This document shows, piece by piece, positions 1 through 64,000 of a DNA stretch of 64,000 bases. Source of the DNA: Labrys wisconsinensis (GTDB taxonomy: Bacteria; Pseudomonadota; Alphaproteobacteria; Rhizobiales; Labraceae); the NCBI RefSeq assembly GCF_030814995.1, contig NZ_JAUSVX010000002.1, positions 310,001 through 374,000 on the forward strand. Reading direction: 5' to 3'. Within the stretch, counting starts at the first letter, position 1. Each line of letters starts with the position of its first letter. Both the position numbers and the translations under genes were made by a program. A model generated the notes under the pieces. It had not been told where the DNA came from. It searched no databases and saw nothing but the letters and a program-made list of their open reading frames with translations.

Positions 1-149
1 TAGTCGGCCAGCTGGTCGATCTGATCCCCGCCAAGGGGCAGGATCGACAGGCCAAACGGCAACGCCGTAGGCGCCGGGCCGCGTACATGCTCCGAGGCCT
101 CCTCGATCAAGCTCGATGGGCCGATCAAGGCGATAATGTGGTGTGTCAT
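1..149 (-). CDS. Hypothetical protein, N-terminal part only
   Basis: The reverse strand reads from an ATG at 149 to the window edge without a stop (49 residues, beginning MTHHIIALIGPSS). A GGAG ribosome-binding site lies just upstream of the ATG. The rest of the gene is outside the window and I do not recognise the family. It is divergent from the binding-protein gene at 420, so the 150-419 gap may hold promoters for both. Confidence 0.5.
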   Translation of the reverse strand, partial: MTHHIIALIGPSSLIEEASEHVRGPAPTALPFGLSILPLGGDQIDQLAD

Positions 150-299
150 CTCCGGTCCCCCATAGCCCCAAGGGTCAATTGCCGCGCGGCTTTACCTCTG
201 TTTCATCGGTCCTGTCAGCTTGCCTTCGCCCGGTGGTGCATTCCGTCCGCGTGGTTGTGCGCTTCGACATGGATGCCCGACGCCGGGGATTCTCCTGCC

Positions 300-329
300 T
301 TGATCAGATCTGATCAACGCATGCGTTGA
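300..329. promoter_or_regulatory. Two overlapping perfect palindromes, probable LacI-type operator
   Basis: TTGATCAGATCTGATCAA (300-317) is a perfect 18-bp palindrome. It overlaps a second perfect 16-bp palindrome, TCAACGCATGCGTTGA (314-329). The core TGATCAGA..TGATCA recurs upstream of the LacI gene (2427-2442) and, degenerate, upstream of the desaturase gene (4961-4976). A weak promoter match, TTGAAC at 326-331 and TAGTCT at 348-353, would place the second palindrome over the -35 box. Regulation of the gene at 420 by the LacI protein encoded at 1396-2403 is inferred. Confidence 0.65.
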
Positions 330-419
330 ACGGCCGACCCCCGGCCATAGTCTCGCCCGAGGCGCCGAGCCGGGACCGCGGAACGCGACCCGGCGACGAG
401 CGCGACGAGGAGGGGACCG

Positions 420-1352
420 ATGAGAAAGTGGCTTGCCGCGGCGCTCGGCGTCTGCGGGCTGTTGTTCGGGCAGGCGGCCATGGCGGCCGAGCGTATCGTC
501 TTCGTCGGGCACTGGTCGGAATCGGATTCGTTCTTCAACGTGATCCGCAATTCGGCGCAGCTCGCCGCCGACCAGCTGGGCGTTTCGATCGAGTTCCGCA
601 ATCCAGCGGGCGGGGACCTCTCCGAGATGGGGCGGCTGATCGACCAGGCGATCGCCTCGAAGCCGGCCGGCATCATCTCCACCGTGCCGGACGAAGCGAT
701 CGTCGGCGGCTCGCTCGGCAATGCCGTCGCCTCCGGCATCCCGGTGGTGATCGTCAATTCCGGCTCGGCCGAGATCGCCCGCAAGATCGGCGCGCTGCGC
801 TATATCGGTCAGGCGGAATATGAAGCCGGCAAGGCAGCAGGCGAGAAAGCCAGGGCGGCCGACGTGAAGAGCTTCGTCTGCGTCAACCACTTCTTCCAGC
901 ACCCGGCCTCGCACCAGCGCTGCCGGGGCTTCGCGGACGGGCTTGGAGTCGAGATCGGCGACCAGGAGATCGATTCCGGCAGCGATCCCAACGACGTGGT
1001 CGCCCGCACCGCCGCCTTCCTGAAGGCGCATCCCGGCACGCAGGCCATCCTGACGCTGGGGCCGACCGGGGCGGATCCGATGATCAAATGGGTCAAGGAA
1101 CAGGGGGGCGCCGAGAAATACTACTTTGCCACCTTCGATCTCAGCCAGGACATCGCCGGGGCGATGAAGGAGGGCATGATCAAGGTCGCGGTCGACCAGC
1201 AGCCCTTCATCCAGGGCTATGGCGCGGTGGAAACGCTGACCAACTATGTCCGCTTCGGGGTGCTGCAGGCCAATGACGTGTTCTCCGGGCCGGGCCTGAT
1301 CACCAAGGACAATCTCGATCAGGTGCTGGCGCTCGCCGGCAAGTACCGCTGA
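420..1352 (+). CDS. Sugar-type ABC transporter periplasmic substrate-binding protein
   Basis: 310 residues. A Sec signal peptide (about residues 1-22, ending AMA before AERIV) is followed by a type 1 periplasmic-binding (ribose/LacI-like) fold, starting with the typical strand RIVFVGHW and a GGDLSEMGRLIDQAI helix region. It should bind a sugar or polyol in the periplasm and deliver it to a membrane permease, probably the one at 2622. The ATG at 420 has a strong GAGGAGGGG site (407-415). It converges on the LacI gene with a hairpin between them. The substrate is not evident. No ATPase gene is nearby. Confidence 0.85.
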   Translation: MRKWLAAALGVCGLLFGQAAMAAERIVFVGHWSESDSFFNVIRNSAQLAADQLGVSIEFRNPAGGDLSEMGRLIDQAIASKPAGIISTVPDEAIVGGSLGNAVASGIPVVIVNSGSAEIARKIGALRYIGQAEYEAGKAAGEKARAADVKSFVCVNHFFQHPASHQRCRGFADGLGVEIGDQEIDSGSDPNDVVARTAAFLKAHPGTQAILTLGPTGADPMIKWVKEQGGAEKYYFATFDLSQDIAGAMKEGMIKVAVDQQPFIQGYGAVETLTNYVRFGVLQANDVFSGPGLITKDNLDQVLALAGKYR

Positions 1353-1369
1353 GAATCGCAGGCCGGGGA

Positions 1370-1389
1370 GGGGCGCAGGGCGCCCCTTT
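1370..1389. terminator. Probable rho-independent terminator between convergent genes
   Basis: GGGGCGC (1370-1376), a 3-nt loop and GCGCCCC (1380-1386) form a GC-only stem followed by TTT. It lies between the stop of the binding-protein gene (1352) and the stop of the convergent LacI gene (1396). The T-run is short, so efficiency is uncertain. Confidence 0.55.
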
Positions 1390-1395
1390 GCCGCC

Positions 1396-2403
1396 TCACA
1401 GGTTCTCGGCGTTGATGGTGAGGAAGCGCACCGGCTCGGTGCTGACCTCGACCTCGATGAAGCCGATCCGGCGCAGCACCGTGTCGATGGCGCGCCGGGC
1501 CTGGATCTCCGGGGCCTGGTCGAGCACGATGTCCATCAGCCCGGATTTCAGCCAGGCGCGCGAATCCTCGGTCAGCTCGTGGCCGATCCACAGGATCGGC
1601 CGGCCGCGGCCGCTGCGCTCGAGCACCGCCGCGACGCCGGCATTGGCGCCGCCGGCATTGTAGATGCCGATCACATCCGGAAAGGCCTTCAGCGTGTCCT
1701 CGAACAACTCAGCCGAGCGCAGTTGCTCGTCGAGGCCGAACATGACCAGGGCGAATGGCTGCGCCGGGTCGGGATGCTCGGCGAGGTAGTCGGAAAAGCC
1801 GCGGATGCGCTCCTTGTGCACCTGGTAGGCGCCGCTGTGGCAGAGCGCCACCAGCCGGCCGGGCCGGGGCTTCAGCAGGTTCGCCATGTAGTAGGCCGCC
1901 GTGCGTCCGGCCGCATAGTTGTCGATGCCGACGAAGGGACCCTCCTCGCCGATGCGCGAGACGATCGGCACGACCGTCACCCCGGCTGCCCTGGCTTCGC
2001 GGAGGCGCGCCTTCACCTCCGGATGGTCCGGCGCGACGATGATCAGCCCGGAGCGGCGGAAGCCGGGATTGGCGATGTGACGGGCGACGCCGAGCGGGTC
2101 GTTCTCGTCGAGAAAGGTGCGGTGGACCAGGATGCTGGCGTCGAGCGAGGCGGCGATGCGGGCGAAGGCGTGGTTGAGCCGCTCGAAGAACGGCGTGTCC
2201 GGCCGCATCATGATGACCTCGATGCGGATGATGCCGCGGTAGCGCTCGGGCAGCCGCCGGTCGTAGCCGAGCTTGCGCGCCGCCAGCACGACCCGCTCCA
2301 CCGTCTCGGGCCGGACATTGCCGCGCGAGTTCAGCACCCGCTCGACCGTCGCGGTTCCGACCTCCGCCTCGCGGGCGATGTCGCTCAGCCGCGCCGTCTT
2401 CAT
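1396..2403 (-). CDS. LacI-family transcriptional regulator
   Basis: 335 residues. The N-terminal helix-turn-helix (about residues 5-25, ARLSDIAREAEVGTATVERV, then LNSRGNVRPETVERV) is typical of LacI/GalR, and the remainder is a periplasmic-binding-like effector domain. It lies between and divergent from the permease gene (2622) and convergent with the binding-protein gene (420), so it is very probably their local regulator. An operator-like sequence sits 24-39 bp before its own start, implying autoregulation. It likely senses the imported sugar or a metabolite of it. Confidence 0.88.
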   Translation of the reverse strand: MKTARLSDIAREAEVGTATVERVLNSRGNVRPETVERVVLAARKLGYDRRLPERYRGIIRIEVIMMRPDTPFFERLNHAFARIAASLDASILVHRTFLDENDPLGVARHIANPGFRRSGLIIVAPDHPEVKARLREARAAGVTVVPIVSRIGEEGPFVGIDNYAAGRTAAYYMANLLKPRPGRLVALCHSGAYQVHKERIRGFSDYLAEHPDPAQPFALVMFGLDEQLRSAELFEDTLKAFPDVIGIYNAGGANAGVAAVLERSGRGRPILWIGHELTEDSRAWLKSGLMDIVLDQAPEIQARRAIDTVLRRIGFIEVEVSTEPVRFLTINAENL

Positions 2404-2426
2404 CGTTCGCCCACGCCACCAGTGCT

Positions 2427-2442
2427 TGATCAGAATTGATCA
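2427..2442. promoter_or_regulatory. Second copy of the TGATCA-type operator
   Basis: TGATCAGAATTGATCA differs from the palindrome core at 301-316 by only two central bases. It lies in the 218-bp divergent gap between the LacI gene (start 2403) and the permease gene (start 2622), where it could control both. The assignment to the adjacent LacI protein is inferred from position and repetition. Confidence 0.65.
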
Positions 2443-2621
2443 GATTGCCGATGGCTTGGGAAGCCCCCCGCTCCCTATGGTCGCCGGCGGGCGAAGCACG
2501 CTGGCGCCCGTCCGTGTCGCCGTGCGGACCTATCCGGTCAGGGGCGAGGCCGGCCGGGTGCTGATCCGCGTGGCGTGAGGCCGGGATCGCTCCGGCGCGG
2601 AGCGCAGCAGGGGAGGACGCG

Positions 2622-3749
2622 ATGACCGTGGAAGCCAAGGGCGCCGTGGCGCTCGGCGACGAGCGCCTGCGCCGGCTGTCGCGGATGCGCCGCGCGATGA
2701 TCCGGCCGGAGCTCGGCGCGATCTGCGGCACCGCCGCCGTCTTCCTCTTCTTCCTCGCGGTGGCGCCGGGCTCCGGCATGTTCTCGCTGGAAGGGGTGAT
2801 GAACTGGGGCACGGTGGCGGCGCAGTTCGCCATCATCGCCGTCGGGGCCTGCCTCCTGATGATCGCCGGGGAATTCGATCTCTCCGTCGGCTCGATGATC
2901 GGCTTTGCCGGCATCGTCATCGCGCTCCTGTCGACCACGTTCGGCTGTCCGGTCTGGCTGTCGATCCTGGCCGCCTTCGCCGCGGCCCTCGCCGTCGGTG
3001 CCCTCAACGGCTTCCTGGTGATCCGCACCGGCCTGCCGTCCTTCATCGTGACGCTGGCCTCGCTGTTCGTGCTGCGGGGCCTCACCATCTACATTCCGAT
3101 CAGGACCAACGGGTCGACCATCATCGGCGGCGTCAGGACGGCGGCCGCGGACGACTGGCTGGCGCCCCTGTTCGGCGGCAAGGTTCTCGGCGGCCTGTTC
3201 GTCCGGCTGGCGGATATCGGCCTCGTCGACACCTTCAAGGCCGGCGCGAAGGCGGGCCGGCCGGTGGTGGACGGCATTCCCATGCTGATGGTGTGGGCCG
3301 TGGTGCTGGTCGTCGGCGCGCAGCTGCTCCTGACCCGCACCGGCTTCGGCAACTGGATCTTCGCCGCCGGGGGCGATGCCAATGCGGCCCGCAACGTCGG
3401 CGTGCCGGTCGGCCGGGTCAAGATCCTGATGTTCATGCTCTCGGCCTTCTGCGCCACGGTGTTCGCCGCCTGCCAGGTGCTCGAGTTCGGCTCGGCCGCC
3501 GCCGACCGCGGCCTGCTCAAGGAGTTCGAGGCGATCATCTCGGTGGTCATCGGCGGCACGCTCCTGACCGGCGGCTACGGCACCGTGGTCGGCGCGGCGC
3601 TCGGCGCGCTGATCTTCGGGGTGGTGCAGCAGGGCCTGTTCTTCGCCGGCGTCGAAAGCTCGCTGTTCCGGGTGTTCCTCGGCATCATCCTGCTGGTGGC
3701 CGTGGTGCTCAACACCTATATTCGCCGGCTCATCACCGGCGAGCGCTGA
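2622..3749 (+). CDS. Ribose-type ABC transporter permease
   Basis: 375 residues with about nine to ten hydrophobic segments. It belongs to the RbsC-like (BPD_transp_2) family: the loop AGEFDLSVGSMIG after the third segment and GGDANAARNVGVPV are family hallmarks. The start at 2622 has a GGGGAGG ribosome-binding site. It is expected to form the inner-membrane channel for the binding protein at 420. It is slightly longer than usual (about 330) because of an insert around residues 160-215 between membrane segments. No ATPase gene follows; the next gene is on the other strand. Confidence 0.85.
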   Translation: MTVEAKGAVALGDERLRRLSRMRRAMIRPELGAICGTAAVFLFFLAVAPGSGMFSLEGVMNWGTVAAQFAIIAVGACLLMIAGEFDLSVGSMIGFAGIVIALLSTTFGCPVWLSILAAFAAALAVGALNGFLVIRTGLPSFIVTLASLFVLRGLTIYIPIRTNGSTIIGGVRTAAADDWLAPLFGGKVLGGLFVRLADIGLVDTFKAGAKAGRPVVDGIPMLMVWAVVLVVGAQLLLTRTGFGNWIFAAGGDANAARNVGVPVGRVKILMFMLSAFCATVFAACQVLEFGSAAADRGLLKEFEAIISVVIGGTLLTGGYGTVVGAALGALIFGVVQQGLFFAGVESSLFRVFLGIILLVAVVLNTYIRRLITGER

Positions 3750-3851
3750 GGCCGCCGTGGGGGCGCCGGGGGCCCCGCGATCCCAGCCGGCCAGCGCCGG
3801 GAAGGCTGCGAAGGTCGCCTCGCGGCTCCCGGCTCCTGCCGGAATGTCGTC

Positions 3852-4886
3852 TCAATTGGCCTTGGATTCGCGCCGAGCCCGTTTCTCGGCCTGGCGGCGC
3901 GCACGTTCCATGAAGCGCCGGTTCATCGCCACCTCCGCCTCGGTCGAACCGTCGTGGAAGGTGCCGAACCATTTGTCGAGCGGCACCACGCCGTCGGCAT
4001 AGTTGCACTCGAAAAATTTGTGGTGGAGGTAGTGGTCGTAGGAATGGGTGTCGATCGCCGTCTCCTCGCCGACCACCAGCTTGTCGAAGCCGGCATGGCC
4101 GGGCGCCGGCGCCAGGGCCGCGTGGGCGAGGCTGAACAGCGCGTGCACCGGGTGGGAGGGCACCACCCAGTGGATCAGCACGCAGGAAAAGTAGAGCAGG
4201 TGCTCCACCGGGTGCATGGCGAGCCCCGACCAGGGCCCGGGATTGACGTTGTTGTGATGCAGCTTGTGCACGGCGTGGTAGAGCGGCGGCCAGTGGATCA
4301 GCCGGTGCACGGCGTAGAAATGCACGTCGCGCCAGGCCGGCACCAGCAGCATCAGCGCCACGCCGTAGACCGGGTGCATAGCGAAGTCGACGAAGGGAAT
4401 GAAGCCGTTGGCGAAGGCCCAGAGCGTCACGGCCTCATAGGCCGTCCAGAGCGGGACGGCGCTGGCGAAGGTCCAGATCATGTTGTCGACGGTCTGGTTG
4501 CCGAACAGGAAGGCGGAATTTCCGGTCGACGGCCATTTGCCGTTGAATTTGAACGCCGTGCCCTGCCTCTTCTGGATGTAGAGCCTGAGGTGGAAGGCGC
4601 CGAAGAACAGGAAGACGATCGCCGCGTTGCGCGCCAGGAGATAGGCGATCCAGCCCGGCGCGAAGCTCCTCATCTCGTCCATCGGCGGCGTCAGCCATAG
4701 CCAGAGGGCGGCACCGACGGCGGCGTAGAGGAGGTTCCAGGGCAGGATGTAGCCGGGATAGCCGAAGAGCCATTTGACGAAGGCCACCGGCTGCGCCGGC
4801 CAGACGAAGACCGGCGGATATTGGATCGGCTTGAACGGCTTCCAATCCCCGCGCTTGTCGCGTTTCCCGTAGAGCGTATCGTCCAT
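3852..4886 (-). CDS. Sterol desaturase / fatty-acid hydroxylase superfamily protein
   Basis: 344 residues with several membrane segments. It carries the di-iron histidine boxes of the superfamily: H189/H194/H198 (HFYAVHRLIH), H204/H207/H210/H211 (HAVHKLHH), and H285/H288/H289 (HYLHHKF). It should be an integral-membrane O2-dependent hydroxylase or desaturase of a lipid or other hydrophobic substrate. The C-terminus is highly charged (about 323-344). A degenerate copy of the TGATCA operator 75-91 bp upstream of the start suggests co-regulation with the neighbouring importer genes. The actual substrate cannot be inferred. Confidence 0.85.
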   Translation of the reverse strand: MDDTLYGKRDKRGDWKPFKPIQYPPVFVWPAQPVAFVKWLFGYPGYILPWNLLYAAVGAALWLWLTPPMDEMRSFAPGWIAYLLARNAAIVFLFFGAFHLRLYIQKRQGTAFKFNGKWPSTGNSAFLFGNQTVDNMIWTFASAVPLWTAYEAVTLWAFANGFIPFVDFAMHPVYGVALMLLVPAWRDVHFYAVHRLIHWPPLYHAVHKLHHNNVNPGPWSGLAMHPVEHLLYFSCVLIHWVVPSHPVHALFSLAHAALAPAPGHAGFDKLVVGEETAIDTHSYDHYLHHKFFECNYADGVVPLDKWFGTFHDGSTEAEVAMNRRFMERARRQAEKRARRESKAN

Positions 4887-4959
4887 CGTCCCCGCCCCGA
4901 AGGCCTGTTTGCGATGGGCGTCAGGCTAGCGGGAGGGCTGGCACGATCCCAGGGCTGCC

Positions 4960-4976
4960 TTGATGTGATTTGATCA
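4960..4976. promoter_or_regulatory. Third, degenerate TGATCA-type operator
   Basis: TTGATGTGATTTGATCA matches the core of the 300-317 palindrome at 13 of 16 positions, with the right half-site intact. It lies 74 bp upstream of the desaturase start codon (4886, reverse strand). Its weaker left half makes this the least certain of the three sites. Confidence 0.45.
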
Positions 4977-5126
4977 GGCTCCGATAAGGCCGGCATCGAG
5001 CCTGCGAGGGTACCGCACCGAGCGCTGCTGCCAGGCTCCTGCGGCCATCAAACGGCTGTGCATGGCGCGCCCACGACCTTGACGGCCGAGGCCGGGGCAG
5101 GGCTCCTCCGCAGAGGGCTCATCTGA

Positions 5127-6293
5127 ATGGTGATTGCTGTGAGCGAATACCAATACTACGAGTTCCAGACCGTCGACCGGCCGCTCGATTCCGCTGCGCA
5201 GGAGTCGCTGCGATCGCTCTCGTCGCGCGCGCGGATCTCGCCGACACGCTTCGTCAACCAGTACAACTGGGGCGACTTCCAGGGTGATCCGCGCGAGCTG
5301 ATGCAGCGCTGGTTCGACCTGCATCTCTACCTCGCCAATTGGGGCACGCGGCGCCTGATGCTGCGGCTGCCGAGGCGGTTCCTCGACACGCGCGATCTCG
5401 ATCCTTTCTTCGACGAGATCGACTGGGTGAAGGTGTGGACGCACGGCGATCACCTCCTCGTCGATATCCAGCTGGAGAGTGACGACAGAGGCTATATGGG
5501 GGAGGAGGGGGACGAGGACGACTCCGGCTGGCTCACCCGGCTGGCACCGCTGCGGGCTGATATGCTTTCCGGCGATCTCAGCCTGTTCTACGTCCTCTGG
5601 CTGACGATGGTGCAGGACGAAATGGTCGCGGATGACGTCGTCGAGCCGGCCGGCATGGGGCCGTTGACGGAGCCGCTCGAAGCCTTGGCGGAGTTCTTCG
5701 ACATCGATCTCGACCTCGTCCGCGCGGCCGCCGCCGAGCCCGACGCACGGCATGAGGCCTCGTCCCGTGATGTGGCGCGCGACTGGCTCGCCGCCTTGCC
5801 CGAAGCCGACAAGACGGACCTGCTGCTGCGTCTGGTCGAGGGCGACGTCCATGTCACCGCCGAGTTGCGGAACCGGATGCGCAAGAGCAGGCCGCGGCCG
5901 TCGAGGCCCGCTCGCACGGTCGGAGCGCTGCGCTTGCGGGCGCAGGAAATCCGGGAGGAGCGAGAGCGGGCCGAAGCGGAGCGCCAGGAAGCGGAACGAC
6001 GGCGGCTCGCGGCCGAGGCGGAGAAGGCGCAGCAGGTCCGGTTGGTCGCTCTCAAGCGGCGCGGCGAGGGTGTGTGGCGCGAGATCGAAACCGAGATCGA
6101 GCGCCGCAACGCCGCCGGCTACGACCGTGCGACCGGCCTGCTCGCCGATTTGCAGGTGCTCGCTGCACAGGAAGGAAGCCGGGGCGATTTCGACCGTCGT
6201 CTCGCCTCGATTCGATCGAGGCACGAGACGAAGCCAAAGCTCATCGAACGTCTGGAGAAGCTCGGTGGCGAAGGCCCGGCCCGCCTGCTGTGA
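5127..6293 (+). CDS. Conserved hypothetical protein with C-terminal coiled coil
   Basis: 388 residues. The N-terminus (EYQYYEFQTVDRPL, then FVNQYNWGDFQGDP and LYLANWGTRRLMLRLP) matches a family I recall from memory as often lying beside SWIM zinc-finger proteins; no such neighbour is present here. A Glu/Asp-rich loop lies near residues 118-133. A long charged helix, rich in E, R, A and Q and probably a coiled coil, spans about 272-330. No catalytic motif, signal peptide or membrane segment is visible. ATG 5127 was chosen; GTG 5130 and 5139 are possible. Function unknown. Confidence 0.7.
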   Translation: MVIAVSEYQYYEFQTVDRPLDSAAQESLRSLSSRARISPTRFVNQYNWGDFQGDPRELMQRWFDLHLYLANWGTRRLMLRLPRRFLDTRDLDPFFDEIDWVKVWTHGDHLLVDIQLESDDRGYMGEEGDEDDSGWLTRLAPLRADMLSGDLSLFYVLWLTMVQDEMVADDVVEPAGMGPLTEPLEALAEFFDIDLDLVRAAAAEPDARHEASSRDVARDWLAALPEADKTDLLLRLVEGDVHVTAELRNRMRKSRPRPSRPARTVGALRLRAQEIREERERAEAERQEAERRRLAAEAEKAQQVRLVALKRRGEGVWREIETEIERRNAAGYDRATGLLADLQVLAAQEGSRGDFDRRLASIRSRHETKPKLIERLEKLGGEGPARLL

Positions 6294-6366
6294 TCGGTTC
6301 GAGAGCCGCCGGACGCTGCCGCGGCTCCGCCAACCCGACGCCTGCCTTGCCCCGATCCGGCCGAGG

Positions 6367-7404
6367 CTAACGCGTGAGCGCCCCGCCCGCCCTGCTCCAG
6401 GCGTCGATGCCGCCCTCGATGTGGCGGGCCGAGGCGAGACCTGCGTCCTGCGCGGCCTCAACTGCCATCGCCGAGCGCTCGCCGAAGGCGCAGTAGAAGA
6501 CGAGGCGCTTGCCGGTCGCGCGGGCGAGCTCGTGCAGGATGCCGCCCGGCGCGATGGTCTCGGGCAGGGTGGGGTAGGGCACGTGCAGCGCGCCGGGAAT
6601 GACGCCGCGCCTGTCCTGCTCGGCACGCTCGCGCAGGTCGACCAGCGCCACGTCGGGGCTGCCCACCAGCGCCAGCGCCTCGCGGGCGGTGACGGCCCAG
6701 CCGCGCGCCGCGATCTCGTCCTGGTGCAGGCCGACTTTCATGTTGGCCGGCACGGCGACGTCCATCATCTTCGGATTGGCGAGCTTCAGGCTGGTCATGA
6801 TCTCGATATAGTCCTCGACCGACTTTACCTGCAGGCGCGGGTTGAACGCCCGCTCCTCGCCGATGGTCGAGACCGTCTCGCCCTTATAGTCGTGGGCCGG
6901 ATAAACCAGCGTTTGGTCGGGCAGCTTCAGGAGGCGGCCGAAGATCGACTCGTATTGCTGGCGCGGGTCACCGTTCTGGAAGTCGGTGCGGCCGGTGCCG
7001 CGGATCAGCAGCGTGTCGCCGGTGAAGACCCGGTCGGGGAGCACGAAGCTGTAGGAATCGTCGGTGTGGCCGGGCGTGTAGATCACGTCGAGGGCGAGGC
7101 CCTCGACGGTCAGCTTGTCGCCGTCGGCAAGGCGCATCGACACCACGTCGGCCTTGGTCTGCTCGCCCATCACGGTGATGCAGTGGGTCTGGTCGCGCAG
7201 CGCGCCGAGGCCGGTGATGTGGTCGGCGTGCAGGTGCGTGTCCACCGCCTTGACCAGCCTGAGGTCGAGCTCGCGCACGAGCTGGAGATAGCGGTCCACC
7301 TTCTCCAGCACGGGGTCGATGATCAGGGCCTCGCCACCCCTGCGGCTGGCGAGGAGATAGGAATAGGTGCCGGAGACGGAATCGAAGAGCTGACGGAAGA
7401 TCAT
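6367..7404 (-). CDS. MBL-fold hydrolase fused to rhodanese domain (persulfide dioxygenase-like)
   Basis: 345 residues. The N-terminal metallo-beta-lactamase domain (about 1-235) has THLHADH (56-62), GHTD (112-115), D130 and H171, the metal ligands of ETHE1/glyoxalase-II-like proteins. The C-terminal rhodanese domain (about 240-340) has an active-site loop CAFGERS with Cys305. ETHE1-type enzymes oxidise glutathione persulfide to sulfite; the rhodanese half would transfer sulfane sulfur, so the fusion suggests sulfide/persulfide detoxification. A peroxiredoxin gene lies 39 bp upstream on the same strand, possibly co-transcribed. Confidence 0.87.
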   Translation of the reverse strand: MIFRQLFDSVSGTYSYLLASRRGGEALIIDPVLEKVDRYLQLVRELDLRLVKAVDTHLHADHITGLGALRDQTHCITVMGEQTKADVVSMRLADGDKLTVEGLALDVIYTPGHTDDSYSFVLPDRVFTGDTLLIRGTGRTDFQNGDPRQQYESIFGRLLKLPDQTLVYPAHDYKGETVSTIGEERAFNPRLQVKSVEDYIEIMTSLKLANPKMMDVAVPANMKVGLHQDEIAARGWAVTAREALALVGSPDVALVDLRERAEQDRRGVIPGALHVPYPTLPETIAPGGILHELARATGKRLVFYCAFGERSAMAVEAAQDAGLASARHIEGGIDAWSRAGGALTR

Positions 7405-7443
7405 CTCATGCCTCCGCGGCAGTCTGCGCCCCGCCGGAGCCTG

Positions 7444-8103
7444 TCAATGCGGCTGCGGCACGATGCGGATGTAGGGCTTGGGCGCCTTCCAGCCCTCGGG
7501 ATACTGCTTCCGGGCGTCGTCGTCCGAGACGGAGCCGGCGATGATCACGTCCTCGCCGTTCTTCCAGTTCACCGGCGTGGCCACCTTGTGCTTGGCGGTG
7601 AGCTGGAGCGAGTCGATGACGCGCAGCACCTCGTCGAAGTTGCGCCCGGTGGTCATGGGATAGACCAGGATCAGCTTGACCTTCTTGTCCGGCCCGACGA
7701 CGAAGACGTTGCGCACGGTCTGGTTGTCGGCAGCGGTGCGCTGGGTCGGGTCGCCCGAGACCGGCGCCGGCAGCATGCCGTAGAGCTTGGAGACGGTGTA
7801 GTCGACGTCCGCGATCATCGGAAAGTTCGGGGCATGGCCCTGCGTCTCCTCGATATCCCGGACCCAGCCGGCATGGCGGTCGATCGGGTCGACCGAGAGC
7901 CCGATGATCTTGACGCCGCGCCTGTCGAATTCCGGCTTGATCCGGGCCATGTAGCCGAGCTCGGTGGTGCAGACCGGCGTGAAGTCCTTAGGATGCGAGA
8001 ACAGCACGCCCCAGCTGTCGCCGAGCCATTCGTGGAAGCGGATCTTCCCCTCGGTGGTCTGCGCCTCGAAGTCGGGCGCGATTTCGTTCAGTTGCAGAGC
8101 CAT
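7444..8103 (-). CDS. 1-Cys peroxiredoxin (Prx6/AhpC-TSA family)
   Basis: 219 residues. Peroxidatic Cys45 lies in DFTPVCTTELG, the Prx6-type signature, and the C-terminal extension (about 150-219) is typical of the Prx6 subfamily. It reduces hydrogen peroxide and organic peroxides in the cytoplasm. The reading frame is open far upstream, but the ATG at 8103 is preceded by GAGGTGAAC and begins the conserved MALQLNEIAPDF, so it was chosen. It is divergent from the gene at 8274 and probably in one transcript with the MBL-rhodanese gene. Confidence 0.9.
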   Translation of the reverse strand: MALQLNEIAPDFEAQTTEGKIRFHEWLGDSWGVLFSHPKDFTPVCTTELGYMARIKPEFDRRGVKIIGLSVDPIDRHAGWVRDIEETQGHAPNFPMIADVDYTVSKLYGMLPAPVSGDPTQRTAADNQTVRNVFVVGPDKKVKLILVYPMTTGRNFDEVLRVIDSLQLTAKHKVATPVNWKNGEDVIIAGSVSDDDARKQYPEGWKAPKPYIRIVPQPH

Positions 8104-8215
8104 GTTCACCTCGCGAAGACCGGCTGGAGCCCTTCGGCTCAGCCCGCGACAGTGGTGCGCCCGATCCCGATATTTGGAAAGAGTCCACGATAGGAAAGGG
8201 CGCGGGTTCCTTGTC

Positions 8216-8228
8216 TTTTCCTGGAAAA
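8216..8228. promoter_or_regulatory. Small inverted repeat in divergent promoter region
   Basis: TTTTCC, one base, then GGAAAA forms a 13-bp palindrome in the gap between the peroxiredoxin gene (start 8103, reverse) and the gene at 8274 (forward). It could be an operator, for example for the HTH-like neighbour, but there is no second copy to support it. Confidence 0.3.
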
Positions 8229-8273
8229 TGAGATTGGAGTTTGAGCAGCACAACGCTCGGGCCCGGCTGCCGA

Positions 8274-9212
8274 ATGGCGCGTGACATCGACAGGAAACTC
8301 CGTCTGACGGCGGCGGTGCTGGGCACGGCCACGTGCAAGGCGCTCGCCGCAGCGTTCCGGCGCGCCAACCCGTCCACCGCATTCGACGTCGATCGGGCGT
8401 ATAAATGGCTGCAGGGACGCGCTCGCCCCCGCGACCCGCAGCTCTATGAGGATTGGGCGAAGGTGCTCGAGCTCGATCGCACCGGCGAGTGGCTCGCCGC
8501 GTCCGATGTCGAGACCTTCCTGGACGAGGTCGCCCTGCGGCACGGGCGCGACCGCACTTGGCTGCGCGACCAGGCGGAGGCCTCGGTCACCGCCGGCGGC
8601 GCGAGGCAGACCGAGCTCGCGCCGACCGGTACCTTCGCCTGCTATTCGCACGCCTGGTCGCCCTATTTCCAAGGGCGGCTCATTCGAGGCGGGCTGTCGA
8701 TCGCCGCAATCCCCAAACCGCACCGTCTGGTCGCCAGCTATGCGGAGAGCCTGCCGACGGGGCGGCTGCAGCTCGATGGCGCCGTCGCGCCCAGCAAGCA
8801 CGTCCTGCGCCTGGACCTGCGCGAGAGGCGAGGCGACGCCCAGCTCTTCTTCTGCCTCTTTCCGCCGACGCCGCCCTTCAGCGTCCTCGGCGGCCTGATC
8901 TGCGGAGGAACCATCATCGGGCCCAATGCGCTGCCCTCTGTCTCGCGCATCGTCATGGTGCGCCTGCCGGCGGCCGGCGTACGCCCCCTGCGCGAGATCG
9001 ATGCCTATCTCCCGCTCCGCGGCTCTGTCGCGGCCGACCTGGCGGCGCTGGGCCTGCCGACGGCCGATCCTGCAGCGATCGACCGGCACCTAGGCGAGTT
9101 CCTGGCCGGCGGCGGCAATCGCTTCGACCAGGTATCCCTGGCCAGCTACGGGGCGCTGCTGGAGCTGTTCGACCGGGCTTGGCTGCTGCGCGGCGTGAAC
9201 GCGGCGGCATAG
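8274..9212 (+). CDS. Hypothetical protein with HTH-like N-terminus
   Basis: 312 residues from ATG 8274. A TTG at 8241 would add 11 residues, but its GGAG lies too close to be a good ribosome-binding site. Residues about 8-80 (KLRLTAAVLGTATCKALAAAF, then AYKWLQGRARPRDP) look like a helical DNA-binding fold. The remainder is a mixed alpha/beta region with no motif I recognise. It is divergent from the peroxiredoxin gene, and its last 67 bases overlap the convergent toxin gene. A regulator role is a guess. Confidence 0.6.
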   Translation: MARDIDRKLRLTAAVLGTATCKALAAAFRRANPSTAFDVDRAYKWLQGRARPRDPQLYEDWAKVLELDRTGEWLAASDVETFLDEVALRHGRDRTWLRDQAEASVTAGGARQTELAPTGTFACYSHAWSPYFQGRLIRGGLSIAAIPKPHRLVASYAESLPTGRLQLDGAVAPSKHVLRLDLRERRGDAQLFFCLFPPTPPFSVLGGLICGGTIIGPNALPSVSRIVMVRLPAAGVRPLREIDAYLPLRGSVAADLAALGLPTADPAAIDRHLGEFLAGGGNRFDQVSLASYGALLELFDRAWLLRGVNAAA

Positions 9213-9640
9213 AAGCCTGGGGCCGGCTCCGTCAGGGGGGGCTGCCGGAAGGGATCGATGATGCGCAGGCCTTCGGCGCGGACCATGCCGTCCTGCATGT
9301 CTTGCGACCACAGCGTGTCGCAGCGGGCATGGAGCGCCGCGGCGACGATCATGGCATCGCAGGTGGAGAGGCCCTGACGCTCGGCGAGGGCCAGTCCGGT
9401 CTCGTGCATCTCGACGGTGACGGTATGGACGGTGAGCAGGCTGCGCAGCGTCGACAGGAGCGTGTGGATGTCCGTCCACGACATCCGCATCTTGCGACGG
9501 GCGACGTTGGCGAGCTCGTTGAGGACCTGCACGCTGATCGCGCCGCCGCCGGCAATGACGCTCTCGGCCCGCTCGGCCTTGGCGGCATCGCTCGAGGCGA
9601 GATAGACGAGGACGTTGGTGTCGAAGAAGCTAGCGGCCAT
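9146..9640 (-). CDS. PIN-domain toxin (VapC-like ribonuclease)
   Basis: 164 residues. PIN-domain features are present: FFDTNVLVY with D7, E42 (LNELANV), D95 (TCDAMIVAAAL) and D114 (LWSQDMQDG), the acidic residues that bind Mg2+ in VapC RNases. The start at 9640 overlaps the antitoxin stop by 11 nt, as is usual for toxin-antitoxin pairs. The C-terminal 30 or so residues (Ser/Pro-rich) extend beyond a normal PIN fold and overlap the convergent gene ending at 9212. The cognate antitoxin is the gene at 9630-9860. Confidence 0.85.
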   Translation of the reverse strand: MAASFFDTNVLVYLASSDAAKAERAESVIAGGGAISVQVLNELANVARRKMRMSWTDIHTLLSTLRSLLTVHTVTVEMHETGLALAERQGLSTCDAMIVAAALHARCDTLWSQDMQDGMVRAEGLRIIDPFRQPPLTEPAPGFYAAAFTPRSSQARSNSSSSAP

Positions 9641-9860
9641 TCGCCTCGTCCCGGTCGAACTTGAAGTCGGCCGGGAGGCGGCCTCGGAAGGCACGCAGCC
9701 GCGCCAGCAGCTCGTTGCGGCCGGGCTTGCGGGCAATCTCGAACCGCCGAGCCTCGGCGACGCGGATCTCGATCTCGTCTCCCTCGCGAAGCTCGAGCGC
9801 CTCGACCACCGCGGCGGGAAGCCCGACCGCCAGGCTGTTGCTCCATTTTGCAACCTGCAT
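9630..9860 (-). CDS. AbrB/MazE-type antitoxin
   Basis: 76 residues. The N-terminal swapped-hairpin AbrB fold (QVAKWSNSLAVGLPAAVVEA, then LREGDEIEIRV) binds DNA; the C-terminus (about 50-76) would neutralise the PIN toxin encoded immediately downstream. The open frame extends upstream, but the ATG at 9860, with GGGAGG just before it and the conserved start, was chosen. A 28-bp inverted repeat beginning 14 bp upstream is the probable autoregulatory operator. Confidence 0.85.
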   Translation of the reverse strand: MQVAKWSNSLAVGLPAAVVEALELREGDEIEIRVAEARRFEIARKPGRNELLARLRAFRGRLPADFKFDRDEANGR

Positions 9861-9873
9861 TGCAACCTCCCAT

Positions 9874-9901
9874 GGATATACTTCTCGATGAAGGTATATC
9901 C
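9874..9901. promoter_or_regulatory. Inverted repeat, probable toxin-antitoxin operator
   Basis: GGATATAC (9874-9881) and GTATATCC (9894-9901) are perfect 8-bp inverted arms with a 12-bp spacer. They lie immediately upstream of the AbrB-type antitoxin start (9860, reverse strand). The AT-rich arms stand out in this GC-rich DNA and would overlap the promoter. Binding by the antitoxin is inferred by analogy with other VapBC operons. Confidence 0.65.
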
Positions 9902-10018
9902 TCAGCTGGTCGCAGATAAGGCCGGCGGCGAGCGGCCGGCCCTCGAGCGGCTCGGCCGCATCCCGATGCCGCACGGCGTCCACCATGTCGACATGGCGCG
10001 CCGAGGCCACGACGGCGG

Positions 10019-10453
10019 TCAGCCCGGCGGGGCCTCGCCGGGCATGCGGTCGAAGGCGGTCACGCCGGGCGGGATGAGCGCCCAGTCCGGACGGCTGCAG
10101 GCGAAGATCGCCACGCTGGGGCGGAAGGGCGCGGGATCGTCGAGGGAGCCGGCATAGATGTTGTACGAGGACTCCTTGCCGCGCTCGCCGCCGAACACCA
10201 GGCCGCCGCAGACCGGGCAGAAGTTGCGCACGGCCTCGCCGCCGTTCCAGGCCGTGGAGGCGAAGGACCGGGACTCGCCGCTGAAGGTGATGGCGGCGGC
10301 GGGAAAGCCGATGACCGGGACGAAGCCCGAGCCCGAGGCCTTGCGGCAGTCGGCGCAATAGCAAAGGGCCATGCCCTGCGGCTCGCCCCGCGCCTCATAA
10401 CGCAAGGCGCCGCAGAGGCAGCCGCCGGTGAAACGTGTCTTGCCGTCGCTCAT
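10019..10453 (-). CDS. GFA-family protein (glutathione-dependent formaldehyde-activating-like)
   Basis: 144 residues. The zinc-binding cysteines of the GFA fold are present: C12/C14 (GGCLCGALRYE), C31/C33/C36 (CYCADCRKASGSGF) and a later CPVC pair. Family members are often annotated as formaldehyde-activating enzymes, but most have no proven substrate. The ATG at 10453 fits the conserved beginning of the family (GGCLCGA near residue 10). It lies 41 bp downstream of the SDR gene's stop... on the opposite side of a short gap, same strand as its neighbours. Confidence 0.82.
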   Translation of the reverse strand: MSDGKTRFTGGCLCGALRYEARGEPQGMALCYCADCRKASGSGFVPVIGFPAAAITFSGESRSFASTAWNGGEAVRNFCPVCGGLVFGGERGKESSYNIYAGSLDDPAPFRPSVAIFACSRPDWALIPPGVTAFDRMPGEAPPG

Positions 10454-10494
10454 GGCACGATCATCGCGCGCCGGCGCCGCGGAGGCAACGGCGC

Positions 10495-11238
10495 TCAAGC
10501 CTGCTGCGTCGGATAGATCGTCAGGATGTTGACGTTGACGCGCGGCGGTTGCGTCACGGCGTAGAGGATGGCGGCGGCGACGTCCTCGCCTTCGAGTTGC
10601 TCCATGGCGCCGAGCCGACGCGCCACGGCGTCGCGCACCGCGGGGCGCATCTGCGCCGTGAACTGCGTCCTGACCGCGCCGGGCTCGACGCAGGTGACGC
10701 GGATGCCGGCGGCGCCGACCTCGCGCCGCAGCGATTCCGCCATCGCGCTGACCGCGTGCTTGGTGCCGGAATAGACGGTCGACGGATGGATGTAGCGCCC
10801 TGTTCCGGAGGAGACCACGACGACATGGCCCGAGCCCTGCCGCTTCATCGCCGGCAGCGCGGCGGCGAGAGGGTAGAGGAAGCCGAGGATGTTGACGTCG
10901 ACCATGGCGCGGCATTCGGCCGTCGTCGTGTCGGCGTAAGGGGCCGCCACACCGATGCCGGCCACGGCGAGCAGCATGTCGAGCCGGCCATGCGTGTCGA
11001 GCACGTGCCGCACCATGGCGGTCGCCTGCGCCTCGTCGGCCACGTCGGCGGCGATCGCCTCGGCGGTGCCGCCGCTGCGGCGGATGCGGTCGGCCAAGTC
11101 CGCGAGACGCGGCAGGCGCCGCGCCGCGAGAGCGACACGGGCTCCCTCGGCTGCCAGGGCCAGCGCCGCCGCCTCGCCGATGCCGGAGGATGCGCCCGTC
11201 ACGAGCGCGATCTTTCCGGCGAGCCTGCCTTGCTTCAT
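10495..11238 (-). CDS. Short-chain dehydrogenase/reductase
   Basis: 247 residues, classical SDR. The cofactor motif TGASSGIG is at residues 14-21, and the catalytic YSGTK (Tyr and Lys) near residues 155-160 is preceded by the catalytic Ser in VVSSGTG. The ATG at 11238 has an AAGGAG site. It is divergent from a LysR regulator gene at 11373, the usual arrangement in which the regulator controls the enzyme. The alcohol or ketone substrate is unknown. Confidence 0.88.
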   Translation of the reverse strand: MKQGRLAGKIALVTGASSGIGEAAALALAAEGARVALAARRLPRLADLADRIRRSGGTAEAIAADVADEAQATAMVRHVLDTHGRLDMLLAVAGIGVAAPYADTTTAECRAMVDVNILGFLYPLAAALPAMKRQGSGHVVVVSSGTGRYIHPSTVYSGTKHAVSAMAESLRREVGAAGIRVTCVEPGAVRTQFTAQMRPAVRDAVARRLGAMEQLEGEDVAAAILYAVTQPPRVNVNILTIYPTQQA

Positions 11239-11372
11239 GTCCTTCTCCTTGCGGGGCGGTGCCATCGCTGCGTCCGCTCCGTCCCTTCGCGGCCGCGTGT
11301 CCAAACTGGCTCCCGGACGTTGCTTGGAGAATGCGCTAGGATAGAAAGACACTCTGTGGGTCATGAGACATA

Positions 11373-12275
11373 ATGCGTGGCGGCGATTTTGCGGAATTGC
11401 GGGCTTTCGCCAGCGTGGCGGCACATGGCAGCTTCGTGCGCGCGGCGGAGGAGCTCGGCATCTCGGCTTCGACGCTGAGCCAGATCATCCGCGCCCTGGA
11501 GGCACGGCTGGGCGTCCGCCTGTTCAACCGCACCACCCGCAGCGTCGCCCTGACCGAGGCTGGCCGGCGCCTCGATGCGCGCTTCCGGCCGGCCATGGCG
11601 GAGATGGAGGCGGCCGTGCGCGAAGCCGCGGCCCTCGGCGACGCGCCTTCGGGGCTCCTGCGGGTGCACATGCCGAGCGTGGCGGCCGCGGCCTTCCTGG
11701 AGCCGGCTTTCGGCCGTTTCCATGCCGCCTGTCCAGGCGTCGTGCTCGACGTGACGGTCGACGATGCCGCGACCGACATCGTCGCCGCCGGCTATGATGT
11801 CGGCGTGCGGCTCGGCGAGTTCCTGGAGGCCGACATGGTCGCGGTGAAGCTCGGTGGCGAGCAGCGCCAGATCGTCGTGGCCTCGCCCGACTATGTCAGG
11901 CGTCAGGGTCGGCCGGTCACGCCGGCCGACCTCCTTCGTCATCGCTGCATCAACTGGCGCCGGCCCGGCAGCGCCGGGCTCTACAAATGGGAGTTCTTCG
12001 GCGAGGGCCGCTGGTTCTCCGTCGCGGTCGACGGGCCGCTCGTCGTCTCGCAGCGCTCCCTGGCGATCGCCGCCGCGGTGCAGGGCGTCGGCCTCGCCTT
12101 CTGGGCCGAGGACCTGGTGCGCCCGCTGATCGCGGCGGGCAAGCTTATGCCCCTCCTGGAGGACTGGTGCGCGCCGTTCCCGGGCTGGTATCTCTGCTAC
12201 CCCCGCCAGCGCGGCATGCTGGCGAGCCTGCGGGCCTTCGTCGACTTCCTCAAGCAGGAGAGGAGCGGGCGATGA
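11373..12275 (+). CDS. LysR-family transcriptional regulator
   Basis: 300 residues. The winged helix-turn-helix (about 5-65: FAELRAFASVAAHGSFVRAA, then ASTLSQIIRALEARLGVRLF and NRTTRSVALTEAG) is that of the CrgA/DsdC-like LysR group, and the remainder is the co-inducer-binding domain. It is divergent from the SDR gene with a 134-bp gap that should hold its operator, though I see no clear T-N11-A palindrome. It probably activates or represses the SDR gene. Confidence 0.88.
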   Translation: MRGGDFAELRAFASVAAHGSFVRAAEELGISASTLSQIIRALEARLGVRLFNRTTRSVALTEAGRRLDARFRPAMAEMEAAVREAAALGDAPSGLLRVHMPSVAAAAFLEPAFGRFHAACPGVVLDVTVDDAATDIVAAGYDVGVRLGEFLEADMVAVKLGGEQRQIVVASPDYVRRQGRPVTPADLLRHRCINWRRPGSAGLYKWEFFGEGRWFSVAVDGPLVVSQRSLAIAAAVQGVGLAFWAEDLVRPLIAAGKLMPLLEDWCAPFPGWYLCYPRQRGMLASLRAFVDFLKQERSGR

Positions 12276-12296
12276 GGCGGCCCGCCCGTCCCCGCT

Positions 12297-12959
12297 TCAG
12301 GCCACCGGCCAGACCGCCTGCAGCGTCTCGCCGGCGAGGATGCGCGCCCGCGCCGCCGCCTCGTTGCGGCCGAGGGCATCGGCGGCGTCGGCGACGTCGC
12401 GCACCCGTTCCTTCGGAATGGCCACCACGCCGTCGATGTCGCCGAAGATCACGTCGCCGGGGCGCACGGTGACGCGGCCGATGGTGACGGGCACCTGGGC
12501 GCGGCGCGGCTCCTTCTTGCCGGTCACGCCGACCGGGCTGGCGGCGGTGCCGAACAGGGGATAGCCGAGCGTCCGCACCTGGGCGAGGTCGCGCACCGTG
12601 CCGTGGACGACGGTGGCGGCCGCGCCGCGCACCTTGGCGCCCGTGCTCATCAGCTCGCCCGAGCAGGAGCCGCCGGCGCAGGAGGCGTCGCACACCAGGA
12701 TGCCGCCCTCCGGCGTGTTGTCGATGGCGTGGTGATAGACGTCCTGCGGCTCGCCCTTGCGGTCGGAGGGCTCGAACAGCACGGTCACGGCCGGGCCGCA
12801 GACCACGGCGCCGGGCGCCAGCGCGCCGAGGAGGCGGATGCCCTCCAGATGGCCCCACAGGCCGAGATGCTCCATGCTGTCGTGCACGTCGCCGGAATAC
12901 CATTGGCGCAGCCGCGCGATCGCGTCCCAGTCCGTGTCGGAATAGTCGAAGTCAGGCAT
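12297..12959 (-). CDS. RraA-family protein (HMG/CHA aldolase-like)
   Basis: 220 residues. It belongs to the family formerly called dimethylmenaquinone methyltransferase: the conserved GELMSTGAKVRGAAATVVHG stretch and GDVIFGDIDGVVAIP are visible. Some members cleave 4-hydroxy-4-methyl-2-oxoglutarate or oxaloacetate in a metal-dependent reaction. Its start overlaps the end of the GntR regulator gene by 8 nt, so the two are one operon. Next to an HpcH-type aldolase and a transporter it is more likely a catabolic aldolase than an RNase E inhibitor (inference). Confidence 0.8.
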   Translation of the reverse strand: MPDFDYSDTDWDAIARLRQWYSGDVHDSMEHLGLWGHLEGIRLLGALAPGAVVCGPAVTVLFEPSDRKGEPQDVYHHAIDNTPEGGILVCDASCAGGSCSGELMSTGAKVRGAAATVVHGTVRDLAQVRTLGYPLFGTAASPVGVTGKKEPRRAQVPVTIGRVTVRPGDVIFGDIDGVVAIPKERVRDVADAADALGRNEAAARARILAGETLQAVWPVA

Positions 12960-13710
12960 CGTCCTCGTCTTTACGGTTGGCGTTCTCGATGGCGACGCGC
13001 AGATAGGCGGCGCTGTTGTCGATCTGGGCGCGCATCAGCGCCTTGGCTCCGGCCTCGTCCCGGGTGCGGATGCGCTCGTAGATGTCGGCATGCTCGGCAT
13101 AGGCGGCGTCGAGCGACTTGCTCGGCACGCGGCTGCTGACGCGGATGACGTCGCCGATCAGGCCGGAGAGGTTGTCGTAGTAGACCGACAGGATCTTGTT
13201 GCCGGCCGAGTGCACCAGCGCCAGGTGGAAGGCCGCGTCGGCCTCGATGAAGCCGGCGAAGTCGCCGGCGTCGCGGGCCTGCCGCATGCCCTCCAGGGCC
13301 GCCGTGACCGCGGCGTCGACCGGCTGGTCGCGCGCGGTGAGGATGCCGAGCACCTCGGTCTCGATCATGCGGCGGACCACCATGAGCTGCAGGAGATAGT
13401 CGGGATCGCCGGCGAGAAGCTGGCGCACGGTGACCGCCAGCGTGCCGAGGTACTCGCCGACATCGTCGCGCACCACGGTGGTGCGCTCGCCGTGGCGGCG
13501 GCGGACCAGGCCCTTGGTCTCCAGGATCTGCATCGCCTCGCGCACCGAGCGGGTGGAGACGCCGAAGTCGCGGGCGATCTCGCCCTCGGACGGCAGGCGC
13601 TCGCCGATCGGCAGGTCGCCGGAGAGGATCCTGGCCTCGAAGGCGCTCGCGACGGAGGAGTGCAGCTTGTCGCGGCTGCGCTGCGGCCTAGCCGGCATGC
13701 TGTCTGTCAT
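12952..13710 (-). CDS. GntR-family regulator (FadR/FCD subfamily)
   Basis: 252 residues. The winged helix (about 10-75: LPIGERLPSEGEIARDFGVS, then TRSVREAMQILETKGLVRRR) is followed by an all-helical FCD domain (about 90-240) with metal-ligand-type residues in EADAAFHLALVHSAGN and HADIYERI. ATG 13710 has GGGAGGAG upstream; the frame stays open further upstream but without a better start. It is divergent from the amino-acid-type importer operon at 13971, with a palindromic operator midway, so it probably represses that operon and itself. The effector is likely an organic acid. Confidence 0.88.
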   Translation of the reverse strand: MTDSMPARPQRSRDKLHSSVASAFEARILSGDLPIGERLPSEGEIARDFGVSTRSVREAMQILETKGLVRRRHGERTTVVRDDVGEYLGTLAVTVRQLLAGDPDYLLQLMVVRRMIETEVLGILTARDQPVDAAVTAALEGMRQARDAGDFAGFIEADAAFHLALVHSAGNKILSVYYDNLSGLIGDVIRVSSRVPSKSLDAAYAEHADIYERIRTRDEAGAKALMRAQIDNSAAYLRVAIENANRKDEDDA

Positions 13711-13814
13711 GCTCCTCCCGAACCCTGTTCCCTCGCCCGCGGGCGCTGTCGATCGGTCCATTCCCGAAGTCCGGCCCTGCGACGAAGCGCGCCTTGCCGG
13801 GTCGCTGGACATGG

Positions 13815-13847
13815 TTGACAATAACTCATGACATAAGTCATATGTCA
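13815..13847 (+). promoter_or_regulatory. Promoter -35 box and FadR-type operator
   Basis: TTGACA (13815-13820) is a good -35 box. TGACATAAGTCATATGTCA (13829-13847) has perfect 7-bp inverted arms and falls where the -10 box would be. The AT-rich island lies midway between the GntR gene (start 13710) and the importer operon (start 13971). Control by the adjacent GntR protein is inferred. Confidence 0.6.
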
Positions 13848-13970
13848 AGAGCAGGCGGGACGGCGCGCCGGACGAAGCCGCCGTCCCACCCTGCGAGCCG
13901 GATGCGGCGGGATCGCCGCTCCCACAGAGCGACGGCCACGAAGGCCGGCGCGACAAACAGGAGGAGAGCC

Positions 13971-14783
13971 ATGATTGGAGGGTATTTGCGCCGGGCCGCG
14001 GCCGTGCTGGGCGTGGCGTTCATGCTGGCGGCGCCGGCGGGTGCGGCGAAGGCGCAGACCACCGCCGACCTCGTGAAGAAGGGGCGGGTGACCATCGGCG
14101 TGCTCACCGGCATCCCGCCCTATGACACGGTGGACGCCTCCGGCAACACCGACGGCTTCCTGGTCGACCTCGCCCGCGACGCGGCCAAGGCGCTCGGCGT
14201 CGAGCTCGACGTGGTGCCCGTCAACAATGCCTCGCGCGCCGCGGCGCTGGAATCCGGCCGGGTCGATTTCCTCATCGCCCACATGACCGCGACGCCCGAG
14301 CGCGCCAAGACCTTCCTGATGACCAACCCCTACGGCGCCTACGACATGCGCTTCGTCGCCGCCACGAGCATGCCGCTGAAGACCCTCGACGACCTCAAGG
14401 GCAAGCGCGTCTCCGTGCCCAAGGGTAGCACCCAGGACGCCGCGGTCAGCGGCTACGGCATCGAGGGCCTGGAGGTCGTGCGCTTCGACGACGACGCCCT
14501 CGCCATGCAGGCGCTGATCTCCGGCCAGGTCGATGCGACCGCCGCGGTCGCCACCGTCGCCAACGACGTCATCGCCAAGCGGGGCCTGACCAATCTGGAG
14601 GTGAAGTCCGACCTGCCGATCTTCACGCTCTACTGGTCGATGGCGACGCGCAAGGACGCCACCGAGCTGCACCAGTGGCTGAACAATTTCATCTACTACG
14701 AAGAGGTCACGGGGCGGCTGAACGCGCTGCACAAGAAGTGGGTCGGCGTGCCCATGCCCGGCGGCAAGCTGCCGACCTTCTGA
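13971..14783 (+). CDS. Amino-acid-type ABC transporter substrate-binding protein
   Basis: 270 residues, SBP_bac_3 family. The signal peptide spans about residues 1-28 (ending AAKAQ). The mature part begins TTADLVKKGRVTIGVLTGIPPY, and typical positions include GFLVDLARDAAKALGV. It binds a polar amino acid or related acid in the periplasm. The frame is open from 13794, but the ATG at 13971 has AGGAGGAG just upstream and starts the signal peptide. It is the first gene of a four-gene importer operon with a downstream aldolase and dehydrogenase. Confidence 0.9.
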   Translation: MIGGYLRRAAAVLGVAFMLAAPAGAAKAQTTADLVKKGRVTIGVLTGIPPYDTVDASGNTDGFLVDLARDAAKALGVELDVVPVNNASRAAALESGRVDFLIAHMTATPERAKTFLMTNPYGAYDMRFVAATSMPLKTLDDLKGKRVSVPKGSTQDAAVSGYGIEGLEVVRFDDDALAMQALISGQVDATAAVATVANDVIAKRGLTNLEVKSDLPIFTLYWSMATRKDATELHQWLNNFIYYEEVTGRLNALHKKWVGVPMPGGKLPTF

Positions 14784-14852
14784 TCGCCCGCAGGACCGAC
14801 CGGCGCGCCGCGCCCGCGGCGCGGCCGCCGGCGAGAGCATGCGAGGACCCCG

Positions 14853-15575
14853 ATGGCCTATGAGATGAACTTCGCGCCGGTGCTCGCCCGGGCCCCGGAG
14901 CTCGCCGCCGGCACGCTCGCCACGGTCGTGCTCTCGGCGCAGTCGATCGCCTTCGGCCTGACGATCGGGCTGGCGGTCGCCCTGGTGCGGGTCAACGGCC
15001 CGCGCTGGAGCGGCCGCGCGGCGGCGGTCTATATCGAGGCCTTCCGCAACACGCCGCTGCTGGTGCAGCTGTTCCTGCTGTTCTTCGGCCTGCCCTATAT
15101 CGGCTTTCGCCTCTCGGCCGATCACGCCGCGCTGCTGGCGATCGGCCTCAACCTCGGCGCCTATTCCGCCGAGATCTTCCGGGCCGGCCTCCTCGCCATC
15201 CCGCCGACGCAGGTCGAGGCCGGGCTCGCCCTCGGCCTGTCGCGGCTGCAGGTGATGCGGCACGTGATCGTGGTTCCCGCCCTGCGCGTCATCTATCCCG
15301 CCTTGACCGGGCAGCTGACGCTGACCCTGCTCGGCACCTCGATCGCCTCGGCGATCTCGGCCCGGGAGCTGACGCTGGCCGGGGCCACGATCGAATCCCA
15401 GTCCTTCCGCAGCCTGGAGACCTTCCTGGTCGTGGCCGCGATCTACATCGCGGTCACCTTCGCCTTCCGGCTGGTCTACTGGCTGATCGGCCTCTGGCTG
15501 TTCCGCCGCCGCGACCCCGCCACCGGGCTCGCCGGCGCGGTGCTGGGCCCGATGCAGAAGGGGGCGCGGATATGA
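14853..15575 (+). CDS. Polar amino-acid ABC transporter permease (HisM/GlnP type)
   Basis: 240 residues with about five membrane segments. The cytoplasmic EAA-type loop around residues 125-145 (GLLAIPPTQVEAGLALGLSR) and the upstream EAFRNTPLLVQL motif are typical of HisMQ/GlnP permeases. It pairs with the permease encoded at 15572, whose start overlaps its stop by 4 nt. Together they form the channel for the binding protein at 13971. Confidence 0.9.
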   Translation: MAYEMNFAPVLARAPELAAGTLATVVLSAQSIAFGLTIGLAVALVRVNGPRWSGRAAAVYIEAFRNTPLLVQLFLLFFGLPYIGFRLSADHAALLAIGLNLGAYSAEIFRAGLLAIPPTQVEAGLALGLSRLQVMRHVIVVPALRVIYPALTGQLTLTLLGTSIASAISARELTLAGATIESQSFRSLETFLVVAAIYIAVTFAFRLVYWLIGLWLFRRRDPATGLAGAVLGPMQKGARI

Positions 15576-16228
15576 TCCAGAGCTTCGGCTGGCCCAGCGT
15601 CGTCTTCCTGCTGCACGGCCTGATGTGGACCGTGGGCCTCTCCATCCTCACCTTCATCGGCGGCGGCGTGCTCGGGCTCGCCTTTGCCCTGGCGCGCACG
15701 CTCGGGCCGCGCTGGCTGCAGGTACTGGTCGCCGCCTATATCCAGCTCGTCCAGGCCACGCCGCTGCTGATCGTGGTGTTCCTGGCCTTCTACGGCCTCA
15801 GCTTCCTCGGCCTCTACTTCCCGCCCCTGGCCGCGGCGGCGATCTCGCTGACGCTCTATGCCACCGCCTATCTCGCCGACATCTGGCGCGGCTGCATCGA
15901 GGCCATCCCCCGCACCCAGTGGGAAGCGGCGGACGCGCTCGCGCTCACCGCGGTGCAGAAGCTGCGCTACGTCGTGCTGCCCCAGGCCTTGCGCATCGCC
16001 CGCGGGCCGACGGTCGGCTTCATGGTGCAGATCGTCAAGAACACCTCGGTCACCGCGCTGGTCGGCTTCGTCGAGCTCACCCGCGCCGGCCAGCTGCTCA
16101 ACAACATGACGTTCCAGCCGTTCCACGTGTTCCTCACCGTGGCGGTCCTCTATTTCGCCGTCTGCTACCCGCTGTCGTGGTGGAGCGAGAAGCTGAAGGG
16201 AGGCAGACGTGCTCGCGCTGCGCATTGA
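15572..16228 (+). CDS. Polar amino-acid ABC transporter permease, second subunit
   Basis: 218 residues and about five membrane segments, with YIQLVQATPLLIVVFL and the EAA-type loop GCIEAIPRTQWEAADALALT. It begins in a 4-nt ATGA overlap with the first permease gene and ends 20 nt inside the ATPase gene, so the three genes are translationally coupled. It would form a heterodimeric channel with the first permease. Confidence 0.9.
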   Translation: MIQSFGWPSVVFLLHGLMWTVGLSILTFIGGGVLGLAFALARTLGPRWLQVLVAAYIQLVQATPLLIVVFLAFYGLSFLGLYFPPLAAAAISLTLYATAYLADIWRGCIEAIPRTQWEAADALALTAVQKLRYVVLPQALRIARGPTVGFMVQIVKNTSVTALVGFVELTRAGQLLNNMTFQPFHVFLTVAVLYFAVCYPLSWWSEKLKGGRRARAAH

Positions 16229-16940
16229 GAACCTTCGCAAGTCCTACGGCGCCGTGCCGGTGCTGAGGGGCGTCGACCTCGCGGTGGCGAGCGGCGACGT
16301 GGTGGCGGTGATCGGCCGCTCCGGATCGGGCAAGAGCACCATGCTGCGCTGCATCAACGGGCTCGAGCCGTTCCAGGACGGCGCCATCGAGGTCGCCGGC
16401 CACAAGGTCGACCGCTCCAGCGCCAACCTGCGCGCCCTGCGGCGCGAGGTCGGCATGGTGTTCCAGAGCTACAACCTGTTCCCGCATCTCAACGTCGCCG
16501 AGAACATCACCCTGGCGCCGCGGGTGGTGAAGGGGATCGGGCGCGAGGACTGCATCGCGCTGGTCCGCGAGGTCCTCGGCCGCGTCGGCCTCGCCGACAA
16601 GGCCGGCGCCTATCCGGAAGAGCTCTCCGGCGGCCAGCAGCAGCGCGTCGCCATCGCCCGCTCGCTGGCGATGAAGCCCAAGGTCATGCTGTTCGACGAG
16701 GTGACCTCGGCGCTCGATCCGGAGCTGACCGGCGAGGTGCTCAAGACCATCGCCGAGCTGGCCGAGGCCGGCATGACCATGGTGCTCGTCACCCACGAGA
16801 TGGGCTTTGCCCGGCGTGTCGCCACCCGCACGGTGTTCATGCACGAGGGCCGGGTCTGGGAGGAGGGGAGCTCGGAGGAGATCTTCTCGAACCCGCGCAC
16901 GCCCGAGCTCCAGGGCTTCATCGCCCCGAACCTGAAATAG
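16209..16940 (+). CDS. Polar amino-acid ABC transporter ATP-binding protein
   Basis: 243 residues. Walker A GRSGSGKST, signature LSGGQQQRV, Walker B VMLFDEVTSALDPE and the switch His in LVTHEMG are all intact. The start is GTG 16209 with GGGAGG upstream, overlapping the permease gene by 20 nt. It powers the importer encoded from 13971. It closes the transporter genes; the aldolase gene begins 53 bp later. Confidence 0.92.
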   Translation: MLALRIENLRKSYGAVPVLRGVDLAVASGDVVAVIGRSGSGKSTMLRCINGLEPFQDGAIEVAGHKVDRSSANLRALRREVGMVFQSYNLFPHLNVAENITLAPRVVKGIGREDCIALVREVLGRVGLADKAGAYPEELSGGQQQRVAIARSLAMKPKVMLFDEVTSALDPELTGEVLKTIAELAEAGMTMVLVTHEMGFARRVATRTVFMHEGRVWEEGSSEEIFSNPRTPELQGFIAPNLK

Positions 16941-16993
16941 CCGCCCTTTCACGAGCGCGGCCTGCGGGCTGCGCGCATTGCAGGAGACGTCCC

Positions 16994-17803
16994 TTGGCAC
17001 CGCCCGAAAACCGCAGCCTCGCCGCCAAGATGCAGCGCGGGGAACCCACCTTCGGCGCCACCTTCTACACCGGCTCGACCGTCGCCATCGAGGCGGCCGG
17101 CAATTGGGGGCTCGACTTCGCCTTCATCGACGCCGAGCACACGCCGGTCAACGTCGACAGCCACCTGGAGAAGCTGGTGATGGCGTCCCTGCTCGCCGGC
17201 ATCGCGCCGCTGGTGCGGGTGCGCGGCACCAACGAGTGGGATATCCGCAAGTCGCTGGAATTCGGCGCCACCGGCGTGATCGTGCCGCAGGTCGGCACGG
17301 CCGACCAGGCCCGGGCCATCGTCCGTGCCGCCAAGTTCCCGCCCGTCGGCCGGCGCGGCGGCGACGCTTCCTGCCGCGCCGCGGGCTTCGCCGGGCCGGG
17401 CTTCCAATGGTCGCGGTACATGGAGCACGAGAACGCCACGCGCCTCGTCATCCCCATGGCCGAAAGCTACGAGTTCTTCGACAATATCGACGCGATCCTG
17501 GAGGTCGAAGGCATCGATGTCATCAATTTCGGGCCGGCCGACTATTCGATCTCGCGCCGGATCTCGATCGATTATTCCATGGCGCATCCCGAGGTCGAGG
17601 AACGCCTGGCCGAGCTGGTCGAGAAGTGCCATGCGCGCGGCATCAAGGTGATGGCCCCGTGCATCCCGCCGGTGGCCGAGAACGTCACGGCGCTGAGGAA
17701 GCGCGGCGTCGACATGATCATCATGGGCAATGACGTGATGTTCCTGAACGAAGGCTGCCGGCGCGCCCGCGAGGCGATCGACACCGCGGCGAAGACCGCC
17801 TGA
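16994..17803 (+). CDS. HpcH/HpaI-family aldolase
   Basis: 269 residues. It belongs to the class II pyruvate aldolase (HpcH/HpaI, 2-keto-3-deoxy-acid aldolase) family: FIDAEHTPVN, the GATGVIVPQVGT segment and INFGPADYSISR fit the family. Such enzymes reversibly cleave 2-oxo-hydroxy acids to pyruvate plus an aldehyde. A TTG start at 16994, with GGAGA eight bases upstream, is the only plausible beginning. It follows the importer genes on the same strand, so it probably acts on the imported compound. Confidence 0.85.
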   Translation: MAPPENRSLAAKMQRGEPTFGATFYTGSTVAIEAAGNWGLDFAFIDAEHTPVNVDSHLEKLVMASLLAGIAPLVRVRGTNEWDIRKSLEFGATGVIVPQVGTADQARAIVRAAKFPPVGRRGGDASCRAAGFAGPGFQWSRYMEHENATRLVIPMAESYEFFDNIDAILEVEGIDVINFGPADYSISRRISIDYSMAHPEVEERLAELVEKCHARGIKVMAPCIPPVAENVTALRKRGVDMIIMGNDVMFLNEGCRRAREAIDTAAKTA

Positions 17804-17827
17804 ACCCGCCACACCGGAGCAAGAGAC

Positions 17828-18646
17828 ATGACCGATCCCTTCAGCGTGGACGGCCGCCTGGCCGTGGTGACCGGCGGCCTCGGCCAGCTCGGCACGCAGT
17901 TCACCCGCTCCCTGGCGCAGGCCGGGGCCCGGGTGGCGATCTTCAGCCGCCGGCCTATCGGCGCCGACAAGCTCGCCGAGAAGTTCCCCGGCCTGGGCGA
18001 CCGCATCCGGGTCTACGAGGCCAGCGTCCGCGACAAGGCGGCGCTGGAGCACGCGACGGAGGCGCTCGTCGCCGACTGGGGCGTGCCGCACGTCCTCGTC
18101 AACAATGCCGGCATCGATTCCAAGCCCGACGGCTCGGCCGAGCAGAACGCCCCCTTCGAAGCCTATCCGCAGAAATACTGGGACGAGATCATCGACACCA
18201 ACCTCACCGGCGTGATGCTGACCAGCCAGGTGGTGGGCAGCCGGATGGCGGCGGAGCGGCGCGGCTCGATCATCAATGTCGGCTCGATCTACGGCATGGT
18301 CTCGCCGAACCAGGCGCTCTATGCCTATCGCGAGAAGCGCGACGGCGTGCCCTTCATCAAGGCCGTCTCCTATGCGGCGTCGAAGTCCGGCCTCATCAAC
18401 CTGACGCGCTATCTCGCCACCTACTGGGCGCCGAAGAAGGTGCGCGTCAACCTGATCTCCTTCGGCGGCGTCAAGACCGCCACCTTCGACAAGGAGTTCA
18501 TCGAGGCCTTCCTGGAGCGCGTGCCGATGGGGCGGCAGGCCGAGATCGACGAGTATAACGGCGTCGTCCGCTTCCTGGCTTCCGACGCCTCGTCCTACAT
18601 GACCGGCTCGAACGTGGTGGTCGACGGCGGCTTCACCGCCTGGTGA
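17828..18646 (+). CDS. Short-chain dehydrogenase/reductase
   Basis: 272 residues. The cofactor motif is VVTGGLGQLGTQ near residues 13-24, with NNAG at about 92-95 and the catalytic YAASK near residue 185. An insert before the active-site Tyr (YREKRDGVPFIKAV) is unusual in classical SDRs. It starts 24 bp after the aldolase gene and is the last gene of the operon starting at 13971. It likely oxidises or reduces an intermediate in the same pathway. Confidence 0.88.
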   Translation: MTDPFSVDGRLAVVTGGLGQLGTQFTRSLAQAGARVAIFSRRPIGADKLAEKFPGLGDRIRVYEASVRDKAALEHATEALVADWGVPHVLVNNAGIDSKPDGSAEQNAPFEAYPQKYWDEIIDTNLTGVMLTSQVVGSRMAAERRGSIINVGSIYGMVSPNQALYAYREKRDGVPFIKAVSYAASKSGLINLTRYLATYWAPKKVRVNLISFGGVKTATFDKEFIEAFLERVPMGRQAEIDEYNGVVRFLASDASSYMTGSNVVVDGGFTAW

Positions 18647-18662
18647 CCGCCCGGCGCCGGCC

Positions 18663-20282
18663 TCAGGCCGTTTCCTCCAGCACCAGCGCGGCGCCCTTCT
18701 CGCCGACCATGATCGAGGGCGCGTTGGTGTTGCCGGAGGTGATGGTCGGGAAGATCGAGGCGTCGATCACCCGCAGGCCGGCGAGGCCGTGCACGCGCAG
18801 GCGCGGGTCGACCACGGCCCGGTCGGGATCCGGCCCCATGGCGCAGGTGCCGCAGGGGTGGAACACCGAATAGCTGCGCGCCCGGATGTCGGCGAGGAGG
18901 TCGGCATCGTCGTCGACGGCCGGCCCCGGCTTCTCCTCCGTCTCGATCAGGGCACGGAACGAGGGGGCGGCGGCAAGCCGGCGCAGCAGCCGGGCGCCTT
19001 CGACGAGCTCGGCGGTGTCGTGCTCGGTGGAGAGGTAGTTGGCCCGGATCGTCGGCGGCTGCCGCGGATCGGCGGAGCGGATCGCGACCCGGCCACGGCT
19101 GGTCGGCCGGCAGGGGGAGACGCTGGTGGTGAAGCCGGCGAAGCGGTCGGGCTTGGTCAGCGCCCGCACGCCGGGCGCGGCGCGCTCATAGCTCAGCGGC
19201 GAGAAGTAGAGCTGGATGTTGGGCTCGGCCAGGTCGGGCCTGGTGCGGACGAATCCGCCGCCCTGGTTGACGCTGAGCGACAGCGGACCGGTGCTCCGCA
19301 GCATGTATTCCACCCCGGCGCGCAGCCGCGGCAGCAGCGGGCCGAGCACCTGGTTGAGGCTCGGGCGGCGCGAGCGGTAGACATGATCGTAGCACAGGTG
19401 GTCCTGCAGCTCGGCGCCGACCTGGCGCCGGTCGACCACCGGCGCGATGCCGAGCGAGGTGAGGAGATCCGCCGGTCCGACGCCGGAGAGCTGCAGCAAT
19501 TGCGGCGTGTTGATCGCGCCGCCGCTCAGGATGATCTCGCGACCGGCCCGCGCCTCGAGCGTCCGGCCGTTGCGCTCATAGACGATCCCGACGGCGCGGC
19601 GGCCTTCGAACAGCAGCTTCGTCGCCAGCGCCTGCGTCTCGACGTTCAGGTTGGGCCGGCGCTGGGCCGGCCACAGATAGGCCCGTGCCGCCGAGGCCCG
19701 GTAGCCCTTGACGGTGGTGTTGAGCTGATAATAGCCGATGCCCTCGATGCTCCCGCCGTTGAGGTCGGCGCTGCGGGGCAGGCCCGCCTCGGCGGCCGCC
19801 TCGATGAAGGCGGCGGTCAGGGGGTGGGCGGTCGCGGCGATGGTGCTGACATGCAGCGGCCCGCCGGCACCGTGCCAGGCGTCGGCGCCGAGGGCGTGAT
19901 CCTCCAGCCGGCGGTAGGCCGCCAGCACGTCGGGCCAGCCCCAGCCGGCGTTGCCGAGCGCCCGCCAGGCCTCGAAATCGCCGGCCTGGCCGCGCGAATA
20001 GACCATGGCGTTGATCGAGCTCGACCCACCGAGGACCTTGCCGCGCGGCTGGTAGATGGTCCGCCCGTCGAGGCCGGGCTCGGCCTCGGTCCGGTACATC
20101 CAGTTCACGTCGGGATCGTAGAAGCTCATGCCGTAGCCGATCGGCGTCTGGATCCAGAAGCGCCGGTCGGACGGGCCGGCCTCCAGCAGCAGCACCTTGT
20201 GGCGGCCCGTCTCGGTCAGGCGCGCGGCGACCACGCAGCCGGCCGAGCCGGCGCCGACGATGATGAAATCATAGGTGTCCAT
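18663..20282 (-). CDS. GMC-family FAD oxidoreductase (choline dehydrogenase-like)
   Basis: 539 residues. The FAD-binding motif is IIVGAGSAGCVVAARL near the N-terminus. GMC signature 1 is at about residues 82-105 (GKVLGGSSSINAMVYSRGQ) and signature 2 near 260-275 (SGGAINTPQLLQLSGVGP). The catalytic His is in FHPCGTCAMG and the Asn/His partner in SGNTNAPSIM. It probably oxidises an alcohol to an aldehyde. GAGG precedes the start at 20282. A possible 27-codon gene ends 11 bp upstream, and a 29-bp MocR-type box lies at 20418-20446. Confidence 0.9.
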   Translation of the reverse strand: MDTYDFIIVGAGSAGCVVAARLTETGRHKVLLLEAGPSDRRFWIQTPIGYGMSFYDPDVNWMYRTEAEPGLDGRTIYQPRGKVLGGSSSINAMVYSRGQAGDFEAWRALGNAGWGWPDVLAAYRRLEDHALGADAWHGAGGPLHVSTIAATAHPLTAAFIEAAAEAGLPRSADLNGGSIEGIGYYQLNTTVKGYRASAARAYLWPAQRRPNLNVETQALATKLLFEGRRAVGIVYERNGRTLEARAGREIILSGGAINTPQLLQLSGVGPADLLTSLGIAPVVDRRQVGAELQDHLCYDHVYRSRRPSLNQVLGPLLPRLRAGVEYMLRSTGPLSLSVNQGGGFVRTRPDLAEPNIQLYFSPLSYERAAPGVRALTKPDRFAGFTTSVSPCRPTSRGRVAIRSADPRQPPTIRANYLSTEHDTAELVEGARLLRRLAAAPSFRALIETEEKPGPAVDDDADLLADIRARSYSVFHPCGTCAMGPDPDRAVVDPRLRVHGLAGLRVIDASIFPTITSGNTNAPSIMVGEKGAALVLEETA

Positions 20283-20293
20283 CGCTTGCCGCC

Positions 20294-20377
20294 TCAGTGC
20301 ACGCGATCGAAGATCGCGATCGGCGGCGGGTCCAGGCCCGCCGGTATCGGAATCGTGTCGAAGGTCTTGAAGGACAT
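20294..20377 (-). CDS. Possible 27-residue peptide upstream of the GMC gene
   Basis: A short reading frame (ATG at 20377, TGA at 20294-20296) encodes a Pro/Ile-rich peptide beginning MSFKTFDTIPIP and ending IAIFDRVH. It ends 11 bp before the GMC start codon, and the GMC ribosome-binding site directly follows its stop, a layout that permits translational coupling. Third codon positions are GC-rich as in real genes, although this is weak evidence in high-GC DNA. No good Shine-Dalgarno sequence is seen for it. It may be a leader peptide, a small accessory protein, or chance. Confidence 0.35.
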   Translation of the reverse strand: MSFKTFDTIPIPAGLDPPPIAIFDRVH

Positions 20378-20417
20378 CAGGAAGAACCCCCCGGGGGAGC
20401 CGATACGCTAGGTTCGG

Positions 20418-20446
20418 ATTGGCCTGCCGGTCAGGTCCATTCTGGA
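20418..20446. promoter_or_regulatory. MocR-type operator box, copy 1
   Basis: This 29-bp segment, starting ATTGGCCTG and ending AGGTCCATTCTGGA, matches the box at 21994-22022 (opposite strand) at 23 of 29 positions, including a shared run of 12 bases (AGGTCCATTCTG). It contains inverted TGGYCT/AGGTCCA half-sites. It lies between the MocR stop and the 27-codon frame/GMC gene, about 136 bp before the GMC start. Binding by the MocR protein is inferred. Confidence 0.65.
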
Positions 20447-20450
20447 GAAA

Positions 20451-21947
20451 TCAACAGGCCAATTTGCCGGCTTCGACCGTCTTCAGCACCTCGGCCAGAA
20501 GCCGCGCCCCGGTCTCGATCTGCGTCGGCGTGATGCCGCCGAAGCCGAGGACCAGCCCTTCGCGCGCGATCGGCTCGATGCAGAAGCGGCTGATCTCGGC
20601 GACGGTGAGGTTGCGCTCGGCCGCGGCGCCGGCGACGGCGGCGCCACGCAGGCCCGGCTTCAGCCAGGCGATGGTATGGAGCCCCGTGGCGATCGGCACG
20701 ATACTCATCCACGGCGAGAGGTGCCTGGCGCCGGCGTCGAGCAGGGCCTGGCAGCGCTCCGCATAGATCCGGCGCATGCGCCGGACATGGGCGGCGAAGT
20801 GGCCCTCGGCGATGAAGTCGCAGACATGGTCCTGGAGCGAGGTGGGCACGCCCGGCGAGAAGGCGGCCAGGCTGGTCTCGAAGGTGCGCACCAGCGCCGG
20901 CGGCGCCAGGATGAAGCCGAGGCGCAGCGCCGGGAACAGGGTCTTGCTGAAGGTGCCGACATAGATGACGCGGCCGGCGGCGTCGATGCCCTTGAGCGTC
21001 GGCAGGGGCCGGCCGTGGAAGAAGAGCTCGCCGTCCCAGTCGTCCTCGATCACCCAGCCGCCGGCGGCGCCGGCCGCCTGAAGCAGGGCGAAGCGACGCT
21101 CCAGGCTCAGCTTGGCGCCGAGTGGCTGCTGGTGCGACGGCGTGACGAAGGCGAGCTTGAAGCCGGGGCAGCGCGCCAGGCCCTCGGCGACGACCAGCCC
21201 GTCATCGTCGACCGGCACCGGCACGATTTCGGCGCCGTGCACCAGGAAGCTGTTGCGGGCCCCGATCGTGCCGGGGTTCTCGAACCAGATGCTGTCGCCC
21301 GGATCGACCAGGGCCGCGGCGATGAGCTGGAAGGCCTGCTGGGCCCCGGCGACGATGAAGATCTGCTCGGGCGAGCAGGCCACCCCGCGATTGGCCCGCA
21401 GGTGCCCGGCGATGGCGGCGCGCAGCGGCGGGTGGCCGAACGGGTCGGGATAGCCGAGCACGTCCTGGCGCGAGCTGCGCCAGTGCCGGGCGACGATGCG
21501 CGACCATTGCGCGACCGGGAAGGCGTCGAAGGCCGGCATCGCCGTGGTGAAGGCGCGCGGCACGTGCGGCAGGCGGTGTGCGAAATGATCCGAGGCCGCC
21601 GCCATAAGCTGGGACAGCGGCGCCCGCTCGACCGCGTCCGCCCGCTCGACCTCCGGCACGGCGGGGCGGTCGGCATGGACGGCGTCGCTGACATAGGTGC
21701 CGGCGCCGACGCGCGATTCGATCAGCCCTTCGGCCGCCAACTGCTCGAAGCTCTCCGTCACCGTGGTGCGGGCCACGGCGAGCTCGCGGGCCAGGATGCG
21801 CGAGGCCGGCAGCCGGTCGCCGGCGGCGAGCCCGCCGCCGAGGATCAGCTCGCGCAGGGCCGAGGTGAGCTGCAGGCCGATCGTCCGGGATGAGGCGTGG
21901 TCGATGACGATCGACTGCAGCAGGGCTCCGCCCGCACGTTTCACCAT
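20451..21947 (-). CDS. MocR/GabR-type regulator (GntR HTH fused to aminotransferase fold)
   Basis: 498 residues. An N-terminal GntR winged helix (about 20-90: LQLTSALRELILGGGLAAGD, RLPASRILARELAVARTTVT) is followed by a fold-type-I aminotransferase domain (about 120-495). The PLP lysine is in GTFSKTLFPALRLGF. Such proteins bind PLP and sense an amine, amino acid or vitamin B6. The frame is open much further upstream, but ATG 21947 begins the conserved region. It is divergent from the dehydratase/aldehyde-dehydrogenase operon at 22095, and the shared 29-bp box links it to the GMC gene downstream. Confidence 0.88.
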   Translation of the reverse strand: MVKRAGGALLQSIVIDHASSRTIGLQLTSALRELILGGGLAAGDRLPASRILARELAVARTTVTESFEQLAAEGLIESRVGAGTYVSDAVHADRPAVPEVERADAVERAPLSQLMAAASDHFAHRLPHVPRAFTTAMPAFDAFPVAQWSRIVARHWRSSRQDVLGYPDPFGHPPLRAAIAGHLRANRGVACSPEQIFIVAGAQQAFQLIAAALVDPGDSIWFENPGTIGARNSFLVHGAEIVPVPVDDDGLVVAEGLARCPGFKLAFVTPSHQQPLGAKLSLERRFALLQAAGAAGGWVIEDDWDGELFFHGRPLPTLKGIDAAGRVIYVGTFSKTLFPALRLGFILAPPALVRTFETSLAAFSPGVPTSLQDHVCDFIAEGHFAAHVRRMRRIYAERCQALLDAGARHLSPWMSIVPIATGLHTIAWLKPGLRGAAVAGAAAERNLTVAEISRFCIEPIAREGLVLGFGGITPTQIETGARLLAEVLKTVEAGKLAC

Positions 21948-21993
21948 GATCGATGTTTCCCGAACGCCTGGCCGGCAATGGCCTGCCAGATGG

Positions 21994-22022
21994 TTCAGAA
22001 TGGACCTTAGAGCCAGACCAAT
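21994..22022. promoter_or_regulatory. MocR-type operator box, copy 2
   Basis: On the reverse strand this reads ATTGGTCTG at one end and AGGTCCATTCTGAA at the other, matching copy 1 (20418-20446) at 23 of 29 positions. It lies in the 147-bp divergent gap between the MocR gene and the operon at 22095, so one box could serve autoregulation and activation. Confidence 0.65.
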
Positions 22023-22094
22023 TCGAGGGGAAGATCGAGGTTCCCGTGCCGGCCTTCGCCGAGCGAAGAGCGGCGGTCGATCGAGGCGGACGAG

Positions 22095-23201
22095 ATGAAG
22101 ATCAAGCGGCTGGAGACGTTCCACGATGACCACGTCGGATTCGTCCGCCTGACCACCGACGACGGCCATGTCGGCTGGGGCCAGGTCTCGCCCTACAACG
22201 CAGACATCACCTGCCAGGTCTTCCACCGCCAGGTCGCCCGCTGGGCCGCGGGCTGGGATGCGACCGACATCGCCGGGCTGGTCGAGCTCATTCCCGAGCG
22301 CGAGCACAAGTTCCCCGGCTCCTATCTCTTCCGGGCGCTGACCGGCCTCGACACGGCGATGTGGGACCTGCGCGGCAAGCTTGCCGGCAGAAGCGTCTGC
22401 GCCCTGCTCGGCGGCACGCCGAGGCCCTTTCCGGTCTATGCCTCGAGCATGAAGCGCGGCGAGATCACGCCGGAGGCCGAGGCCGAGCGCCTGAAGCGCC
22501 TGCAGGGCGAGTTCGGCTACACCGCCTTCAAGTTCCGCGTCGGCAAGGAATGCGGCCACGACCAGGACGAATGGCCGGGCCGCACCGAGGCCATCGTGCC
22601 GATGGTGCGCAAGGCGCTCGGCGACGAGGCCCGCCTGCTCGTCGATGCCAACAGCGCCTATTCGCCGGCCAAGGCGATCGAGGTCGGCCGTATGCTGGAG
22701 GACCACGACGTCTGCCATTTCGAGGAGCCGTGCCCCTATTGGGAGCACGACTGGACGCGCGAGGTGCGGCAGGCCCTGTCGCTCGACGTGACCGGCGGCG
22801 AGCAGGACTGCGACCTCACGCTGTGGAAGCACATGATCCGCCTGGGCGCGGTCGACGTGGTCCAGCCGGACATCTGCTATATCGGCGGGGTCGAGCGCAT
22901 GCTGAAGGTGGTGGCCCTGGCCAGGGAGGCCGGCATGCCGGTCACGCCCCATTCGGCCAACCAGAGCCTGGTGACGGTCTACACCCTCCACGTCATGGGG
23001 GCGATCGACAATGCCGGACCCTATGTCGAATATTCGATCGAAGGCGCCGACTATTATCCCTGGGAGCAGGGGCTGCTCGCCAACCCGCTCGAAGTGCGCG
23101 ACGGCAAGGTGGCGATCCCGGACGCGCCGGGCTGGGGTGTCGAGGTGAGTCCGGACTGGATTTCGCGGGCGCGGCGCCAGGTGACGGAGATGCCGGCATG
23201 A
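22095..23201 (+). CDS. Enolase-superfamily (mandelate racemase/muconate cycloisomerase-like) enzyme
   Basis: 368 residues. N-terminal capping domain (about 1-120), then a TIM barrel with K146 in FKFRVG, metal ligands D184 (LLVDANS), E210 or E211 (FEEP) and E236 (GGEQD), and the general base H286 in TPHSANQS. This arrangement fits acid-sugar dehydratases or racemases that abstract a proton alpha to a carboxylate. It overlaps the aldehyde dehydrogenase gene by 4 nt. The substrate is presumably a hydroxy or sugar acid produced by the GMC and aldehyde dehydrogenase enzymes. Confidence 0.87.
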   Translation: MKIKRLETFHDDHVGFVRLTTDDGHVGWGQVSPYNADITCQVFHRQVARWAAGWDATDIAGLVELIPEREHKFPGSYLFRALTGLDTAMWDLRGKLAGRSVCALLGGTPRPFPVYASSMKRGEITPEAEAERLKRLQGEFGYTAFKFRVGKECGHDQDEWPGRTEAIVPMVRKALGDEARLLVDANSAYSPAKAIEVGRMLEDHDVCHFEEPCPYWEHDWTREVRQALSLDVTGGEQDCDLTLWKHMIRLGAVDVVQPDICYIGGVERMLKVVALAREAGMPVTPHSANQSLVTVYTLHVMGAIDNAGPYVEYSIEGADYYPWEQGLLANPLEVRDGKVAIPDAPGWGVEVSPDWISRARRQVTEMPA

Positions 23202-24703
23202 GCCGCACGCTCGACGCCCTCGTCGGCGAAGCCTTGGCGACCGGCACCATTGCCGGCCTGCCCGACGGCCACTTCATCGACGGACGGCTCGTGCCCTCGC
23301 AGTCCGGCGCGGGCATGGAGAGCTGGGACCCCGGACGGGGGGCCGTGTTCGCCGCCTTCGCGGCGGGCGAGGCGGCCGATGTCGACGCTGCGGTGGACGC
23401 GGCGCGGCGGGCGCTGAAGGGGCGGTGGCGCGACCTCAGGCCGGCCGAGCGCGGGCGCATCCTGCAGCGCGCCGCGGCGCTGATCCGCGAGAACGCCGCG
23501 CGCCTCGCCGTCGCCGAGAGCCTGGATTCCGGCAAGCGGCTGAGCGAGGCCTTGGGCGATGTCGCCGGCGCGGCCCGCTGCTTCGACTATTACGCCGGCG
23601 CCTGCGACAAGCTGCAGGGCGACACCATGCCGCTCGGGCGCGACCATCTCGGCATGACGGTGCACGAGCCGGTCGGCGTCGCGGCGCAGATCATCCCCTG
23701 GAACTATCCGATCTCCACCGCCGCGCGCGGCCTGGCGCCGGCCCTCGCCGCCGGCTGCGCCGTGGTGGCCAAGCCCGCCGAGCAGACGCCGTTCACCGCG
23801 CTGATGCTGGCGGCGCTCCTCGACGAGGCCGGGCTGCCGGACGGGGTGTGCAACGTCGTGACCGGCACCGGACGCGCCGCCGGCGCGCCGCTCGTCGCCC
23901 ATCCCGGCGTCGACCACGTCACCTTCACCGGCTCGGTCGCCACCGGCATCGGCGTGATGCAGGCGGCGGCGCCGAACGTGACGCAGGTCGTGCTCGAGCT
24001 CGGCGGCAAGTCGCCGGTGCTGGTGTTCGGCGACTGCGACGTCGAGAGCGCCCTGTCGGGCGTGATGGAGGCGATCTACGAGAATGCCGGCCAGATCTGC
24101 TCGGCCGGCTCGCGCCTGGTCATCGAGCGCGGCCTGCGCGACGCCTTCCTCGCCCGGCTGGTCGAGCGGGTGGAGCGCCTGACCCTCGGCCACGGCCTGA
24201 CCAACCCCGGCATGGGCCCGGTCAGTTCGGCGGCCCATCTCGCCAGGATCGACGGCATGGTCTCCGCCGCCGTCGGACGGGGCGCGCGGCTCCATGCCGG
24301 CGGCTTCGTGGTGGAGCGGCCGGACCTCGGCAGAGGCTGGTTCTACGCGCCGACCATCGTCGAGCCGGCCGCCGGCAGCGACGCCATCGTCCAGGACGAG
24401 GTGTTCGGCCCGGTGCTGGCGGTCCAGACCTTCGACACCGAGGAGGAGGCCCTCGCCCTCGCCAACGGCACCCCCTACGGCCTCGTCGCCGGTGTCTATA
24501 CCGGCGATTTCGGCCGTGCTCACCGCCTGGCGCGCGACATCGATGCCGGGCAGATCTACATCAACGAATATTTCGCCGGCGGGATCGAGATGCCGTTCGG
24601 CGGCAACCGCCTGTCCGGCTTCGGCCGCGAGAAGGGGCTGGAGGGCCTGCGTTCCTACAGCCGGGTGAAGAGCATCGCCGCCCGCATCGCGCGGCCGGCC
24701 TGA
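23198..24703 (+). CDS. NAD(P)-dependent aldehyde dehydrogenase
   Basis: 501 residues. Catalytic Cys301 is in NAGQICSAGS, general base Glu267 in LELGGKS, and the cofactor-binding IIPWNYP and FTGSVATG motifs are intact. It resembles betaine-aldehyde-type dehydrogenases and would oxidise an aldehyde to the acid. The reading frame is open over 800 bp upstream, but the ATG at 23198 overlaps the preceding stop (ATGA) and starts the conserved protein. It is in one operon with the dehydratase and functionally pairs with the GMC oxidoreductase at 18663. Confidence 0.92.
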   Translation: MSRTLDALVGEALATGTIAGLPDGHFIDGRLVPSQSGAGMESWDPGRGAVFAAFAAGEAADVDAAVDAARRALKGRWRDLRPAERGRILQRAAALIRENAARLAVAESLDSGKRLSEALGDVAGAARCFDYYAGACDKLQGDTMPLGRDHLGMTVHEPVGVAAQIIPWNYPISTAARGLAPALAAGCAVVAKPAEQTPFTALMLAALLDEAGLPDGVCNVVTGTGRAAGAPLVAHPGVDHVTFTGSVATGIGVMQAAAPNVTQVVLELGGKSPVLVFGDCDVESALSGVMEAIYENAGQICSAGSRLVIERGLRDAFLARLVERVERLTLGHGLTNPGMGPVSSAAHLARIDGMVSAAVGRGARLHAGGFVVERPDLGRGWFYAPTIVEPAAGSDAIVQDEVFGPVLAVQTFDTEEEALALANGTPYGLVAGVYTGDFGRAHRLARDIDAGQIYINEYFAGGIEMPFGGNRLSGFGREKGLEGLRSYSRVKSIAARIARPA

Positions 24704-24769
24704 CGCTACGCCCCGTCAGGCGCCGGCGGCCCGGCTCGAACGGTCCCGTGCCTCGGCACCATTCGTGCG

Positions 24770-25585
24770 TCAGAACAGCTCGTCCAGGAGGAGATGGAAC
24801 TGGAGCCTGCGCTGATCCGCGCAGGCGATGCCGTAGCGTGCGAGAAGTCGCTCCTGGAGCAAAGCATCGAACTCGCCAAGGCAATTCCAGAGTATCGCCA
24901 GGTCCTGGTATCGGTCGGCGATCCCGGCTCGCCCGACATCGATGCATCCGACAACCCGGCCGTCCAGCATCAGAAGGTTGTCGAGCGAAAAGTCTCCATG
25001 CGTCACGACAGGATCGGGCGAGAGGGGCAACAGGCGATTCATTGCCTCCCATACCTGCTCGGCCGTCCAGCCTTCTCGCTCCTCGTCGAAATCGTCTTCC
25101 TCGACCAAGCCCGCATCGATGCGCATGCGCGCATGGGCGAGCCGATAGGCATGATCGGCGTTGAAGGGGCATGCCCCGATGGGAATGGCGTGGAGTTGCC
25201 GCAGGAACTCCGCCAGCGCGTCCACGACGGCGAGACCGGCATCTGGATTTGCCTGCAGCACCTGACAGGCGGTTTTTCCCGGCAGTGCCGTCATCAGCAG
25301 CCAGGCGTCGTCCGGCGAGCCGACGAAATGTCTGACATCGGGCACCGGCAGGTATCCCGCCAGCCAGCGCAGCCTGACCATCTCATTCGCCAGGTCGTCG
25401 GCACTCAAATCCCTGCCGGTTTTCAGGAATAGATCGGGTGCGCCGGGCTTGCCGTGCAGGCGGTAAACCTCGCCGCCGGACTCGCCGACATGGTCGCGCA
25501 TCCACTGATATCCGGCCAATTCACCGGACAAGCTCGCTGGCACGGGCACGGCCGCACAGGCTTCCTCTCTAGTCGTCGTGGTCAC
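24770..25585 (-). CDS. Aminoglycoside 3'-phosphotransferase, APH(3')-I-like
   Basis: 271 residues, the usual length of APH(3') enzymes. The catalytic loop VTHGDFSLDNL (H196, D198, N203), the metal-binding D216 in CIDVGRAGIADRYQDLA, the ATP-site K55 in LFLKTG, and E68 are all present. Segments such as GKPGAPDLFLK, DDAWLL and DLAILWNCLGEF closely resemble APH(3')-I (kanamycin/neomycin kinases). Start is GTG 25585 with AGGAGGGG upstream. There is no mobile element nearby, and the composition looks like the neighbours, so it appears chromosomal. Whether it confers resistance is unknown. Confidence 0.87.
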   Translation of the reverse strand: MTTTTREEACAAVPVPASLSGELAGYQWMRDHVGESGGEVYRLHGKPGAPDLFLKTGRDLSADDLANEMVRLRWLAGYLPVPDVRHFVGSPDDAWLLMTALPGKTACQVLQANPDAGLAVVDALAEFLRQLHAIPIGACPFNADHAYRLAHARMRIDAGLVEEDDFDEEREGWTAEQVWEAMNRLLPLSPDPVVTHGDFSLDNLLMLDGRVVGCIDVGRAGIADRYQDLAILWNCLGEFDALLQERLLARYGIACADQRRLQFHLLLDELF

Positions 25586-25824
25586 TGGCTTCCCCTCCTG
25601 CCTCGTCTAAACCCGAAACGGCGCATGAGCGGCCGAAGATCGCCGCCGTCCGTGCACGGATCCCGAAAGCGGCAACGGCGGAAGGCGCCGAGCTCGTTGC
25701 GGCCTGATTGCCGTTTGCGGCATTGCTGCCCATCGGATCGCGACTATCCCGGTCCCGGTTGATGGGCTACCCCGCGGGCGACGGGCCGGGAAAGCCCCGA
25801 CTGCGATTCGAACAGAGCCTGCCC

Positions 25825-26376
25825 ATGCCGACACTGCATCTCCGCCACCTCCCTGGTGCGCTTGCCCTCTGCCTCGCCGGCGTCCTGGCGCACGGCGCCG
25901 CCGCAGCCGATGTCAGCCAGCGCTTCTACGATGCGGCGCTCTGCCAGCCGCCTTACACGACCGCATCCGCCACGGCGCTCTACGAGGCCGCCGAGAAGCT
26001 CGCCAAGCCGGATATGTCGATGCTCACCGCCGCGGTCTACGCATTGCCGAAGCCGATCGGGCGGGACGGCTTCGACAGCAACGAGGTGATCTTCGCGGGG
26101 TCCTCGGTCGGCGTTCTCGTCCAGGGCGAGCAGGCCGATGCCCTGGCCGCCCGCTACAAGCTCCAGCGCGAGAGCTCCACCCTGCTGGGCACGTCGACGA
26201 AGGGCTATTCGCGCGCGCTGCCGGACGCGCAGCAACCGCTGCCGGATGCCGGCACGGTTTCCATCGTCGCGCGCGAAAGCCGCGGGCTGCCGGGCAAGAC
26301 GCTGCTGGCCTGCGAGTTCGTCTCCAACGCGGACCGGGACGCCCTGAAGGCTTACGAAAAATCCGTGAATCCCTGA
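25825..26376 (+). CDS. Hypothetical secreted protein
   Basis: 183 residues from ATG 25825; the frame is open from 25708, but this ATG directly starts a signal peptide (about 1-28, hydrophobic LPGALALCLAGVLA, ending GAAAAD). The mature part has two cysteines, near the start (ALCQPP) and near the end (LLACEF), which may form a disulfide. No motif is recognised. It is followed 51 bp later by a small membrane-anchored protein gene on the same strand. Confidence 0.6.
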   Translation: MPTLHLRHLPGALALCLAGVLAHGAAAADVSQRFYDAALCQPPYTTASATALYEAAEKLAKPDMSMLTAAVYALPKPIGRDGFDSNEVIFAGSSVGVLVQGEQADALAARYKLQRESSTLLGTSTKGYSRALPDAQQPLPDAGTVSIVARESRGLPGKTLLACEFVSNADRDALKAYEKSVNP

Positions 26377-26427
26377 CGGCGATCCGCGGTCGCCTCCATC
26401 CGTCCCCGAAATCCTTGAGAGCCGTTG

Positions 26428-26667
26428 ATGAGGAAATTCGTGCAAGTGATTATCATCGCTGCAGTTGCCGCTGTGGCGATGGCCGGCTGGCGTTGGTATG
26501 CCTATGTCTCGAACACCGACACGCCCTACGACGAGGTCGGCATCACCCTGAACAGCCATATGCCGCTGCCGCTTCGGCTGTGGGGCTGCGGCAAGCTCCG
26601 CGACACGTTCGAGAACGCTCTTCCGCCCTATGGCTGCGCCACGGACGACGGGAAGCAATGGCTTTAG
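26428..26667 (+). CDS. Small hypothetical protein with N-terminal membrane anchor
   Basis: 79 residues from ATG 26428 (a TTG three bases earlier is possible). One hydrophobic segment (about 5-22, VQVIIIAAVAAVAMAGWRW) is followed by a short extracytoplasmic part with two cysteines (LWGCGKL and YGCATD). The cysteine-flanked C-terminus looks like a small periplasmic domain. Similar short proteins are common in Rhizobiales, but no function is known. Confidence 0.55.
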   Translation: MRKFVQVIIIAAVAAVAMAGWRWYAYVSNTDTPYDEVGITLNSHMPLPLRLWGCGKLRDTFENALPPYGCATDDGKQWL

Positions 26668-26742
26668 GAAGCGTGTGCGAGTCAATACCTGCAGTTGAGG
26701 CGCGCGACCCCTCTTCCGACCGGGAGAGAGGTTCCGCGCTCC

Positions 26743-27084
26743 TCAGGTCGGGCCGGCAATCCGGCGCTTCGGCTTCGCTGGCTGCGCGTGCGACCAGGCC
26801 GTCGTCAGGACGCTCGTCAGCTCCGCTTCGCCGAGCTTGGAGAGGTCCATGGTGGTCCAGCCTTGCCGCCCCCAGGCGTTCGCGATCGGCGCGAAGGCCT
26901 CCGGCGCCATCATGCACTTGAACTCCTGCTCGTCCGGCGTGAAGCGGATATTGGCCGTGCGGCCGTCGGCGGCCAGCGTGACGTAGATGCGGGCGGCCTT
27001 GAAGGCCGCGCGATCGAAATGCGGCGCCTCGACCGTGCCCTCCAGCGAGAGCGCGATGCGCCTGAGATCTTCGCCCGTCGCCAT
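26743..27084 (-). CDS. MmcQ/YjbR-family protein
   Basis: 113 residues. The N-terminus (ATGEDLRRIALSLEGTVEAP) and the pattern HFDRAAFKAARIYVTLA, then EFKCMMAPEAF, fit the MmcQ/YjbR fold, a small double-wing domain sometimes called DNA-binding without firm evidence. The frame is open upstream, but ATG 27084 starts the conserved fold. The C-terminus is basic (AKPKRR). It stands alone between the secreted-protein genes and the cyo operon. Confidence 0.75.
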   Translation of the reverse strand: MATGEDLRRIALSLEGTVEAPHFDRAAFKAARIYVTLAADGRTANIRFTPDEQEFKCMMAPEAFAPIANAWGRQGWTTMDLSKLGEAELTSVLTTAWSHAQPAKPKRRIAGPT

Positions 27085-27146
27085 GTCCCGGCTCCCTCCG
27101 ATGCTCGCCCAGCCGCAGTCCAGCACGGCGCGGCGCCGGGGGCCAG

Positions 27147-27908
27147 TCAGGATTGGCGGTCGTCGCCGGGCGCCGGGCTGCGACGGGCTCGCCATTCCTC
27201 GCGCGCGACATAGGCCGCCCCGCCGGCCACCATCGCGGCCAGGGCGAACCAGGTCAGGGCATAGACCAGGTGGTTGTTGGGGAAGCTCACCACGGTGAGG
27301 CCGCCGACCGGGCCGCCGGCATTGCCCGGCACCGCGTCGGCGTCGATGAAATAGGGGGCGACGTCGGTGAGGCCGCGGGCCTGAGCGATCGCGGCGACGT
27401 CGCGGGAGTACCAGCGGTCCGCCGCCGGATCGTTGCTGCGCAAGAAGCCGCCCCCGGGCTCGGTGAGGCGCAGCAGGCCGGTGACCTCGGCCCGGGCCGG
27501 ACCGGCAACCGTCCTGCGGTCGGGCACGAAGCCGCGATTGACCAGCACGGTGAAGCCCTGGTCGGTGCGCAGCGGCACCAGCAGCCAATAGCCGCTGCCG
27601 AGCGCCGTCGCCGCCTGGACCCAGGCGGCGCGCTCGCCCTGGAAGACGCCCTGCGCCCGCACGCGGCGATAGCCGTCGCGGGCGGCATCGATCGCGGGCC
27701 AGGCGGCCGGCCCGGGCGTGTCGACCGGCGCGGCGTGGACGCGCTGGTCGACCTGAGCGATGAGGTCGAGCTTCCAGACGCGACGCTGCAGCTGCCAGAC
27801 GCCGAGCGCGGTCAGGCCGGCGAAGACGAGCGCGGCCGAGAGCCCGAGGACGAGCAGCAGGGCTGGCGAGCGGGAGCGCCGCTCGCCGGCGCCGTCCGTT
27901 GCGGTCAC
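27147..27908 (-). CDS. SURF1-family cytochrome oxidase assembly protein
   Basis: 253 residues with the SURF1 layout: an N-terminal membrane helix (about 16-38), a periplasmic domain containing GYWLLVPLRTDQGFTVLVNRG, and a C-terminal membrane helix (about 213-233) after the FPNNHLVYALTWFALA motif. It helps insert heme into terminal oxidases. Its start overlaps the cyoD stop by 4 nt, so it is the last gene of the cyo operon and probably serves the bo3-type oxidase. Confidence 0.88.
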   Translation of the reverse strand: MTATDGAGERRSRSPALLLVLGLSAALVFAGLTALGVWQLQRRVWKLDLIAQVDQRVHAAPVDTPGPAAWPAIDAARDGYRRVRAQGVFQGERAAWVQAATALGSGYWLLVPLRTDQGFTVLVNRGFVPDRRTVAGPARAEVTGLLRLTEPGGGFLRSNDPAADRWYSRDVAAIAQARGLTDVAPYFIDADAVPGNAGGPVGGLTVVSFPNNHLVYALTWFALAAMVAGGAAYVAREEWRARRSPAPGDDRQS

Positions 27909-28273
27909 GGCATCTGGCTCATGTCGTGCACGGACATCGGCATCATGTTGTGGGTCATGTGGTACATCACCCAGAGCGAGCCGGCGAGGGCGATGACCAC
28001 CAGCACCACCGTGAAGATCAGCGCCATCATCGTCCAGCCACCCTCGGACTTGGCGTCCATGTGCAGGAAGAACACCATGTGCACGACGATCTGCACCACG
28101 GCCAGGGCCATGACGGCGAGGGCCGTGGCCTCGTTGCTGCCGAGGATGCCGCTCATGACCAGCCAGAACGGCACGGCGGTCAGCACCACCGACAGGCCGA
28201 AGCCGGTGAGATAGCCCTTGAGCGAGCCGTGCGCCGGCTCGTCGTGATGGTGGGCGTGCGCCTCGGAGCTCAT
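27905..28273 (-). CDS. cyoD: Cytochrome o ubiquinol oxidase subunit IV
   Basis: 122 residues and three membrane helices, with a His-rich N-terminus ([20 protein letters not shown]) typical of CyoD. The motif [14 protein letters not shown] is conserved. It overlaps cyoC by 4 nt and SURF1 by 4 nt. It is an accessory subunit of the proton-pumping quinol oxidase. ATG 28273 was chosen over the longer open frame because it starts the family's conserved N-terminus. Confidence 0.9.
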
Positions 28274-28902
28274 CGCAGCATCCCCATGAGATAGACGAAG
28301 GTGAAGACGCCGATCCAGACGACGTCGAGGAAGTGCCAGAACAGGCTGAGGCACATCAGCCGGCGCCGGTTGGCGGCGATCAGCCCGTGCCGGCCGACCT
28401 GCACCATCAGCGTCACCAGCCACACCGTGCCGAAGGTGACGTGCAGGCCGTGGGTGCCGACCAGCGTGAAGAAGGCGGAGAGGAAGCCGCTGCGCTGGGG
28501 CGTCGCGCCCTCGTGGATCATGTGCGAGAACTCGTAGATCTCGACGCTGAGGAAGGCGAGGCCGAACAGGCCGGTCACGGCCAGCCAGGCCTGGGTCGCG
28601 CCCACCCGGTTCTGCACCATCGTCAGCATGGCGAAGCCATAGGTGATCGAGGAGAGCAGCAGGAACGAGGTGTTGAGCGCCACCAGCGGCAGGTCGAACA
28701 GGTCCTTGGGTGCCGGGCCAGCGGCATAGTTGCCGCCGAGCACGCCATAGGTGGCGAACAGGATCGCGAAGATGAGGCAGTCGCTCATCAGGTAGATCCA
28801 GAAGCCGAGCATGGTGCTCGCGCCTTCGGGATGGTCGTGCTCGTCCGTGAGGTAGAACTGCGGCGCTTCGCCCGCGCCGGCGGTCAGGCTGGTCTGCGAC
28901 AT
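28270..28902 (-). CDS. cyoC: Cytochrome o ubiquinol oxidase subunit III
   Basis: 210 residues and five membrane helices. [20 protein letters not shown], the HGLHVTFG motif and the final [17 protein letters not shown] are the subunit III signatures. It begins 4 bp after the cyoB stop and overlaps cyoD. It stabilises the catalytic core of the oxidase in the inner membrane. Confidence 0.93.
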
Positions 28903-28906
28903 GGCG

Positions 28907-30910
28907 TCAGGCTCCCGTCGCGAGCAGCCGGGTGCGCGCGTCCTCGGCGGCGACCACGTCCTCGACCGGGATGTGGAAGTCGCGCTTGTAATTGAAGGTA
29001 TGGCCGATCGCGACCGCCAGCAGCGCCAGGAAGCTCAGCCCCGCGAGCCACCAGACGTACCAGATCATGGCGACGGCGAAGACCGTGGCGAGGCCGGCCA
29101 GGATGACGCCGGCGCCGGTGTTCTTGGGCATGTGGATCGGCCTGAAGCCGCCGACCGGCCGGACATGCCCGCGCCGCTTCATGTCGGCCCAGGCGTCGAG
29201 GTCGTGCACCACGGGCGTGAACGCGAAGTTGTAGGCGGGCGGCGGCGAGGAGGTCGACCATTCCAGCGTCCGGCCGTTCCAGGGATCGCCCGACGTGTCG
29301 GCCAGCGCCTCGCGCTTGCGGAAGGTGACGTAGAACTGCACCAGCGAGGCGAAGATGCCGACCGCGATCAGGGCCGCGCCGAAGGCGGCGATGACGAACC
29401 AGATCTGCAGCGAGGGATCGTCGAAATGGCGCAGGCGCCGCGTCACGCCCATCAGGCCGAGCACGTAGAGCGGCATGAAGGCGAAGTAGAAGCCGACCAC
29501 CCAGAACCAGAAGGAGATCTTGCCCCAGAACGGGTCGAGCTTGAAGCCGAACGCCTTGGGGAACCAGTAGTTGATGCCGGCGAACAGGCCGAACAGCACG
29601 CCGCCGATGATGACGTTGTGGAAATGCGCCACCAGGAACAGCGAGTTGTGCAGCACGAAGTCGGCCGGGGGCACCGCCAGCAGCACGCCGGTCATGCCGC
29701 CGATGACGAAGGTCAGCATGAAGGCGACCGTCCACATCATGGGCAGCTCGAAGCGGATGCGGCCGCGATACATGGTGAACAGCCAGTTGAAGATCTTGGC
29801 GCCCGTCGGGATCGAGATGATCATCGTCGTGATGCCGAAGAAGGAGTTCACGCTGGCGCCGGACCCCATGGTGAAGAAGTGGTGCAGCCAGACGAGGTAG
29901 GCGAGGATGGTGATCACCACCGTCGCGTAGACCATCGAGGTGTAGCCGAAGAGGCGCTTGCCCGAGAAGGTCGAGGTCACTTCCGAGAAGATGCCGAAGG
30001 CCGGCAGGATCAGGATGTAGACCTCCGGATGGCCCCAGATCCAGATCAGGTTCACGTACATCATCGGGTTGCCGCCGAAGTCGTTCGTGAAGAAGTTGGT
30101 GCCGACATAGCGGTCGAGCGACAGCAGGACCAGCACGGCGGTCAGGACCGGGAAGGCGGCGACGATCAGGACGTTGGTGCAGAGCGCCGTCCAGGTGAAC
30201 ACCGGCATGCGCATCATCGTCATGCCCGGGGCGCGCAGCTTGACGATGGTGGCGATCAGGTTGACGCCCGACAAGAGCGTGCCGACGCCGGCCACCTGCA
30301 GCGCCCAGATGTAATAGTCGACGCCGACATCAGGACTGTAGCCGATGCCCGAGAGCGGGGGATAGGCGAGCCAGCCGGTGCGCGCGAACTCGCCGACGAA
30401 CAGCGACATCATCACGATGACAGCGCCGGCCGCCGTCATCCAGAAGCTGAAATTGTTGAGGAAGGGGAAGGAGACGTCGCGGGCGCCGATCTGCAGCGGC
30501 ACGACATAGTTCATCAGGCCGGTGACCAGCGGCATCGCCACGAAGAAGATCATGATCACGCCGTGGGCGGTGAAGACCTGGTCGTAGTGGTGGGCCGGCA
30601 GAAAGCCCTGCGACTCCCCGAAGGACATCGCCTGCTGGGCGCGCATCATCACGGCGTCGGCGAAGCCGCGCAGCAGCATGATGAGGCCGAGCACCATGTA
30701 CATCACGCCGATGCGCTTGTGGTCGACGCTGGTGAACCATTCGCGCCAGAGGTACCCCCAGACCCGGAAATAGGTGAGGACGCCGAGCAGGGCGGCCCCG
30801 CCCAGCGCGACCATCGCGAAGGTGCCGACCAGAATCGGCTCGTGATAGGGGATGGCTTCGAGGGTGAAGCGGCCGAAGATCGGGCTGACCGCGAGTGCTG
30901 GCTCGGACAT
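28907..30910 (-). CDS. cyoB: Cytochrome o ubiquinol oxidase subunit I
   Basis: 667 residues, about 15 membrane helices. The heme-copper ligands are visible: [10 protein letters not shown] (low-spin heme His), [13 protein letters not shown] (Cu-B His and cross-linked Tyr), WLHHFFTMG (Cu-B His pair) and [12 protein letters not shown] (heme His pair). It reduces O2 to water with ubiquinol and pumps protons. The ATG at 30910 has only a weak ribosome-binding site, but it begins the family's N-terminus. Confidence 0.95.
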
Positions 30911-30924
30911 GATCGAAAACCGCG

Positions 30925-32133
30925 TCAAAGGGGTGAGGTCGGGGAGGCCGGCGCGTCCGCGGCGGCCGAGGCGCTCGGGGCGCGCGTCAGGCCGGGGCGG
31001 GGCAGGCCGGCGCCGAGGAGGCCGGCGGGGTCGGGCAGGGCGGCCGGAGCCGGGGCCAGGGCGGAGCGGCTCGCCATCGGGTCGGCGGGCGTGCACAGGC
31101 TCGCCACATAGGTCAGACCCGGGCCGAGCACCGTGCCGCGGCGGGCATGCTTGTCGTAGGTCAGCGGCAGCACCGTGTTGATGCCGGCCATGCCGAGCCC
31201 GCCCTTGGCGTCGATGCGCATCATCTCGTCCATGCACATCTTGCCGGCCTCCACGCACATGTTGAGCGCGGCGTGGTAGAGGTCGGGCGCCACCGCGGCA
31301 TAGGTGTGGGCGGGCTCGTTCTCGCTCGGGCGCTCCAGCTGGAGATAGAGGCTGCGGTCGAGCGAGCCGCCGCCGGCCTTGGCCTTGGCGATCCACTGCT
31401 CGAAGCCGGCCTCGTCGAGGCCGAGGAAGCGGAAGCGCATGCCGGAGAAGCCGGCGCCGCTGTAATTGGCGGAGAAGCCCTCATAGTCGCCCGCCTTGTT
31501 GATGACGGCGTGCAGCTTGGTCTCCATGCCGGGCATGGCGTAGATCTGCCCGGCCAGCGCCGGCACGTAGAAGGAATTCATCACCGAGGAGGCGGTGATC
31601 TGGAAATTGATCGGCCGGTCCACCGGCGCGGCGAGCGCGTTGACCGTGGCGATGCCGTATTGCGGGTAGATGAACAGCCATTTCCAGTCGAGCGCCACCA
31701 CCTGGACCTGCAGCGGCTCCGTCCCGGCCGCGACCGGCCGGCCCTCGTCGACGCGGGCGATCGGCCGGTAGGGGTCGAGGATATGGGTGCCCATCCAGGT
31801 CAGCGCGCCGAGGCAGATGATGATCAGCAGCGGCGCCGCCCAGATCACCAGCTCCAGCTGGGTCGAATGATCCCAGTCGGGCTCGTAGCGGGCATTCGTG
31901 TTAGACTGGCGATAGCGCCAGGCGAACAGGATGGTCAGCGCCATCACCGGGACGATGATGACCAGCATCAGCGCGGTGGAGATGAGGATGAGGTCGCGTT
32001 GCTGCGATGCAACATCGCCGGCCGGACTCAGCACCACCGCATTGCACCCGCCCAGGACCGCCAGAAACGGCAGGATGGCGAGGATTTTCAGCTTGGAAAG
32101 CCGGGTCGGAGCGGGTTTTGCAAGGTTTGGCAT
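30925..32133 (-). CDS. cyoA: Cytochrome o ubiquinol oxidase subunit II
   Basis: 402 residues. The lipoprotein signal (lipobox LGGC near residue 30) and two membrane helices precede a cupredoxin domain (about 140-260) lacking the CuA ligands, as expected for a quinol oxidase ([14 protein letters not shown], then [20 protein letters not shown]). The C-terminal COX_ARM region is followed by an Ala/Pro-rich tail (about 350-402) longer than in E. coli CyoA (about 315). First gene of the operon; an alternative ATG at 32169 would add 12 residues. A perfect palindrome lies upstream at 32168-32186. Confidence 0.92.
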
Positions 32134-32167
32134 GGCTTGGCGGTACCCCTCGGCGGGGAAGGCGGAC

Positions 32168-32186
32168 ATTGGACATTTTGTCCAAT
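32168..32186. promoter_or_regulatory. Perfect inverted repeat upstream of cyoA
   Basis: ATTGGACATTTTGTCCAAT has perfect 8-bp arms with a 3-bp spacer. It lies 35 bp before the cyoA start codon and 104 bp before the divergent MFS gene at 32290. It is AT-rich compared with its surroundings. It is probably an operator for the cyo operon or the carrier gene; I do not recognise the cognate regulator. Confidence 0.6.
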
Positions 32187-32289
32187 CACGCTGCACCTGC
32201 GAAGACGGCAAAGAGAAGAGGTTCGGGCCGCGAGGCTGTCGGCGCCGCTGCGGGCGTCCGCCCGCGACGACCGAGGAGCGACGAGATCC

Positions 32290-33612
32290 ATGACCACAAC
32301 CACTGCTGCATCGACGCCTTTCGACCGGGACGGGCAGGGCCATGCCCGTCACCAGGCGGTGGCGCCGGGCGAGATCGCCATCGGCGTGATCATCGGCCGC
32401 ACGTCGGAGTTCTTCGACTTCTTCGTCTACGCCATCGCCTCGATCCTGGTGTTCCCGAAGCTGGTGTTCCCCGACCACGATCCCCTCACCGGCACGCTCT
32501 ATTCCTTCGCCATCTTCGCGCTCGCCTTCATCGCGCGCCCGTTCGGCTCGCTGATCTTCATCACCATCGACCGCGTCCATGGCCGGGCGGTGAAGCTGAC
32601 CATCGCGCTGTTCCTGCTCGGCGGCTCGACGGCGGCCATCGCCTTCCTGCCGGACCATGGCTCGATCGGCGCCTGGTCCTGGGTGGTGCTGGCGCTCCTG
32701 CGCATCGGCCAGGGCATCGCGCTCGGCGGCACCTGGGACGGCCTGCCCTCGCTGCTCGCCATGAACGCCCCGGAACAGCGGCGCGGCTGGTATGCGATGA
32801 TCCCGCAGCTCGGCGCCCCGCTCGGCCTGATGGTGGCGAGCGCGCTGTTCGCCTTCTTCGTCGCCAACCTGTCGGCGCAGGATTTCCTGGAATGGGGCTG
32901 GCGCTATCCCTTCTTCGTCGCCTTCGCCATCAACGTCGTCGCCTTGTTCGCGCGCCTCAGGATGGTGTCGACGCCCGAATACGAGCGCCTCTACGACAGC
33001 CGCGACCTCCTGCCCTCGCCGGTGCTCGACACCGTGCGCCAGCAGAGCCGCACCATCGTCATCGGCGCCTTCGCGCCGCTGGCGAGCTTCGCCCTGTTCC
33101 ATATGGTGACGGTGTTCCCGCTCTCCTGGGTGTTCCTGTTCACCCGCGAGAATCCGGCGCGCTTCCTGGTGTTCGAGATCGTCGGCGCCTGCATCGGCAT
33201 CCTCGCCATCATCGCCTCGGGCGTGATCGCCGACCGGGTCGGGCGGCGCTCGCTGCTCGGCGGCTCGGCCGCGGCGATCGCGGTCTATAGCGGCTTTGCG
33301 CCGCAGCTGCTCGATGCCGGCGCCGCCGGCGAGATCCTCTACATGGTGGTCGGCTTCGCCCTGCTCGGCCTGTCGCTCGGCCAGGCCTCCGGCGCCATCA
33401 ACGCCAACTTCCCGGCCAGCCACCGCTATACCGGCGCGGCGCTGACCTCGGACCTCGCCTGGCTGTTCGGCGCCGGCTTCGCCCCGTTCGTGGCTCTGAT
33501 CCTGGCCTATGAGTTCGGCCTGCTCGCCGCCGGCGCCTATCTCCTCTCCGGGGCGCTCGGCACGCTGGCGGCGCTCGGGATCAACAAGGAGCTGGCGCGC
33601 CGGCTCTCCTGA
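32290..33612 (+). CDS. MFS transporter (metabolite:H+ symporter type)
   Basis: 440 residues and about twelve membrane segments. The MFS loops are visible: DRVHGRAVKLTIALFLLGGS after segment 2 and ADRVGRRSLLGGSAAA between segments 8 and 9. It resembles MHS-type carriers of organic acids or shikimate-like compounds. The start ATG at 32290 follows GAGGAG (about 32272-32277). It is divergent from the cyo operon, and the regBA-like genes follow on the same strand after a 120-bp gap containing a GC-rich hairpin (33654-33669). Confidence 0.85.
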   Translation: MTTTTAASTPFDRDGQGHARHQAVAPGEIAIGVIIGRTSEFFDFFVYAIASILVFPKLVFPDHDPLTGTLYSFAIFALAFIARPFGSLIFITIDRVHGRAVKLTIALFLLGGSTAAIAFLPDHGSIGAWSWVVLALLRIGQGIALGGTWDGLPSLLAMNAPEQRRGWYAMIPQLGAPLGLMVASALFAFFVANLSAQDFLEWGWRYPFFVAFAINVVALFARLRMVSTPEYERLYDSRDLLPSPVLDTVRQQSRTIVIGAFAPLASFALFHMVTVFPLSWVFLFTRENPARFLVFEIVGACIGILAIIASGVIADRVGRRSLLGGSAAAIAVYSGFAPQLLDAGAAGEILYMVVGFALLGLSLGQASGAINANFPASHRYTGAALTSDLAWLFGAGFAPFVALILAYEFGLLAAGAYLLSGALGTLAALGINKELARRLS

Positions 33613-33732
33613 TCCGCAGGCTCGACCAAGATCAGCCGGGATCTCCGGGCTCCGCCCCGCGGGCGGGGCTCGGGACGCGGTCTCGCGCCGGCGCCGACCC
33701 CGCCCGCGAATTTCTCAAGGACCCGCACGGCC

Positions 33733-35085
33733 ATGCAGGACGAAGGCCCGGCGCCGGCCGGCAAGGAATGGCCGATGGTCAGGGCGGCATTCTCGATCCA
33801 GGAGACCACCAACCGGGAGAACCAGCTGCTGCTGGTCAGCCTGCGCTGGGTGGCGGTCGCCGGCCAGATCGCGGCGATCGGCGCGGTCCGATTCGGGCTC
33901 GGCATTCCCCTGCCGCTGCCGCAGATGGGCGCGGTGATCGCCTGCCTGATCGCCCTCAACCTGGTCGCCCGCTATCGCCATGCCAGCGGCCGCGCGGTGA
34001 CGGACACCGAGCTCTTCCTGGAGCTGCTGCTCGACGTCGCCGCCCTCACCGTGCAGCTCTATCTCAGCGGCGGGGCGACCAACCCTTTCGTCTCGCTCTT
34101 CCTGCTGCAGGTCATCCTCGGGGCGGTGCTGCTGCGCCCCTGGGCGACCTGGCTGATCGTCGCCGTCACCAGCGCCTGCTTCGTCGGCCTGATGGCCTGG
34201 TACAACGACATCGGCTTCATCATGCCGGCGCACGACTTCACGCGGCCGCGGCTCCTGGAGCTGCACATCTACGGCATGTTCATCTGCTTCCTGCTCGCCG
34301 CGGTGCTGCTGGTGCTGTTCGTCACCCGCATCAACCGCAACCTGCGTGGCCAGGACCTGCGCCTGGCGGGGCTGCGCCAGCAATCGGCGGAGGAGGAGCA
34401 CATCGTCCGCATGGGCCTGCTCGCCTCGGGCGCGGCGCACGAATTGGGCACGCCGCTCGCCACGCTCTCCGTCATCCTCAACGACTGGCAGCGCATGCCG
34501 GCGCTCACCGCGGATCCCGACATTGCGACGGAGATCGGCGAGATGCAGGCCCAGCTCGCCCGCTGCAAGGATATCGTCTCCGGCATCCTGCGCTCCTCGG
34601 GCGAGGAGCGCGGCGAGGGCGCCGAGCGGGCCAGCATCATTGCGTTCCTCGACGATGTGGTCCGCGACTGGAGCAGGAGCCGGGGCCCGACGAAGCTGTA
34701 TTATACCAATCGCCTCGAAACGGATTTCGTGATCGCCTCGGATGCCCTCCTCAAGCAGATTCTGGTCAACGTGCTCGACAATGCGTGCGAGGCTTCGCCG
34801 CACTGGATCAGCGTCGATGCTGCCGAGGAGGACGACGTCATGGTGATCGCGGTGCACGATGCCGGCCCCGGCTTCTCGCCCGAGATGCTCGCCGAGTTCG
34901 GCAAGCCCTACCGCTCGACCAAGGGCCAGCCGGGGCGGGGGCTCGGGCTGTTCCTGGTGGTCAACGTGCTGCGCAAGCTCGGCGGACGTGCCGTCGCCGC
35001 GAATCTGCCGCTCGGCGGCGCCAGCGTTGAGCTCAGGCTGCCGATCGCCGCGCTCGCGGTCGAGGAGGACGCAGATGGACGCTGA
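33733..35085 (+). CDS. regB: RegB/PrrB/ActS-type redox sensor histidine kinase
   Basis: 450 residues. Six N-terminal membrane helices (about 30-200) contain the quinone-sensing motif GGATNPF (113-119). The H-box ASGAAHELGTPLATLS has the phosphorylated H236, and Cys278 (ARCKDIV) matches the position of the redox-active cysteine known in RegB. Below this are N-box DNACEASP and G-boxes DAGPGF and GRGLGLF. It senses the respiratory redox state and phosphorylates the adjacent response regulator. It overlaps that gene by 11 nt. Confidence 0.93.
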   Translation: MQDEGPAPAGKEWPMVRAAFSIQETTNRENQLLLVSLRWVAVAGQIAAIGAVRFGLGIPLPLPQMGAVIACLIALNLVARYRHASGRAVTDTELFLELLLDVAALTVQLYLSGGATNPFVSLFLLQVILGAVLLRPWATWLIVAVTSACFVGLMAWYNDIGFIMPAHDFTRPRLLELHIYGMFICFLLAAVLLVLFVTRINRNLRGQDLRLAGLRQQSAEEEHIVRMGLLASGAAHELGTPLATLSVILNDWQRMPALTADPDIATEIGEMQAQLARCKDIVSGILRSSGEERGEGAERASIIAFLDDVVRDWSRSRGPTKLYYTNRLETDFVIASDALLKQILVNVLDNACEASPHWISVDAAEEDDVMVIAVHDAGPGFSPEMLAEFGKPYRSTKGQPGRGLGLFLVVNVLRKLGGRAVAANLPLGGASVELRLPIAALAVEEDADGR

Positions 35086-35608
35086 GCCCTCGCTGCTGAT
35101 CGTCGAGGACGACGAGGCCTTCGCCCGGGCGCTGCGGCGCTCCTTCGAGCGCCGCGGCTACAGGGTTTCGGTCTGCGCCAGGGCCGACGAGGTGGCCGGG
35201 CTGATCGAGGCCGACACGCCGCACTATGCCATCGTCGACCTCAAGCTGAACGGTGCCTCCGGGCTGGAATGCGTCAAGACGCTGCATCGCCACGATGCGA
35301 CGACGCGGATCGTGGTGCTGACCGGCTTTGCCAGCATCGCCACCGCGGTGGAGGCGATCAAGCTCGGCGCCTGCCACTATCTCGCCAAGCCGGCCAATTC
35401 CGACGACATCGAAGCGGCCTTCGGCAAGGCCGACGGCGATGCCTCGGTGGCGCTGACGGAGCGGCCGACCTCGATCAAGAACCTGGAGTGGGAGCGGATC
35501 CACGAGACGCTGGTCGACGCCGAGTTCAACGTCTCGGAGACCGCCCGCCGGCTCGGCATGCACCGGCGCACCCTGGCGCGCAAGCTGGCCAAGCGGCGGC
35601 TGACCTGA
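35075..35608 (+). CDS. regA: RegA/PrrA/ActR-type response regulator
   Basis: 177 residues. The receiver domain (about 1-120) has the acidic pair E11/D12 region (VEDDEAF), phosphoacceptor D55 (AIVDLKLNG) and the Lys in LAKPAN. A Fis-type helix-turn-helix (about 135-177, ETARRLGMHRRTLARKLAKR) binds DNA. ATG 35075 follows GAGGAGGAC. RegA controls respiration, carbon and nitrogen fixation in alphaproteobacteria, including terminal oxidases, and this copy lies 3 kb from the cyo operon. Confidence 0.94.
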   Translation: MDAEPSLLIVEDDEAFARALRRSFERRGYRVSVCARADEVAGLIEADTPHYAIVDLKLNGASGLECVKTLHRHDATTRIVVLTGFASIATAVEAIKLGACHYLAKPANSDDIEAAFGKADGDASVALTERPTSIKNLEWERIHETLVDAEFNVSETARRLGMHRRTLARKLAKRRLT

Positions 35609-35626
35609 GCCGGCGCCGGCCTCAGG
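35604..35626. terminator. Hairpin spanning both stop codons of convergent genes
   Basis: CCTGAG (35604-35609) and CTCAGG (35621-35626) flank a GCCGGC/GCCGGC core, giving a strong hairpin that includes the stop codons of the regA gene and the convergent shikimate-dehydrogenase-like gene. There is no T-run on either side, so termination may need Rho. It may simply reflect paired convergent stop codons. Confidence 0.35.
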
Positions 35627-36437
35627 CGGCCGACCGGGCGAAGTCTGCCGCGCGGGCGATCAGCGCATCCTCCGGGCGGATGCCGGTATAGAGCACGAAC
35701 TGCTCGACGGCCTGCAGCGCGATCACCTCCGCGCCGGTGATCACCGGCTTGCCCAGCCGCCTGGCATGCCGGATCAGCGGCGTCTCGGCCGGCAGGGCGA
35801 CGACGTCGAAGACGATGCGCGCCCGCTCGACCGCGTCGGCGGGAAAGGCCATGTCCATCGCCTCGGGGCCGCCGGTCATGCCGATCGGGGTGACGTTGAC
35901 CAGCAGGTCCGCCTCGAGATCGCCGAGCTCGGGGCGCCAGTCATAGCCGCAGGCGGCGGCCAGCGCCCGGCCGGTGCCGGCATTGCGGGCGAGGATGCTG
36001 CCCGTGGCGAAGCCGGCATCGCGCAGGGCGTGCGCGACCGCCTTGGCCATGCCGCCGCTGCCGCGCAGGGCGAGGCGCTGGGATGACGGCACGCCATGGC
36101 TCTCGATCAGCTTCGCCACGGCGATGTAATCGGTGTTGTAGGCCGTGAGACGGCCGTCGTCGTTGACGATGGTGTTGACGGAGCGGATCGCCGCGGCCGA
36201 GGGCGCGAGCGCGTCCACCAGCGGGATCGAGGCCTCCTTGAACGGCATCGAGACGGCGCAGCCGCGGATGCCCAGCGCTCGCACCCCGCCGATCGCCGCC
36301 GGCAGGTCGGCGGTGGTGAAGGCCTTGTAGACGTAGTTGAGGCCGAGCTCCCGGTAGAGGAAATTGTGGAAGCGGGTGCCGAAATTGCCGGGGCGGCCGG
36401 CGAGCGACATGCACAGCCGCGTGTCCTTGTCGATCAT
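35622..36437 (-). CDS. Shikimate 5-dehydrogenase-like protein
   Basis: 271 residues. The AroE fold is visible: the substrate domain with AVSMPFKEASIPLVD (the catalytic Lys follows PFK) and the NTDYIA motif, then a GSGGMAKAVAHAL NAD(P) loop. An RSVNTIVNDDGRLTAYNTD segment fits the family. A classical biosynthetic AroE would not sit at the end of a sugar operon, so this is probably an AroE paralog (YdiB-like) acting on a related hydroxy-acid (inference). ATG 36437 has AGGAGAG upstream. It lies 57 bp downstream of the binding-protein gene on the same strand. Confidence 0.82.
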   Translation of the reverse strand: MIDKDTRLCMSLAGRPGNFGTRFHNFLYRELGLNYVYKAFTTADLPAAIGGVRALGIRGCAVSMPFKEASIPLVDALAPSAAAIRSVNTIVNDDGRLTAYNTDYIAVAKLIESHGVPSSQRLALRGSGGMAKAVAHALRDAGFATGSILARNAGTGRALAAACGYDWRPELGDLEADLLVNVTPIGMTGGPEAMDMAFPADAVERARIVFDVVALPAETPLIRHARRLGKPVITGAEVIALQAVEQFVLYTGIRPEDALIARAADFARSAA

Positions 36438-36493
36438 GCCGCTCTCCTGTCCCCGGCCCCGGGCGGTCACCCGCCGGGACCGGGACCGTCAGC

Positions 36494-37450
36494 CTATTCG
36501 CAATCGCCCTTGTACTCGTATTTTTCGGCGGTGGCGCTGTCGCCGGCCTTGATCGTCACGATCTCGGTCAGGGTGGTCTTGTCGAGCGACCCGCCGGCCA
36601 TCAGCTTGGCGGCGGCTTCGACGGCGACCTCGCCTTCCTGCTTGGGGTTCTGGGCGATCAGCGCGTGGATGGTGCCGTTCTTGAAGGCGTTGACCTCGGC
36701 GGTGGCCGCGTCATAGGCGACCACCTTGACCTTGCCGGCGGCGCCGGCCTGCTTCAGCCCGGTGATGGCGCCGATCGCGCCCTGGTCGTTGGTCGAGAAC
36801 AGGCCGGCGAGATCGGGGTGGGCCGACAGGGTCGAGGTGACGATCTCGGCCGCCTTCTGCGGATCATCGCTCTGATATTGCGGACCGAGATAGACGATGC
36901 CCGGATATTTCTTCAGCTCCTCCTCGAAGCCGGTGGTGCGGGCGTCCTGGGCGGCCGAGCCCGGGGGCTGGGTGATGACGAGCACCTTGCCCTTGCCGCC
37001 GAGCAGCGTGTTCATGGCGTCGGCCGCGAGCTTGCCGCCGGCCTCGTTGTCGGTGAGGACCTGCGTCTGGACGAAGGAGGCGTCGCCGATGGTCTGGTCG
37101 ATGGTGATCACCTTCGTGCCCCGGTCGCTGAGCTGCTTCATCGGCGCGATCAGGGCCTGCATGTCGGTCGGCACGATGGCGGCGACGGCGGGCGCGGTGG
37201 CGGTGACGGCGTTGACGACCGGCACCTGGGAATCGGCGGCGAACTGATCGGGCGCCGAGACGGCGAGCGCGATCCCGAGCTCCTTGGCCCTGGCCTTCGC
37301 GCCGCAGGCGAGCGCCTGATAGAACGGGCTGCCCTTGACGCCGAGCACCAGGGCCATGGTCTTGTCCGCGGCCATGCCCGGGCCCGCCGCGCTGAGGCTC
37401 GCGCCGATGGCGGCGATCCCGAGCAGCCGGCTGGTCTTGCGTGTCGTCAT
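36494..37450 (-). CDS. Ribose-type ABC transporter substrate-binding protein
   Basis: 318 residues. Signal peptide about 1-28 (ending GMAAD), then a type 1 periplasmic-binding fold: KTMALVLGVKGSPFYQALAC, PTDMQALIAPMKQLSDRGTK, FSTNDQGAIGAITGLKQAG are typical of RbsB-like proteins. The C-terminus carries a cysteine (YKGDCE). It would deliver a sugar or polyol to the permease encoded 32 bp upstream at 37483. ATG 37450 follows GAGGAGAA. Confidence 0.9.
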   Translation of the reverse strand: MTTRKTSRLLGIAAIGASLSAAGPGMAADKTMALVLGVKGSPFYQALACGAKARAKELGIALAVSAPDQFAADSQVPVVNAVTATAPAVAAIVPTDMQALIAPMKQLSDRGTKVITIDQTIGDASFVQTQVLTDNEAGGKLAADAMNTLLGGKGKVLVITQPPGSAAQDARTTGFEEELKKYPGIVYLGPQYQSDDPQKAAEIVTSTLSAHPDLAGLFSTNDQGAIGAITGLKQAGAAGKVKVVAYDAATAEVNAFKNGTIHALIAQNPKQEGEVAVEAAAKLMAGGSLDKTTLTEIVTIKAGDSATAEKYEYKGDCE

Positions 37451-37482
37451 GTCTGTTCTCCTCTGTTGCTTGGTGGTCTGTC

Positions 37483-38538
37483 TCAGCCGCGTTCTCGCGC
37501 GCGGCGTTTGAGCTGGTCGATCCAGACGGCGAGGATGAGCACGGCGCCCATCGCCACCGTCTGCCAGAACGGCGGGATGCCGAGGATGACGAAGCCGTTC
37601 AGCAGCACGATCGGGATGAAGACGCCGACCGCGGTGCCGGCAATGCTGCCGGTGCCGCCGAACAGGCTGGTTCCGCCGAGGACCACGGCGGAGATGGTCG
37701 AGAGATTGTCCATGGCGTGGCCGCCGATCGTGGTCGTCGAGAAGCGGGCGATCGACATCATCGCGGCCAGGCCGGCGAGCGTGCCGGAGAGGGCGTAGAT
37801 CGCGATGATCCGCGATCGCACGGGGATGCCGGAACGCCGCGCCGCTTCGGCGTGGGAGCCGACCGCGAAGACGTGCAGGCCGAAGCGGGTGAGATGCAGG
37901 ACGAGGGCTGCCACCACCGTGACCAGCACCGCGATCAGCACCAGGACCGGCACGCCGAGCACCGCGCCGGCGCCGACCTCCGTCACCAGGATCTCGGGAA
38001 CCGCGCGAACGTCGACGCCGCCGGTCAGGATCTGGGCGAAGCCGAGCGCCATGCCGAGCGAGCCGAGGGTGACGATCAGCGCGGGGATCCGGGCGACCGC
38101 GATGAGAACGCCGTTCAGCGCGCCCCAGGCCGCGCCGCTCGCCAGCGCCACGACCAGGCCGGCGGCGACGACGTCCCAGCCGCCCTCGGTGGTGCCGTAG
38201 GTGCTGCCGGGCGTGCCGGAGAGCCACAGCATGGCCTGGGCCGAGGTCACGGAGGCGAAGACGAGCACCGATCCGATCGACAGGTCGATGCCGGCGGCGG
38301 CGATGACGAAGGTCTGCCCGACCGCGAGCACCATCAGGATCGCCGCGTTCACGGCGAGCATGCTGAGATTGTAGGACGAGCCGAACTGCTGCGGGCGGAG
38401 GATCGAGAAGATGACGATCAGCGCCAGCAGGAGCAGGAAGATCCAGCCGCCGCCGAGCAGCCGGCCGAGCTTTTCCGCGCCGCTTTCCGTCTCGGTCTCG
38501 CCTGCGGCCTGCGCGAGAGGGCTCGTGCGGTCGGTCAT
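37483..38538 (-). CDS. Ribose-type ABC transporter permease
   Basis: 351 residues, about nine to ten membrane segments, RbsC family. Hallmarks are IAAAGIDLSIGSVLVFASV and VGSHAEAARRSGIPVRSRI, plus VLGGTSLFGGTGSIAGTAVG near the end. It overlaps the ATPase gene by 4 nt. It forms the homodimeric channel of the importer with the binding protein at 36494 and the ATPase at 38535. Confidence 0.92.
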   Translation of the reverse strand: MTDRTSPLAQAAGETETESGAEKLGRLLGGGWIFLLLLALIVIFSILRPQQFGSSYNLSMLAVNAAILMVLAVGQTFVIAAAGIDLSIGSVLVFASVTSAQAMLWLSGTPGSTYGTTEGGWDVVAAGLVVALASGAAWGALNGVLIAVARIPALIVTLGSLGMALGFAQILTGGVDVRAVPEILVTEVGAGAVLGVPVLVLIAVLVTVVAALVLHLTRFGLHVFAVGSHAEAARRSGIPVRSRIIAIYALSGTLAGLAAMMSIARFSTTTIGGHAMDNLSTISAVVLGGTSLFGGTGSIAGTAVGVFIPIVLLNGFVILGIPPFWQTVAMGAVLILAVWIDQLKRRARERG

Positions 38539-39302
38539 GCCTGCTCCTGCGCATCGGCGCCGCTGGTCATCGCCGCCACGAGGCTCTCGACGCTGGCGGC
38601 CGCCTTCCCGATGCGGGCGACGCGGCGGCCGAGGCGCAGCACCTCGACGCGGTCGGCGATGTCGATGACCTGCGGCATGTTGTGGCTGATCAGCACGACC
38701 GCGATGCCCTGGTCGCGCACCTGGCGGATGAGGTCGAGGACGCGGCCCGTCTGCACCACGCCGAGGGCGGCGGTCGGCTCGTCCATGAAGATCACCTTGT
38801 CGGCCCAGCGTGCCGCCCGCGCGATCGCCACGGATTGGCGCTGGCCGCCCGACAAGGCCGAGACCGGGACGCCGGGCGAGCGCAGGCGCACGCCGAGCCG
38901 GGTGAACTGCTCCGTGGCCTGCCGGCGCATCTGCCGCCGATCGAGGAAGCCGAGCCGCCCCAGGAGGCCGGTCCGCATGATCTCGCGGCCGAGGAAGAGA
39001 TTGTCGGCGGCGGCGAGCTCGGGCGCCAGGGCGAGATCCTGATAGACCGTGGCGATGCCGAGCTGCTGCGCCGCCGTCGGGCTGTCGAGCGTGATCGCCC
39101 GGCCTTCGAGCAGGATGTCGCCCTGGTCCGGCCGGTCGGCGCCGGAGAGGATCTTGACCAGCGTCGACTTGCCGGCGCCGTTGTCGCCGATGAGCGCGCA
39201 GATCTCGCCGGGATAGACGGTGAAGTCAGCCCCGTCGAGCGCCTGCACGTGGCCGAACCGCCGCCGGATGTTGCGCGCCTCGAGCAGGGGGACCGCGGTC
39301 AC
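38535..39302 (-). CDS. Single-domain sugar ABC transporter ATP-binding protein
   Basis: 255 residues. Walker A GDNGAGKST, signature LSGGQRQSV, Walker B VIFMDEPTAALG and the switch His in VVLISHNM are intact. It is one ATPase domain, in contrast to the two-domain RbsA type at 50707. The start is GTG 39302, whose first bases overlap the preceding stop (GTGA); the longer open frame upstream is in the shadow of the next gene. It energises the importer. Confidence 0.9.
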   Translation of the reverse strand: MTAVPLLEARNIRRRFGHVQALDGADFTVYPGEICALIGDNGAGKSTLVKILSGADRPDQGDILLEGRAITLDSPTAAQQLGIATVYQDLALAPELAAADNLFLGREIMRTGLLGRLGFLDRRQMRRQATEQFTRLGVRLRSPGVPVSALSGGQRQSVAIARAARWADKVIFMDEPTAALGVVQTGRVLDLIRQVRDQGIAVVLISHNMPQVIDIADRVEVLRLGRRVARIGKAAASVESLVAAMTSGADAQEQA

Positions 39303-39604
39303 GGCGCCGGTCCGGTCGCAAGGCCGATATTGTTGGCGAAGGCGAACCATTCGTTGTAGGCGGCGGCCGTCAGCCGCGACCAGTGATCGAAGGCGGCTTC
39401 GGCATCGGGAAAGCGCCAGATCTCGACCGTCTCGAAATCGTGCTGCCCGCGGATGTGGTAGCTGCCGAGGAATGCGGCGCCGGCCCGGCGCGATGCGTCC
39501 GCCACGCCTTGCCAATCGGCCCTGCGGGCTGCCTGCTCGGCCTCGCCGAGGCCGTACCAGTGCGGCCGCGGGCGGGCATAGTGGATCCAGATGCTCTCGC
39601 TCAT
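39299..39604 (-). CDS. Conserved hypothetical protein, small alpha/beta fold
   Basis: 101 residues. The pattern YHIRGQHDFETVEIWRFPDA followed by AFDHWSRLTAAAYNEWFAF resembles small dimeric alpha/beta-barrel proteins. It lies in the sugar operon with 4-nt overlaps to both neighbours, so it is clearly translated. The next gene upstream (39601) shows a loosely similar strand-helix pattern and may be a related family member. Function unknown; a small enzyme or isomerase role is only a possibility. Confidence 0.72.
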   Translation of the reverse strand: MSESIWIHYARPRPHWYGLGEAEQAARRADWQGVADASRRAGAAFLGSYHIRGQHDFETVEIWRFPDAEAAFDHWSRLTAAAYNEWFAFANNIGLATGPAP

Positions 39605-40335
39605 GTCGTGGGTCCCGGATGGTCTTCGAGCAGGTCCGCCAGGGGACGCCTGCGCCCGATGAAGTGCCGCGATGTGGTGAACTTGAAATCGGCGACGCGC
39701 TCGTGGCCGCGCATCGCGGCATCGGCGGTTTCCGGCCGGTCGATCTCCCAGGCGCCGAGGTGATGCCAGGCGCTCATCCAGTCGAGACGGTGCCGGCCGG
39801 CGATGCCGACATTGAGATCGAGGTCGTTCTGGAAGGCTATGTCGCACTCCGCGTCATAGTCCCGGCGGGCGGCGGCCGACGCGGCGGCCCAGGCGTCGTT
39901 CCATTCCCAGAGCGCGAAAAAGGCCCAGTTCCGCTCGATCGCCGGCCCCTTGGCGGCGATCGAGGCGAATTCGCGCGGCCCGATCAGCCATTGCGTCGAG
40001 AAGCGGCGGGACCAGCCGGCCCGCTCCAGGCGCACGGTCCCGGCGAGGGCGGCCGACGGGGTCGGCGCCTCGAAGACGCCGACCATGTCGGCATCGTGGG
40101 CAAAGCCGGCTTCGAACGCCGTCGGCTCGTCCTGCGCCGAGGCGTCGATCATGCCGCGCAGGGAGAGGCGCCAGCCCTCGCTCGCAAGGGCGGCGAGCAC
40201 GGCCCCGATCGCCGCCCGGTGCCGTTCGCCGAAGGCCCCGAAGGCCTGCGGCTCGCGGCGGGCGATGAACAGGACGGCGCAGCGATCGGTCGCCGCTGCC
40301 GAAAACACGTCGGTGGCCTCGGTGAGCAGCGTCAA
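39601..40335 (-). CDS. Conserved hypothetical protein
   Basis: 244 residues from TTG 40335, which overlaps the upstream stop (TTGA) and has GGAGGAG just before it. Visible features: a Trp/His-rich C-terminal half (WNDAWAAASAAARRDYDAEC, HRLDWMSAWHHLGAWEID, TSRHFIG), suggesting a small ligand-binding fold, and no signal peptide or membrane helix. It lies between BtpA-family and small-protein genes with 4-nt overlaps, so it is part of the sugar operon. Not recognised. Confidence 0.65.
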   Translation of the reverse strand: MTLLTEATDVFSAAATDRCAVLFIARREPQAFGAFGERHRAAIGAVLAALASEGWRLSLRGMIDASAQDEPTAFEAGFAHDADMVGVFEAPTPSAALAGTVRLERAGWSRRFSTQWLIGPREFASIAAKGPAIERNWAFFALWEWNDAWAAASAAARRDYDAECDIAFQNDLDLNVGIAGRHRLDWMSAWHHLGAWEIDRPETADAAMRGHERVADFKFTTSRHFIGRRRPLADLLEDHPGPTT

Positions 40336-41186
40336 CGTCCGCTCCTCCGCACCCGCTCGACCGCGGCGACCAGGCGCTCGACCCGGGCGGGATCGACCGG
40401 ATTCCACCAGACGCCGTCACGTTTCAGCCACTGGCCGACGATCGCGCCGTCGGCGACGGCGAAGAGGTTCGGGACCTGCTCGGGATCGAGGCCGGAGCCG
40501 ACGATGACCGGCAGCGTGGTGCCGCGCCTCACCTCCTCGACCTCGCGCGGCTGCGTCGGCGACCCCGTGCGCGTGCCGGTGGCGATCAGGACGTCGGCGT
40601 CGAACCATTCGGCATCCGTCGCCTGTTCCGGGATGCTGCGGTCGGCCGTGATCGCATGCGCCCCGAACTTGACGTGGACGTCGGCGAAGATGCGGACATC
40701 GCCGGCGCGGATCGCGGAGCGGTAGCGCATCGCCTCGGGTGCCGGCCCGTTCAGGAAGCCTTCGTTGGCGACATAGGCGTTGACCCATTGGTTGGCGCGG
40801 ACCCAGCGGGCGCCGACCGCCTTGGCCACGGCCAGCGCCGGGATGACGCCGTTGGCGACGCAGGTGATGCCGATCGGCGTGTCGACGGCTGCCCGCACCT
40901 CCAGGCATGCGGCGGTCAGGGCCGCGACCGTTTCCGGCCCGATATTCTCCGGCCGGCGGAACGGCAGGTCGCTGGCATTCTCGACGATGATGCCGTCGAT
41001 GCCGCCCGCCGCGAGCACGCGCGCGTCCGCCGCGGCCGCGGCATAGACGTCACGCACGGCTTCGCCGGCATAGCGCGGCGCACCCGGCAGCGGCCGCAGA
41101 TGGATGACGCCGATGACCGGCTTGTCCACGCGGAAGAGCTCCTTGAGCGCGTCGGCCTTTGGGGGAAGGACCTGCGATGCTGTCAT
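40332..41186 (-). CDS. BtpA-family protein (SgcQ-like)
   Basis: 284 residues. It belongs to the BtpA/SgcQ TIM-barrel family: VIGVIHLRPLPGAPRYAG near the start, GGIDGIIVENASDLPF, and LPVIVGSGLDPEQVPNL near the end. Family members occur in sugar operons (SgcQ) and, in cyanobacteria, affect photosystem I; the biochemical role is uncertain. It starts in an ATGA overlap with the PfkB gene. Here it is probably a catabolic step for the transported sugar. Confidence 0.85.
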   Translation of the reverse strand: MTASQVLPPKADALKELFRVDKPVIGVIHLRPLPGAPRYAGEAVRDVYAAAAADARVLAAGGIDGIIVENASDLPFRRPENIGPETVAALTAACLEVRAAVDTPIGITCVANGVIPALAVAKAVGARWVRANQWVNAYVANEGFLNGPAPEAMRYRSAIRAGDVRIFADVHVKFGAHAITADRSIPEQATDAEWFDADVLIATGTRTGSPTQPREVEEVRRGTTLPVIVGSGLDPEQVPNLFAVADGAIVGQWLKRDGVWWNPVDPARVERLVAAVERVRRSGR

Positions 41187-42106
41187 GATGGTTCCCGATT
41201 GAGCGTGATGCCGGCGCCGGCCGTGCGCCGGCTCTCGACCTCCCGGCGTGCCGGGTACGAGGACAGGCCCCCCAGCCCGGCGCAACTGATCGTGGCGGCG
41301 AGAACCGCGGTGGCGAGGGCCTGCTCGGGCGCCGCCGCCCGCAGCCGCTCGGCCACGAACCATCCGGCCAGGCAATCGCCCGCGCCGGTGGTATCGACCA
41401 CGGGACCGCGCGGAGCCGGCACGCTCGTGCACCCCGTCGGCCGATGCAGCGTCGCGCCCTCGGCGCCGCGGGTCTCGACGACGGCTTCGACGCCCATCGC
41501 GAACAGGCGCGCGACGGGCGCCTCGCCGAGGGCCGCCATGGCGCGGGCGTTGCAGAAGACGACCGCGGCGCCGGCGAGGCATCTGCCGAGCTGCGCGATG
41601 CCGCCCGGGAAGGTCGACGGCTCCAGGTCGAGCGACCAGGGGATCGCCCCGGCCCGGCATCGCTCGACCAGCCGTTCGGCCGCGTCGCGGTCGTAGACGG
41701 CAGTGTGCGCCCAGCCGACGCCGTCGAGCGGGGCGGCTTCGATCTGGCGGCGTGTCGGATACATCGAGACGCCGGGATGGAGGAGCAGTCGCTTCTCGCC
41801 GTGCGGCTCGATCAGGATGACCACCCGGCAGGTCGATCCGGCACGGACCTGCGAAGAGACGTCCACGCCGGTCGAGCCGAGCCGTTTCGCCACCATCTCG
41901 CCCGCGGCGTCGTCCCCGATCGCGATCACCAGCCGCGTCGGCACGTCCGCCATGGCGCAGGCGACCGCGGCATTGGCCGCGACGCCGCCCGCGTCTTCGC
42001 CGGCGCTCGCGGCGTCGAGCTTCTCGTCGGGCTCCGGCACCCGCGGAATGGTCATCGTCAGATCGGCGCTGACGTCGCCGGCGAAGAGTGCAGCCGGGCC
42101 GGTCAT
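41183..42106 (-). CDS. PfkB-family carbohydrate kinase
   Basis: 307 residues. The N-terminal GEDAGGVAANAAVACAMADV and the C-terminal ATP-site DTTGAGDCLAGWF with the catalytic Asp are the PfkB signatures. It phosphorylates a sugar, nucleoside or similar alcohol. It overlaps the GntR gene by 4 nt upstream and the BtpA gene by 4 nt downstream, so it is the first enzyme of the operon after its regulator. Confidence 0.9.
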   Translation of the reverse strand: MTGPAALFAGDVSADLTMTIPRVPEPDEKLDAASAGEDAGGVAANAAVACAMADVPTRLVIAIGDDAAGEMVAKRLGSTGVDVSSQVRAGSTCRVVILIEPHGEKRLLLHPGVSMYPTRRQIEAAPLDGVGWAHTAVYDRDAAERLVERCRAGAIPWSLDLEPSTFPGGIAQLGRCLAGAAVVFCNARAMAALGEAPVARLFAMGVEAVVETRGAEGATLHRPTGCTSVPAPRGPVVDTTGAGDCLAGWFVAERLRAAAPEQALATAVLAATISCAGLGGLSSYPARREVESRRTAGAGITLNREPS

Positions 42107-42855
42107 TTCCGCACCAGGTCGACGCGGAAGCGATAGCGGTCGGCGCGATAGTGCATCACGGCATACTCGACCGGCGAGCCGTCGGCCGCATGCGAGCGCC
42201 GCCGCGCGACCAGCAGCGGCTCACCGGCGGAGATGCCGAGGCTCTGCGCCTGGCTCCTGGTGGCGACGGCCGCCTCGATGAACTCGTGGCCGCCGACGAT
42301 CCGGCCGTCCTGCCGGCGATCGAGCCAGGCATAGAGCGAGCCGCCGTCGAGATCGCCGATTCCGGGCGGCGCGTGGGCGCCGAGCACGGCCGGCGCGATC
42401 CACGACTCGGACAGGCCCATCGGCCGGTCGTCCGCCTTCAGGAGGCGCACGATCCGGAACACGCGCGTCGCCGTGTCGACGCCGAGCGCCTCCGCCACCT
42501 CGGCGGTTGCGCGCGCATGGTCGGCGCTCCGCGTCGCGTAGGACGGCTTCAGGCCGCGGCGCAGCATGTCCTCGGAAAAGCTCGCCAGGATGTTGAGCGG
42601 CTGCTCGACGCGCGGGCTCAGGACGATCGATCCCTTGCCGGATCGGCGGCTGATCAGGCCTTCCTGCTCCAGGCGGTCGAGCGAGGCGCGGGCGGTGGTC
42701 CGGCTGACCCCGAAACGTTCGTTGAGCCGGGCCTCGGACGGGAGCGCCGCGCCCGGTTGGAACTCGCCGCGCGCAATGGCCGCCCGCAGGCGGTCGGCAA
42801 TCTGAAACCACAGGGGCAGGGGGCCCGGATCGAGATCGTCGGTTTCCCAGTTCAT
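42103..42855 (-). CDS. GntR-family regulator (HutC/UTRA subfamily)
   Basis: 250 residues. The winged helix (about 12-75: LWFQIADRLRAAIARGEFQP, then SEARLNERFGVSRTTARASL) is followed by a UTRA ligand domain (about 95-245). It leads the operon it presumably controls. The start codon (42855) lies only two bases from an operator-like palindrome and has no visible ribosome-binding site, so the mRNA may be leaderless. Confidence 0.88.
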   Translation of the reverse strand: MNWETDDLDPGPLPLWFQIADRLRAAIARGEFQPGAALPSEARLNERFGVSRTTARASLDRLEQEGLISRRSGKGSIVLSPRVEQPLNILASFSEDMLRRGLKPSYATRSADHARATAEVAEALGVDTATRVFRIVRLLKADDRPMGLSESWIAPAVLGAHAPPGIGDLDGGSLYAWLDRRQDGRIVGGHEFIEAAVATRSQAQSLGISAGEPLLVARRRSHAADGSPVEYAVMHYRADRYRFRVDLVRK

Positions 42856-42857
42856 TG

Positions 42858-42880
42858 TCGTAACGTACGAACGTCATGAC
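42858..42880. promoter_or_regulatory. Palindromes upstream of the GntR/PfkB/BtpA operon
   Basis: TCGTAACGTACGA (42858-42870) has inverted 5-bp arms and is followed by the perfect palindrome GTCATGAC (42873-42880). These start two bases before the GntR start codon on the reverse strand and stand out as the only AT-rich stretch nearby. They are probable operator and promoter elements for the nine-gene operon. Confidence 0.5.
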
Positions 42881-43061
42881 ATTTGAGTCAATCCCTCCCC
42901 GGACCATGGCGAGCGAGATTCATCGGCGACGGGCAGGGGCCCGGCATCGGTGGAGACCCCCGGATCCGGGAGCGCCTGCGCGAGACGCCGGTCGACAGCG
43001 GATTCGACGTCACCAGCCGCCGGCTGGGCATGCCTGTGAGGAGGTGGCCGGCCTGCGGCGT

Positions 43062-43475
43062 TCAGCCGCGCCGGCTGTGGCGCGGCGGCCGGATCTCGCC
43101 GCGCTGCGTGCCGATCGCCATCTCGAAGCTGTCGGCGATGCGGCGGGCCCGGTCGAGGAACAGGGCCGCGACCTCGGGCGGGCAGAGCTCCCGGGCCGTC
43201 TCCTCGAACAGGGCGAGCCAGCGGTCGAAATGGCGCTCCTCGAGCGGCAGCCGCAGATGCGGCCTGAGCGGCCGGCCGTCATAGCGCCCGGTGCGCAGCA
43301 TGACCGAGGACCAGAAATCGGTGATGCGGGCGATGTGCTCGTCCCAGTCGGCCACCGCCGCGGCGAAGATCGGCCCGATCGCCGCATCCGTCCGCGCCCG
43401 GGCGTAGAACTGCTCCACCAGGCGGCGGATCAGCGCCTCGTCGATGGCGGGATGGATGGCGAAGGCGGCAGTCAT
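43062..43475 (-). CDS. Group III truncated haemoglobin
   Basis: 137 residues. The heme-pocket pattern of trHb3 is present: FYARARTDAAIGPIF, DFWSSVML, and PHLRLPLEERHFDRWLALF with the proximal His at about residue 73. The length suits the group. It binds O2 or NO in the cytoplasm. The start at 43475 has only a weak ribosome-binding site. The gene stands alone between the sugar operon and a divergent small gene, with about 180 bp of non-coding sequence downstream. Confidence 0.85.
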   Translation of the reverse strand: MTAAFAIHPAIDEALIRRLVEQFYARARTDAAIGPIFAAAVADWDEHIARITDFWSSVMLRTGRYDGRPLRPHLRLPLEERHFDRWLALFEETARELCPPEVAALFLDRARRIADSFEMAIGTQRGEIRPPRHSRRG

Positions 43476-43677
43476 GGCACCCGGTCAGGTCGCTCGGCGC
43501 CGGTCTGATACCACGCGAGGGCCGGGGCGAGGTAGGCGCGGCACGCAGGCCGGCGCTGCGTCCGGCCGGCGTCACGCCCACGCCACACTGGTCTGGCACA
43601 AGGCGGCCGCTGGAACTGTCCGCCGCCGGTCCTGCCGGGGGCGCGTGTCCGCCGGCGCAGGACGGCCGGTGGCTCTT

Positions 43678-43693
43678 TGGCCCGGAACCTGCA
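43678..43693 (+). promoter_or_regulatory. Possible sigma-54 promoter (-24/-12)
   Basis: TGGCCCGGAACCTGCA matches the sigma-54 consensus (TGGCACG-N4-TTGCA) at the invariant GG and GC, separated by exactly 10 bases. It lies 56 bp before the small gene at 43749. A single match of this kind in GC-rich DNA can occur by chance. Confidence 0.3.
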
Positions 43694-43748
43694 TGGCGGA
43701 ATCCTGCCGATGACGCGATGGAACGGCTGCGACCGAAAGGACGACGCC

Positions 43749-43970
43749 ATGGTCCCAAGCACTGTGCCTGTCCACCAGATCGAAGCGCTGGCGCTCGTCA
43801 ACCATGCCTTGGCCGCGGCCGAGGACACTCTGCGGTCCGGCCATCTCGACGAGGCCGAGAGGCGCGACATCGCGCTGATCCTGCTGGCCGGGATCGAGGG
43901 CGGCGAGACCGACCCGCGCCGGCTGGCCGAGGTGGCGCTCACCCTGGCGCAGACGCCGGTCCGCTGCTGA
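43749..43970 (+). CDS. Small hypothetical helical protein
   Basis: 73 residues from ATG 43749, preceded by AAAGGACG. Mostly helical by composition (VHQIEALALVNHALAAAEDT, then EAERRDIALILLAGIEGGET). Upstream in-frame ATGs at 43677 and 43710 lack good ribosome-binding sites. Not recognised. A 10-bp inverted repeat (43990-44025) follows, and a possible sigma-54 promoter lies upstream. Confidence 0.5.
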   Translation: MVPSTVPVHQIEALALVNHALAAAEDTLRSGHLDEAERRDIALILLAGIEGGETDPRRLAEVALTLAQTPVRC

Positions 43971-43989
43971 AGCTTTGAGATTGTGCAGA

Positions 43990-44025
43990 TTTTCCGAGCT
44001 CGCTCCGTGGGCGGTGCTCGGAAAA
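43990..44025. terminator. Inverted repeat between convergent genes, probable bidirectional terminator
   Basis: TTTTCCGAGC (43990-43999) and GCTCGGAAAA (44016-44025) are perfect 10-bp inverted arms around a 16-nt loop. They lie between the forward small gene (stop 43970) and the reverse SIS gene (stop 44041). The A/T ends of the arms would give short U-tracts in each direction. Confidence 0.6.
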
Positions 44026-44040
44026 CCTGCTTGGCGCCGT

Positions 44041-44604
44041 TCACTCCAGGTTGGTGTGGCGGGCGCGCATGCTCTCGGCGGTCTCGCCGAGGCGGTCGCG
44101 CAGCTTGAGGATCAGGATCTCGAACAGCACCACCTGCGCCGTCTCGAACAGCGAGCCCATCGGCAGCACCGAGACCGCGGCGCCGCGGTCGTCGGCCATG
44201 GTCTGGGCGGGAATGGTCAGCACCACGTCGGCGGCCTGCGGCGTGCGGCCCTCGGGCTGGGCGGTGACGACGGCGGTCCTGGCACCGGCCTCGCGGGCGA
44301 CGCGCATCAGCGCATCGCCGATGTTGGATGCACCCGGGCCGGACGAGACGAAGAGCAGGTCGCCGGCGCCGAGCGGCGGCACCGTCATGTCGGCGACGAC
44401 GCTGACGTCGAGCCCGAGATGGAACAGGCGCATGGCGAAGCCGCGCATCTGCAACCCCTCGCGCCCGGCGCCGTAGATGGCGATGCGCCGGGCCGTGGCC
44501 AGGGCATCGACGAGGGCGTCGGCGGCCGTCTCGGGCAGGACCCGGAACACGCCGGCGAGGTCGTCGAGCGCGCGCAGCGCGAGGGCGGGGATGGTGTCGG
44601 TCAT
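44041..44604 (-). CDS. SIS-domain sugar-phosphate isomerase-like protein
   Basis: 187 residues, a single SIS domain: RIAIYGAGREGLQMRGFAMR and LLFVSSGPGASNI are the sugar-phosphate-binding loops, and the C-terminal ETAQVVLFEILILKLRDRLG helix is typical of 6-phospho-3-hexuloisomerase (HxlB)-like proteins. It would isomerise or bind a phosphosugar. It lies downstream of the acyl-CoA ligase gene on the same strand with a 110-bp gap. No partner HPS gene is nearby. Confidence 0.8.
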   Translation of the reverse strand: MTDTIPALALRALDDLAGVFRVLPETAADALVDALATARRIAIYGAGREGLQMRGFAMRLFHLGLDVSVVADMTVPPLGAGDLLFVSSGPGASNIGDALMRVAREAGARTAVVTAQPEGRTPQAADVVLTIPAQTMADDRGAAVSVLPMGSLFETAQVVLFEILILKLRDRLGETAESMRARHTNLE

Positions 44605-44714
44605 GGCATGTCCTGCGCGTTTCCTGAGCATTGTTCGGGGCGGATGGGGCGGCGGGCGATTCGCCCGGCCGCGGCCAGGGTGCTGCGCCGGGCCGGCCGG
44701 CGCAAGCGGCGGCG

Positions 44715-46241
44715 CTATGACCCCTCGGCACCGTAGAGCCCGGCATGGCGCTCGCGCAGCAGGGCCTTCTGCACCTTGCCCATGGCGTTGCGCGGCAGCT
44801 CCTCGGCGAAGAGCACGCGCTTGGGCTGCTTGAAGCGGGCGAGACGGCCGTCCATCGCCGCGAGCACCGCCGCCTCGTCGATATCGGCGTCCGGCACGCG
44901 CACGACCACGGCGGTGACGCCTTCGCCGAAATCGGGATGCGGCAGGCCGATCACGGCGCTCTCGACCACGCCGGGCAGCGCGTCGATCTCGGCTTCGACC
45001 TCCTTGGGATAGACGTTGAGGCCGCCCGATATGATCAGGTCCTTGCCGCGCCCCACGATCTGGACATAGCCGGCCGCGTCGATGCGGCCGAGGTCGCCGG
45101 TGATGAAGAAGCCGTCCGGCCGGAATTCGGCCACCGTCTTCTCCGGCATGCGCCAATAGCCCTTGAACACGTTGGGGCCCCGGACCTCGATCATGCCGAT
45201 CTCGCCGTCCGGCAGGCCGCGGCCGGTCTGCGGGTCGACGATCCGGGCCTCGACGCCCGGCAGGGGCGGGCCGACCGTGCCGGCCACCCGGGCGCCGTCA
45301 TAGGGGTTGGACGTGTTCATGTTGGTCTCGGTCATGCCGTAGCGCTCGAGGATGGCGTGGCCGGTGCGCGCCTGCCAATCCCGATGCGTCTCGGCCAGGA
45401 GCGGCGCCGAGCCGGAGACGAAGAGGCGCATGCCGGCCGCCGCCTCGCGGGAGAGGCCGGGATGGCGCAGCAGCCGGACATAGAAGGTCGGCACGCCCAT
45501 CAGCACCGTGGCCCGCGGCAGCAAGCCGGCGACCTCGCCGGGATCGAAGCGCGGCAGGAAGATCATTGTCGCACCGGCGAACAGGCAGACATTGCTCGCC
45601 ACGAACAGGCCGTGCGTGTGGTAGACGGGCAGGGCGTGGATCAGCACGTCCTCAGGCCCGAAGCGCCAGGCCTCGACCAGCGTCAAGGCGTTCGACGTGA
45701 GGTTGGCATGGGTCAGCATGGCGCCCTTGGAGCGCCCGGTGGTGCCCGACGTGTAGAGGATCGCCGCCAGGTCGTCCCCGGTCCGTGCGACGGTCGCGAA
45801 GTCCGCGGGCCGGCCGGCGGCGCCGTCGGCGAGGCTGCCGCACCCCTCCGCATCGAGCGTCTCGACCACGGCTCCGACCCGGGCCGCCAGCGGCTCGAGG
45901 CCGGTCCGCCGGGCGGGATCGCAGACGATCAGCGCCGGCTCGGCGTCGCCGATGAAATAGGCGATCTCGGCCAGGGTATAGCCGGTGTTGAGCGGGAGGT
46001 AGACGGCGCCGGCGCGCAGCGTCGCGAGGTAGAGGGCGAGGCCGGTGACCGATTTCTCCGTCCAGGCCGCAACCCGATCGCCCGGTTTGACGCCGCGGGC
46101 GACGAGGTGATGGGCGATGCGGCCGGTCAGCGCGGCGAGATCGCCATAGGAGACATGGCTCCCATCGGCCGTCTCGATCGCCGTGCGCGCGGGGTCGGCG
46201 ATGGCGGCAGCGAGGCGGTGGAACAGGTTGGCATCGGTCAT
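44715..46241 (-). CDS. matB: Malonyl-CoA synthetase
   Basis: 508 residues. ANL superfamily motifs: LYTSGTTGRSKGAM (ATP loop), YGMTETNMNTSNPYDG (a MatB hallmark), then the hinge GRGKDLIISGG and the catalytic Lys in PRNAMGKVQK. MatB activates malonate, and often methylmalonate, to the CoA ester. No matA (decarboxylase) or matC (carrier) is adjacent in the window, so it may serve malonyl-CoA supply from another pathway. Confidence 0.88.
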   Translation of the reverse strand: MTDANLFHRLAAAIADPARTAIETADGSHVSYGDLAALTGRIAHHLVARGVKPGDRVAAWTEKSVTGLALYLATLRAGAVYLPLNTGYTLAEIAYFIGDAEPALIVCDPARRTGLEPLAARVGAVVETLDAEGCGSLADGAAGRPADFATVARTGDDLAAILYTSGTTGRSKGAMLTHANLTSNALTLVEAWRFGPEDVLIHALPVYHTHGLFVASNVCLFAGATMIFLPRFDPGEVAGLLPRATVLMGVPTFYVRLLRHPGLSREAAAGMRLFVSGSAPLLAETHRDWQARTGHAILERYGMTETNMNTSNPYDGARVAGTVGPPLPGVEARIVDPQTGRGLPDGEIGMIEVRGPNVFKGYWRMPEKTVAEFRPDGFFITGDLGRIDAAGYVQIVGRGKDLIISGGLNVYPKEVEAEIDALPGVVESAVIGLPHPDFGEGVTAVVVRVPDADIDEAAVLAAMDGRLARFKQPKRVLFAEELPRNAMGKVQKALLRERHAGLYGAEGS

Positions 46242-46349
46242 GGCAGCGCGTCCTCCTCGCCCGCCGGTTCCAGCCGTGCGGCCGCCGCGAGTCGGGGCCA
46301 GCCTAACCCGGCCGGCCGCGGCGACAAGCGGCGGCGCGAACGCCGCGCG

Positions 46350-46832
46350 TCACGGCAGCGGGCGCGTCACCGGCAGGCCGGCGAACGGCTTGATCTCCTT
46401 GAGCACGAACATGGTCTGCATCTCCTTGATGCCGGGCAGGCGGCGGATCACCGCCATGGCGAAGTCGGCATAGGTGTCGAGGTCGCGGGAGGCGACCTGC
46501 AGCAGGAAGTCCGCGTCGCCGGCGATGCTGTAGCAGGCGACGACATCGTCGAGCTGCAGAACGTCGCGCTCGAAGGCGTGCGCCTCGCTCTCGCTGTGGC
46601 TGTCGATCTTCACCCGTACGAAGGCGAGCACGCCGAGGCCGATGCGACGGCGGTCGAGCATGGCCCTGTAGCCCTGGATGAGGCCCTGCTCCTCCATCTG
46701 CCGCACGCGGCGCCAGCAGGGCGAGGTCGACATCCCGACGCGCTCGGCGAGGTCCTGGTTGGTCAGCCGGCCCTCGTCCTGCAAGGCCGCAAGGATTCGC
46801 GCATCGATCGCGGTCAGAGCCTGATCCGGCAT
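46350..46832 (-). CDS. Lrp/AsnC-family transcriptional regulator
   Basis: 160 residues. The N-terminal AsnC helix-turn-helix (about 5-55: DARILAALQDEGRLTNQDLA, then SPCWRRVRQMEEQGLIQG) is followed by the RAM ligand-binding domain (about 70-150). It is divergent from the DUF2000 gene at 46963, a common pairing. It probably responds to an amino acid. Confidence 0.9.
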   Translation of the reverse strand: MPDQALTAIDARILAALQDEGRLTNQDLAERVGMSTSPCWRRVRQMEEQGLIQGYRAMLDRRRIGLGVLAFVRVKIDSHSESEAHAFERDVLQLDDVVACYSIAGDADFLLQVASRDLDTYADFAMAVIRRLPGIKEMQTMFVLKEIKPFAGLPVTRPLP

Positions 46833-46962
46833 GCTCTACCCCCAGCGGGACTATTTGCGGCAGATCCTACCGATCACGTCGCTCTATCTGCAAGACGAGA
46901 CAGGATCATCCATCGCGGGCGGGATAGGCTGGTGGCGTCGCATCCCTGCAGCAGGTCTCGCC

Positions 46963-47379
46963 GTGAGCACAGATATCCGCATCGCCATCGTCGTCGATCC
47001 CGGCCTCCCCGCCGGGCTTCTCGCCAACACCGTCGGCGCCGTCGCCGTCGGCCTCGGCGCGCGCGTGCCGGCGCTGGCGGGCAGCCGGCTCGCCGATCGG
47101 GACGGGCGCGCGATCGACGTCAGCGCCAACCGGCCGGTGCCGGTGCTGCAGGCGCCGGCCGAGGCGATCCGTGCGCTGATGCTGAAGGCGCTGGCCCAGC
47201 CCGGCGAGCGGGCCGTCGTGCCGTTTCCGGCCTTCGCCCGGGGCCTGCACGTCTTCGCCGACTATGCAGCGGCCCTGCCGGAGCGCGACCTCGGCGCCGA
47301 GACCATCGACGGCCTCGGCCTCGCCGGGCCGGAGCGATGGGTGCGCTCGCTGACCGGCGCGCTCAAGCTGCTGCGCTGA
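46963..47379 (+). CDS. DUF2000-family protein
   Basis: 138 residues from GTG 46963; the frame is open from 46831, but the conserved region (IAIVVDPGLPAGLLANTVGAV, then RPVPVLQAP) begins here. DUF2000 proteins have a peptidyl-tRNA-hydrolase-like fold with no established function and are often found next to Lrp/AsnC genes, as here. The stop is inside a hairpin shared with the convergent LacI gene. Confidence 0.8.
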   Translation: MSTDIRIAIVVDPGLPAGLLANTVGAVAVGLGARVPALAGSRLADRDGRAIDVSANRPVPVLQAPAEAIRALMLKALAQPGERAVVPFPAFARGLHVFADYAAALPERDLGAETIDGLGLAGPERWVRSLTGALKLLR

Positions 47380-47393
47380 GCGGCTTCTCAGCG
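47374..47393. terminator. Hairpin spanning both stop codons of convergent genes
   Basis: CGCTGAG (47374-47380) and CTCAGCG (47387-47393) form a 7-bp stem with a 6-nt loop between the DUF2000 gene and the convergent LacI gene, including both stop codons. There is no T-run, so the termination role is tentative. Confidence 0.35.
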
Positions 47394-48416
47394 GCGCTTC
47401 GGCGCCGGGCCGGTGCTGCCGCGGACGATCAGCCGGATCGGCAATTCACGCTGGCGCAGATGGCGTCGCTGCAGCGGCGAGGCCAGGATGTAATCGGCCG
47501 CGTGCCGCCCCATGTCGCGCGCCGGCACTTCCAGGGTGCTGAGCTCGGGGACGGTCAGCTCGGCGATCTCCAGATTGTCGAAGCCGAGGATGGAGACGTC
47601 GCCGGGGACGGCGATGCGCTCCTCCTGGCAGTACTTGATCGCTCCGGCGGCGAGGATGTCGCTGCCGCAGAACACCGCGGTCGGCGGCTCGGCCGCGGTC
47701 ATCAGGGTCCTCATCCCGCTCCGGCCGTTGCCGAAGGCATAGGCGGCCTCGATGACCGGGACCGCCGCCGGATCTAGCCCCGAGCGCGCGACCTCGTCGC
47801 GGAAGCCGGCGAGGCGGCCCTCGGCGCGGTCGTTGTCCTGGGTGATGCCCGCGATCATCGCCAGGCGGCGGTGCCCGAGGTCGATGAGGAAGCGGGCGGC
47901 GGTGCGCCCGGCCTTCTCGTTGTCGAAGCCGATCGCCGCCCCCGTTGCCGTCGGGGCGCAGGTATAGGTGAAGACATAGGCGATGCGCTTGTGCTCGAGC
48001 AGGGCGAGGGTCTGCGGCTTGTGCCGGGTGCCGACCAGCACGATCGATTCGGCGCCGCGCTCGGCGAGCAGGCGGGCCTGATCGAGCTCCAGGTCGAGGT
48101 CGTAGACGGAGGTGTTGATGATCAGCGACACGTCCTTCTCGGCCAGGCGGCCCTGCAGCCCGTCGACCATGGTGGCGTAGATGGCGTGGTCGAGCGTCGG
48201 GATGATGGCGCCGACCAGCCGGGTGCGGGTGGAGCGCAAGGCGCGAGCGGAGCCGTTGGGGACATAGCCGAGCTCGGCCGCGGCTTGCCTCACCCGGTCC
48301 CGGACGCTGCGCCCGACCGTCGGATTGCCGTTCAGCACCCGCGAGACCGTCGCCGGCGAGCAGCCGGCGAGCCGGGCGACATCGACCAGCTTGGCGTCGC
48401 CCCCGTCCGAATCCAT
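47388..48416 (-). CDS. LacI-family transcriptional regulator
   Basis: 342 residues. The helix-turn-helix (about 10-35: KLVDVARLAGCSPATVSRVL, then NGNPTVGRSVRDRV) and the hinge helix region before NGSARALRSTRTRL are clear LacI features, and the rest is the effector domain. The frame is open to 48551, but ATG 48416 follows GGAG and starts the conserved domain. Three AAAACGATTT boxes (48447, 48534, 50674) link it to its own gene and to the operon starting at 48608. Confidence 0.9.
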   Translation of the reverse strand: MDSDGGDAKLVDVARLAGCSPATVSRVLNGNPTVGRSVRDRVRQAAAELGYVPNGSARALRSTRTRLVGAIIPTLDHAIYATMVDGLQGRLAEKDVSLIINTSVYDLDLELDQARLLAERGAESIVLVGTRHKPQTLALLEHKRIAYVFTYTCAPTATGAAIGFDNEKAGRTAARFLIDLGHRRLAMIAGITQDNDRAEGRLAGFRDEVARSGLDPAAVPVIEAAYAFGNGRSGMRTLMTAAEPPTAVFCGSDILAAGAIKYCQEERIAVPGDVSILGFDNLEIAELTVPELSTLEVPARDMGRHAADYILASPLQRRHLRQRELPIRLIVRGSTGPAPKRR

Positions 48417-48446
48417 CCGCGCGCTCCGTCCGTGAATCGGCCTGCC

Positions 48447-48462
48447 TGAAAACGATTTATCA
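48447..48462. promoter_or_regulatory. LacI-type operator box 1
   Basis: TGAAAACGATTTATCA shares AAAACGATTT with the boxes at 48534 and 50674. It lies 31-46 bp before the LacI gene start (48416, reverse strand), consistent with autoregulation. Confidence 0.6.
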
Positions 48463-48512
48463 TACCCGCGCTTGAGCCGCATCTTTTCCAGAGCTTTCCG
48501 GGCGCATGCCGC

Positions 48513-48550
48513 TTGACACGGTGGTGAAAATTCTAGAAAACGATTTCTCA
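48513..48550 (+). promoter_or_regulatory. Promoter and LacI-type operator box 2
   Basis: TTGACA (48513-48518) is a good -35 box; TAGAAA (48534-48539) after 15 bp is a possible -10. The pseudo-palindrome AGAAAACGATTTCT (48535-48548, centred on CG as in LacI/GalR operators) overlaps this -10, so binding would block transcription of the operon at 48608. Confidence 0.65.
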
Positions 48551-48607
48551 AGAACGGTTCCTTGGCCGCCGGTGTGCGGCGGGGGTGGGCGAGGCGGGTG
48601 AGGGAAC

Positions 48608-49828
48608 ATGCTGCTCGACGGCATCAAGGTGGTCAGCTTCTGTCACTTCCTGCAGGGGCCGGCCGCCGCGCAATATCTGGCGGACATGGGGGCCGACGTG
48701 GTCAAGGTCGAGCCGATCGGCGGCGCCCACGAGCGGCACTGGTCCGGCGCCGACGTCTATGTCGAGGGCGTGAGCGGCTTCTATCTCTGCGCCAACCGCA
48801 ACAAGCGCTCCATCGGCATCGACCTGAAGAGCGCCGAGGGCAAGGCCGTGGCGCGCCGGCTGATCGCCGACGCCGACGTGGTCATGGAGAATTTCCGGCC
48901 CGGCGTGTTCGCCAGGCTCGGCTTCGACGCCGCGACGCTGGACGAGCTCAACCCGCGGCTGATCTTCGCCTCGGCGAGCGGCTTCGGGGCGAGCGGGCCT
49001 CTGGCGCACAAGCCCGGACAGGACCTGCTGGTCCAGGCGCGGTCCGGCCTGATGGGCGTCACGGGGACGCCGGCGCGGGGGCCGGTGCCGATCGGGGCTG
49101 CGATCGTCGACCAGCACGGCGGCGCGCTGCTGGCGATGGGCATCCTCGGTGCCCTGGTGCGGCGCCTGCGCGAGGGCCGCGGCACGCGGGTGGAGGGCAG
49201 CCTCCTCAACGCCGGGATCGATCTCCAGGGCGAGCCCCTGGTCAACTACTTCGCCGGCGGCATGGAACGCCGCGCGCTCGACCGCCGCGGCAACCTGGCG
49301 ACCTGGTTCCATCCGGCGCCCTACGGGGTCTATCCCGTCCGCGACGGTCATGTCGTCGTGTCGCTGTGCGAGACGACGGACCTCGCCGAGGCGCTCGACA
49401 GCGATGCCCTGCGGGCCGCGGAGGGGCTCGACCGCCACCGGGACCGCGACGACTATGCGCGCCGGGTGGAGGAGGCGACCGCCGGCTTCACCATGGCGGA
49501 GATCGGCGCGCGCTTCGACGCGCGGGGCATCTGGTGGGCGCCCGTCGCCTATTACGACGAGCTGCTCGCCGATCCCCAGCTCGTCCATGCCGGCGTGTTC
49601 CGTCCGGTGACGGTCCGCGGCCGGACGATCCATCTCGTCAATCATCCCAACCGCTATGACGGCAAGGTGCCGGAGCTGCGCGTCCTGGCGCTCGAGATCG
49701 GCGAGCATACGCAGGAGATCCTCGCCGAGCTCGGGTACGCCGAGGCCGAGGTGCGCCGCCTTCTCGATGCGGGCGCCGTGGTGGCTTCGCGCCAGATCGA
49801 CAGGCCGGCCGAAAGAAGGGCGTCGTGA
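48608..49828 (+). CDS. CoA-transferase family III (CaiB/BaiF) protein
   Basis: 406 residues. The N-terminal GIKVVSFCHFLQGPAAAQYL region, the KSAEGKAVARRLIADADVV stretch and the active-site Asp139 in PGQDLLVQARSGLMG fit formyl-CoA-transferase-like enzymes. These move CoA between acyl groups. ATG 48608 has GAGGGAAC upstream. It is the first gene of the LacI-controlled operon and probably activates an acid made by the downstream oxidoreductases. Confidence 0.9.
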   Translation: MLLDGIKVVSFCHFLQGPAAAQYLADMGADVVKVEPIGGAHERHWSGADVYVEGVSGFYLCANRNKRSIGIDLKSAEGKAVARRLIADADVVMENFRPGVFARLGFDAATLDELNPRLIFASASGFGASGPLAHKPGQDLLVQARSGLMGVTGTPARGPVPIGAAIVDQHGGALLAMGILGALVRRLREGRGTRVEGSLLNAGIDLQGEPLVNYFAGGMERRALDRRGNLATWFHPAPYGVYPVRDGHVVVSLCETTDLAEALDSDALRAAEGLDRHRDRDDYARRVEEATAGFTMAEIGARFDARGIWWAPVAYYDELLADPQLVHAGVFRPVTVRGRTIHLVNHPNRYDGKVPELRVLALEIGEHTQEILAELGYAEAEVRRLLDAGAVVASRQIDRPAERRAS

Positions 49829-50652
49829 TGCAGCTCGACCGGTCGGAGACTTTCGTGCAGGCACCGATGGATCGGGCCGGCCCTGACCGTGGCCTCGCGG
49901 TCGTCACCGGTGGACGACGCGGCATCGGCCGGGCGATCTGCGGCAATCTGGCGGCGGCGGGCTTCGACGTGGCGGTGGTCGACCTCGTCGACGACGACAG
50001 CGCGGCCGACACCGTTGCCCTCATCCGATCCGCCGGCCGCAAGGGCGCCTTCTACCAGCGCGACATCGCGCAGACGGACGGCAATGGGGCGTTCATCGGG
50101 CGTCTCGAGAGCGAGCTCGGCTCGGTTGCCTGCCTGGTCAACAATGCGGGCGTCCAGGTCAGCGTCCGCGGCGATCTGCTGGACGTGACCGAAGAGGCCT
50201 TCGACCGGCTGGTCGACGTCAATCTTCGCGGCACCTTCTTCTTCACGCAGGCCGTGGCGCGCGCCATGTTGGCCCGGCCGGCATCCGCGTTCGACCGCTC
50301 GATCATCACCATCACCTCGGCCAATGCCGGATTGGTGTCGCCCGAAAAAGGCCCCTACTGCATCTCCAAGGCCGGGCTGTCGATGGCCTCGCAGCAATTC
50401 GCCCTGCGCCTCGCCGATGCCGGCATCTGCGTTCACGAGGTGCGGCCCGGCCTGATCCAGACCGACATGACAGCCGACGTCTATGAAAAATATTCAGTCC
50501 CGGTCGAGGCGGGCCAGGTTTCGGCCATCCGGCGCTGGGGCCAGCCCGAGGACATCGCCCGGGCGGTGACGACGCTCGCCGTCGGGGCGATCCCGTTCAG
50601 CACCGGCGACATCTTCCACATCGGCGGCGGCATGCAGCTCCACCGTCTCTGA
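49828..50652 (+). CDS. Short-chain dehydrogenase/reductase (FabG-like)
   Basis: 274 residues. Cofactor motif VVTGGRRGIGRAICGNLAAA, then NNAGVQVSVRGDLL, catalytic Ser in TITSAN, and YCISK with the catalytic Tyr and Lys. ATG 49828 overlaps the preceding stop by one base; GTG 49825 is an alternative. A 3-hydroxyacyl or polyol dehydrogenase role in the operon's pathway is likely. Confidence 0.88.
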   Translation: MQLDRSETFVQAPMDRAGPDRGLAVVTGGRRGIGRAICGNLAAAGFDVAVVDLVDDDSAADTVALIRSAGRKGAFYQRDIAQTDGNGAFIGRLESELGSVACLVNNAGVQVSVRGDLLDVTEEAFDRLVDVNLRGTFFFTQAVARAMLARPASAFDRSIITITSANAGLVSPEKGPYCISKAGLSMASQQFALRLADAGICVHEVRPGLIQTDMTADVYEKYSVPVEAGQVSAIRRWGQPEDIARAVTTLAVGAIPFSTGDIFHIGGGMQLHRL

Positions 50653-50673
50653 GCACCCTTTTTCGGACCTGTC

Positions 50674-50690
50674 GAGAAAACGATTTCTGA
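50674..50690. promoter_or_regulatory. LacI-type operator box 3
   Basis: GAGAAAACGATTTCTGA contains the same 14-base core (AGAAAACGATTTCT) as box 2 at 48535-48548. It lies 17 bp before the ABC ATPase start (50707), inside the operon, so it may govern an internal promoter or form a repression loop with the upstream boxes. Confidence 0.65.
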
Positions 50691-50706
50691 GACCGGAGGC
50701 GAGGAC

Positions 50707-52200
50707 ATGACGGCGGAGATCCTCGAAATGCGCGGCATCGACAAGCGCTTTCCCGGCGTTCACGCGCTGAGGAACGTCAGCTTCTCCGTGCGGAAAGGCT
50801 CCGTCCACGCGATCATCGGCGAGAACGGCGCCGGCAAGTCGACACTGATGCGGGTGCTGGCCGGCGCCTTTGCCGCCGACGGCGGCGAAGTGCTCGTCGA
50901 CGGAGCGACGGTGGCCGCGCCTTCGCCGGAGCGCATGCTGCAGCTCGGCATCGCAGTGATCTATCAGGAACTGGCGCAGGCGCCGCACCTCACCGTGGCC
51001 GAGAACATCTTTCTCGGCCGCTTGCCGAAGACGCGGCTCGGCACCGTCGACTGGCACCGCGCCCGGGCCGAAGCACAACGGGTGCTGGACCGGCTGGGAT
51101 TCCACGTCGATCCGGGGGCCCGCATCGACGCGATCAGCGTCGCACAGCGGCAGATGGTGGAGATCGCCAAGGCGATCGCCCGCGATGCCCGCATCGTGGT
51201 GCTCGACGAGCCCTCCGCCGTGCTCGGCGACGCCGAGCTCCAGCGCCTGTTCGAGACCATCCGCCGGCTGAGCCGCGAGCAGGGCGTGTCGTTCATCTAC
51301 ATCACGCACCGGCTGAAAGAGCTCTACGACATCTGCGAGGACGTGACCGTGATGCGCGACGGCGAGGTCGTCGCCTCCATGCCCCTCGCGGCGACGACGA
51401 CGAGCGACCTCATCCGGCACATGGTCGGCCGGGAACTGAAGGACATCTTCCCCAGACGGGCGAGCGCCGCGCCGGACGTGCGGCTCGAAGTCCGCAACCT
51501 CAGGCGCGGCCGGGTGCTGAAGGACATTTCCTTCGATGTGCGCCGCGGCGAGATCGTCGGCATTTGCGGGCTTGCCGGATCGGGCCGCACCGAGGTGCTG
51601 CGCGCGATCATCGGGGCCGACCGGATCGAGAGCGGTGAGATCCGCATCGATGGCCGTCCCGTCGCCATCGACGGGCCGCGGCAGGGCCTCGCCCGCGGCA
51701 TCGGGCTCCTGCCGGAGGACCGCAAGACCGAAGGGCTGTTTCTGGACCAGTCGGTCGCATTCAACATCACGCTGTCGGCGCCCGACCCCATCAGCAGGGC
51801 CGGGCTGATCAGCGGCCATCGCGAGGACGAGGCCGTCGCGCGCCTCATCCGCCAGCTCAGGATCAAGACGCCGGGAGGCGGCACGAAGGTGCGCACGCTT
51901 TCCGGCGGCAACCAGCAGAAATGCGGCATCGCGCGCCAGCTGCATGCCGGGACGCGGATCCTGCTCGTGGACGAGCCGACACGCGGCGTCGATGTCGCCG
52001 CCAAGCGCGAGATCTACGACCTCCTGGTCGAGCTCACCGCCGGGCGCGGCGCCAGCGTGCTGATGGTGTCGTCGGACCTGCCCGAGATTCTCGGCCTCTG
52101 CCACCGCATCGTCGTCATGCGCGAAGGCGCCGTCTCCGCGGTCCTCGATGCCGGTGCCGCGACCGAGGAAGCGATCATGACCCATGCGGTCTGGCATTGA
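50707..52200 (+). CDS. Ribose-type ABC transporter ATP-binding protein (two-domain)
   Basis: 497 residues, RbsA type. The N-terminal domain has Walker A GENGAGKST, a signature replaced by ISVAQRQMV, and VVLDEPSAVLG. The C-terminal domain has the degenerate Walker A GLAGSGRTE and the signature LSGGNQQK with LLVDEPTRGVD. Walker B of the first half reads LDEPSAVLGD. It energises the permease at 53748. ATG 50707 follows GGAGGCGAGG. The aldehyde dehydrogenase gene starts 10 bp after its stop. Confidence 0.92.
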   Translation: MTAEILEMRGIDKRFPGVHALRNVSFSVRKGSVHAIIGENGAGKSTLMRVLAGAFAADGGEVLVDGATVAAPSPERMLQLGIAVIYQELAQAPHLTVAENIFLGRLPKTRLGTVDWHRARAEAQRVLDRLGFHVDPGARIDAISVAQRQMVEIAKAIARDARIVVLDEPSAVLGDAELQRLFETIRRLSREQGVSFIYITHRLKELYDICEDVTVMRDGEVVASMPLAATTTSDLIRHMVGRELKDIFPRRASAAPDVRLEVRNLRRGRVLKDISFDVRRGEIVGICGLAGSGRTEVLRAIIGADRIESGEIRIDGRPVAIDGPRQGLARGIGLLPEDRKTEGLFLDQSVAFNITLSAPDPISRAGLISGHREDEAVARLIRQLRIKTPGGGTKVRTLSGGNQQKCGIARQLHAGTRILLVDEPTRGVDVAAKREIYDLLVELTAGRGASVLMVSSDLPEILGLCHRIVVMREGAVSAVLDAGAATEEAIMTHAVWH

Positions 52201-52210
52201 GGGCAAGGTG

Positions 52211-53734
52211 ATGGCGGAACGCAGCTATCTTCAGTTCATCGGCGGCCGGCCGGTCGAGGGGGGCGGCGGCGGCTCGATCGAACGGCGCTCGCCGTCGGAC
52301 GGGCGCCTGGTCGCGCGCTATGCCGACGGCACGGCCGGGGATGTCGATCTCGCCGTGGCGGCTGCACGGACGGCGTTCGAGGAAGGCCCCTGGCCGCGCC
52401 TCAGCGGCCTGGAACGCGCCGCGATCCTGAACCGCCTCGCCGACCTCATCCGCGACAACCGAGATCGGCTGACCCGCATCGAGGTCGAGGAGGTGGGCAA
52501 GCCGATCCGGTTCGCGCGCGGCGATATAGACGGCGCCGTCGCGCTGACGCGCTATGCCGCCTCCCTCGCCATGCAGATGGCCGGCACCGTCCACACCAAT
52601 CTCGGCGCGGGCAAGACCGCCCTCATCACCCGTGAGCCGGTCGGCGTCGCCGCCCTGGTGACGCCGTGGAATTTTCCTGCCCTGATCCTCGCGCAGAAAG
52701 TGCCGTTCGCGCTGGCCGCCGGCTGCACCGTCGTGCTGAAGCCGTCGGAATTCACCTCCGGGTCGGCCTTCGAAATCGCCGCGCTCGCGGTCGAGGCCGG
52801 CATTCCCGCCGGCGCCTTCAACGTCGTCAGCGGCTATGGCGCCACGGTGGGCGACCACCTGACGGCGCATCCCGGCATCGATTTCGTGTCCTTCACCGGC
52901 TCCACCCGCACCGGGCGGCGGGTGGTCGCCAACACCTCGACCAATCTGGTGAAGTCCTCCGTCGAGCTTGGCGGAAAATCCGCCAACATCGTCTTTGCCG
53001 ATGCCGACCTCGACGCCGCGGTCGACGGCGCGCTGACGGGCGTGTTCTTCAACAATGGCGAGTGCTGCATTTCGGGCTCGCGCCTCTTCGTCCACGCCAG
53101 GGTCGCCGACGGCTTCATCGCAAGGATCGTCGAGCGATCGAAGGCGCTCAGGGTCGGCGATCCCTTCGACGAGGCGACCGATATCGGCGCGCTGATCGAC
53201 GAGGGCCATCTCGCCAAGGTCACGGCCATGATCGCAGCCGGCGTCGACGAAGGCGCCGCGCTCATCCTCGGCGGCCGCGCACCTGCCGGGGCGCCCGGGC
53301 ACTTCTGCGAGCCGACCATCTTCGACCGCGTCGAACCCGGCATGACCATCTTCCGGGAAGAAATCTTCGGGCCGGTGCTGAGCATCACCCGCTTCGACAC
53401 CGTCGAAGAGGCCGTCCGCCTCGCCAACGACACCGCCTATGGGCTGGCGAACTATGTCTGGTCGAAGGACATCGAGACCGTCCTCACCGTCGCAGCGCGG
53501 CTGAAGAGCGGCTGGGTGCAGGCCAACACCGCCATCGACGGCGCGCCGCAGCTCCCGCTCACCGGCGTGCGGGGCTCGGGCTTCGGCTACGAGATGGGCG
53601 AAGCCGGGTTCCAGGAATTCACCCAGCTCAAGACGCTGCTCATCCGCACCGGGCCGCGCACGCCCGTCTTTCCGGCCGGGGCGTGGCCTGGCCCGCCGTC
53701 GCCGGCCGACGGCCGCGCGGCGAGCGCAATCTGA
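52211..53734 (+). CDS. NAD(P)-dependent aldehyde dehydrogenase
   Basis: 507 residues. Catalytic Cys286 in NNGECCISGS, Glu252 in SVELGGKS, and the cofactor site TPWNFPALI and FTGSTRTG. The ATG at 52211 follows GAGGGCAAGGTG. It oxidises an aldehyde to an acid, presumably the product of the downstream GMC enzymes. It lies between the importer's ATPase and permease genes, showing that transport and oxidation are one unit. Confidence 0.92.
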   Translation: MAERSYLQFIGGRPVEGGGGGSIERRSPSDGRLVARYADGTAGDVDLAVAAARTAFEEGPWPRLSGLERAAILNRLADLIRDNRDRLTRIEVEEVGKPIRFARGDIDGAVALTRYAASLAMQMAGTVHTNLGAGKTALITREPVGVAALVTPWNFPALILAQKVPFALAAGCTVVLKPSEFTSGSAFEIAALAVEAGIPAGAFNVVSGYGATVGDHLTAHPGIDFVSFTGSTRTGRRVVANTSTNLVKSSVELGGKSANIVFADADLDAAVDGALTGVFFNNGECCISGSRLFVHARVADGFIARIVERSKALRVGDPFDEATDIGALIDEGHLAKVTAMIAAGVDEGAALILGGRAPAGAPGHFCEPTIFDRVEPGMTIFREEIFGPVLSITRFDTVEEAVRLANDTAYGLANYVWSKDIETVLTVAARLKSGWVQANTAIDGAPQLPLTGVRGSGFGYEMGEAGFQEFTQLKTLLIRTGPRTPVFPAGAWPGPPSPADGRAASAI

Positions 53735-53747
53735 AGGGGAGGAAGGA

Positions 53748-54743
53748 ATGGTGGAGATGACCGCAAGGCCAACGGCGCCCGCCTCGGCCCCACACCCGCT
53801 GGCGCGGCTGCGCGGCTGGGCGCAGAGCATCGGCCTCCTCTGGGTGCTGGTGATCCTGTGCGCCGTGGCGATCTACCTGTCGCCGAGCTTCGTCCAGACC
53901 GGCAATCTTCTCAATGTCGGCCGGCAGGTCGCGCTGTTCGGCATCGTCAGCCTCGGCATGACCTTCGTCATCCTGACCCGCGGCATCGACCTGTCCGTCG
54001 GCTCGATCGTCGGCGTGGTCGCCGTCAGCGCGGCGATGCTGCTGGCGCAGGGGACGTCCATTCCCGTCACCGTGCTGACGGCGCTGGCGCTCGGCGCGCT
54101 GTTCGGCGCGTTCAACGGCGCCGGGGTCGTCCTCTTCGGCATGCCGCCGTTCATCATGACGCTGGGCACGCTGGTGATGGGGCGCGGCATCGCCATGACC
54201 ATTGCAAATGGCGAGCCGCAGAGCCTCGGCGCCGCCGCCGACGTCTTCCACGTGCTCGGCGGCGGCTTTCTCTTCGGCATACCCATACCGATCTGGATCT
54301 TCGTCGCCATCGCCGCCGTCGCCCATATCGTGCTGCGCCACACCGGCTATGGCCGCTGGATCTACGCGGTCGGCTCCAACGCGGAAGCCGCACGCCTCGC
54401 CGGCATCAACGTGCCCGGCGTGCTCATGTCGGTCTACGTGATCTCCGGCGTCCTGTCCGCGCTGACGGCCCTGATCTTCGTCTCCCGCCTGACGGTGGGC
54501 GAGCCGACGGCGGGAACCAACCTGGAGCTGGAGGCGATCTCCATCGTCGTGATCGGCGGCACCAGCCTGTTCGGCGGCGAGGGCGGCATCGTCGGCACGG
54601 TGATCGGCGCCGCCATCATCGCGGTGATGGCCAACATCCTCAACCTGCTCGGGATTTCACCCTTCACCCAGCAGATCGTGAAGGGCGCCATCATCCTCGC
54701 GGCCGTGGGCTTCGAGGTCATCCGCCATCGCAGGCGCAGATAG
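53748..54743 (+). CDS. Ribose-type ABC transporter permease
   Basis: 331 residues, RbsC family, about nine to ten membrane segments. Hallmarks: ILTRGIDLSVGSIVGVVAVS, VGSNAEAARLAGINVPG, and VIGGTSLFGGEGGIVGTVIG near the end. ATG 53748 follows GGGGAGGAAGGA. It forms the channel with the two-domain ATPase at 50707 and the binding protein at 54817. Confidence 0.93.
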   Translation: MVEMTARPTAPASAPHPLARLRGWAQSIGLLWVLVILCAVAIYLSPSFVQTGNLLNVGRQVALFGIVSLGMTFVILTRGIDLSVGSIVGVVAVSAAMLLAQGTSIPVTVLTALALGALFGAFNGAGVVLFGMPPFIMTLGTLVMGRGIAMTIANGEPQSLGAAADVFHVLGGGFLFGIPIPIWIFVAIAAVAHIVLRHTGYGRWIYAVGSNAEAARLAGINVPGVLMSVYVISGVLSALTALIFVSRLTVGEPTAGTNLELEAISIVVIGGTSLFGGEGGIVGTVIGAAIIAVMANILNLLGISPFTQQIVKGAIILAAVGFEVIRHRRRR

Positions 54744-54816
54744 GAATCCGTGCAATGCGGACCCTCGCCATGGTGGCGGGACGCAGATGCAGGGTCATCG
54801 GGAGGAGAAGAAGACC

Positions 54817-55764
54817 ATGACATTCACGCGTCGCAACGTCCTGACGGTCATCGCCGGCGCCGCCGGCGCCTCGATCGCCGGCGTCGAAATGCCGGCCTCC
54901 GCGGCCGAGAAGATCAAGATCGGCTTCAGCCAGTGCACGCTCAACCATCCCTGGCGTGTCGCGCAGACCAATGTCAACAAGGCCTATGCCGACGACAAGC
55001 TCAGCGATGTCTCGCTGATCATCACCGACGGCAACAACGACTCGGGCAAGCAGGTGTCCGACATCGAGAATCTGATGGCCCAGGGCGTCAAGGTGTTGAT
55101 GATCTCTCCCCTGACCGCCGATGCGCTGACGCCGATCGTCCGGCAAGCCATGGAAAGCGGCATTCCGGTGGTGACGCTCGACCGCAAGGTCAACACCAAG
55201 GTGACCTGCCATATCGGCGCCCTGAACCTGCCGATCGCCGCCGCCGCCGCGGCGCTGCTGGCCAGGAAGCTGGACGGCAAGGGCGCGATCATCGAGCTGC
55301 AGGGCACCGCCGGCGCGTCCGCGACGGTCGATCGCAACAAGGGCTTCGTCGACGAACTCGCCAAGACCCCCGGTCTCAAGATCGTGGCGAGCCAGAACTG
55401 CGACTACACCCGCGACAAGGCCGTCAAGTTCATGGAAGACATGGTGCAGCGCTTCGGCGAGGGCCAGATCCAGGCGGTCTATGCGCACAACGACGAAATG
55501 GCGCTCGGTGCGGTCCAGGTGCTGGAGGGCGCCGGCCGGTTGAAGGACGTGCTCGTCATCGGCATCGACGGCCAGAACAACGCCATCGAAGCGGTCGCCG
55601 CAGGAAAGCTCGCTGCAACCTTCACCTATCCCTATGTCGCCCCGGAAGGAATCCAGTACGCCCACAAGATCGCCAGTGGCGAGAGCGTGCCGGAGGTCGT
55701 CCTGCTCGATTCCGTCGCCATCACGGCCGATAATGCGAAATCCATGATCGGGAAGGGGTTCTGA
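54817..55764 (+). CDS. Ribose-type ABC transporter substrate-binding protein
   Basis: 315 residues. The N-terminus (TFTRRNVLTVIAGAAGAS) has a twin-arginine pair followed by a hydrophobic core, which may direct export by the Tat pathway; the cleavage is probably near ASAAE (about 25-29). The mature part (KIKIGFSQCTLNHPWRVAQT) is RbsB-like. The frame is open from 54787, but ATG 54817 follows GGAGGAGAAG and starts the signal. A strong hairpin (55777-55800) follows the gene. Confidence 0.9.
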   Translation: MTFTRRNVLTVIAGAAGASIAGVEMPASAAEKIKIGFSQCTLNHPWRVAQTNVNKAYADDKLSDVSLIITDGNNDSGKQVSDIENLMAQGVKVLMISPLTADALTPIVRQAMESGIPVVTLDRKVNTKVTCHIGALNLPIAAAAAALLARKLDGKGAIIELQGTAGASATVDRNKGFVDELAKTPGLKIVASQNCDYTRDKAVKFMEDMVQRFGEGQIQAVYAHNDEMALGAVQVLEGAGRLKDVLVIGIDGQNNAIEAVAAGKLAATFTYPYVAPEGIQYAHKIASGESVPEVVLLDSVAITADNAKSMIGKGF

Positions 55765-55776
55765 GGCTTCGAAGAG

Positions 55777-55800
55777 CCCGGCCGCGACCCCGCGGCCGGG
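55777..55800 (+). terminator. Strong GC hairpin after the binding-protein gene
   Basis: CCCGGCCGCG (55777-55786), a 4-nt ACCC loop and CGCGGCCGGG (55791-55800) form a perfect 10-bp stem. There is no immediate T-run, so it may act as a partial terminator or an mRNA-stabilising element that raises the binding-protein level, a common design. Confidence 0.6.
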
Positions 55801-55823
55801 TTCCCACGCTTTTTCGAGGAGAC

Positions 55824-56789
55824 ATGATGGCCAGAGCCGCTTTCGAGCCCCACGGGGTGATCCCTGCCTGCCTGATGCCGTTCGACGAGAATTACGCTGT
55901 CGACGAGCAGGCTTATCGCCGTCACCTCAACGATGTCGCGGGCGTGGACGGCGTCGCCGCCATCACCATCAACGGCCACGCCGCCGAGGTCCACGCGCTG
56001 ACGCTGGAGGAGCAGTACCGGGCCATCACGACAACGCTGGAGGAGCTCGAACGGCACGGTGTCGCCACCGTCGTCGGCGTCCATACCAGCTCGAGCCTGG
56101 AGGCGGGGCGGATCGCGGCGAGGGCGCAACGGGAAGGCGCCCATGCCTTGCTGGTGTTCCCGCCCGACGTCATGGTTCTCGGCGGCCATTTGCGGCCGGA
56201 CATGGCGACTGAGCATCTCAGGCACGTCACCGGCGCCTCGGATCTGCCGATCATCCTGTTTCAATACCCGGTGGCGTCCAATCTCTCCTACCCTCTGGGG
56301 ACACTGATCGAGCTCTGCCGCCGCTTCCCGACGATCCGGGCGGTCAAGGACCAGATCGGCGACGGCAACCAGCATGAGCGCCAGATCCGCGAGCTGAAGA
56401 GCCTCGACCGGCCGGTCCGCACGCTCACCACCCACAGCGCCTGGCTGCTCGCCTCCCTGGCGCTCGGGTGCGACGGCCTGCTTTCAGGTGCCGGCAGCGT
56501 CATTGCCGATCTGCAGGTCGCGTTGTTCCGGGCCGTCCGGGCCGGAGACCTGAAGAAGGCGCAGGCGATCAACGAGCGCATCTATCCCACGGTGCGCGCC
56601 TTCTACGACCCGCCGCTCGTGGACATGCACAACCGCATGAAGGAGGCGCTGGTGCTCCTGGGCAAGCTCGACCGGGCGGTGGTGCGCCCGCCGCTGATGA
56701 AGCCGGACGAGATCGAGATCGCAAAAATCCGCGGCCTGCTCGCGCGAGCCGGCATCACGCCCGACACCGTCTACGGATATGCGGAATGA
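55824..56789 (+). CDS. Dihydrodipicolinate synthase/N-acetylneuraminate lyase-family aldolase
   Basis: 321 residues (ATG 55824; ATG 55827 is possible). TIM-barrel class I aldolase: Schiff-base Lys175 in AVKDQIGD and Tyr148 in LFQYPV. The usual GTTGE carboxylate-binding motif is INGHAAE here, so the substrate is probably not the classical one. Such enzymes condense or cleave pyruvate with an aldehyde. It precedes a MaoC gene with 4-nt overlap. Confidence 0.87.
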   Translation: MMARAAFEPHGVIPACLMPFDENYAVDEQAYRRHLNDVAGVDGVAAITINGHAAEVHALTLEEQYRAITTTLEELERHGVATVVGVHTSSSLEAGRIAARAQREGAHALLVFPPDVMVLGGHLRPDMATEHLRHVTGASDLPIILFQYPVASNLSYPLGTLIELCRRFPTIRAVKDQIGDGNQHERQIRELKSLDRPVRTLTTHSAWLLASLALGCDGLLSGAGSVIADLQVALFRAVRAGDLKKAQAINERIYPTVRAFYDPPLVDMHNRMKEALVLLGKLDRAVVRPPLMKPDEIEIAKIRGLLARAGITPDTVYGYAE

Positions 56790-57226
56790 GCAGCGAAGAG
56801 GACTTCTATCTCAAGGCCGGCGACGCTGTGACGCTGGAGCGGGACGTGACCGAGAGCGCGGTGAACGGCTTCGCGGAGATCAGCGGCGACCATTCCCCCA
56901 ATCACATGGACGAGGGCGGGATGTCGGCGTCGGCCTATCGCGGTCGCATCGCCCACGGCGCCCTGCTGGTCGCCTACATGTCGGCCTGTTCCACCGAAAT
57001 CGTCGAGCGCATTCCGGACGTCCGGGCCAGCGAAACGCCGGTGTCGCTCGGCTATGACCGCATCCGCTTCATCAAGCCCGTCTATATCGGCGACCGGCTG
57101 CGGCTGCATTACAGGGTCCGCGATGTCGATCCGGCGCGGCGGCGCGCCCATTCCGACATCACCATCACCAACCAGGCCGGCGAGACCGTGTGCGTCGGCG
57201 AGCACATCCTCAAATGGGTCGCCTGA
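56786..57226 (+). CDS. MaoC-like (R)-specific hydratase/dehydratase
   Basis: 146 residues, hot-dog fold. The catalytic pair D35 and H40 lies in SGDHSPNHMDEG, followed by YRGRIAHGALL. Such enzymes hydrate enoyl-CoA or dehydrate 3-hydroxyacyl-CoA. It starts in the ATGA overlap with the aldolase gene, and the GMC gene begins 2 bp after its stop. It fits a CoA-thioester stage of the pathway. Confidence 0.87.
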   Translation: MSSEEDFYLKAGDAVTLERDVTESAVNGFAEISGDHSPNHMDEGGMSASAYRGRIAHGALLVAYMSACSTEIVERIPDVRASETPVSLGYDRIRFIKPVYIGDRLRLHYRVRDVDPARRRAHSDITITNQAGETVCVGEHILKWVA

Positions 57227-57227
57227 G

Positions 57228-58859
57228 ATGCGGACTGGCGCCACATTCGACTATGTCGTGATCGGCGGCGGGTCCTCCGGCTGTGCGCTCGCCTCGCGCC
57301 TGTCGGACGATCCGACGTGCCGCGTCCTGCTCCTCGAGGCGGGCTCGCGCGACTGGAGCCCCTACATCCACCTGCCGGTCTGCTACTACAAGACGACCAA
57401 GGGCCCCTACACCTGGGGCTTCCACCTCGCGTCGCAGGCGCACCAGGACGGTATTGCGCCCGTCTTCACCCAGGCTCGCGTGCTCGGCGGCGGCAGCTCG
57501 ATCAATGCGCAGGTCTATATCCGCGGCACGGCCGCGGACTATGACGGCTGGGCCGGGATGGGATGCCCCGGCTGGAGCTATCGCGAGGTCCTGCCCTACT
57601 TCAAGCGATCCGAAGCCAACGAGCGCCTGGCCGGCGAGTTCCACGGCATCGAAGGTCCGCTCGGGGTGTCGGACCAGCGGCACACCCATCCGCTGTCGAA
57701 AGCCTTCGTCCAGGCCTGCCAGGACTACGGCATGCCCCACAATGCCGACTTCAACGGCCGGGAACAGGCCGGCGCCGGGCTCTATCAGGTCACCAACCGG
57801 AATGGCCGACGCTGCAGCGCGGCCGTCGCCTATCTCGGCCGCGCCCGCGGGCGGCCGAACCTGAGCGTCCGCACAGGCTGCCTCGCACGTCGCATCGTGG
57901 TCGAGAACGGCCGCGCTGCCGGCGTGGAGTACCAGGCCGGCAAATCCTGCTTCACCGTGCGCGCGCAGCGTGAAGTCGTGCTCGCGGCGGGAGCGATCAA
58001 CTCGCCGAAGCTGCTGATGCTGTCGGGCATCGGTCCGGCCCGGCACCTGGAGAGCCACGGGATCAAGCCGGTCGCGGACCTCCCCGGCGTCGGCCGGAAC
58101 CTTCACGACCACCTCGACATCTTCATGATGTACAACGTGAAGACCGTGGAGAGCTACGACGCTTACAAGCGGATCCATCGTCAGATCTGGGCCGGTCTCC
58201 AATATGCCCTGTTCCGAAGCGGCCCGGTCAGCGCGACCGTGGTCGAAGGTGGCGCCTTCTGGACCACCGCCGGGCGGTCCGCCTCGCCCGATCTGCAGTT
58301 CCATTTTCTCGCAGGGACCGGGATCGAGGCGGTCACCGGCGACATGTCGACAGGGAACGGCTGCACCCTCAATGCCTATGTGCTCGATCCGAGCTCGCGC
58401 GGCGCCGTCACGCTGACGAGCGCCGACCCGCGCGCGGCGCCGAACATCGACCCCAATTTCCTCGCCGAGCGGGATGACCTCGACCGCACGGTCGAGGCGG
58501 TGCGGATCGGCCAGGAGATCATGGCCCAGCCCTCGATCGCCCGATATATCCGCGACGAGTTCATGCCCGGACGGGCCGTCCGCACGCGCGCGGACTACGA
58601 GGCCTATGTCCGCCGCGAAAGCCGCTCGGGCTACCACCCCGTCGGGACTTGCAGGATGGGGCAGGATGACATGGCGGTCGTCGACCCGCAGCTGCGGGTG
58701 CGCGGCGTCGAGGGACTGCGCGTCGCCGATGCTTCGATCATGCCGCGGCTCGTCTCTGGCAACACCAACGCCCCGAGCATCATGATCGGCGAGCGAGCCG
58801 CGGATTTCCTGCGCGGCAACCGGTCGGCGGTGGCAACCGCCGCGGCGTGCGCCCGATGA
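57228..58859 (+). CDS. GMC-family FAD oxidoreductase
   Basis: 543 residues. FAD motif VVIGGGSSGCALASRL, signature 1 ARVLGGGSSINAQVYIRGTA, signature 2 AAGAINSPKLLMLSGIGP, catalytic His in YHPVGTCRMG and the partner Asn in SGNTNAPSIM. The ATG at 57228 lies two bases after the MaoC stop; the frame is open upstream, but this is the family start. It oxidises an alcohol, probably the imported compound or an intermediate. It overlaps the hydratase gene by 4 nt. Confidence 0.92.
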   Translation: MRTGATFDYVVIGGGSSGCALASRLSDDPTCRVLLLEAGSRDWSPYIHLPVCYYKTTKGPYTWGFHLASQAHQDGIAPVFTQARVLGGGSSINAQVYIRGTAADYDGWAGMGCPGWSYREVLPYFKRSEANERLAGEFHGIEGPLGVSDQRHTHPLSKAFVQACQDYGMPHNADFNGREQAGAGLYQVTNRNGRRCSAAVAYLGRARGRPNLSVRTGCLARRIVVENGRAAGVEYQAGKSCFTVRAQREVVLAAGAINSPKLLMLSGIGPARHLESHGIKPVADLPGVGRNLHDHLDIFMMYNVKTVESYDAYKRIHRQIWAGLQYALFRSGPVSATVVEGGAFWTTAGRSASPDLQFHFLAGTGIEAVTGDMSTGNGCTLNAYVLDPSSRGAVTLTSADPRAAPNIDPNFLAERDDLDRTVEAVRIGQEIMAQPSIARYIRDEFMPGRAVRTRADYEAYVRRESRSGYHPVGTCRMGQDDMAVVDPQLRVRGVEGLRVADASIMPRLVSGNTNAPSIMIGERAADFLRGNRSAVATAAACAR

Positions 58860-59656
58860 CCGACGCCAACGAGATGCCCAGCCACGACGATCTCGTGCTC
58901 GCCGAGCGGCCCGCGGCGGGCGTGCTCCTGCTGACGCTGAACCGGCCGGAAAAGCTCAACGCGCTCTCCAAGGCGCTTCTCTCGACGTTGCGCGACAGGC
59001 TCGCCGTGGCGGAGGCCGACGGCAGCATCGGCTGCGTCGTGCTCACCGGGGCGGGCCGGGCCTTCGCCGCCGGCGCCGACATCCACGACATGCTGGCGCG
59101 GGGCCTCGCCTCCTACGCCGACCCGGAGCGCCTGGCGTCCTGGCGGGCGATCGAGGCCTTCGCCAAGCCGATGATCGCCGCGATCAACGGCTATGCCCTC
59201 GGCGGAGGGCTGGAACTGGCACTGCTGTGCGACATTCTCCTCGCCAGCGAGGTGGCGCGGTTCGCCACGCCCGAGATCAAGCTCGGCTCCTTCCCGGGAG
59301 ACGGCGGAACGCAGCGCCTGCCGCGGCTCGTCGGCCAGTCCTTCGCCATGCAGATGGTGCTGACCGGGGCCATGGTCGATGCCGTGCTCGCCGAGCGCAA
59401 GGGCCTGGTCAGCGAGGTGCTCGCCGCCGAGCGGCTGCTGCCGCGCGCGCTGGAGATCGCCGGGGACATCGCGTGCAGGTCCGTCGCGATCACGCCGCTC
59501 GCCAAGCGCGCCGTGCGGGCCGCCGCCGAGGCGCCCTTGGCGGAAGGACTGGCGATCGAGCACGCGCTGGTCGTCGACTCCTTCGCGACCGAAGACCGGA
59601 CGGAAGGCCTGCGGGCCTTCGCCGAGAAGCGCGAGCCCGTGTTCAGGGGGCGGTGA
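58856..59656 (+). CDS. Enoyl-CoA hydratase/isomerase-family protein
   Basis: 266 residues (GTG 58847 possible). Crotonase fold: oxyanion-hole Gly in GRAFAAGADIHDM and in GYALGGGLELALLC, with FPGDGGTQRLPRLVG carrying the usual catalytic-region residues. It hydrates or isomerises enoyl-CoA. ATG 58856 overlaps the GMC stop (ATGA). With MaoC and the CoA transferase it gives the operon a beta-oxidation-like character. Confidence 0.9.
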   Translation: MTDANEMPSHDDLVLAERPAAGVLLLTLNRPEKLNALSKALLSTLRDRLAVAEADGSIGCVVLTGAGRAFAAGADIHDMLARGLASYADPERLASWRAIEAFAKPMIAAINGYALGGGLELALLCDILLASEVARFATPEIKLGSFPGDGGTQRLPRLVGQSFAMQMVLTGAMVDAVLAERKGLVSEVLAAERLLPRALEIAGDIACRSVAITPLAKRAVRAAAEAPLAEGLAIEHALVVDSFATEDRTEGLRAFAEKREPVFRGR

Positions 59657-59681
59657 TCACCGCCATCGGAGGAACAGGTCC

Positions 59682-61301
59682 ATGTGGGACTATATCATCG
59701 CCGGAGCGGGCTCGGCCGGATGCGTCCTGGCCAACCGCCTGTCGGAGGACCCCGACGTCAAGGTCCTGCTGCTGGAGGCCGGGAGCCGCGACCGCAATCC
59801 CATGATCCATATCCCGGGCGGCATCGGCAAGCTGTTCGGGCCGGGGGTGAACTGGCGCTTCCACACCGTGCCGCAGCGCCATCTCGACAACCGGCGGATC
59901 TGGTATCCGCAGGGCAAGACCCTCGGCGGCTCGAGCTCGATCAACGCGATGATCTATATCCGCGGCCAGCGGGAGGATTACGACCACTGGGCAGCGCTCG
60001 GCAATGACGGCTGGTCCTATGAGGAGGTGCTGCCCTATTTCCGCCGGTCGGAGGACAATGAGCGCCTCGTCGACCGCTACCACGGCCAGGGCGGCCCGCT
60101 CTGGGTGTCGGACCAGGTCTCGCCGCACGAGCTCTCGCGCGCCTTCGTGCGGGCCTGCCAGGCCTGGGGCCTGCCGTACAATCCGGACTTCAACGGCGCG
60201 AGCCAGCACGGCGCGGGCCTCTACCAGGTCACCTGCCGCCACGGCCGCCGCCGCTCCTCGGCCGTGTCCTACCTCAGGCCGGTCGAGACGCGTCCCAACC
60301 TGACGGTGTGGACCGGCGCACGCGCGCTACGCATCCTCCTCGAGCGCGGCCGGGCCGTCGGGCTCGACGTGGCGCGGGGCAGGGCGGTGGAGACGGTGCG
60401 GGCGGAGCGCGAGATCATCCTCAGCAGCGGCGCCATCAATTCGCCGAGGCTGCTGATGCTGTCGGGCATCGGCGACGCCGACGCCCTGAAGGCCCTCGGC
60501 ATCGCGCCGGCGGTCGACCTCGCGGGCGTCGGCCGCAACCTGCAGGACCATCTGTGCACCAATGTCCACGTGACGCTGAAGCAGCCGATCAGCTATGACG
60601 GGCAGGATCGCTTCCCGCATGCGCTGCGGCACGGGCTGCAGTGGCTGCTCTACCGCAGCGGCCCCGCTGCCTCGGTGATCGTGGAGGGCGGGGGCTTCGC
60701 CGCCAGCGACGGCGGTCGCCGCCCCGACATGCAGATCCATATCGCGCCGGCCATGGTGGTGCGCGGCGGCCAGACCCGGCTCGGCGGCCACGGCTTCACG
60801 GTCAACACCACGTTCCTGCGGCCGAGGAGCCTCGGGACGGTCACCCTGGCCTCCGGCGATCCGGCGGACGAGCCGCTGATCGATCCGAACTACCATGCCC
60901 ATCCCGACGACCGCGCCATGTCGCTGAAGTCGGTGCGCGCGGCGCGCGAGATCCTGTCCCAGGCCGATATCGCCCGCTATGTCAGCGTCGAGCGCCTGCC
61001 GGGCCCGGATGCCCGCAGCGACAGCGAGATCATGGCCTATGTCCGGCAATATGCCTGCTGCGACTACCACCCCGTCGGCACCTGCAAGATGGGCGTGGAC
61101 GAGGCGGCCGTGGTCGACCCCGAGCTGCGCGTCCGGCATGTCGAGGGCCTGCGGGTGGCGGATTCCTCGATCATGCCGGTCCTGCTCAGCGGCAACACCA
61201 ATGCGCCGACGATGATGATCGCCGAGAAGGCCGCCGACCTCATCCGCGGCATCCGCCCCGAGCCGGCGCCGCAGCGGGAAGGAGCGCTCGGCCATGCCTG
61301 A
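59682..61301 (+). CDS. GMC-family FAD oxidoreductase, second in the operon
   Basis: 539 residues. FAD motif IIAGAGSAGCVLANRL, signature 1 GKTLGGSSSINAMIYIRGQ, signature 2 SSGAINSPRLLMLSGIGD, catalytic His in YHPVGTCKMG and Asn in SGNTNAPTMM. ATG 59682 follows GGAGGAACAGG. It resembles the 57228 enzyme closely, but the two differ in length and loops, so they may act on successive alcohols or different substrates. It is the last gene of the operon. Confidence 0.92.
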   Translation: MWDYIIAGAGSAGCVLANRLSEDPDVKVLLLEAGSRDRNPMIHIPGGIGKLFGPGVNWRFHTVPQRHLDNRRIWYPQGKTLGGSSSINAMIYIRGQREDYDHWAALGNDGWSYEEVLPYFRRSEDNERLVDRYHGQGGPLWVSDQVSPHELSRAFVRACQAWGLPYNPDFNGASQHGAGLYQVTCRHGRRRSSAVSYLRPVETRPNLTVWTGARALRILLERGRAVGLDVARGRAVETVRAEREIILSSGAINSPRLLMLSGIGDADALKALGIAPAVDLAGVGRNLQDHLCTNVHVTLKQPISYDGQDRFPHALRHGLQWLLYRSGPAASVIVEGGGFAASDGGRRPDMQIHIAPAMVVRGGQTRLGGHGFTVNTTFLRPRSLGTVTLASGDPADEPLIDPNYHAHPDDRAMSLKSVRAAREILSQADIARYVSVERLPGPDARSDSEIMAYVRQYACCDYHPVGTCKMGVDEAAVVDPELRVRHVEGLRVADSSIMPVLLSGNTNAPTMMIAEKAADLIRGIRPEPAPQREGALGHA

Positions 61302-61405
61302 TCCGCGACCGCTTGCGCCGGGCTGACGGAGCGCTGGGATCTGCTATCACCGCCGCGGCAAGGCCGAATCGCGGCCGGAGCCTTTGGACGAGGAGGCGTC
61401 GGCCG

Positions 61406-61759
61406 ATGGCTCGACCGGTGACGATCTACGGCATCAAGACTTGCGACACGATGAAGAAGGCGCGGGCCTGGCTGGAGGCGCACGGCGTCGCCTACGCCTT
61501 CCACGACTACAAGGCCGAAGGCATCGACCGGGCCCGGCTCGAAGCCTGGGCCCGCTCGGTCGGCTGGGAGATCCTGCTCAACCGCTCCGGCACGACGTTC
61601 CGGGCGCTGCCGGAGGAGGCCAAGCGGGGGCTGGGAGAGGCGAAGGCGATCGCGCTCATGCTGGAGCAGCCCTCGATGATCAAGCGCCCGGTGCTCGATG
61701 CGGGCGGGACGCTGCTGGTCGGCTTCAAGCCGGAGATCTACGAGCAGGCGCTGGGCTAG
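61406..61759 (+). CDS. ArsC/Spx/YffB-family protein
   Basis: 117 residues, thioredoxin-like ArsC family. The single Cys13 in IYGIKTCDTMKKA and the conserved KRPVL region near residue 93 fit YffB/Spx-type proteins. It lacks a clear CxxC pair, so a glutathione-dependent reductase or Spx-like role is uncertain. ATG 61406 follows GAGGAGG; the open frame continues far upstream in the shadow of the GMC gene. Confidence 0.82.
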   Translation: MARPVTIYGIKTCDTMKKARAWLEAHGVAYAFHDYKAEGIDRARLEAWARSVGWEILLNRSGTTFRALPEEAKRGLGEAKAIALMLEQPSMIKRPVLDAGGTLLVGFKPEIYEQALG

Positions 61760-61873
61760 TGTTGCGCTACCGACGCCTGGTTCCTTGCCATTATGTCGGC
61801 AGCACGACGCAAAGCATTGAACCAGCTCGTGTTCCGGGCTGTCGGTTCGGAATGAACCGTCAGAGTCGGAAGA

Positions 61874-62548
61874 CTAGCTCCGCGCCGTCATCCACCCCGC
61901 CGCGGCATCGAGGATCTCCGCGAGCACCTCGGCATCCCTGCGGCCGGTGCGGGCGGGGACATGGAAGGAATGGTCGGCGTCCTCGAACAGGGCGAGATCG
62001 GCGGGATCACCGAGCGCCGCGACGACCGGCCGCAGCAGATCGAGCTCGGCCAGCGTGTCGTGGGTGCCCTGCAGGAACAGCATGGGCACGCCGACCTCCC
62101 GGAGATGCGCGGCGCGCTCGGTCGACGGCTTGCCGGCGGGGTGCAGCGGGAAGGCGAGGAAGACGAGGCCGCGCACATCGGGCAGCGGCGAAAGCGCCTG
62201 GGCCTGCGATGTCATGCGGGCGCCGAAGGAGCGGCCGCCGGCGAACAGCGGCAGGGCGCCGGCGCGCCGGCCGGCCTCGGCGACGGCGGCGCGCACCGCT
62301 TGCTGCGCCAGCGCCGGCGGATCGGGACGCTTGCCGCCCTGCTCCATATAGGGGAACTGGAAGCGCAGCGTGGCGATGCCGCGCGTCGCCAGGCCCTCGG
62401 CCGTCCCCACCATGCCCTTGTGCGTCATGCCCGCGCCGGCACCGTGCGCCAGGACGAGGGCGGCACGCGCGGCGGGCGGCGCGAGCCAGAGGGCGGACAC
62501 GCTCCGTGTCCCGTCGATCGCGATGGTGAGCGGCTGTGCCTCGGTCAT
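61874..62548 (-). CDS. Alpha/beta hydrolase (KANL3/Tex30-like)
   Basis: 224 residues. The catalytic triad is visible: nucleophile Ser in GGRSFGARM, Asp in [10 protein letters not shown], His in EDADHSFHV. The [12 protein letters not shown] loop provides the oxyanion hole. It belongs to a dienelactone-hydrolase-like family with no defined substrate. It stands alone between convergent and same-strand genes. Confidence 0.85.
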
Positions 62549-62618
62549 GCCGCCAGCATAGCGGCGAAGTCCGGTCGATGCAGCTGTGTCCGCCGTCGCG
62601 GGCGGCGATGCGGCCGGG

Positions 62619-63647
62619 TCACGACGGGCAGGCTTCGAGGGATGCGGCTTGTGCCTGCGGCGCGATGCCGATCTCGGCCAGGAGCTCGTAGGAGCGCAGC
62701 CGGGCCTGGTGGTCGTAGATCGCCGAGGCGACCATGATCTCGTCGGCCCGCGTCTCCTCGGCGAAGCGCGTCAGCCCCCGCCGCACCGTCTCGGGCGATC
62801 CGACGAAGGAGCAGCGCAGCATGTTGGAAGCCTGGATCCTCTCGGGCGGCGTCCAATAGGTCTCGATGTCGTCGATCGGCGGCAGCAGCTGGCCGCGCGT
62901 GCCGCGGAACAGGTTGGTGAAGGCCTGTTGCGCCGAGGTGAAGAGCCGCCGTGCCTCGGCGTCGGTTTCGGCGGCGACGACGTTGACACCGACCATGGCG
63001 TAGGGCGCCTGCAATTGCTCGGAAGGCTCGAACTTGGCGCGGTAGAGCGGCAGCGCCTGCTCGAGCTGGTCGGGCGCGAAATGCGAGGCGAAAGCATAGG
63101 GCAGGCCGAGCATGCCGGCGAGCTGGGCACCGAACAGGCTCGAGCCCAGGATCCAGATCGGCACGTCGAGGCCGGCGCCGGGCACGGCCTGCACCACCTG
63201 CCCGGGTTGGGCCGGGGCAAAGAGGGCCTGCAGCTCCAAGACGTCCTGCGGGAAGTTGTCGGCATTGGCCGGGTCGCGCCGCAGCGCCCGCAACGTGCGC
63301 TGGTCGGTGCCGGGCGCGCGGCCGAGGCCGAGATCGATCCGGCCGGGATAGAGCGAGGCCAGCGTGCCGAACTGCTCGGCGATCACCAGCGGGGCGTGGT
63401 TCGGCAGCATGATGCCGCCGGAGCCGACCCGGATGCGGCTGGTGCCGCCGGCGACGTGGCCGATGACCACGGAGGTCGCGGCGCTGGCGATGCCGACCAT
63501 GTTGTGGTGCTCGGCCAGCCAGTAGCGTCCATAGCCCCAGCGCTCGGCGTGCCGGGCGAGATCGAGGGTGTTGCGCAGCGCATCGGCTGGTGTCGAGCCC
63601 AGGGGAACGGGCGCGAGGTCGAGAACGGAAAGCGGGGGCAAGGGCAT
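62619..63647 (-). CDS. LLM-class flavin-dependent oxidoreductase (MsnO8 type)
   Basis: 342 residues. Luciferase-like TIM barrel: [53 protein letters not shown] and [14 protein letters not shown] are typical of the LuxA-like group that uses reduced flavin. The frame is open to 63785, but ATG 63647 begins the conserved domain. The substrate is unknown. It is divergent from the antitoxin gene at 63806. Confidence 0.87.
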
Positions 63648-63758
63648 CGGCCTTCGGCGTGGACAGCGGGTCCCCCGGACGTGTGTCTTCCCGGCGCCTT
63701 GCGCAAGATGGCTCGACCCTCGATGCGGTGTGGATAGCCTTGTCCCCCTCGCAGCGAA

Positions 63759-63772
63759 ATGATAGATATCAT
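63759..63772. promoter_or_regulatory. Inverted repeat, probable antitoxin operator
   Basis: ATGATAGATATCAT has perfect 6-bp arms and a 2-bp spacer in the AT-rich promoter region 34-47 bp upstream of the antitoxin start at 63806. Control by the antitoxin itself is expected for such systems. Confidence 0.5.
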
Positions 63773-63805
63773 GAGCATATATCACTCATTCGAGGGGCTG
63801 GCGGT

Positions 63806-64000
63806 ATGGTCGACACAGCCACGGCGAAGTTGTTCAGGCACGGCCGCAGCCAGGCCGTGCGGCTGCCGAAGGAATTCCGTCTGCCGGGCACGGAGGTGCG
63901 GGTGCGACGGGTCGGCCGGGGGGTGCTGCTGGAGCCGGTGGAGCGCAGTGCCGAGGACATCCAGGCGATCTTCGCCGCCCTCGATCGATACCGCGGCATG
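63806..64000 (+). CDS. VapB/AbrB-type antitoxin, N-terminal part
   Basis: The forward strand reads from ATG 63806 to the window end without a stop (65 residues). The start (TAKLFRHGRSQAVRLPKEFR, then LPGTEVRVRRVG) is the AbrB-type swapped hairpin of VapB antitoxins, followed by the acidic toxin-binding tail. GAGGGG precedes the start. The partner toxin gene is expected just beyond the window. Confidence 0.85.
   Translation, partial: MVDTATAKLFRHGRSQAVRLPKEFRLPGTEVRVRRVGRGVLLEPVERSAEDIQAIFAALDRYRGM

Follow-up and report, generated by a model that had tools for sequence, protein, structure and literature searches.

A conserved gene cluster of Labrys wisconsinensis joins a sugar-type importer to CoA-thioester enzymes and may degrade a sugar-like alcohol

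CoA-thioester chemistry is more familiar from fats and organic acids and, to our knowledge, the sugar acids of known pathways are dehydrated without CoA. What, then, might a cluster do in which a LacI-family repressor and a sugar importer lie beside a CoA-transferase and hydratases? Such a cluster occupies positions 47388-61301 of the window, the 64,000-nucleotide stretch of the Labrys wisconsinensis genome that was analysed. A previous reading of the letters alone (the sequence-only reading) had listed LacI, CaiB, SDR, a ribose-type (CUT2) importer, ALDH, an aldolase with an altered motif (here called DHDPS), MaoC, an enoyl-CoA hydratase (crotonase) and two GMC enzymes, and Pfam or NCBIfam placed each of these genes where it had been located and in the family proposed. 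It had also recognised no described sugar pathway with this combination, and full-text literature searches, judged from their result listings, returned no described pathway with this gene set.

The lacI gene (47388-48416, minus strand; Pfam LacI and Peripla_BP_3), whose most likely start is 48416, is divergent from the remaining cluster genes, all on the plus strand. These begin with a CaiB/BaiF family III CoA-transferase (CaiB, 48608-49828; CoA_transf_3, 313 bits) and an SDR oxidoreductase (49825-50652; adh_short_C2, PRK12745 equivalog above cut-off). The importer consists of an RbsA-like ATPase (50707-52200; ABC_tran in two stretches), an RbsC-like permease (53748-54743; BPD_transp_2) and an RbsB-like periplasmic binding protein (54817-55764; Peripla_BP_4), with the aldehyde dehydrogenase (ALDH, 52211-53734, alternative start 52184 possible; Aldedh, 545 bits) encoded between ATPase and permease. 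Downstream lie a protein of the DHDPS/NAL fold (55824-56789; Pfam DHDPS), a MaoC-type hydratase (56786-57226; MaoC_dehydratas), GMC oxidoreductase 1 (GMC1, 57228-58859; GMC_oxred_N/C), a crotonase of the enoyl-CoA hydratase family (ECH, 58856-59656; NCBIfam matches below equivalog cut-offs) and GMC oxidoreductase 2 (GMC2, 59682-61301). CaiB and SDR, DHDPS and MaoC, and GMC1 and ECH each overlap by four bases.

The cluster has the features expected of a LacI/GalR regulon, namely a repressor with HTH and sugar-binding domains and predicted palindromic operators with a central CG at promoter positions. A predicted operator core, GAAAACGATTTC, lies at 48536-48547, 72 bp 5' of CaiB and directly 3' of a TTGACA box; a second predicted core (50676-50687) lies between SDR and rbsA, 31 bp 5' of the latter. 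These are the only two exact copies of the core in the 8.93-Mb genome, and the reversed-pattern control gave none. At related loci, a LacI-type operator was found 5' of CaiB in 28 of 28 cases and 5' of rbsA in 27 of 28, and it also precedes three of four displaced HAD genes and three of four displaced MaoC-GMC1 modules. LacI would presumably bind these sites. It may also regulate its own gene, as a predicted imperfect operator, TGAAAACGATTTATC (48447-48461), is located 31 bp upstream of where lacI most likely starts. The claim of one LacI-controlled operon thus stands as regards the operators at the promoters, but the second operator at 50676-50687 does not support a single operon. Since rbsA has its own operator, the genes probably form two LacI-controlled transcription units.

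Conservation of the cluster as a unit was assessed on 80 retrieved loci, 28 with a DHDPS identity of at least 66% and 52 below. The core set CaiB-SDR-RbsA-RbsC-RbsB-DHDPS-ECH-GMC2 was present at 27 of the 28 closer loci, which represent 25 genomes (window not counted), and at none of the 52 others. The sole exception, L025, is cut by a contig end and differs in arrangement; one of the 27 core-set loci (L029) has broken frames. The cluster is therefore kept as a unit, and this conservation, together with that of the operators, rules out a chance neighbourhood. Distance correlations among the cluster genes, computed without a control, were high and are given no weight here. GMC2 is found at all 27 loci and a lacI homolog at 22, while MaoC and GMC1 constitute an optional module, with MaoC at 10 of 27. 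A glycerate-kinase gene accompanies seven of the 27. All 27 related loci further carry a gene for a HAD-family phosphatase (29-100% identical to the query). This gene is absent from the window cluster, where 13 bp separate ALDH from RbsC, and its best match in the whole genome is only 29% identical; because the window lacks it, this partner was not visible to the sequence-only reading.

The importer is of the CUT2 sugar type, with a two-domain ATPase, a BPD_transp_2 permease and a Peripla_BP_4 binding protein. It resembles RbsABC and YtfQRT in these three components, but its ATPase and binding protein fall below the corresponding equivalog cut-offs. The nearest solved sequences to the binding protein include 2ioy, RBP and YtfQ. 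Residues W56, R57, D132, R133, R183, N235 and D261 (numbered from a start at 54787) are kept in 26 to 27 of 27 proteins; in alignments, W-R matches YtfQ, whereas D-R, R, N and D match both RBP and YtfQ. Importer and binding protein are of sugar type, with an invariant pocket pattern, and the proposed coupling of such an importer to CoA-transferase and hydratase genes is supported.

CaiB matches CoA_transf_3 and carries the Asp of IVDQHGG, which we take to be the active-site residue of family III CoA-transferases, in 26 of 26 proteins. The Ser-Tyr-Lys of SDR and the Cys and Glu of ALDH are kept in 27/27, the Asp and His of MaoC in 10/10, and GMC2 retains its catalytic residues. The crotonase keeps both Glu that are catalytic in rat ECH, and plain hydratases are its best matches among solved structures. 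Its loop reads PG-D-GGTQRL; the loop Asp is present in all 26 readable core proteins. Among 16 crotonases aligned from the Labrys genome it is found in two, which lie in these clusters.

The DHDPS-like protein departs from its family. The altered GTTGE motif noticed in the sequence-only reading is real: it is replaced by I-N-G-H-A-A-E-V in the window protein, and N50, H52, E55 and K175 occur in all 75 readable DHDPS-family proteins from the retrieved loci, with Ala or Ser at position 53, so that an NGHAxE-type motif is fixed in the subfamily. The position of the catalytic Tyr (146) is Phe in 73 of 75. The protein is a class I lyase of the DHDPS/NAL family by its TIM-barrel fold and its Schiff-base Lys (75/75). 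In pyruvate-type enzymes, we take the G-T/S-T-G-E motif to bind the pyruvate carboxylate and the Tyr to be catalytic; both the threonines and the Tyr are replaced here, which does not agree with the label 'pyruvate-type aldolase'. A canonical KDG or DHDPS aldolase was likewise not accepted, given the altered motif. The predicted structure (pLDDT 91) superposes on family members among the best 50 Foldseek matches with a TM of 0.79-0.85, and on YagE (2v8z) with 0.82; this model points to the family fold and gives no hint of the substrate. A sequence search of solved structures returned no close relative (best 77 bits).

The DNA itself shows the gene families, how they are conserved, the operator sequences and which active sites are retained; from these we infer the biochemical steps that follow. 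Quite possibly, and we put it forward tentatively, the cluster is a catabolic unit under LacI repression that degrades, via CoA thioesters, a polyhydroxylated primary alcohol resembling a sugar. The substrate would enter through the CUT2 importer, GMC2 would oxidise a CH2OH group to the aldehyde, and ALDH would yield the acid (a uronate or aldonate). CaiB would convert this acid to its CoA thioester, making the alpha-hydrogen more acidic, and the crotonase would remove the beta-hydroxyl by beta-elimination. By activating and eliminating in this way, the CaiB/crotonase pair would replace a sugar-acid dehydratase or a polysaccharide lyase. The CoA would then be passed on, giving a 2-keto-3-deoxy-type acid whose oxidation state SDR would set. 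The DHDPS-like Schiff-base protein would cleave this acid, perhaps yielding pyruvate and glyceraldehyde, of which glyceraldehyde would proceed via glycerate to glycerate kinase; release of pyruvate is doubtful because the residues binding its carboxylate and the catalytic Tyr are gone. MaoC-GMC1 might broaden the substrate range or serve a second step. This scheme leaves the HAD phosphatase without a role. The gene set fits the order suggested earlier (oxidise, activate, (de)hydrate, cleave), but the 'hydration steps' would more likely be dehydration by beta-elimination.

The scheme differs from known systems at definite points. Non-phosphorylative Entner-Doudoroff and other 2-keto-3-deoxy-acid pathways use an aldonate dehydratase and a DHDPS-family aldolase such as YagE. 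The sugar importer, the alcohol and aldehyde oxidation, the DHDPS fold and, in 7/27 relatives, glycerate kinase are shared with them, but the window cluster has CaiB and a crotonase instead of an IlvD- or enolase-type dehydratase, and in its DHDPS-like protein both the Thr pair and the Tyr are missing. CaiB-type catabolism of carnitine, oxalate or succinate-glutarate has the family III CoA-transferase with its active-site Asp in common; the window CaiB, however, scores below every listed NCBIfam cut-off and stands with a sugar importer and LacI.

The same enzymes could instead degrade a side chain. An imported glycoside or conjugate would have its aliphatic or phenylpropanoid part shortened by GMC, ALDH, CaiB and ECH in a manner resembling beta-oxidation, with SDR, the DHDPS-like protein and HAD handling the polar rest. 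GMC, ALDH, CoA-transferase and crotonase are indeed a usual set for oxidation of alcohol side chains, and acyl-CoA dehydrogenases and MaoC accompany relatives of CaiB or of the DHDPS-like protein. At some related CaiB loci, and at some GH88/CoA-transferase loci, sugar genes give way to acyl-CoA dehydrogenases and to importers of the TRAP, amino-acid or Liv type; part of these families therefore acts on other acids, which counts against the sugar reading. We nevertheless regard side-chain degradation as unlikely for the window: acyl-CoA dehydrogenase and thiolase are absent from its cluster genes by Pfam and NCBIfam, the core set has no glycosidase, and the binding-protein pocket positions resemble those of sugar-binding proteins.

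The nature of the sugar-like alcohol is approached through a relative in Embleya (L088). Here, a GMC2 70% identical to that of the window and an ALDH 54% identical occur with a family I CoA-transferase and a crotonase, and the same set, near an Rbs-like importer, includes GH88, KDPG aldolase and a PfkB kinase. CoA genes thus stand next to genes of 2-keto-3-deoxygluconate type. The unsaturated-uronate route consists of a polysaccharide lyase, GH88, 2-keto-3-deoxygluconate kinase and KDPG aldolase; Embleya shares GH88, KDPG aldolase and PfkB with it, but the ten stretches tested contain the CoA-transferase and crotonase in place of a lyase. Unlike a CUT2 ATPase, that of the Embleya importer carries one ABC domain only, and the crotonase loop of Embleya has Trp where the core proteins have Asp. 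A possible substrate would be a cyclic sugar whose anomeric centre is not free, for instance 1,5-anhydroglucitol, from which elimination and ring opening would lead directly to 2-keto-3-deoxyhexonate. This route would fit the Embleya set, where the same ten stretches showed no further reductase. It would not be fully transferable, because the window set lacks GH88 or any other known enzyme opening a cyclic enol ether.

In an open-chain version, oxidation of a hexitol or pentitol would give the aldonate, and CaiB with ECH would act as a CoA-dependent aldonate dehydratase yielding the 2-keto-3-deoxy acid directly. Compared with the Embleya scheme, this version would be the better match to the window set, as it needs no ring-opening enzyme, and the glycerate kinase at 7/27 loci agrees with it. 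We still consider it rather unlikely: the likeness of GMC2 to the GH88-associated Embleya enzyme suggests a cyclic substrate. Degradation of a carbocycle (cyclitol or quinate-like) is less likely still. CaiB would activate a ring acid and the crotonase open or dehydrate the ring, as in cyclohexanecarboxylate breakdown; inositol is a cargo of CUT2 importers, and at the distantly related locus L080 CaiB, ECH and a family I CoA-transferase are accompanied by a class II dehydroquinase, but it is the single such locus seen, and the crotonase has both hydratase Glu and plain hydratases as its closest solved structures. Finally, a choline/carnitine-type quaternary amine pathway deserves almost no credence, as the NCBIfam choline dehydrogenase, betaine-aldehyde dehydrogenase and L-carnitine CoA-transferase models do match, but below their cut-offs (betA 489 and 499 vs 732, BADH 440 vs 669, carnitine CoA-transferase 102 vs 413 bits) and beside a sugar-type importer.

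If the CoA-thioester reading is true, CoA-dependent dehydration belongs to a LacI sugar regulon that, apart from the window, occupies 27 loci of 25 genomes, plus paralogous forms, and a set of genes of soil and plant-associated bacteria named 'CaiB', 'enoyl-CoA hydratase' or 'choline dehydrogenase' is wrongly assigned to the metabolism of fats or amines. With an operator private to the cluster and a fixed gene set, the substrate is open to direct testing. More doubtful is a widespread new class of sugar catabolism, in which an acid made by GMC and ALDH would pass to a CoA thioester and undergo beta-elimination by crotonase or MaoC, so that sugar-acid dehydratases and, where GH88 is present, polysaccharide lyases are dispensed with. 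Two further observations favour the main CoA-thioester reading: elsewhere in this genome, CaiB, DHDPS-family, GMC, ECH, ALDH, SDR and LacI genes adjoin a CUT1 importer, and L090, L134, L139 and L140 likewise have a GH88-type gene in the vicinity of a CoA-transferase and of ECH or MaoC.

Neighbourhoods were counted by tblastn with a BLAST library partly drawn from the CaiB clade itself, leaving out of tree and counts two loci with a short CaiB frame (L095, L138). The control CaiBs were the best-scoring PF02515 match per genome (in two cases, where this lay at a contig end, a match further down the list) and four more from this genome, 20 in total of more than 140 listed. Sugar markers were found near CaiB in 10/17 of the CaiB group vs 4/20 controls (p 0.02), a modest difference in which many rows are close kin and the control set is weakened, since of the four controls with sugar markers three (L160, L161, L162) are CaiB loci of the Labrys genome itself. 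An ECH- or MaoC-like gene was detected in 17/17 vs 5/20 from the same genomes, two of the 17 'ECH' neighbours (L132, L135) being without both catalytic Glu. A DHDPS-like gene accompanied CaiB in 11 of the 17 and in none of the 20 others.

A lacI gene lies divergent from eleven plus-strand genes at 47388-61301 of the window, in the order CaiB (family III CoA-transferase), SDR, RbsA, ALDH, RbsC, RbsB (RbsA, RbsC and RbsB being the ATPase, permease and binding protein of a CUT2 importer), a DHDPS-family protein (55824-56789), MaoC, GMC1, a crotonase (ECH) and GMC2. Pfam and NCBIfam bore out these families and confirmed the gene set read from sequence alone; ECH and GMC2 were assigned through NCBIfam and the sequences of solved structures, not through Pfam.

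With the DHDPS protein as query and one genome per species, at least 560 relatives were confirmed, and the best 80 were taken as loci. DHDPS identity reached at least 66% in 28 of these, and 27 of the 28 carried CaiB, SDR, RbsA, RbsC, RbsB, DHDPS, ECH and GMC2 in the same order; the full set was absent from all 52 lower-identity loci among the best 80. The exception (L025) is a sequence that starts 1.6 kb before the DHDPS gene; it carries ECH, CaiB and LacI at 41-52% identity, plus a sulfatase. Thus the cluster is a real, conserved unit. The 27 loci belong to 25 genomes (two genomes with two loci each) of Mesorhizobium, Shinella, Rhizobium, Nitratireductor, Pseudaminobacter, Oricola, Roseitalea, Limimaricola and several metagenome bins. 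One of them (L029/L087), on a Rhizobium sp. RCAM05350 plasmid, has several cluster frames in pieces in the public annotation, through either decay or sequencing error. Among five genomes of the window's genus examined, only the window's own has the DHDPS gene at an E value of 1e-60 or better.

ALDH was present at all 27 loci, either as the window type (16 loci, 66-81% identity), between RbsA and RbsC, or as a second type (11 loci, 42-45%), 3' of GMC2. A gene for a HAD-family phosphatase, 29-100% identical to the query and labelled HAD-IIB in one public annotation, likewise occurs at all 27. This gene is missing in the window, and its nearest relative in the whole genome is 29% identical. An acyl-CoA ligase-type gene, recognised by eye at 44715-46241 on the opposite strand upstream of the cluster, was not found next to the conserved genes in any of the 27 relatives.

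The palindrome GAAAWCGWTTTC lies 5' of CaiB, preceded in the window by a TTGACA box. All 28 sequences, those of the window and the 27 relatives, have it within 320 bp of CaiB, and all except L026 have it before rbsA as well (27 of 28). In the 8.93-Mb genome the exact 12-mer occurs only at window positions 48536 and 50676, and a reversed control pattern gave 0 sites; a third, imperfect copy precedes lacI. This predicted operator is private to the cluster in this genome. It also precedes displaced HAD genes at three of four loci (L006, L023 and L028; not L022) and displaced MaoC-GMC1 modules at three of four (L006, L021 and L022; not L008), and therefore both are probably members of the predicted regulon. 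Among 16 related genomes, of whose listed 12-mer sites a part was fetched, some have the operator before an additional importer accompanied by SDR and Gfo/Idh genes (L199), before a second gene for a binding protein (L204, L206) or before a CaiB (68%)-MaoC pair that follows an Rbs-type importer (L201). Sites without a library-detectable related gene, such as L210-L212, L214 and L216, were not counted as regulon.

Some neighbourhoods of these sites have further features. The second Rbs-type importer-SDR-Gfo/Idh set in L199 carries two operator copies, and a LuxR-type autoinducer-binding regulator (L199:4409-5128) is divergent from it. In Rhizobium sp. Root1203 (L207:2660-5621), lacI and caiB are separated by an amino-acid-type ABC importer that lies behind an operator copy. 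An unusual 393-aa protein (L202:2771-3949) fuses LacI DNA-binding and PfkB sugar-kinase domains, and adjoins an operator-like site and a GATase1-like gene.

Residues that we take to be catalytic are conserved: the CaiB Asp (26/26), the SDR Ser-Tyr-Lys (27/27), the ALDH Cys and Glu (27/27) and the GMC2 His and Asn (26/26). The crotonase retains both enoyl-CoA hydratase glutamates, and its PGxGG loop has Asp where the mammalian enzyme has Ala. This Asp is present in all 26 readable core crotonases (the 27th, in L029, is broken) and also in L124, L125, L126, L129, L131, L139, L140, L090 and L095. Among the 17 crotonases of the window's genome, of which 16 were aligned, it is found in only two, both in these clusters. 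The residue is Trp in the Embleya, Rhodococcus and Glaciihabitans versions, and Ser, Gly or Ala in others; in L132 and L135 the crotonase-like gene lacks both glutamates.

The model of the DHDPS-like protein has the family fold (pLDDT 91; TM 0.79-0.85 in the top 50). The Schiff-base Lys is kept in 75 of 75 readable proteins, whereas the first Thr of the GTTGE motif is replaced by His in all 75, the second by Ala or Ser, and the catalytic Tyr by Phe in 73. Because the Lys is kept but the Thr pair and Tyr are replaced, a pyruvate-aldolase role is not proven, and the protein is a probable Schiff-base enzyme. The nearest solved relatives of the RbsB-like protein include ribose- and galactofuranose-binding proteins. 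Positions aligned with what we take to be sugar-contacting residues (Trp-Arg, Asp-Arg, Arg, Asn, Asp) are kept in 26-27 of 27, the Trp-Arg pair being as in YtfQ. The ligand is likely polyhydroxylated.

Of 289 genomes from the class, 16 have CaiB proteins with E values of 1e-80 or better. Within 6 kb of the group (17 readable members, one dropped), ECH- or MaoC-like genes were present in 17/17, DHDPS-like genes in 11/17 and sugar-type markers in 10/17, versus 5/20, 0/20 and 4/20 for other CaiBs of the same genomes (Fisher p = 3e-6, 1e-5 and 0.02, respectively). A tree of 64 CaiB rows has a supported split between a 46-row side, including ten window-type loci picked by us, with 30 sugar-marked rows, and an 18-row side with 2. 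These counts are supportive, not decisive, since close relatives make up many of the rows and part of the marker library came from such loci.

The cluster probably encodes a CoA-dependent route that acts on a sugar-like compound. The sequence-only reading, a candidate undescribed pathway coupling a ribose-type importer to CoA-thioester chemistry, holds in outline, with its details corrected. We infer the following mechanism, every step of it. The GMC-ALDH pair would oxidise a primary alcohol to the acid; the CoA thioester would acidify the alpha-hydrogen, as beta-elimination next to a carboxylate requires; and the crotonase would then take off the beta-hydroxyl. From an aldonate, elimination would give a 2-keto-3-deoxy acid; from a cyclic uronate, a 4,5-unsaturated ring of the type opened by GH88 enzymes. 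Glycerate-kinase genes (family by Pfam), present at 7 of the 27 loci and beside an eighth (L027), would fit glyceraldehyde as a product. The HAD phosphatase, the means of ring opening in the window's set and the altered DHDPS site lie outside what the mechanism explains. Full-text searches of the open literature (subscription journals mostly outside) found no paper matching the gene combination or using gluconyl-CoA- or glucuronyl-CoA-type names; the proposed route seems undescribed.

In the actinobacterium Embleya sp. NBC_00888 (L088:6906-17569, a record without annotation), an Rbs-like importer, whose ATPase has a single domain, accompanies a family I CoA-transferase, ALDH (54%), ECH (42%), a KDPG aldolase, a PfkB kinase, GH88 (34 bits, cut-off 26.6) and a GMC 70% identical to the window's GMC2. 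This set has GH88, kinase and KDPG aldolase, and the ten stretches examined showed no additional reductase; it would fit a cyclic substrate that lacks a free anomeric centre. On another contig of the window's genome, L122 combines LacI (40%), a sugar-isomerase-type gene, CaiB (53%), a DHDPS-family gene (29%), GMC (51%), ECH (46%), ALDH (47%) and SDR (45%) with CUT1 importer and Gfo/Idh genes. The same genome has a CUT2-SDR-CaiB(35%)-ECH locus (L161) and a Gfo/Idh-MaoC-CaiB(39%)-CUT2 locus (L162), whose CaiBs form long branches in the tree. Martelella and Pseudosulfitobacter combine sugar importers with aldose 1-epimerase, SDR, CaiB and ECH genes and one of fumarylacetoacetase type.

All five further records inspected, of 37 found, have a GH88-type gene and a CoA-transferase no more than about 7 kb apart: two Bradyrhizobium (with ECH), Cupriavidus (with MaoC), Aminobacter and Agrobacterium, ECH or MaoC not being seen in the last two. 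The Cupriavidus, Aminobacter and Agrobacterium loci resemble loci for acids, not for sugars. GH88-type genes neighbour CoA-transferases in L090, L134 and L139-L143; ECH or MaoC is present in some of these loci, and others have no obvious sugar genes, so that the GH88 substrates in them may be other vinyl ethers.
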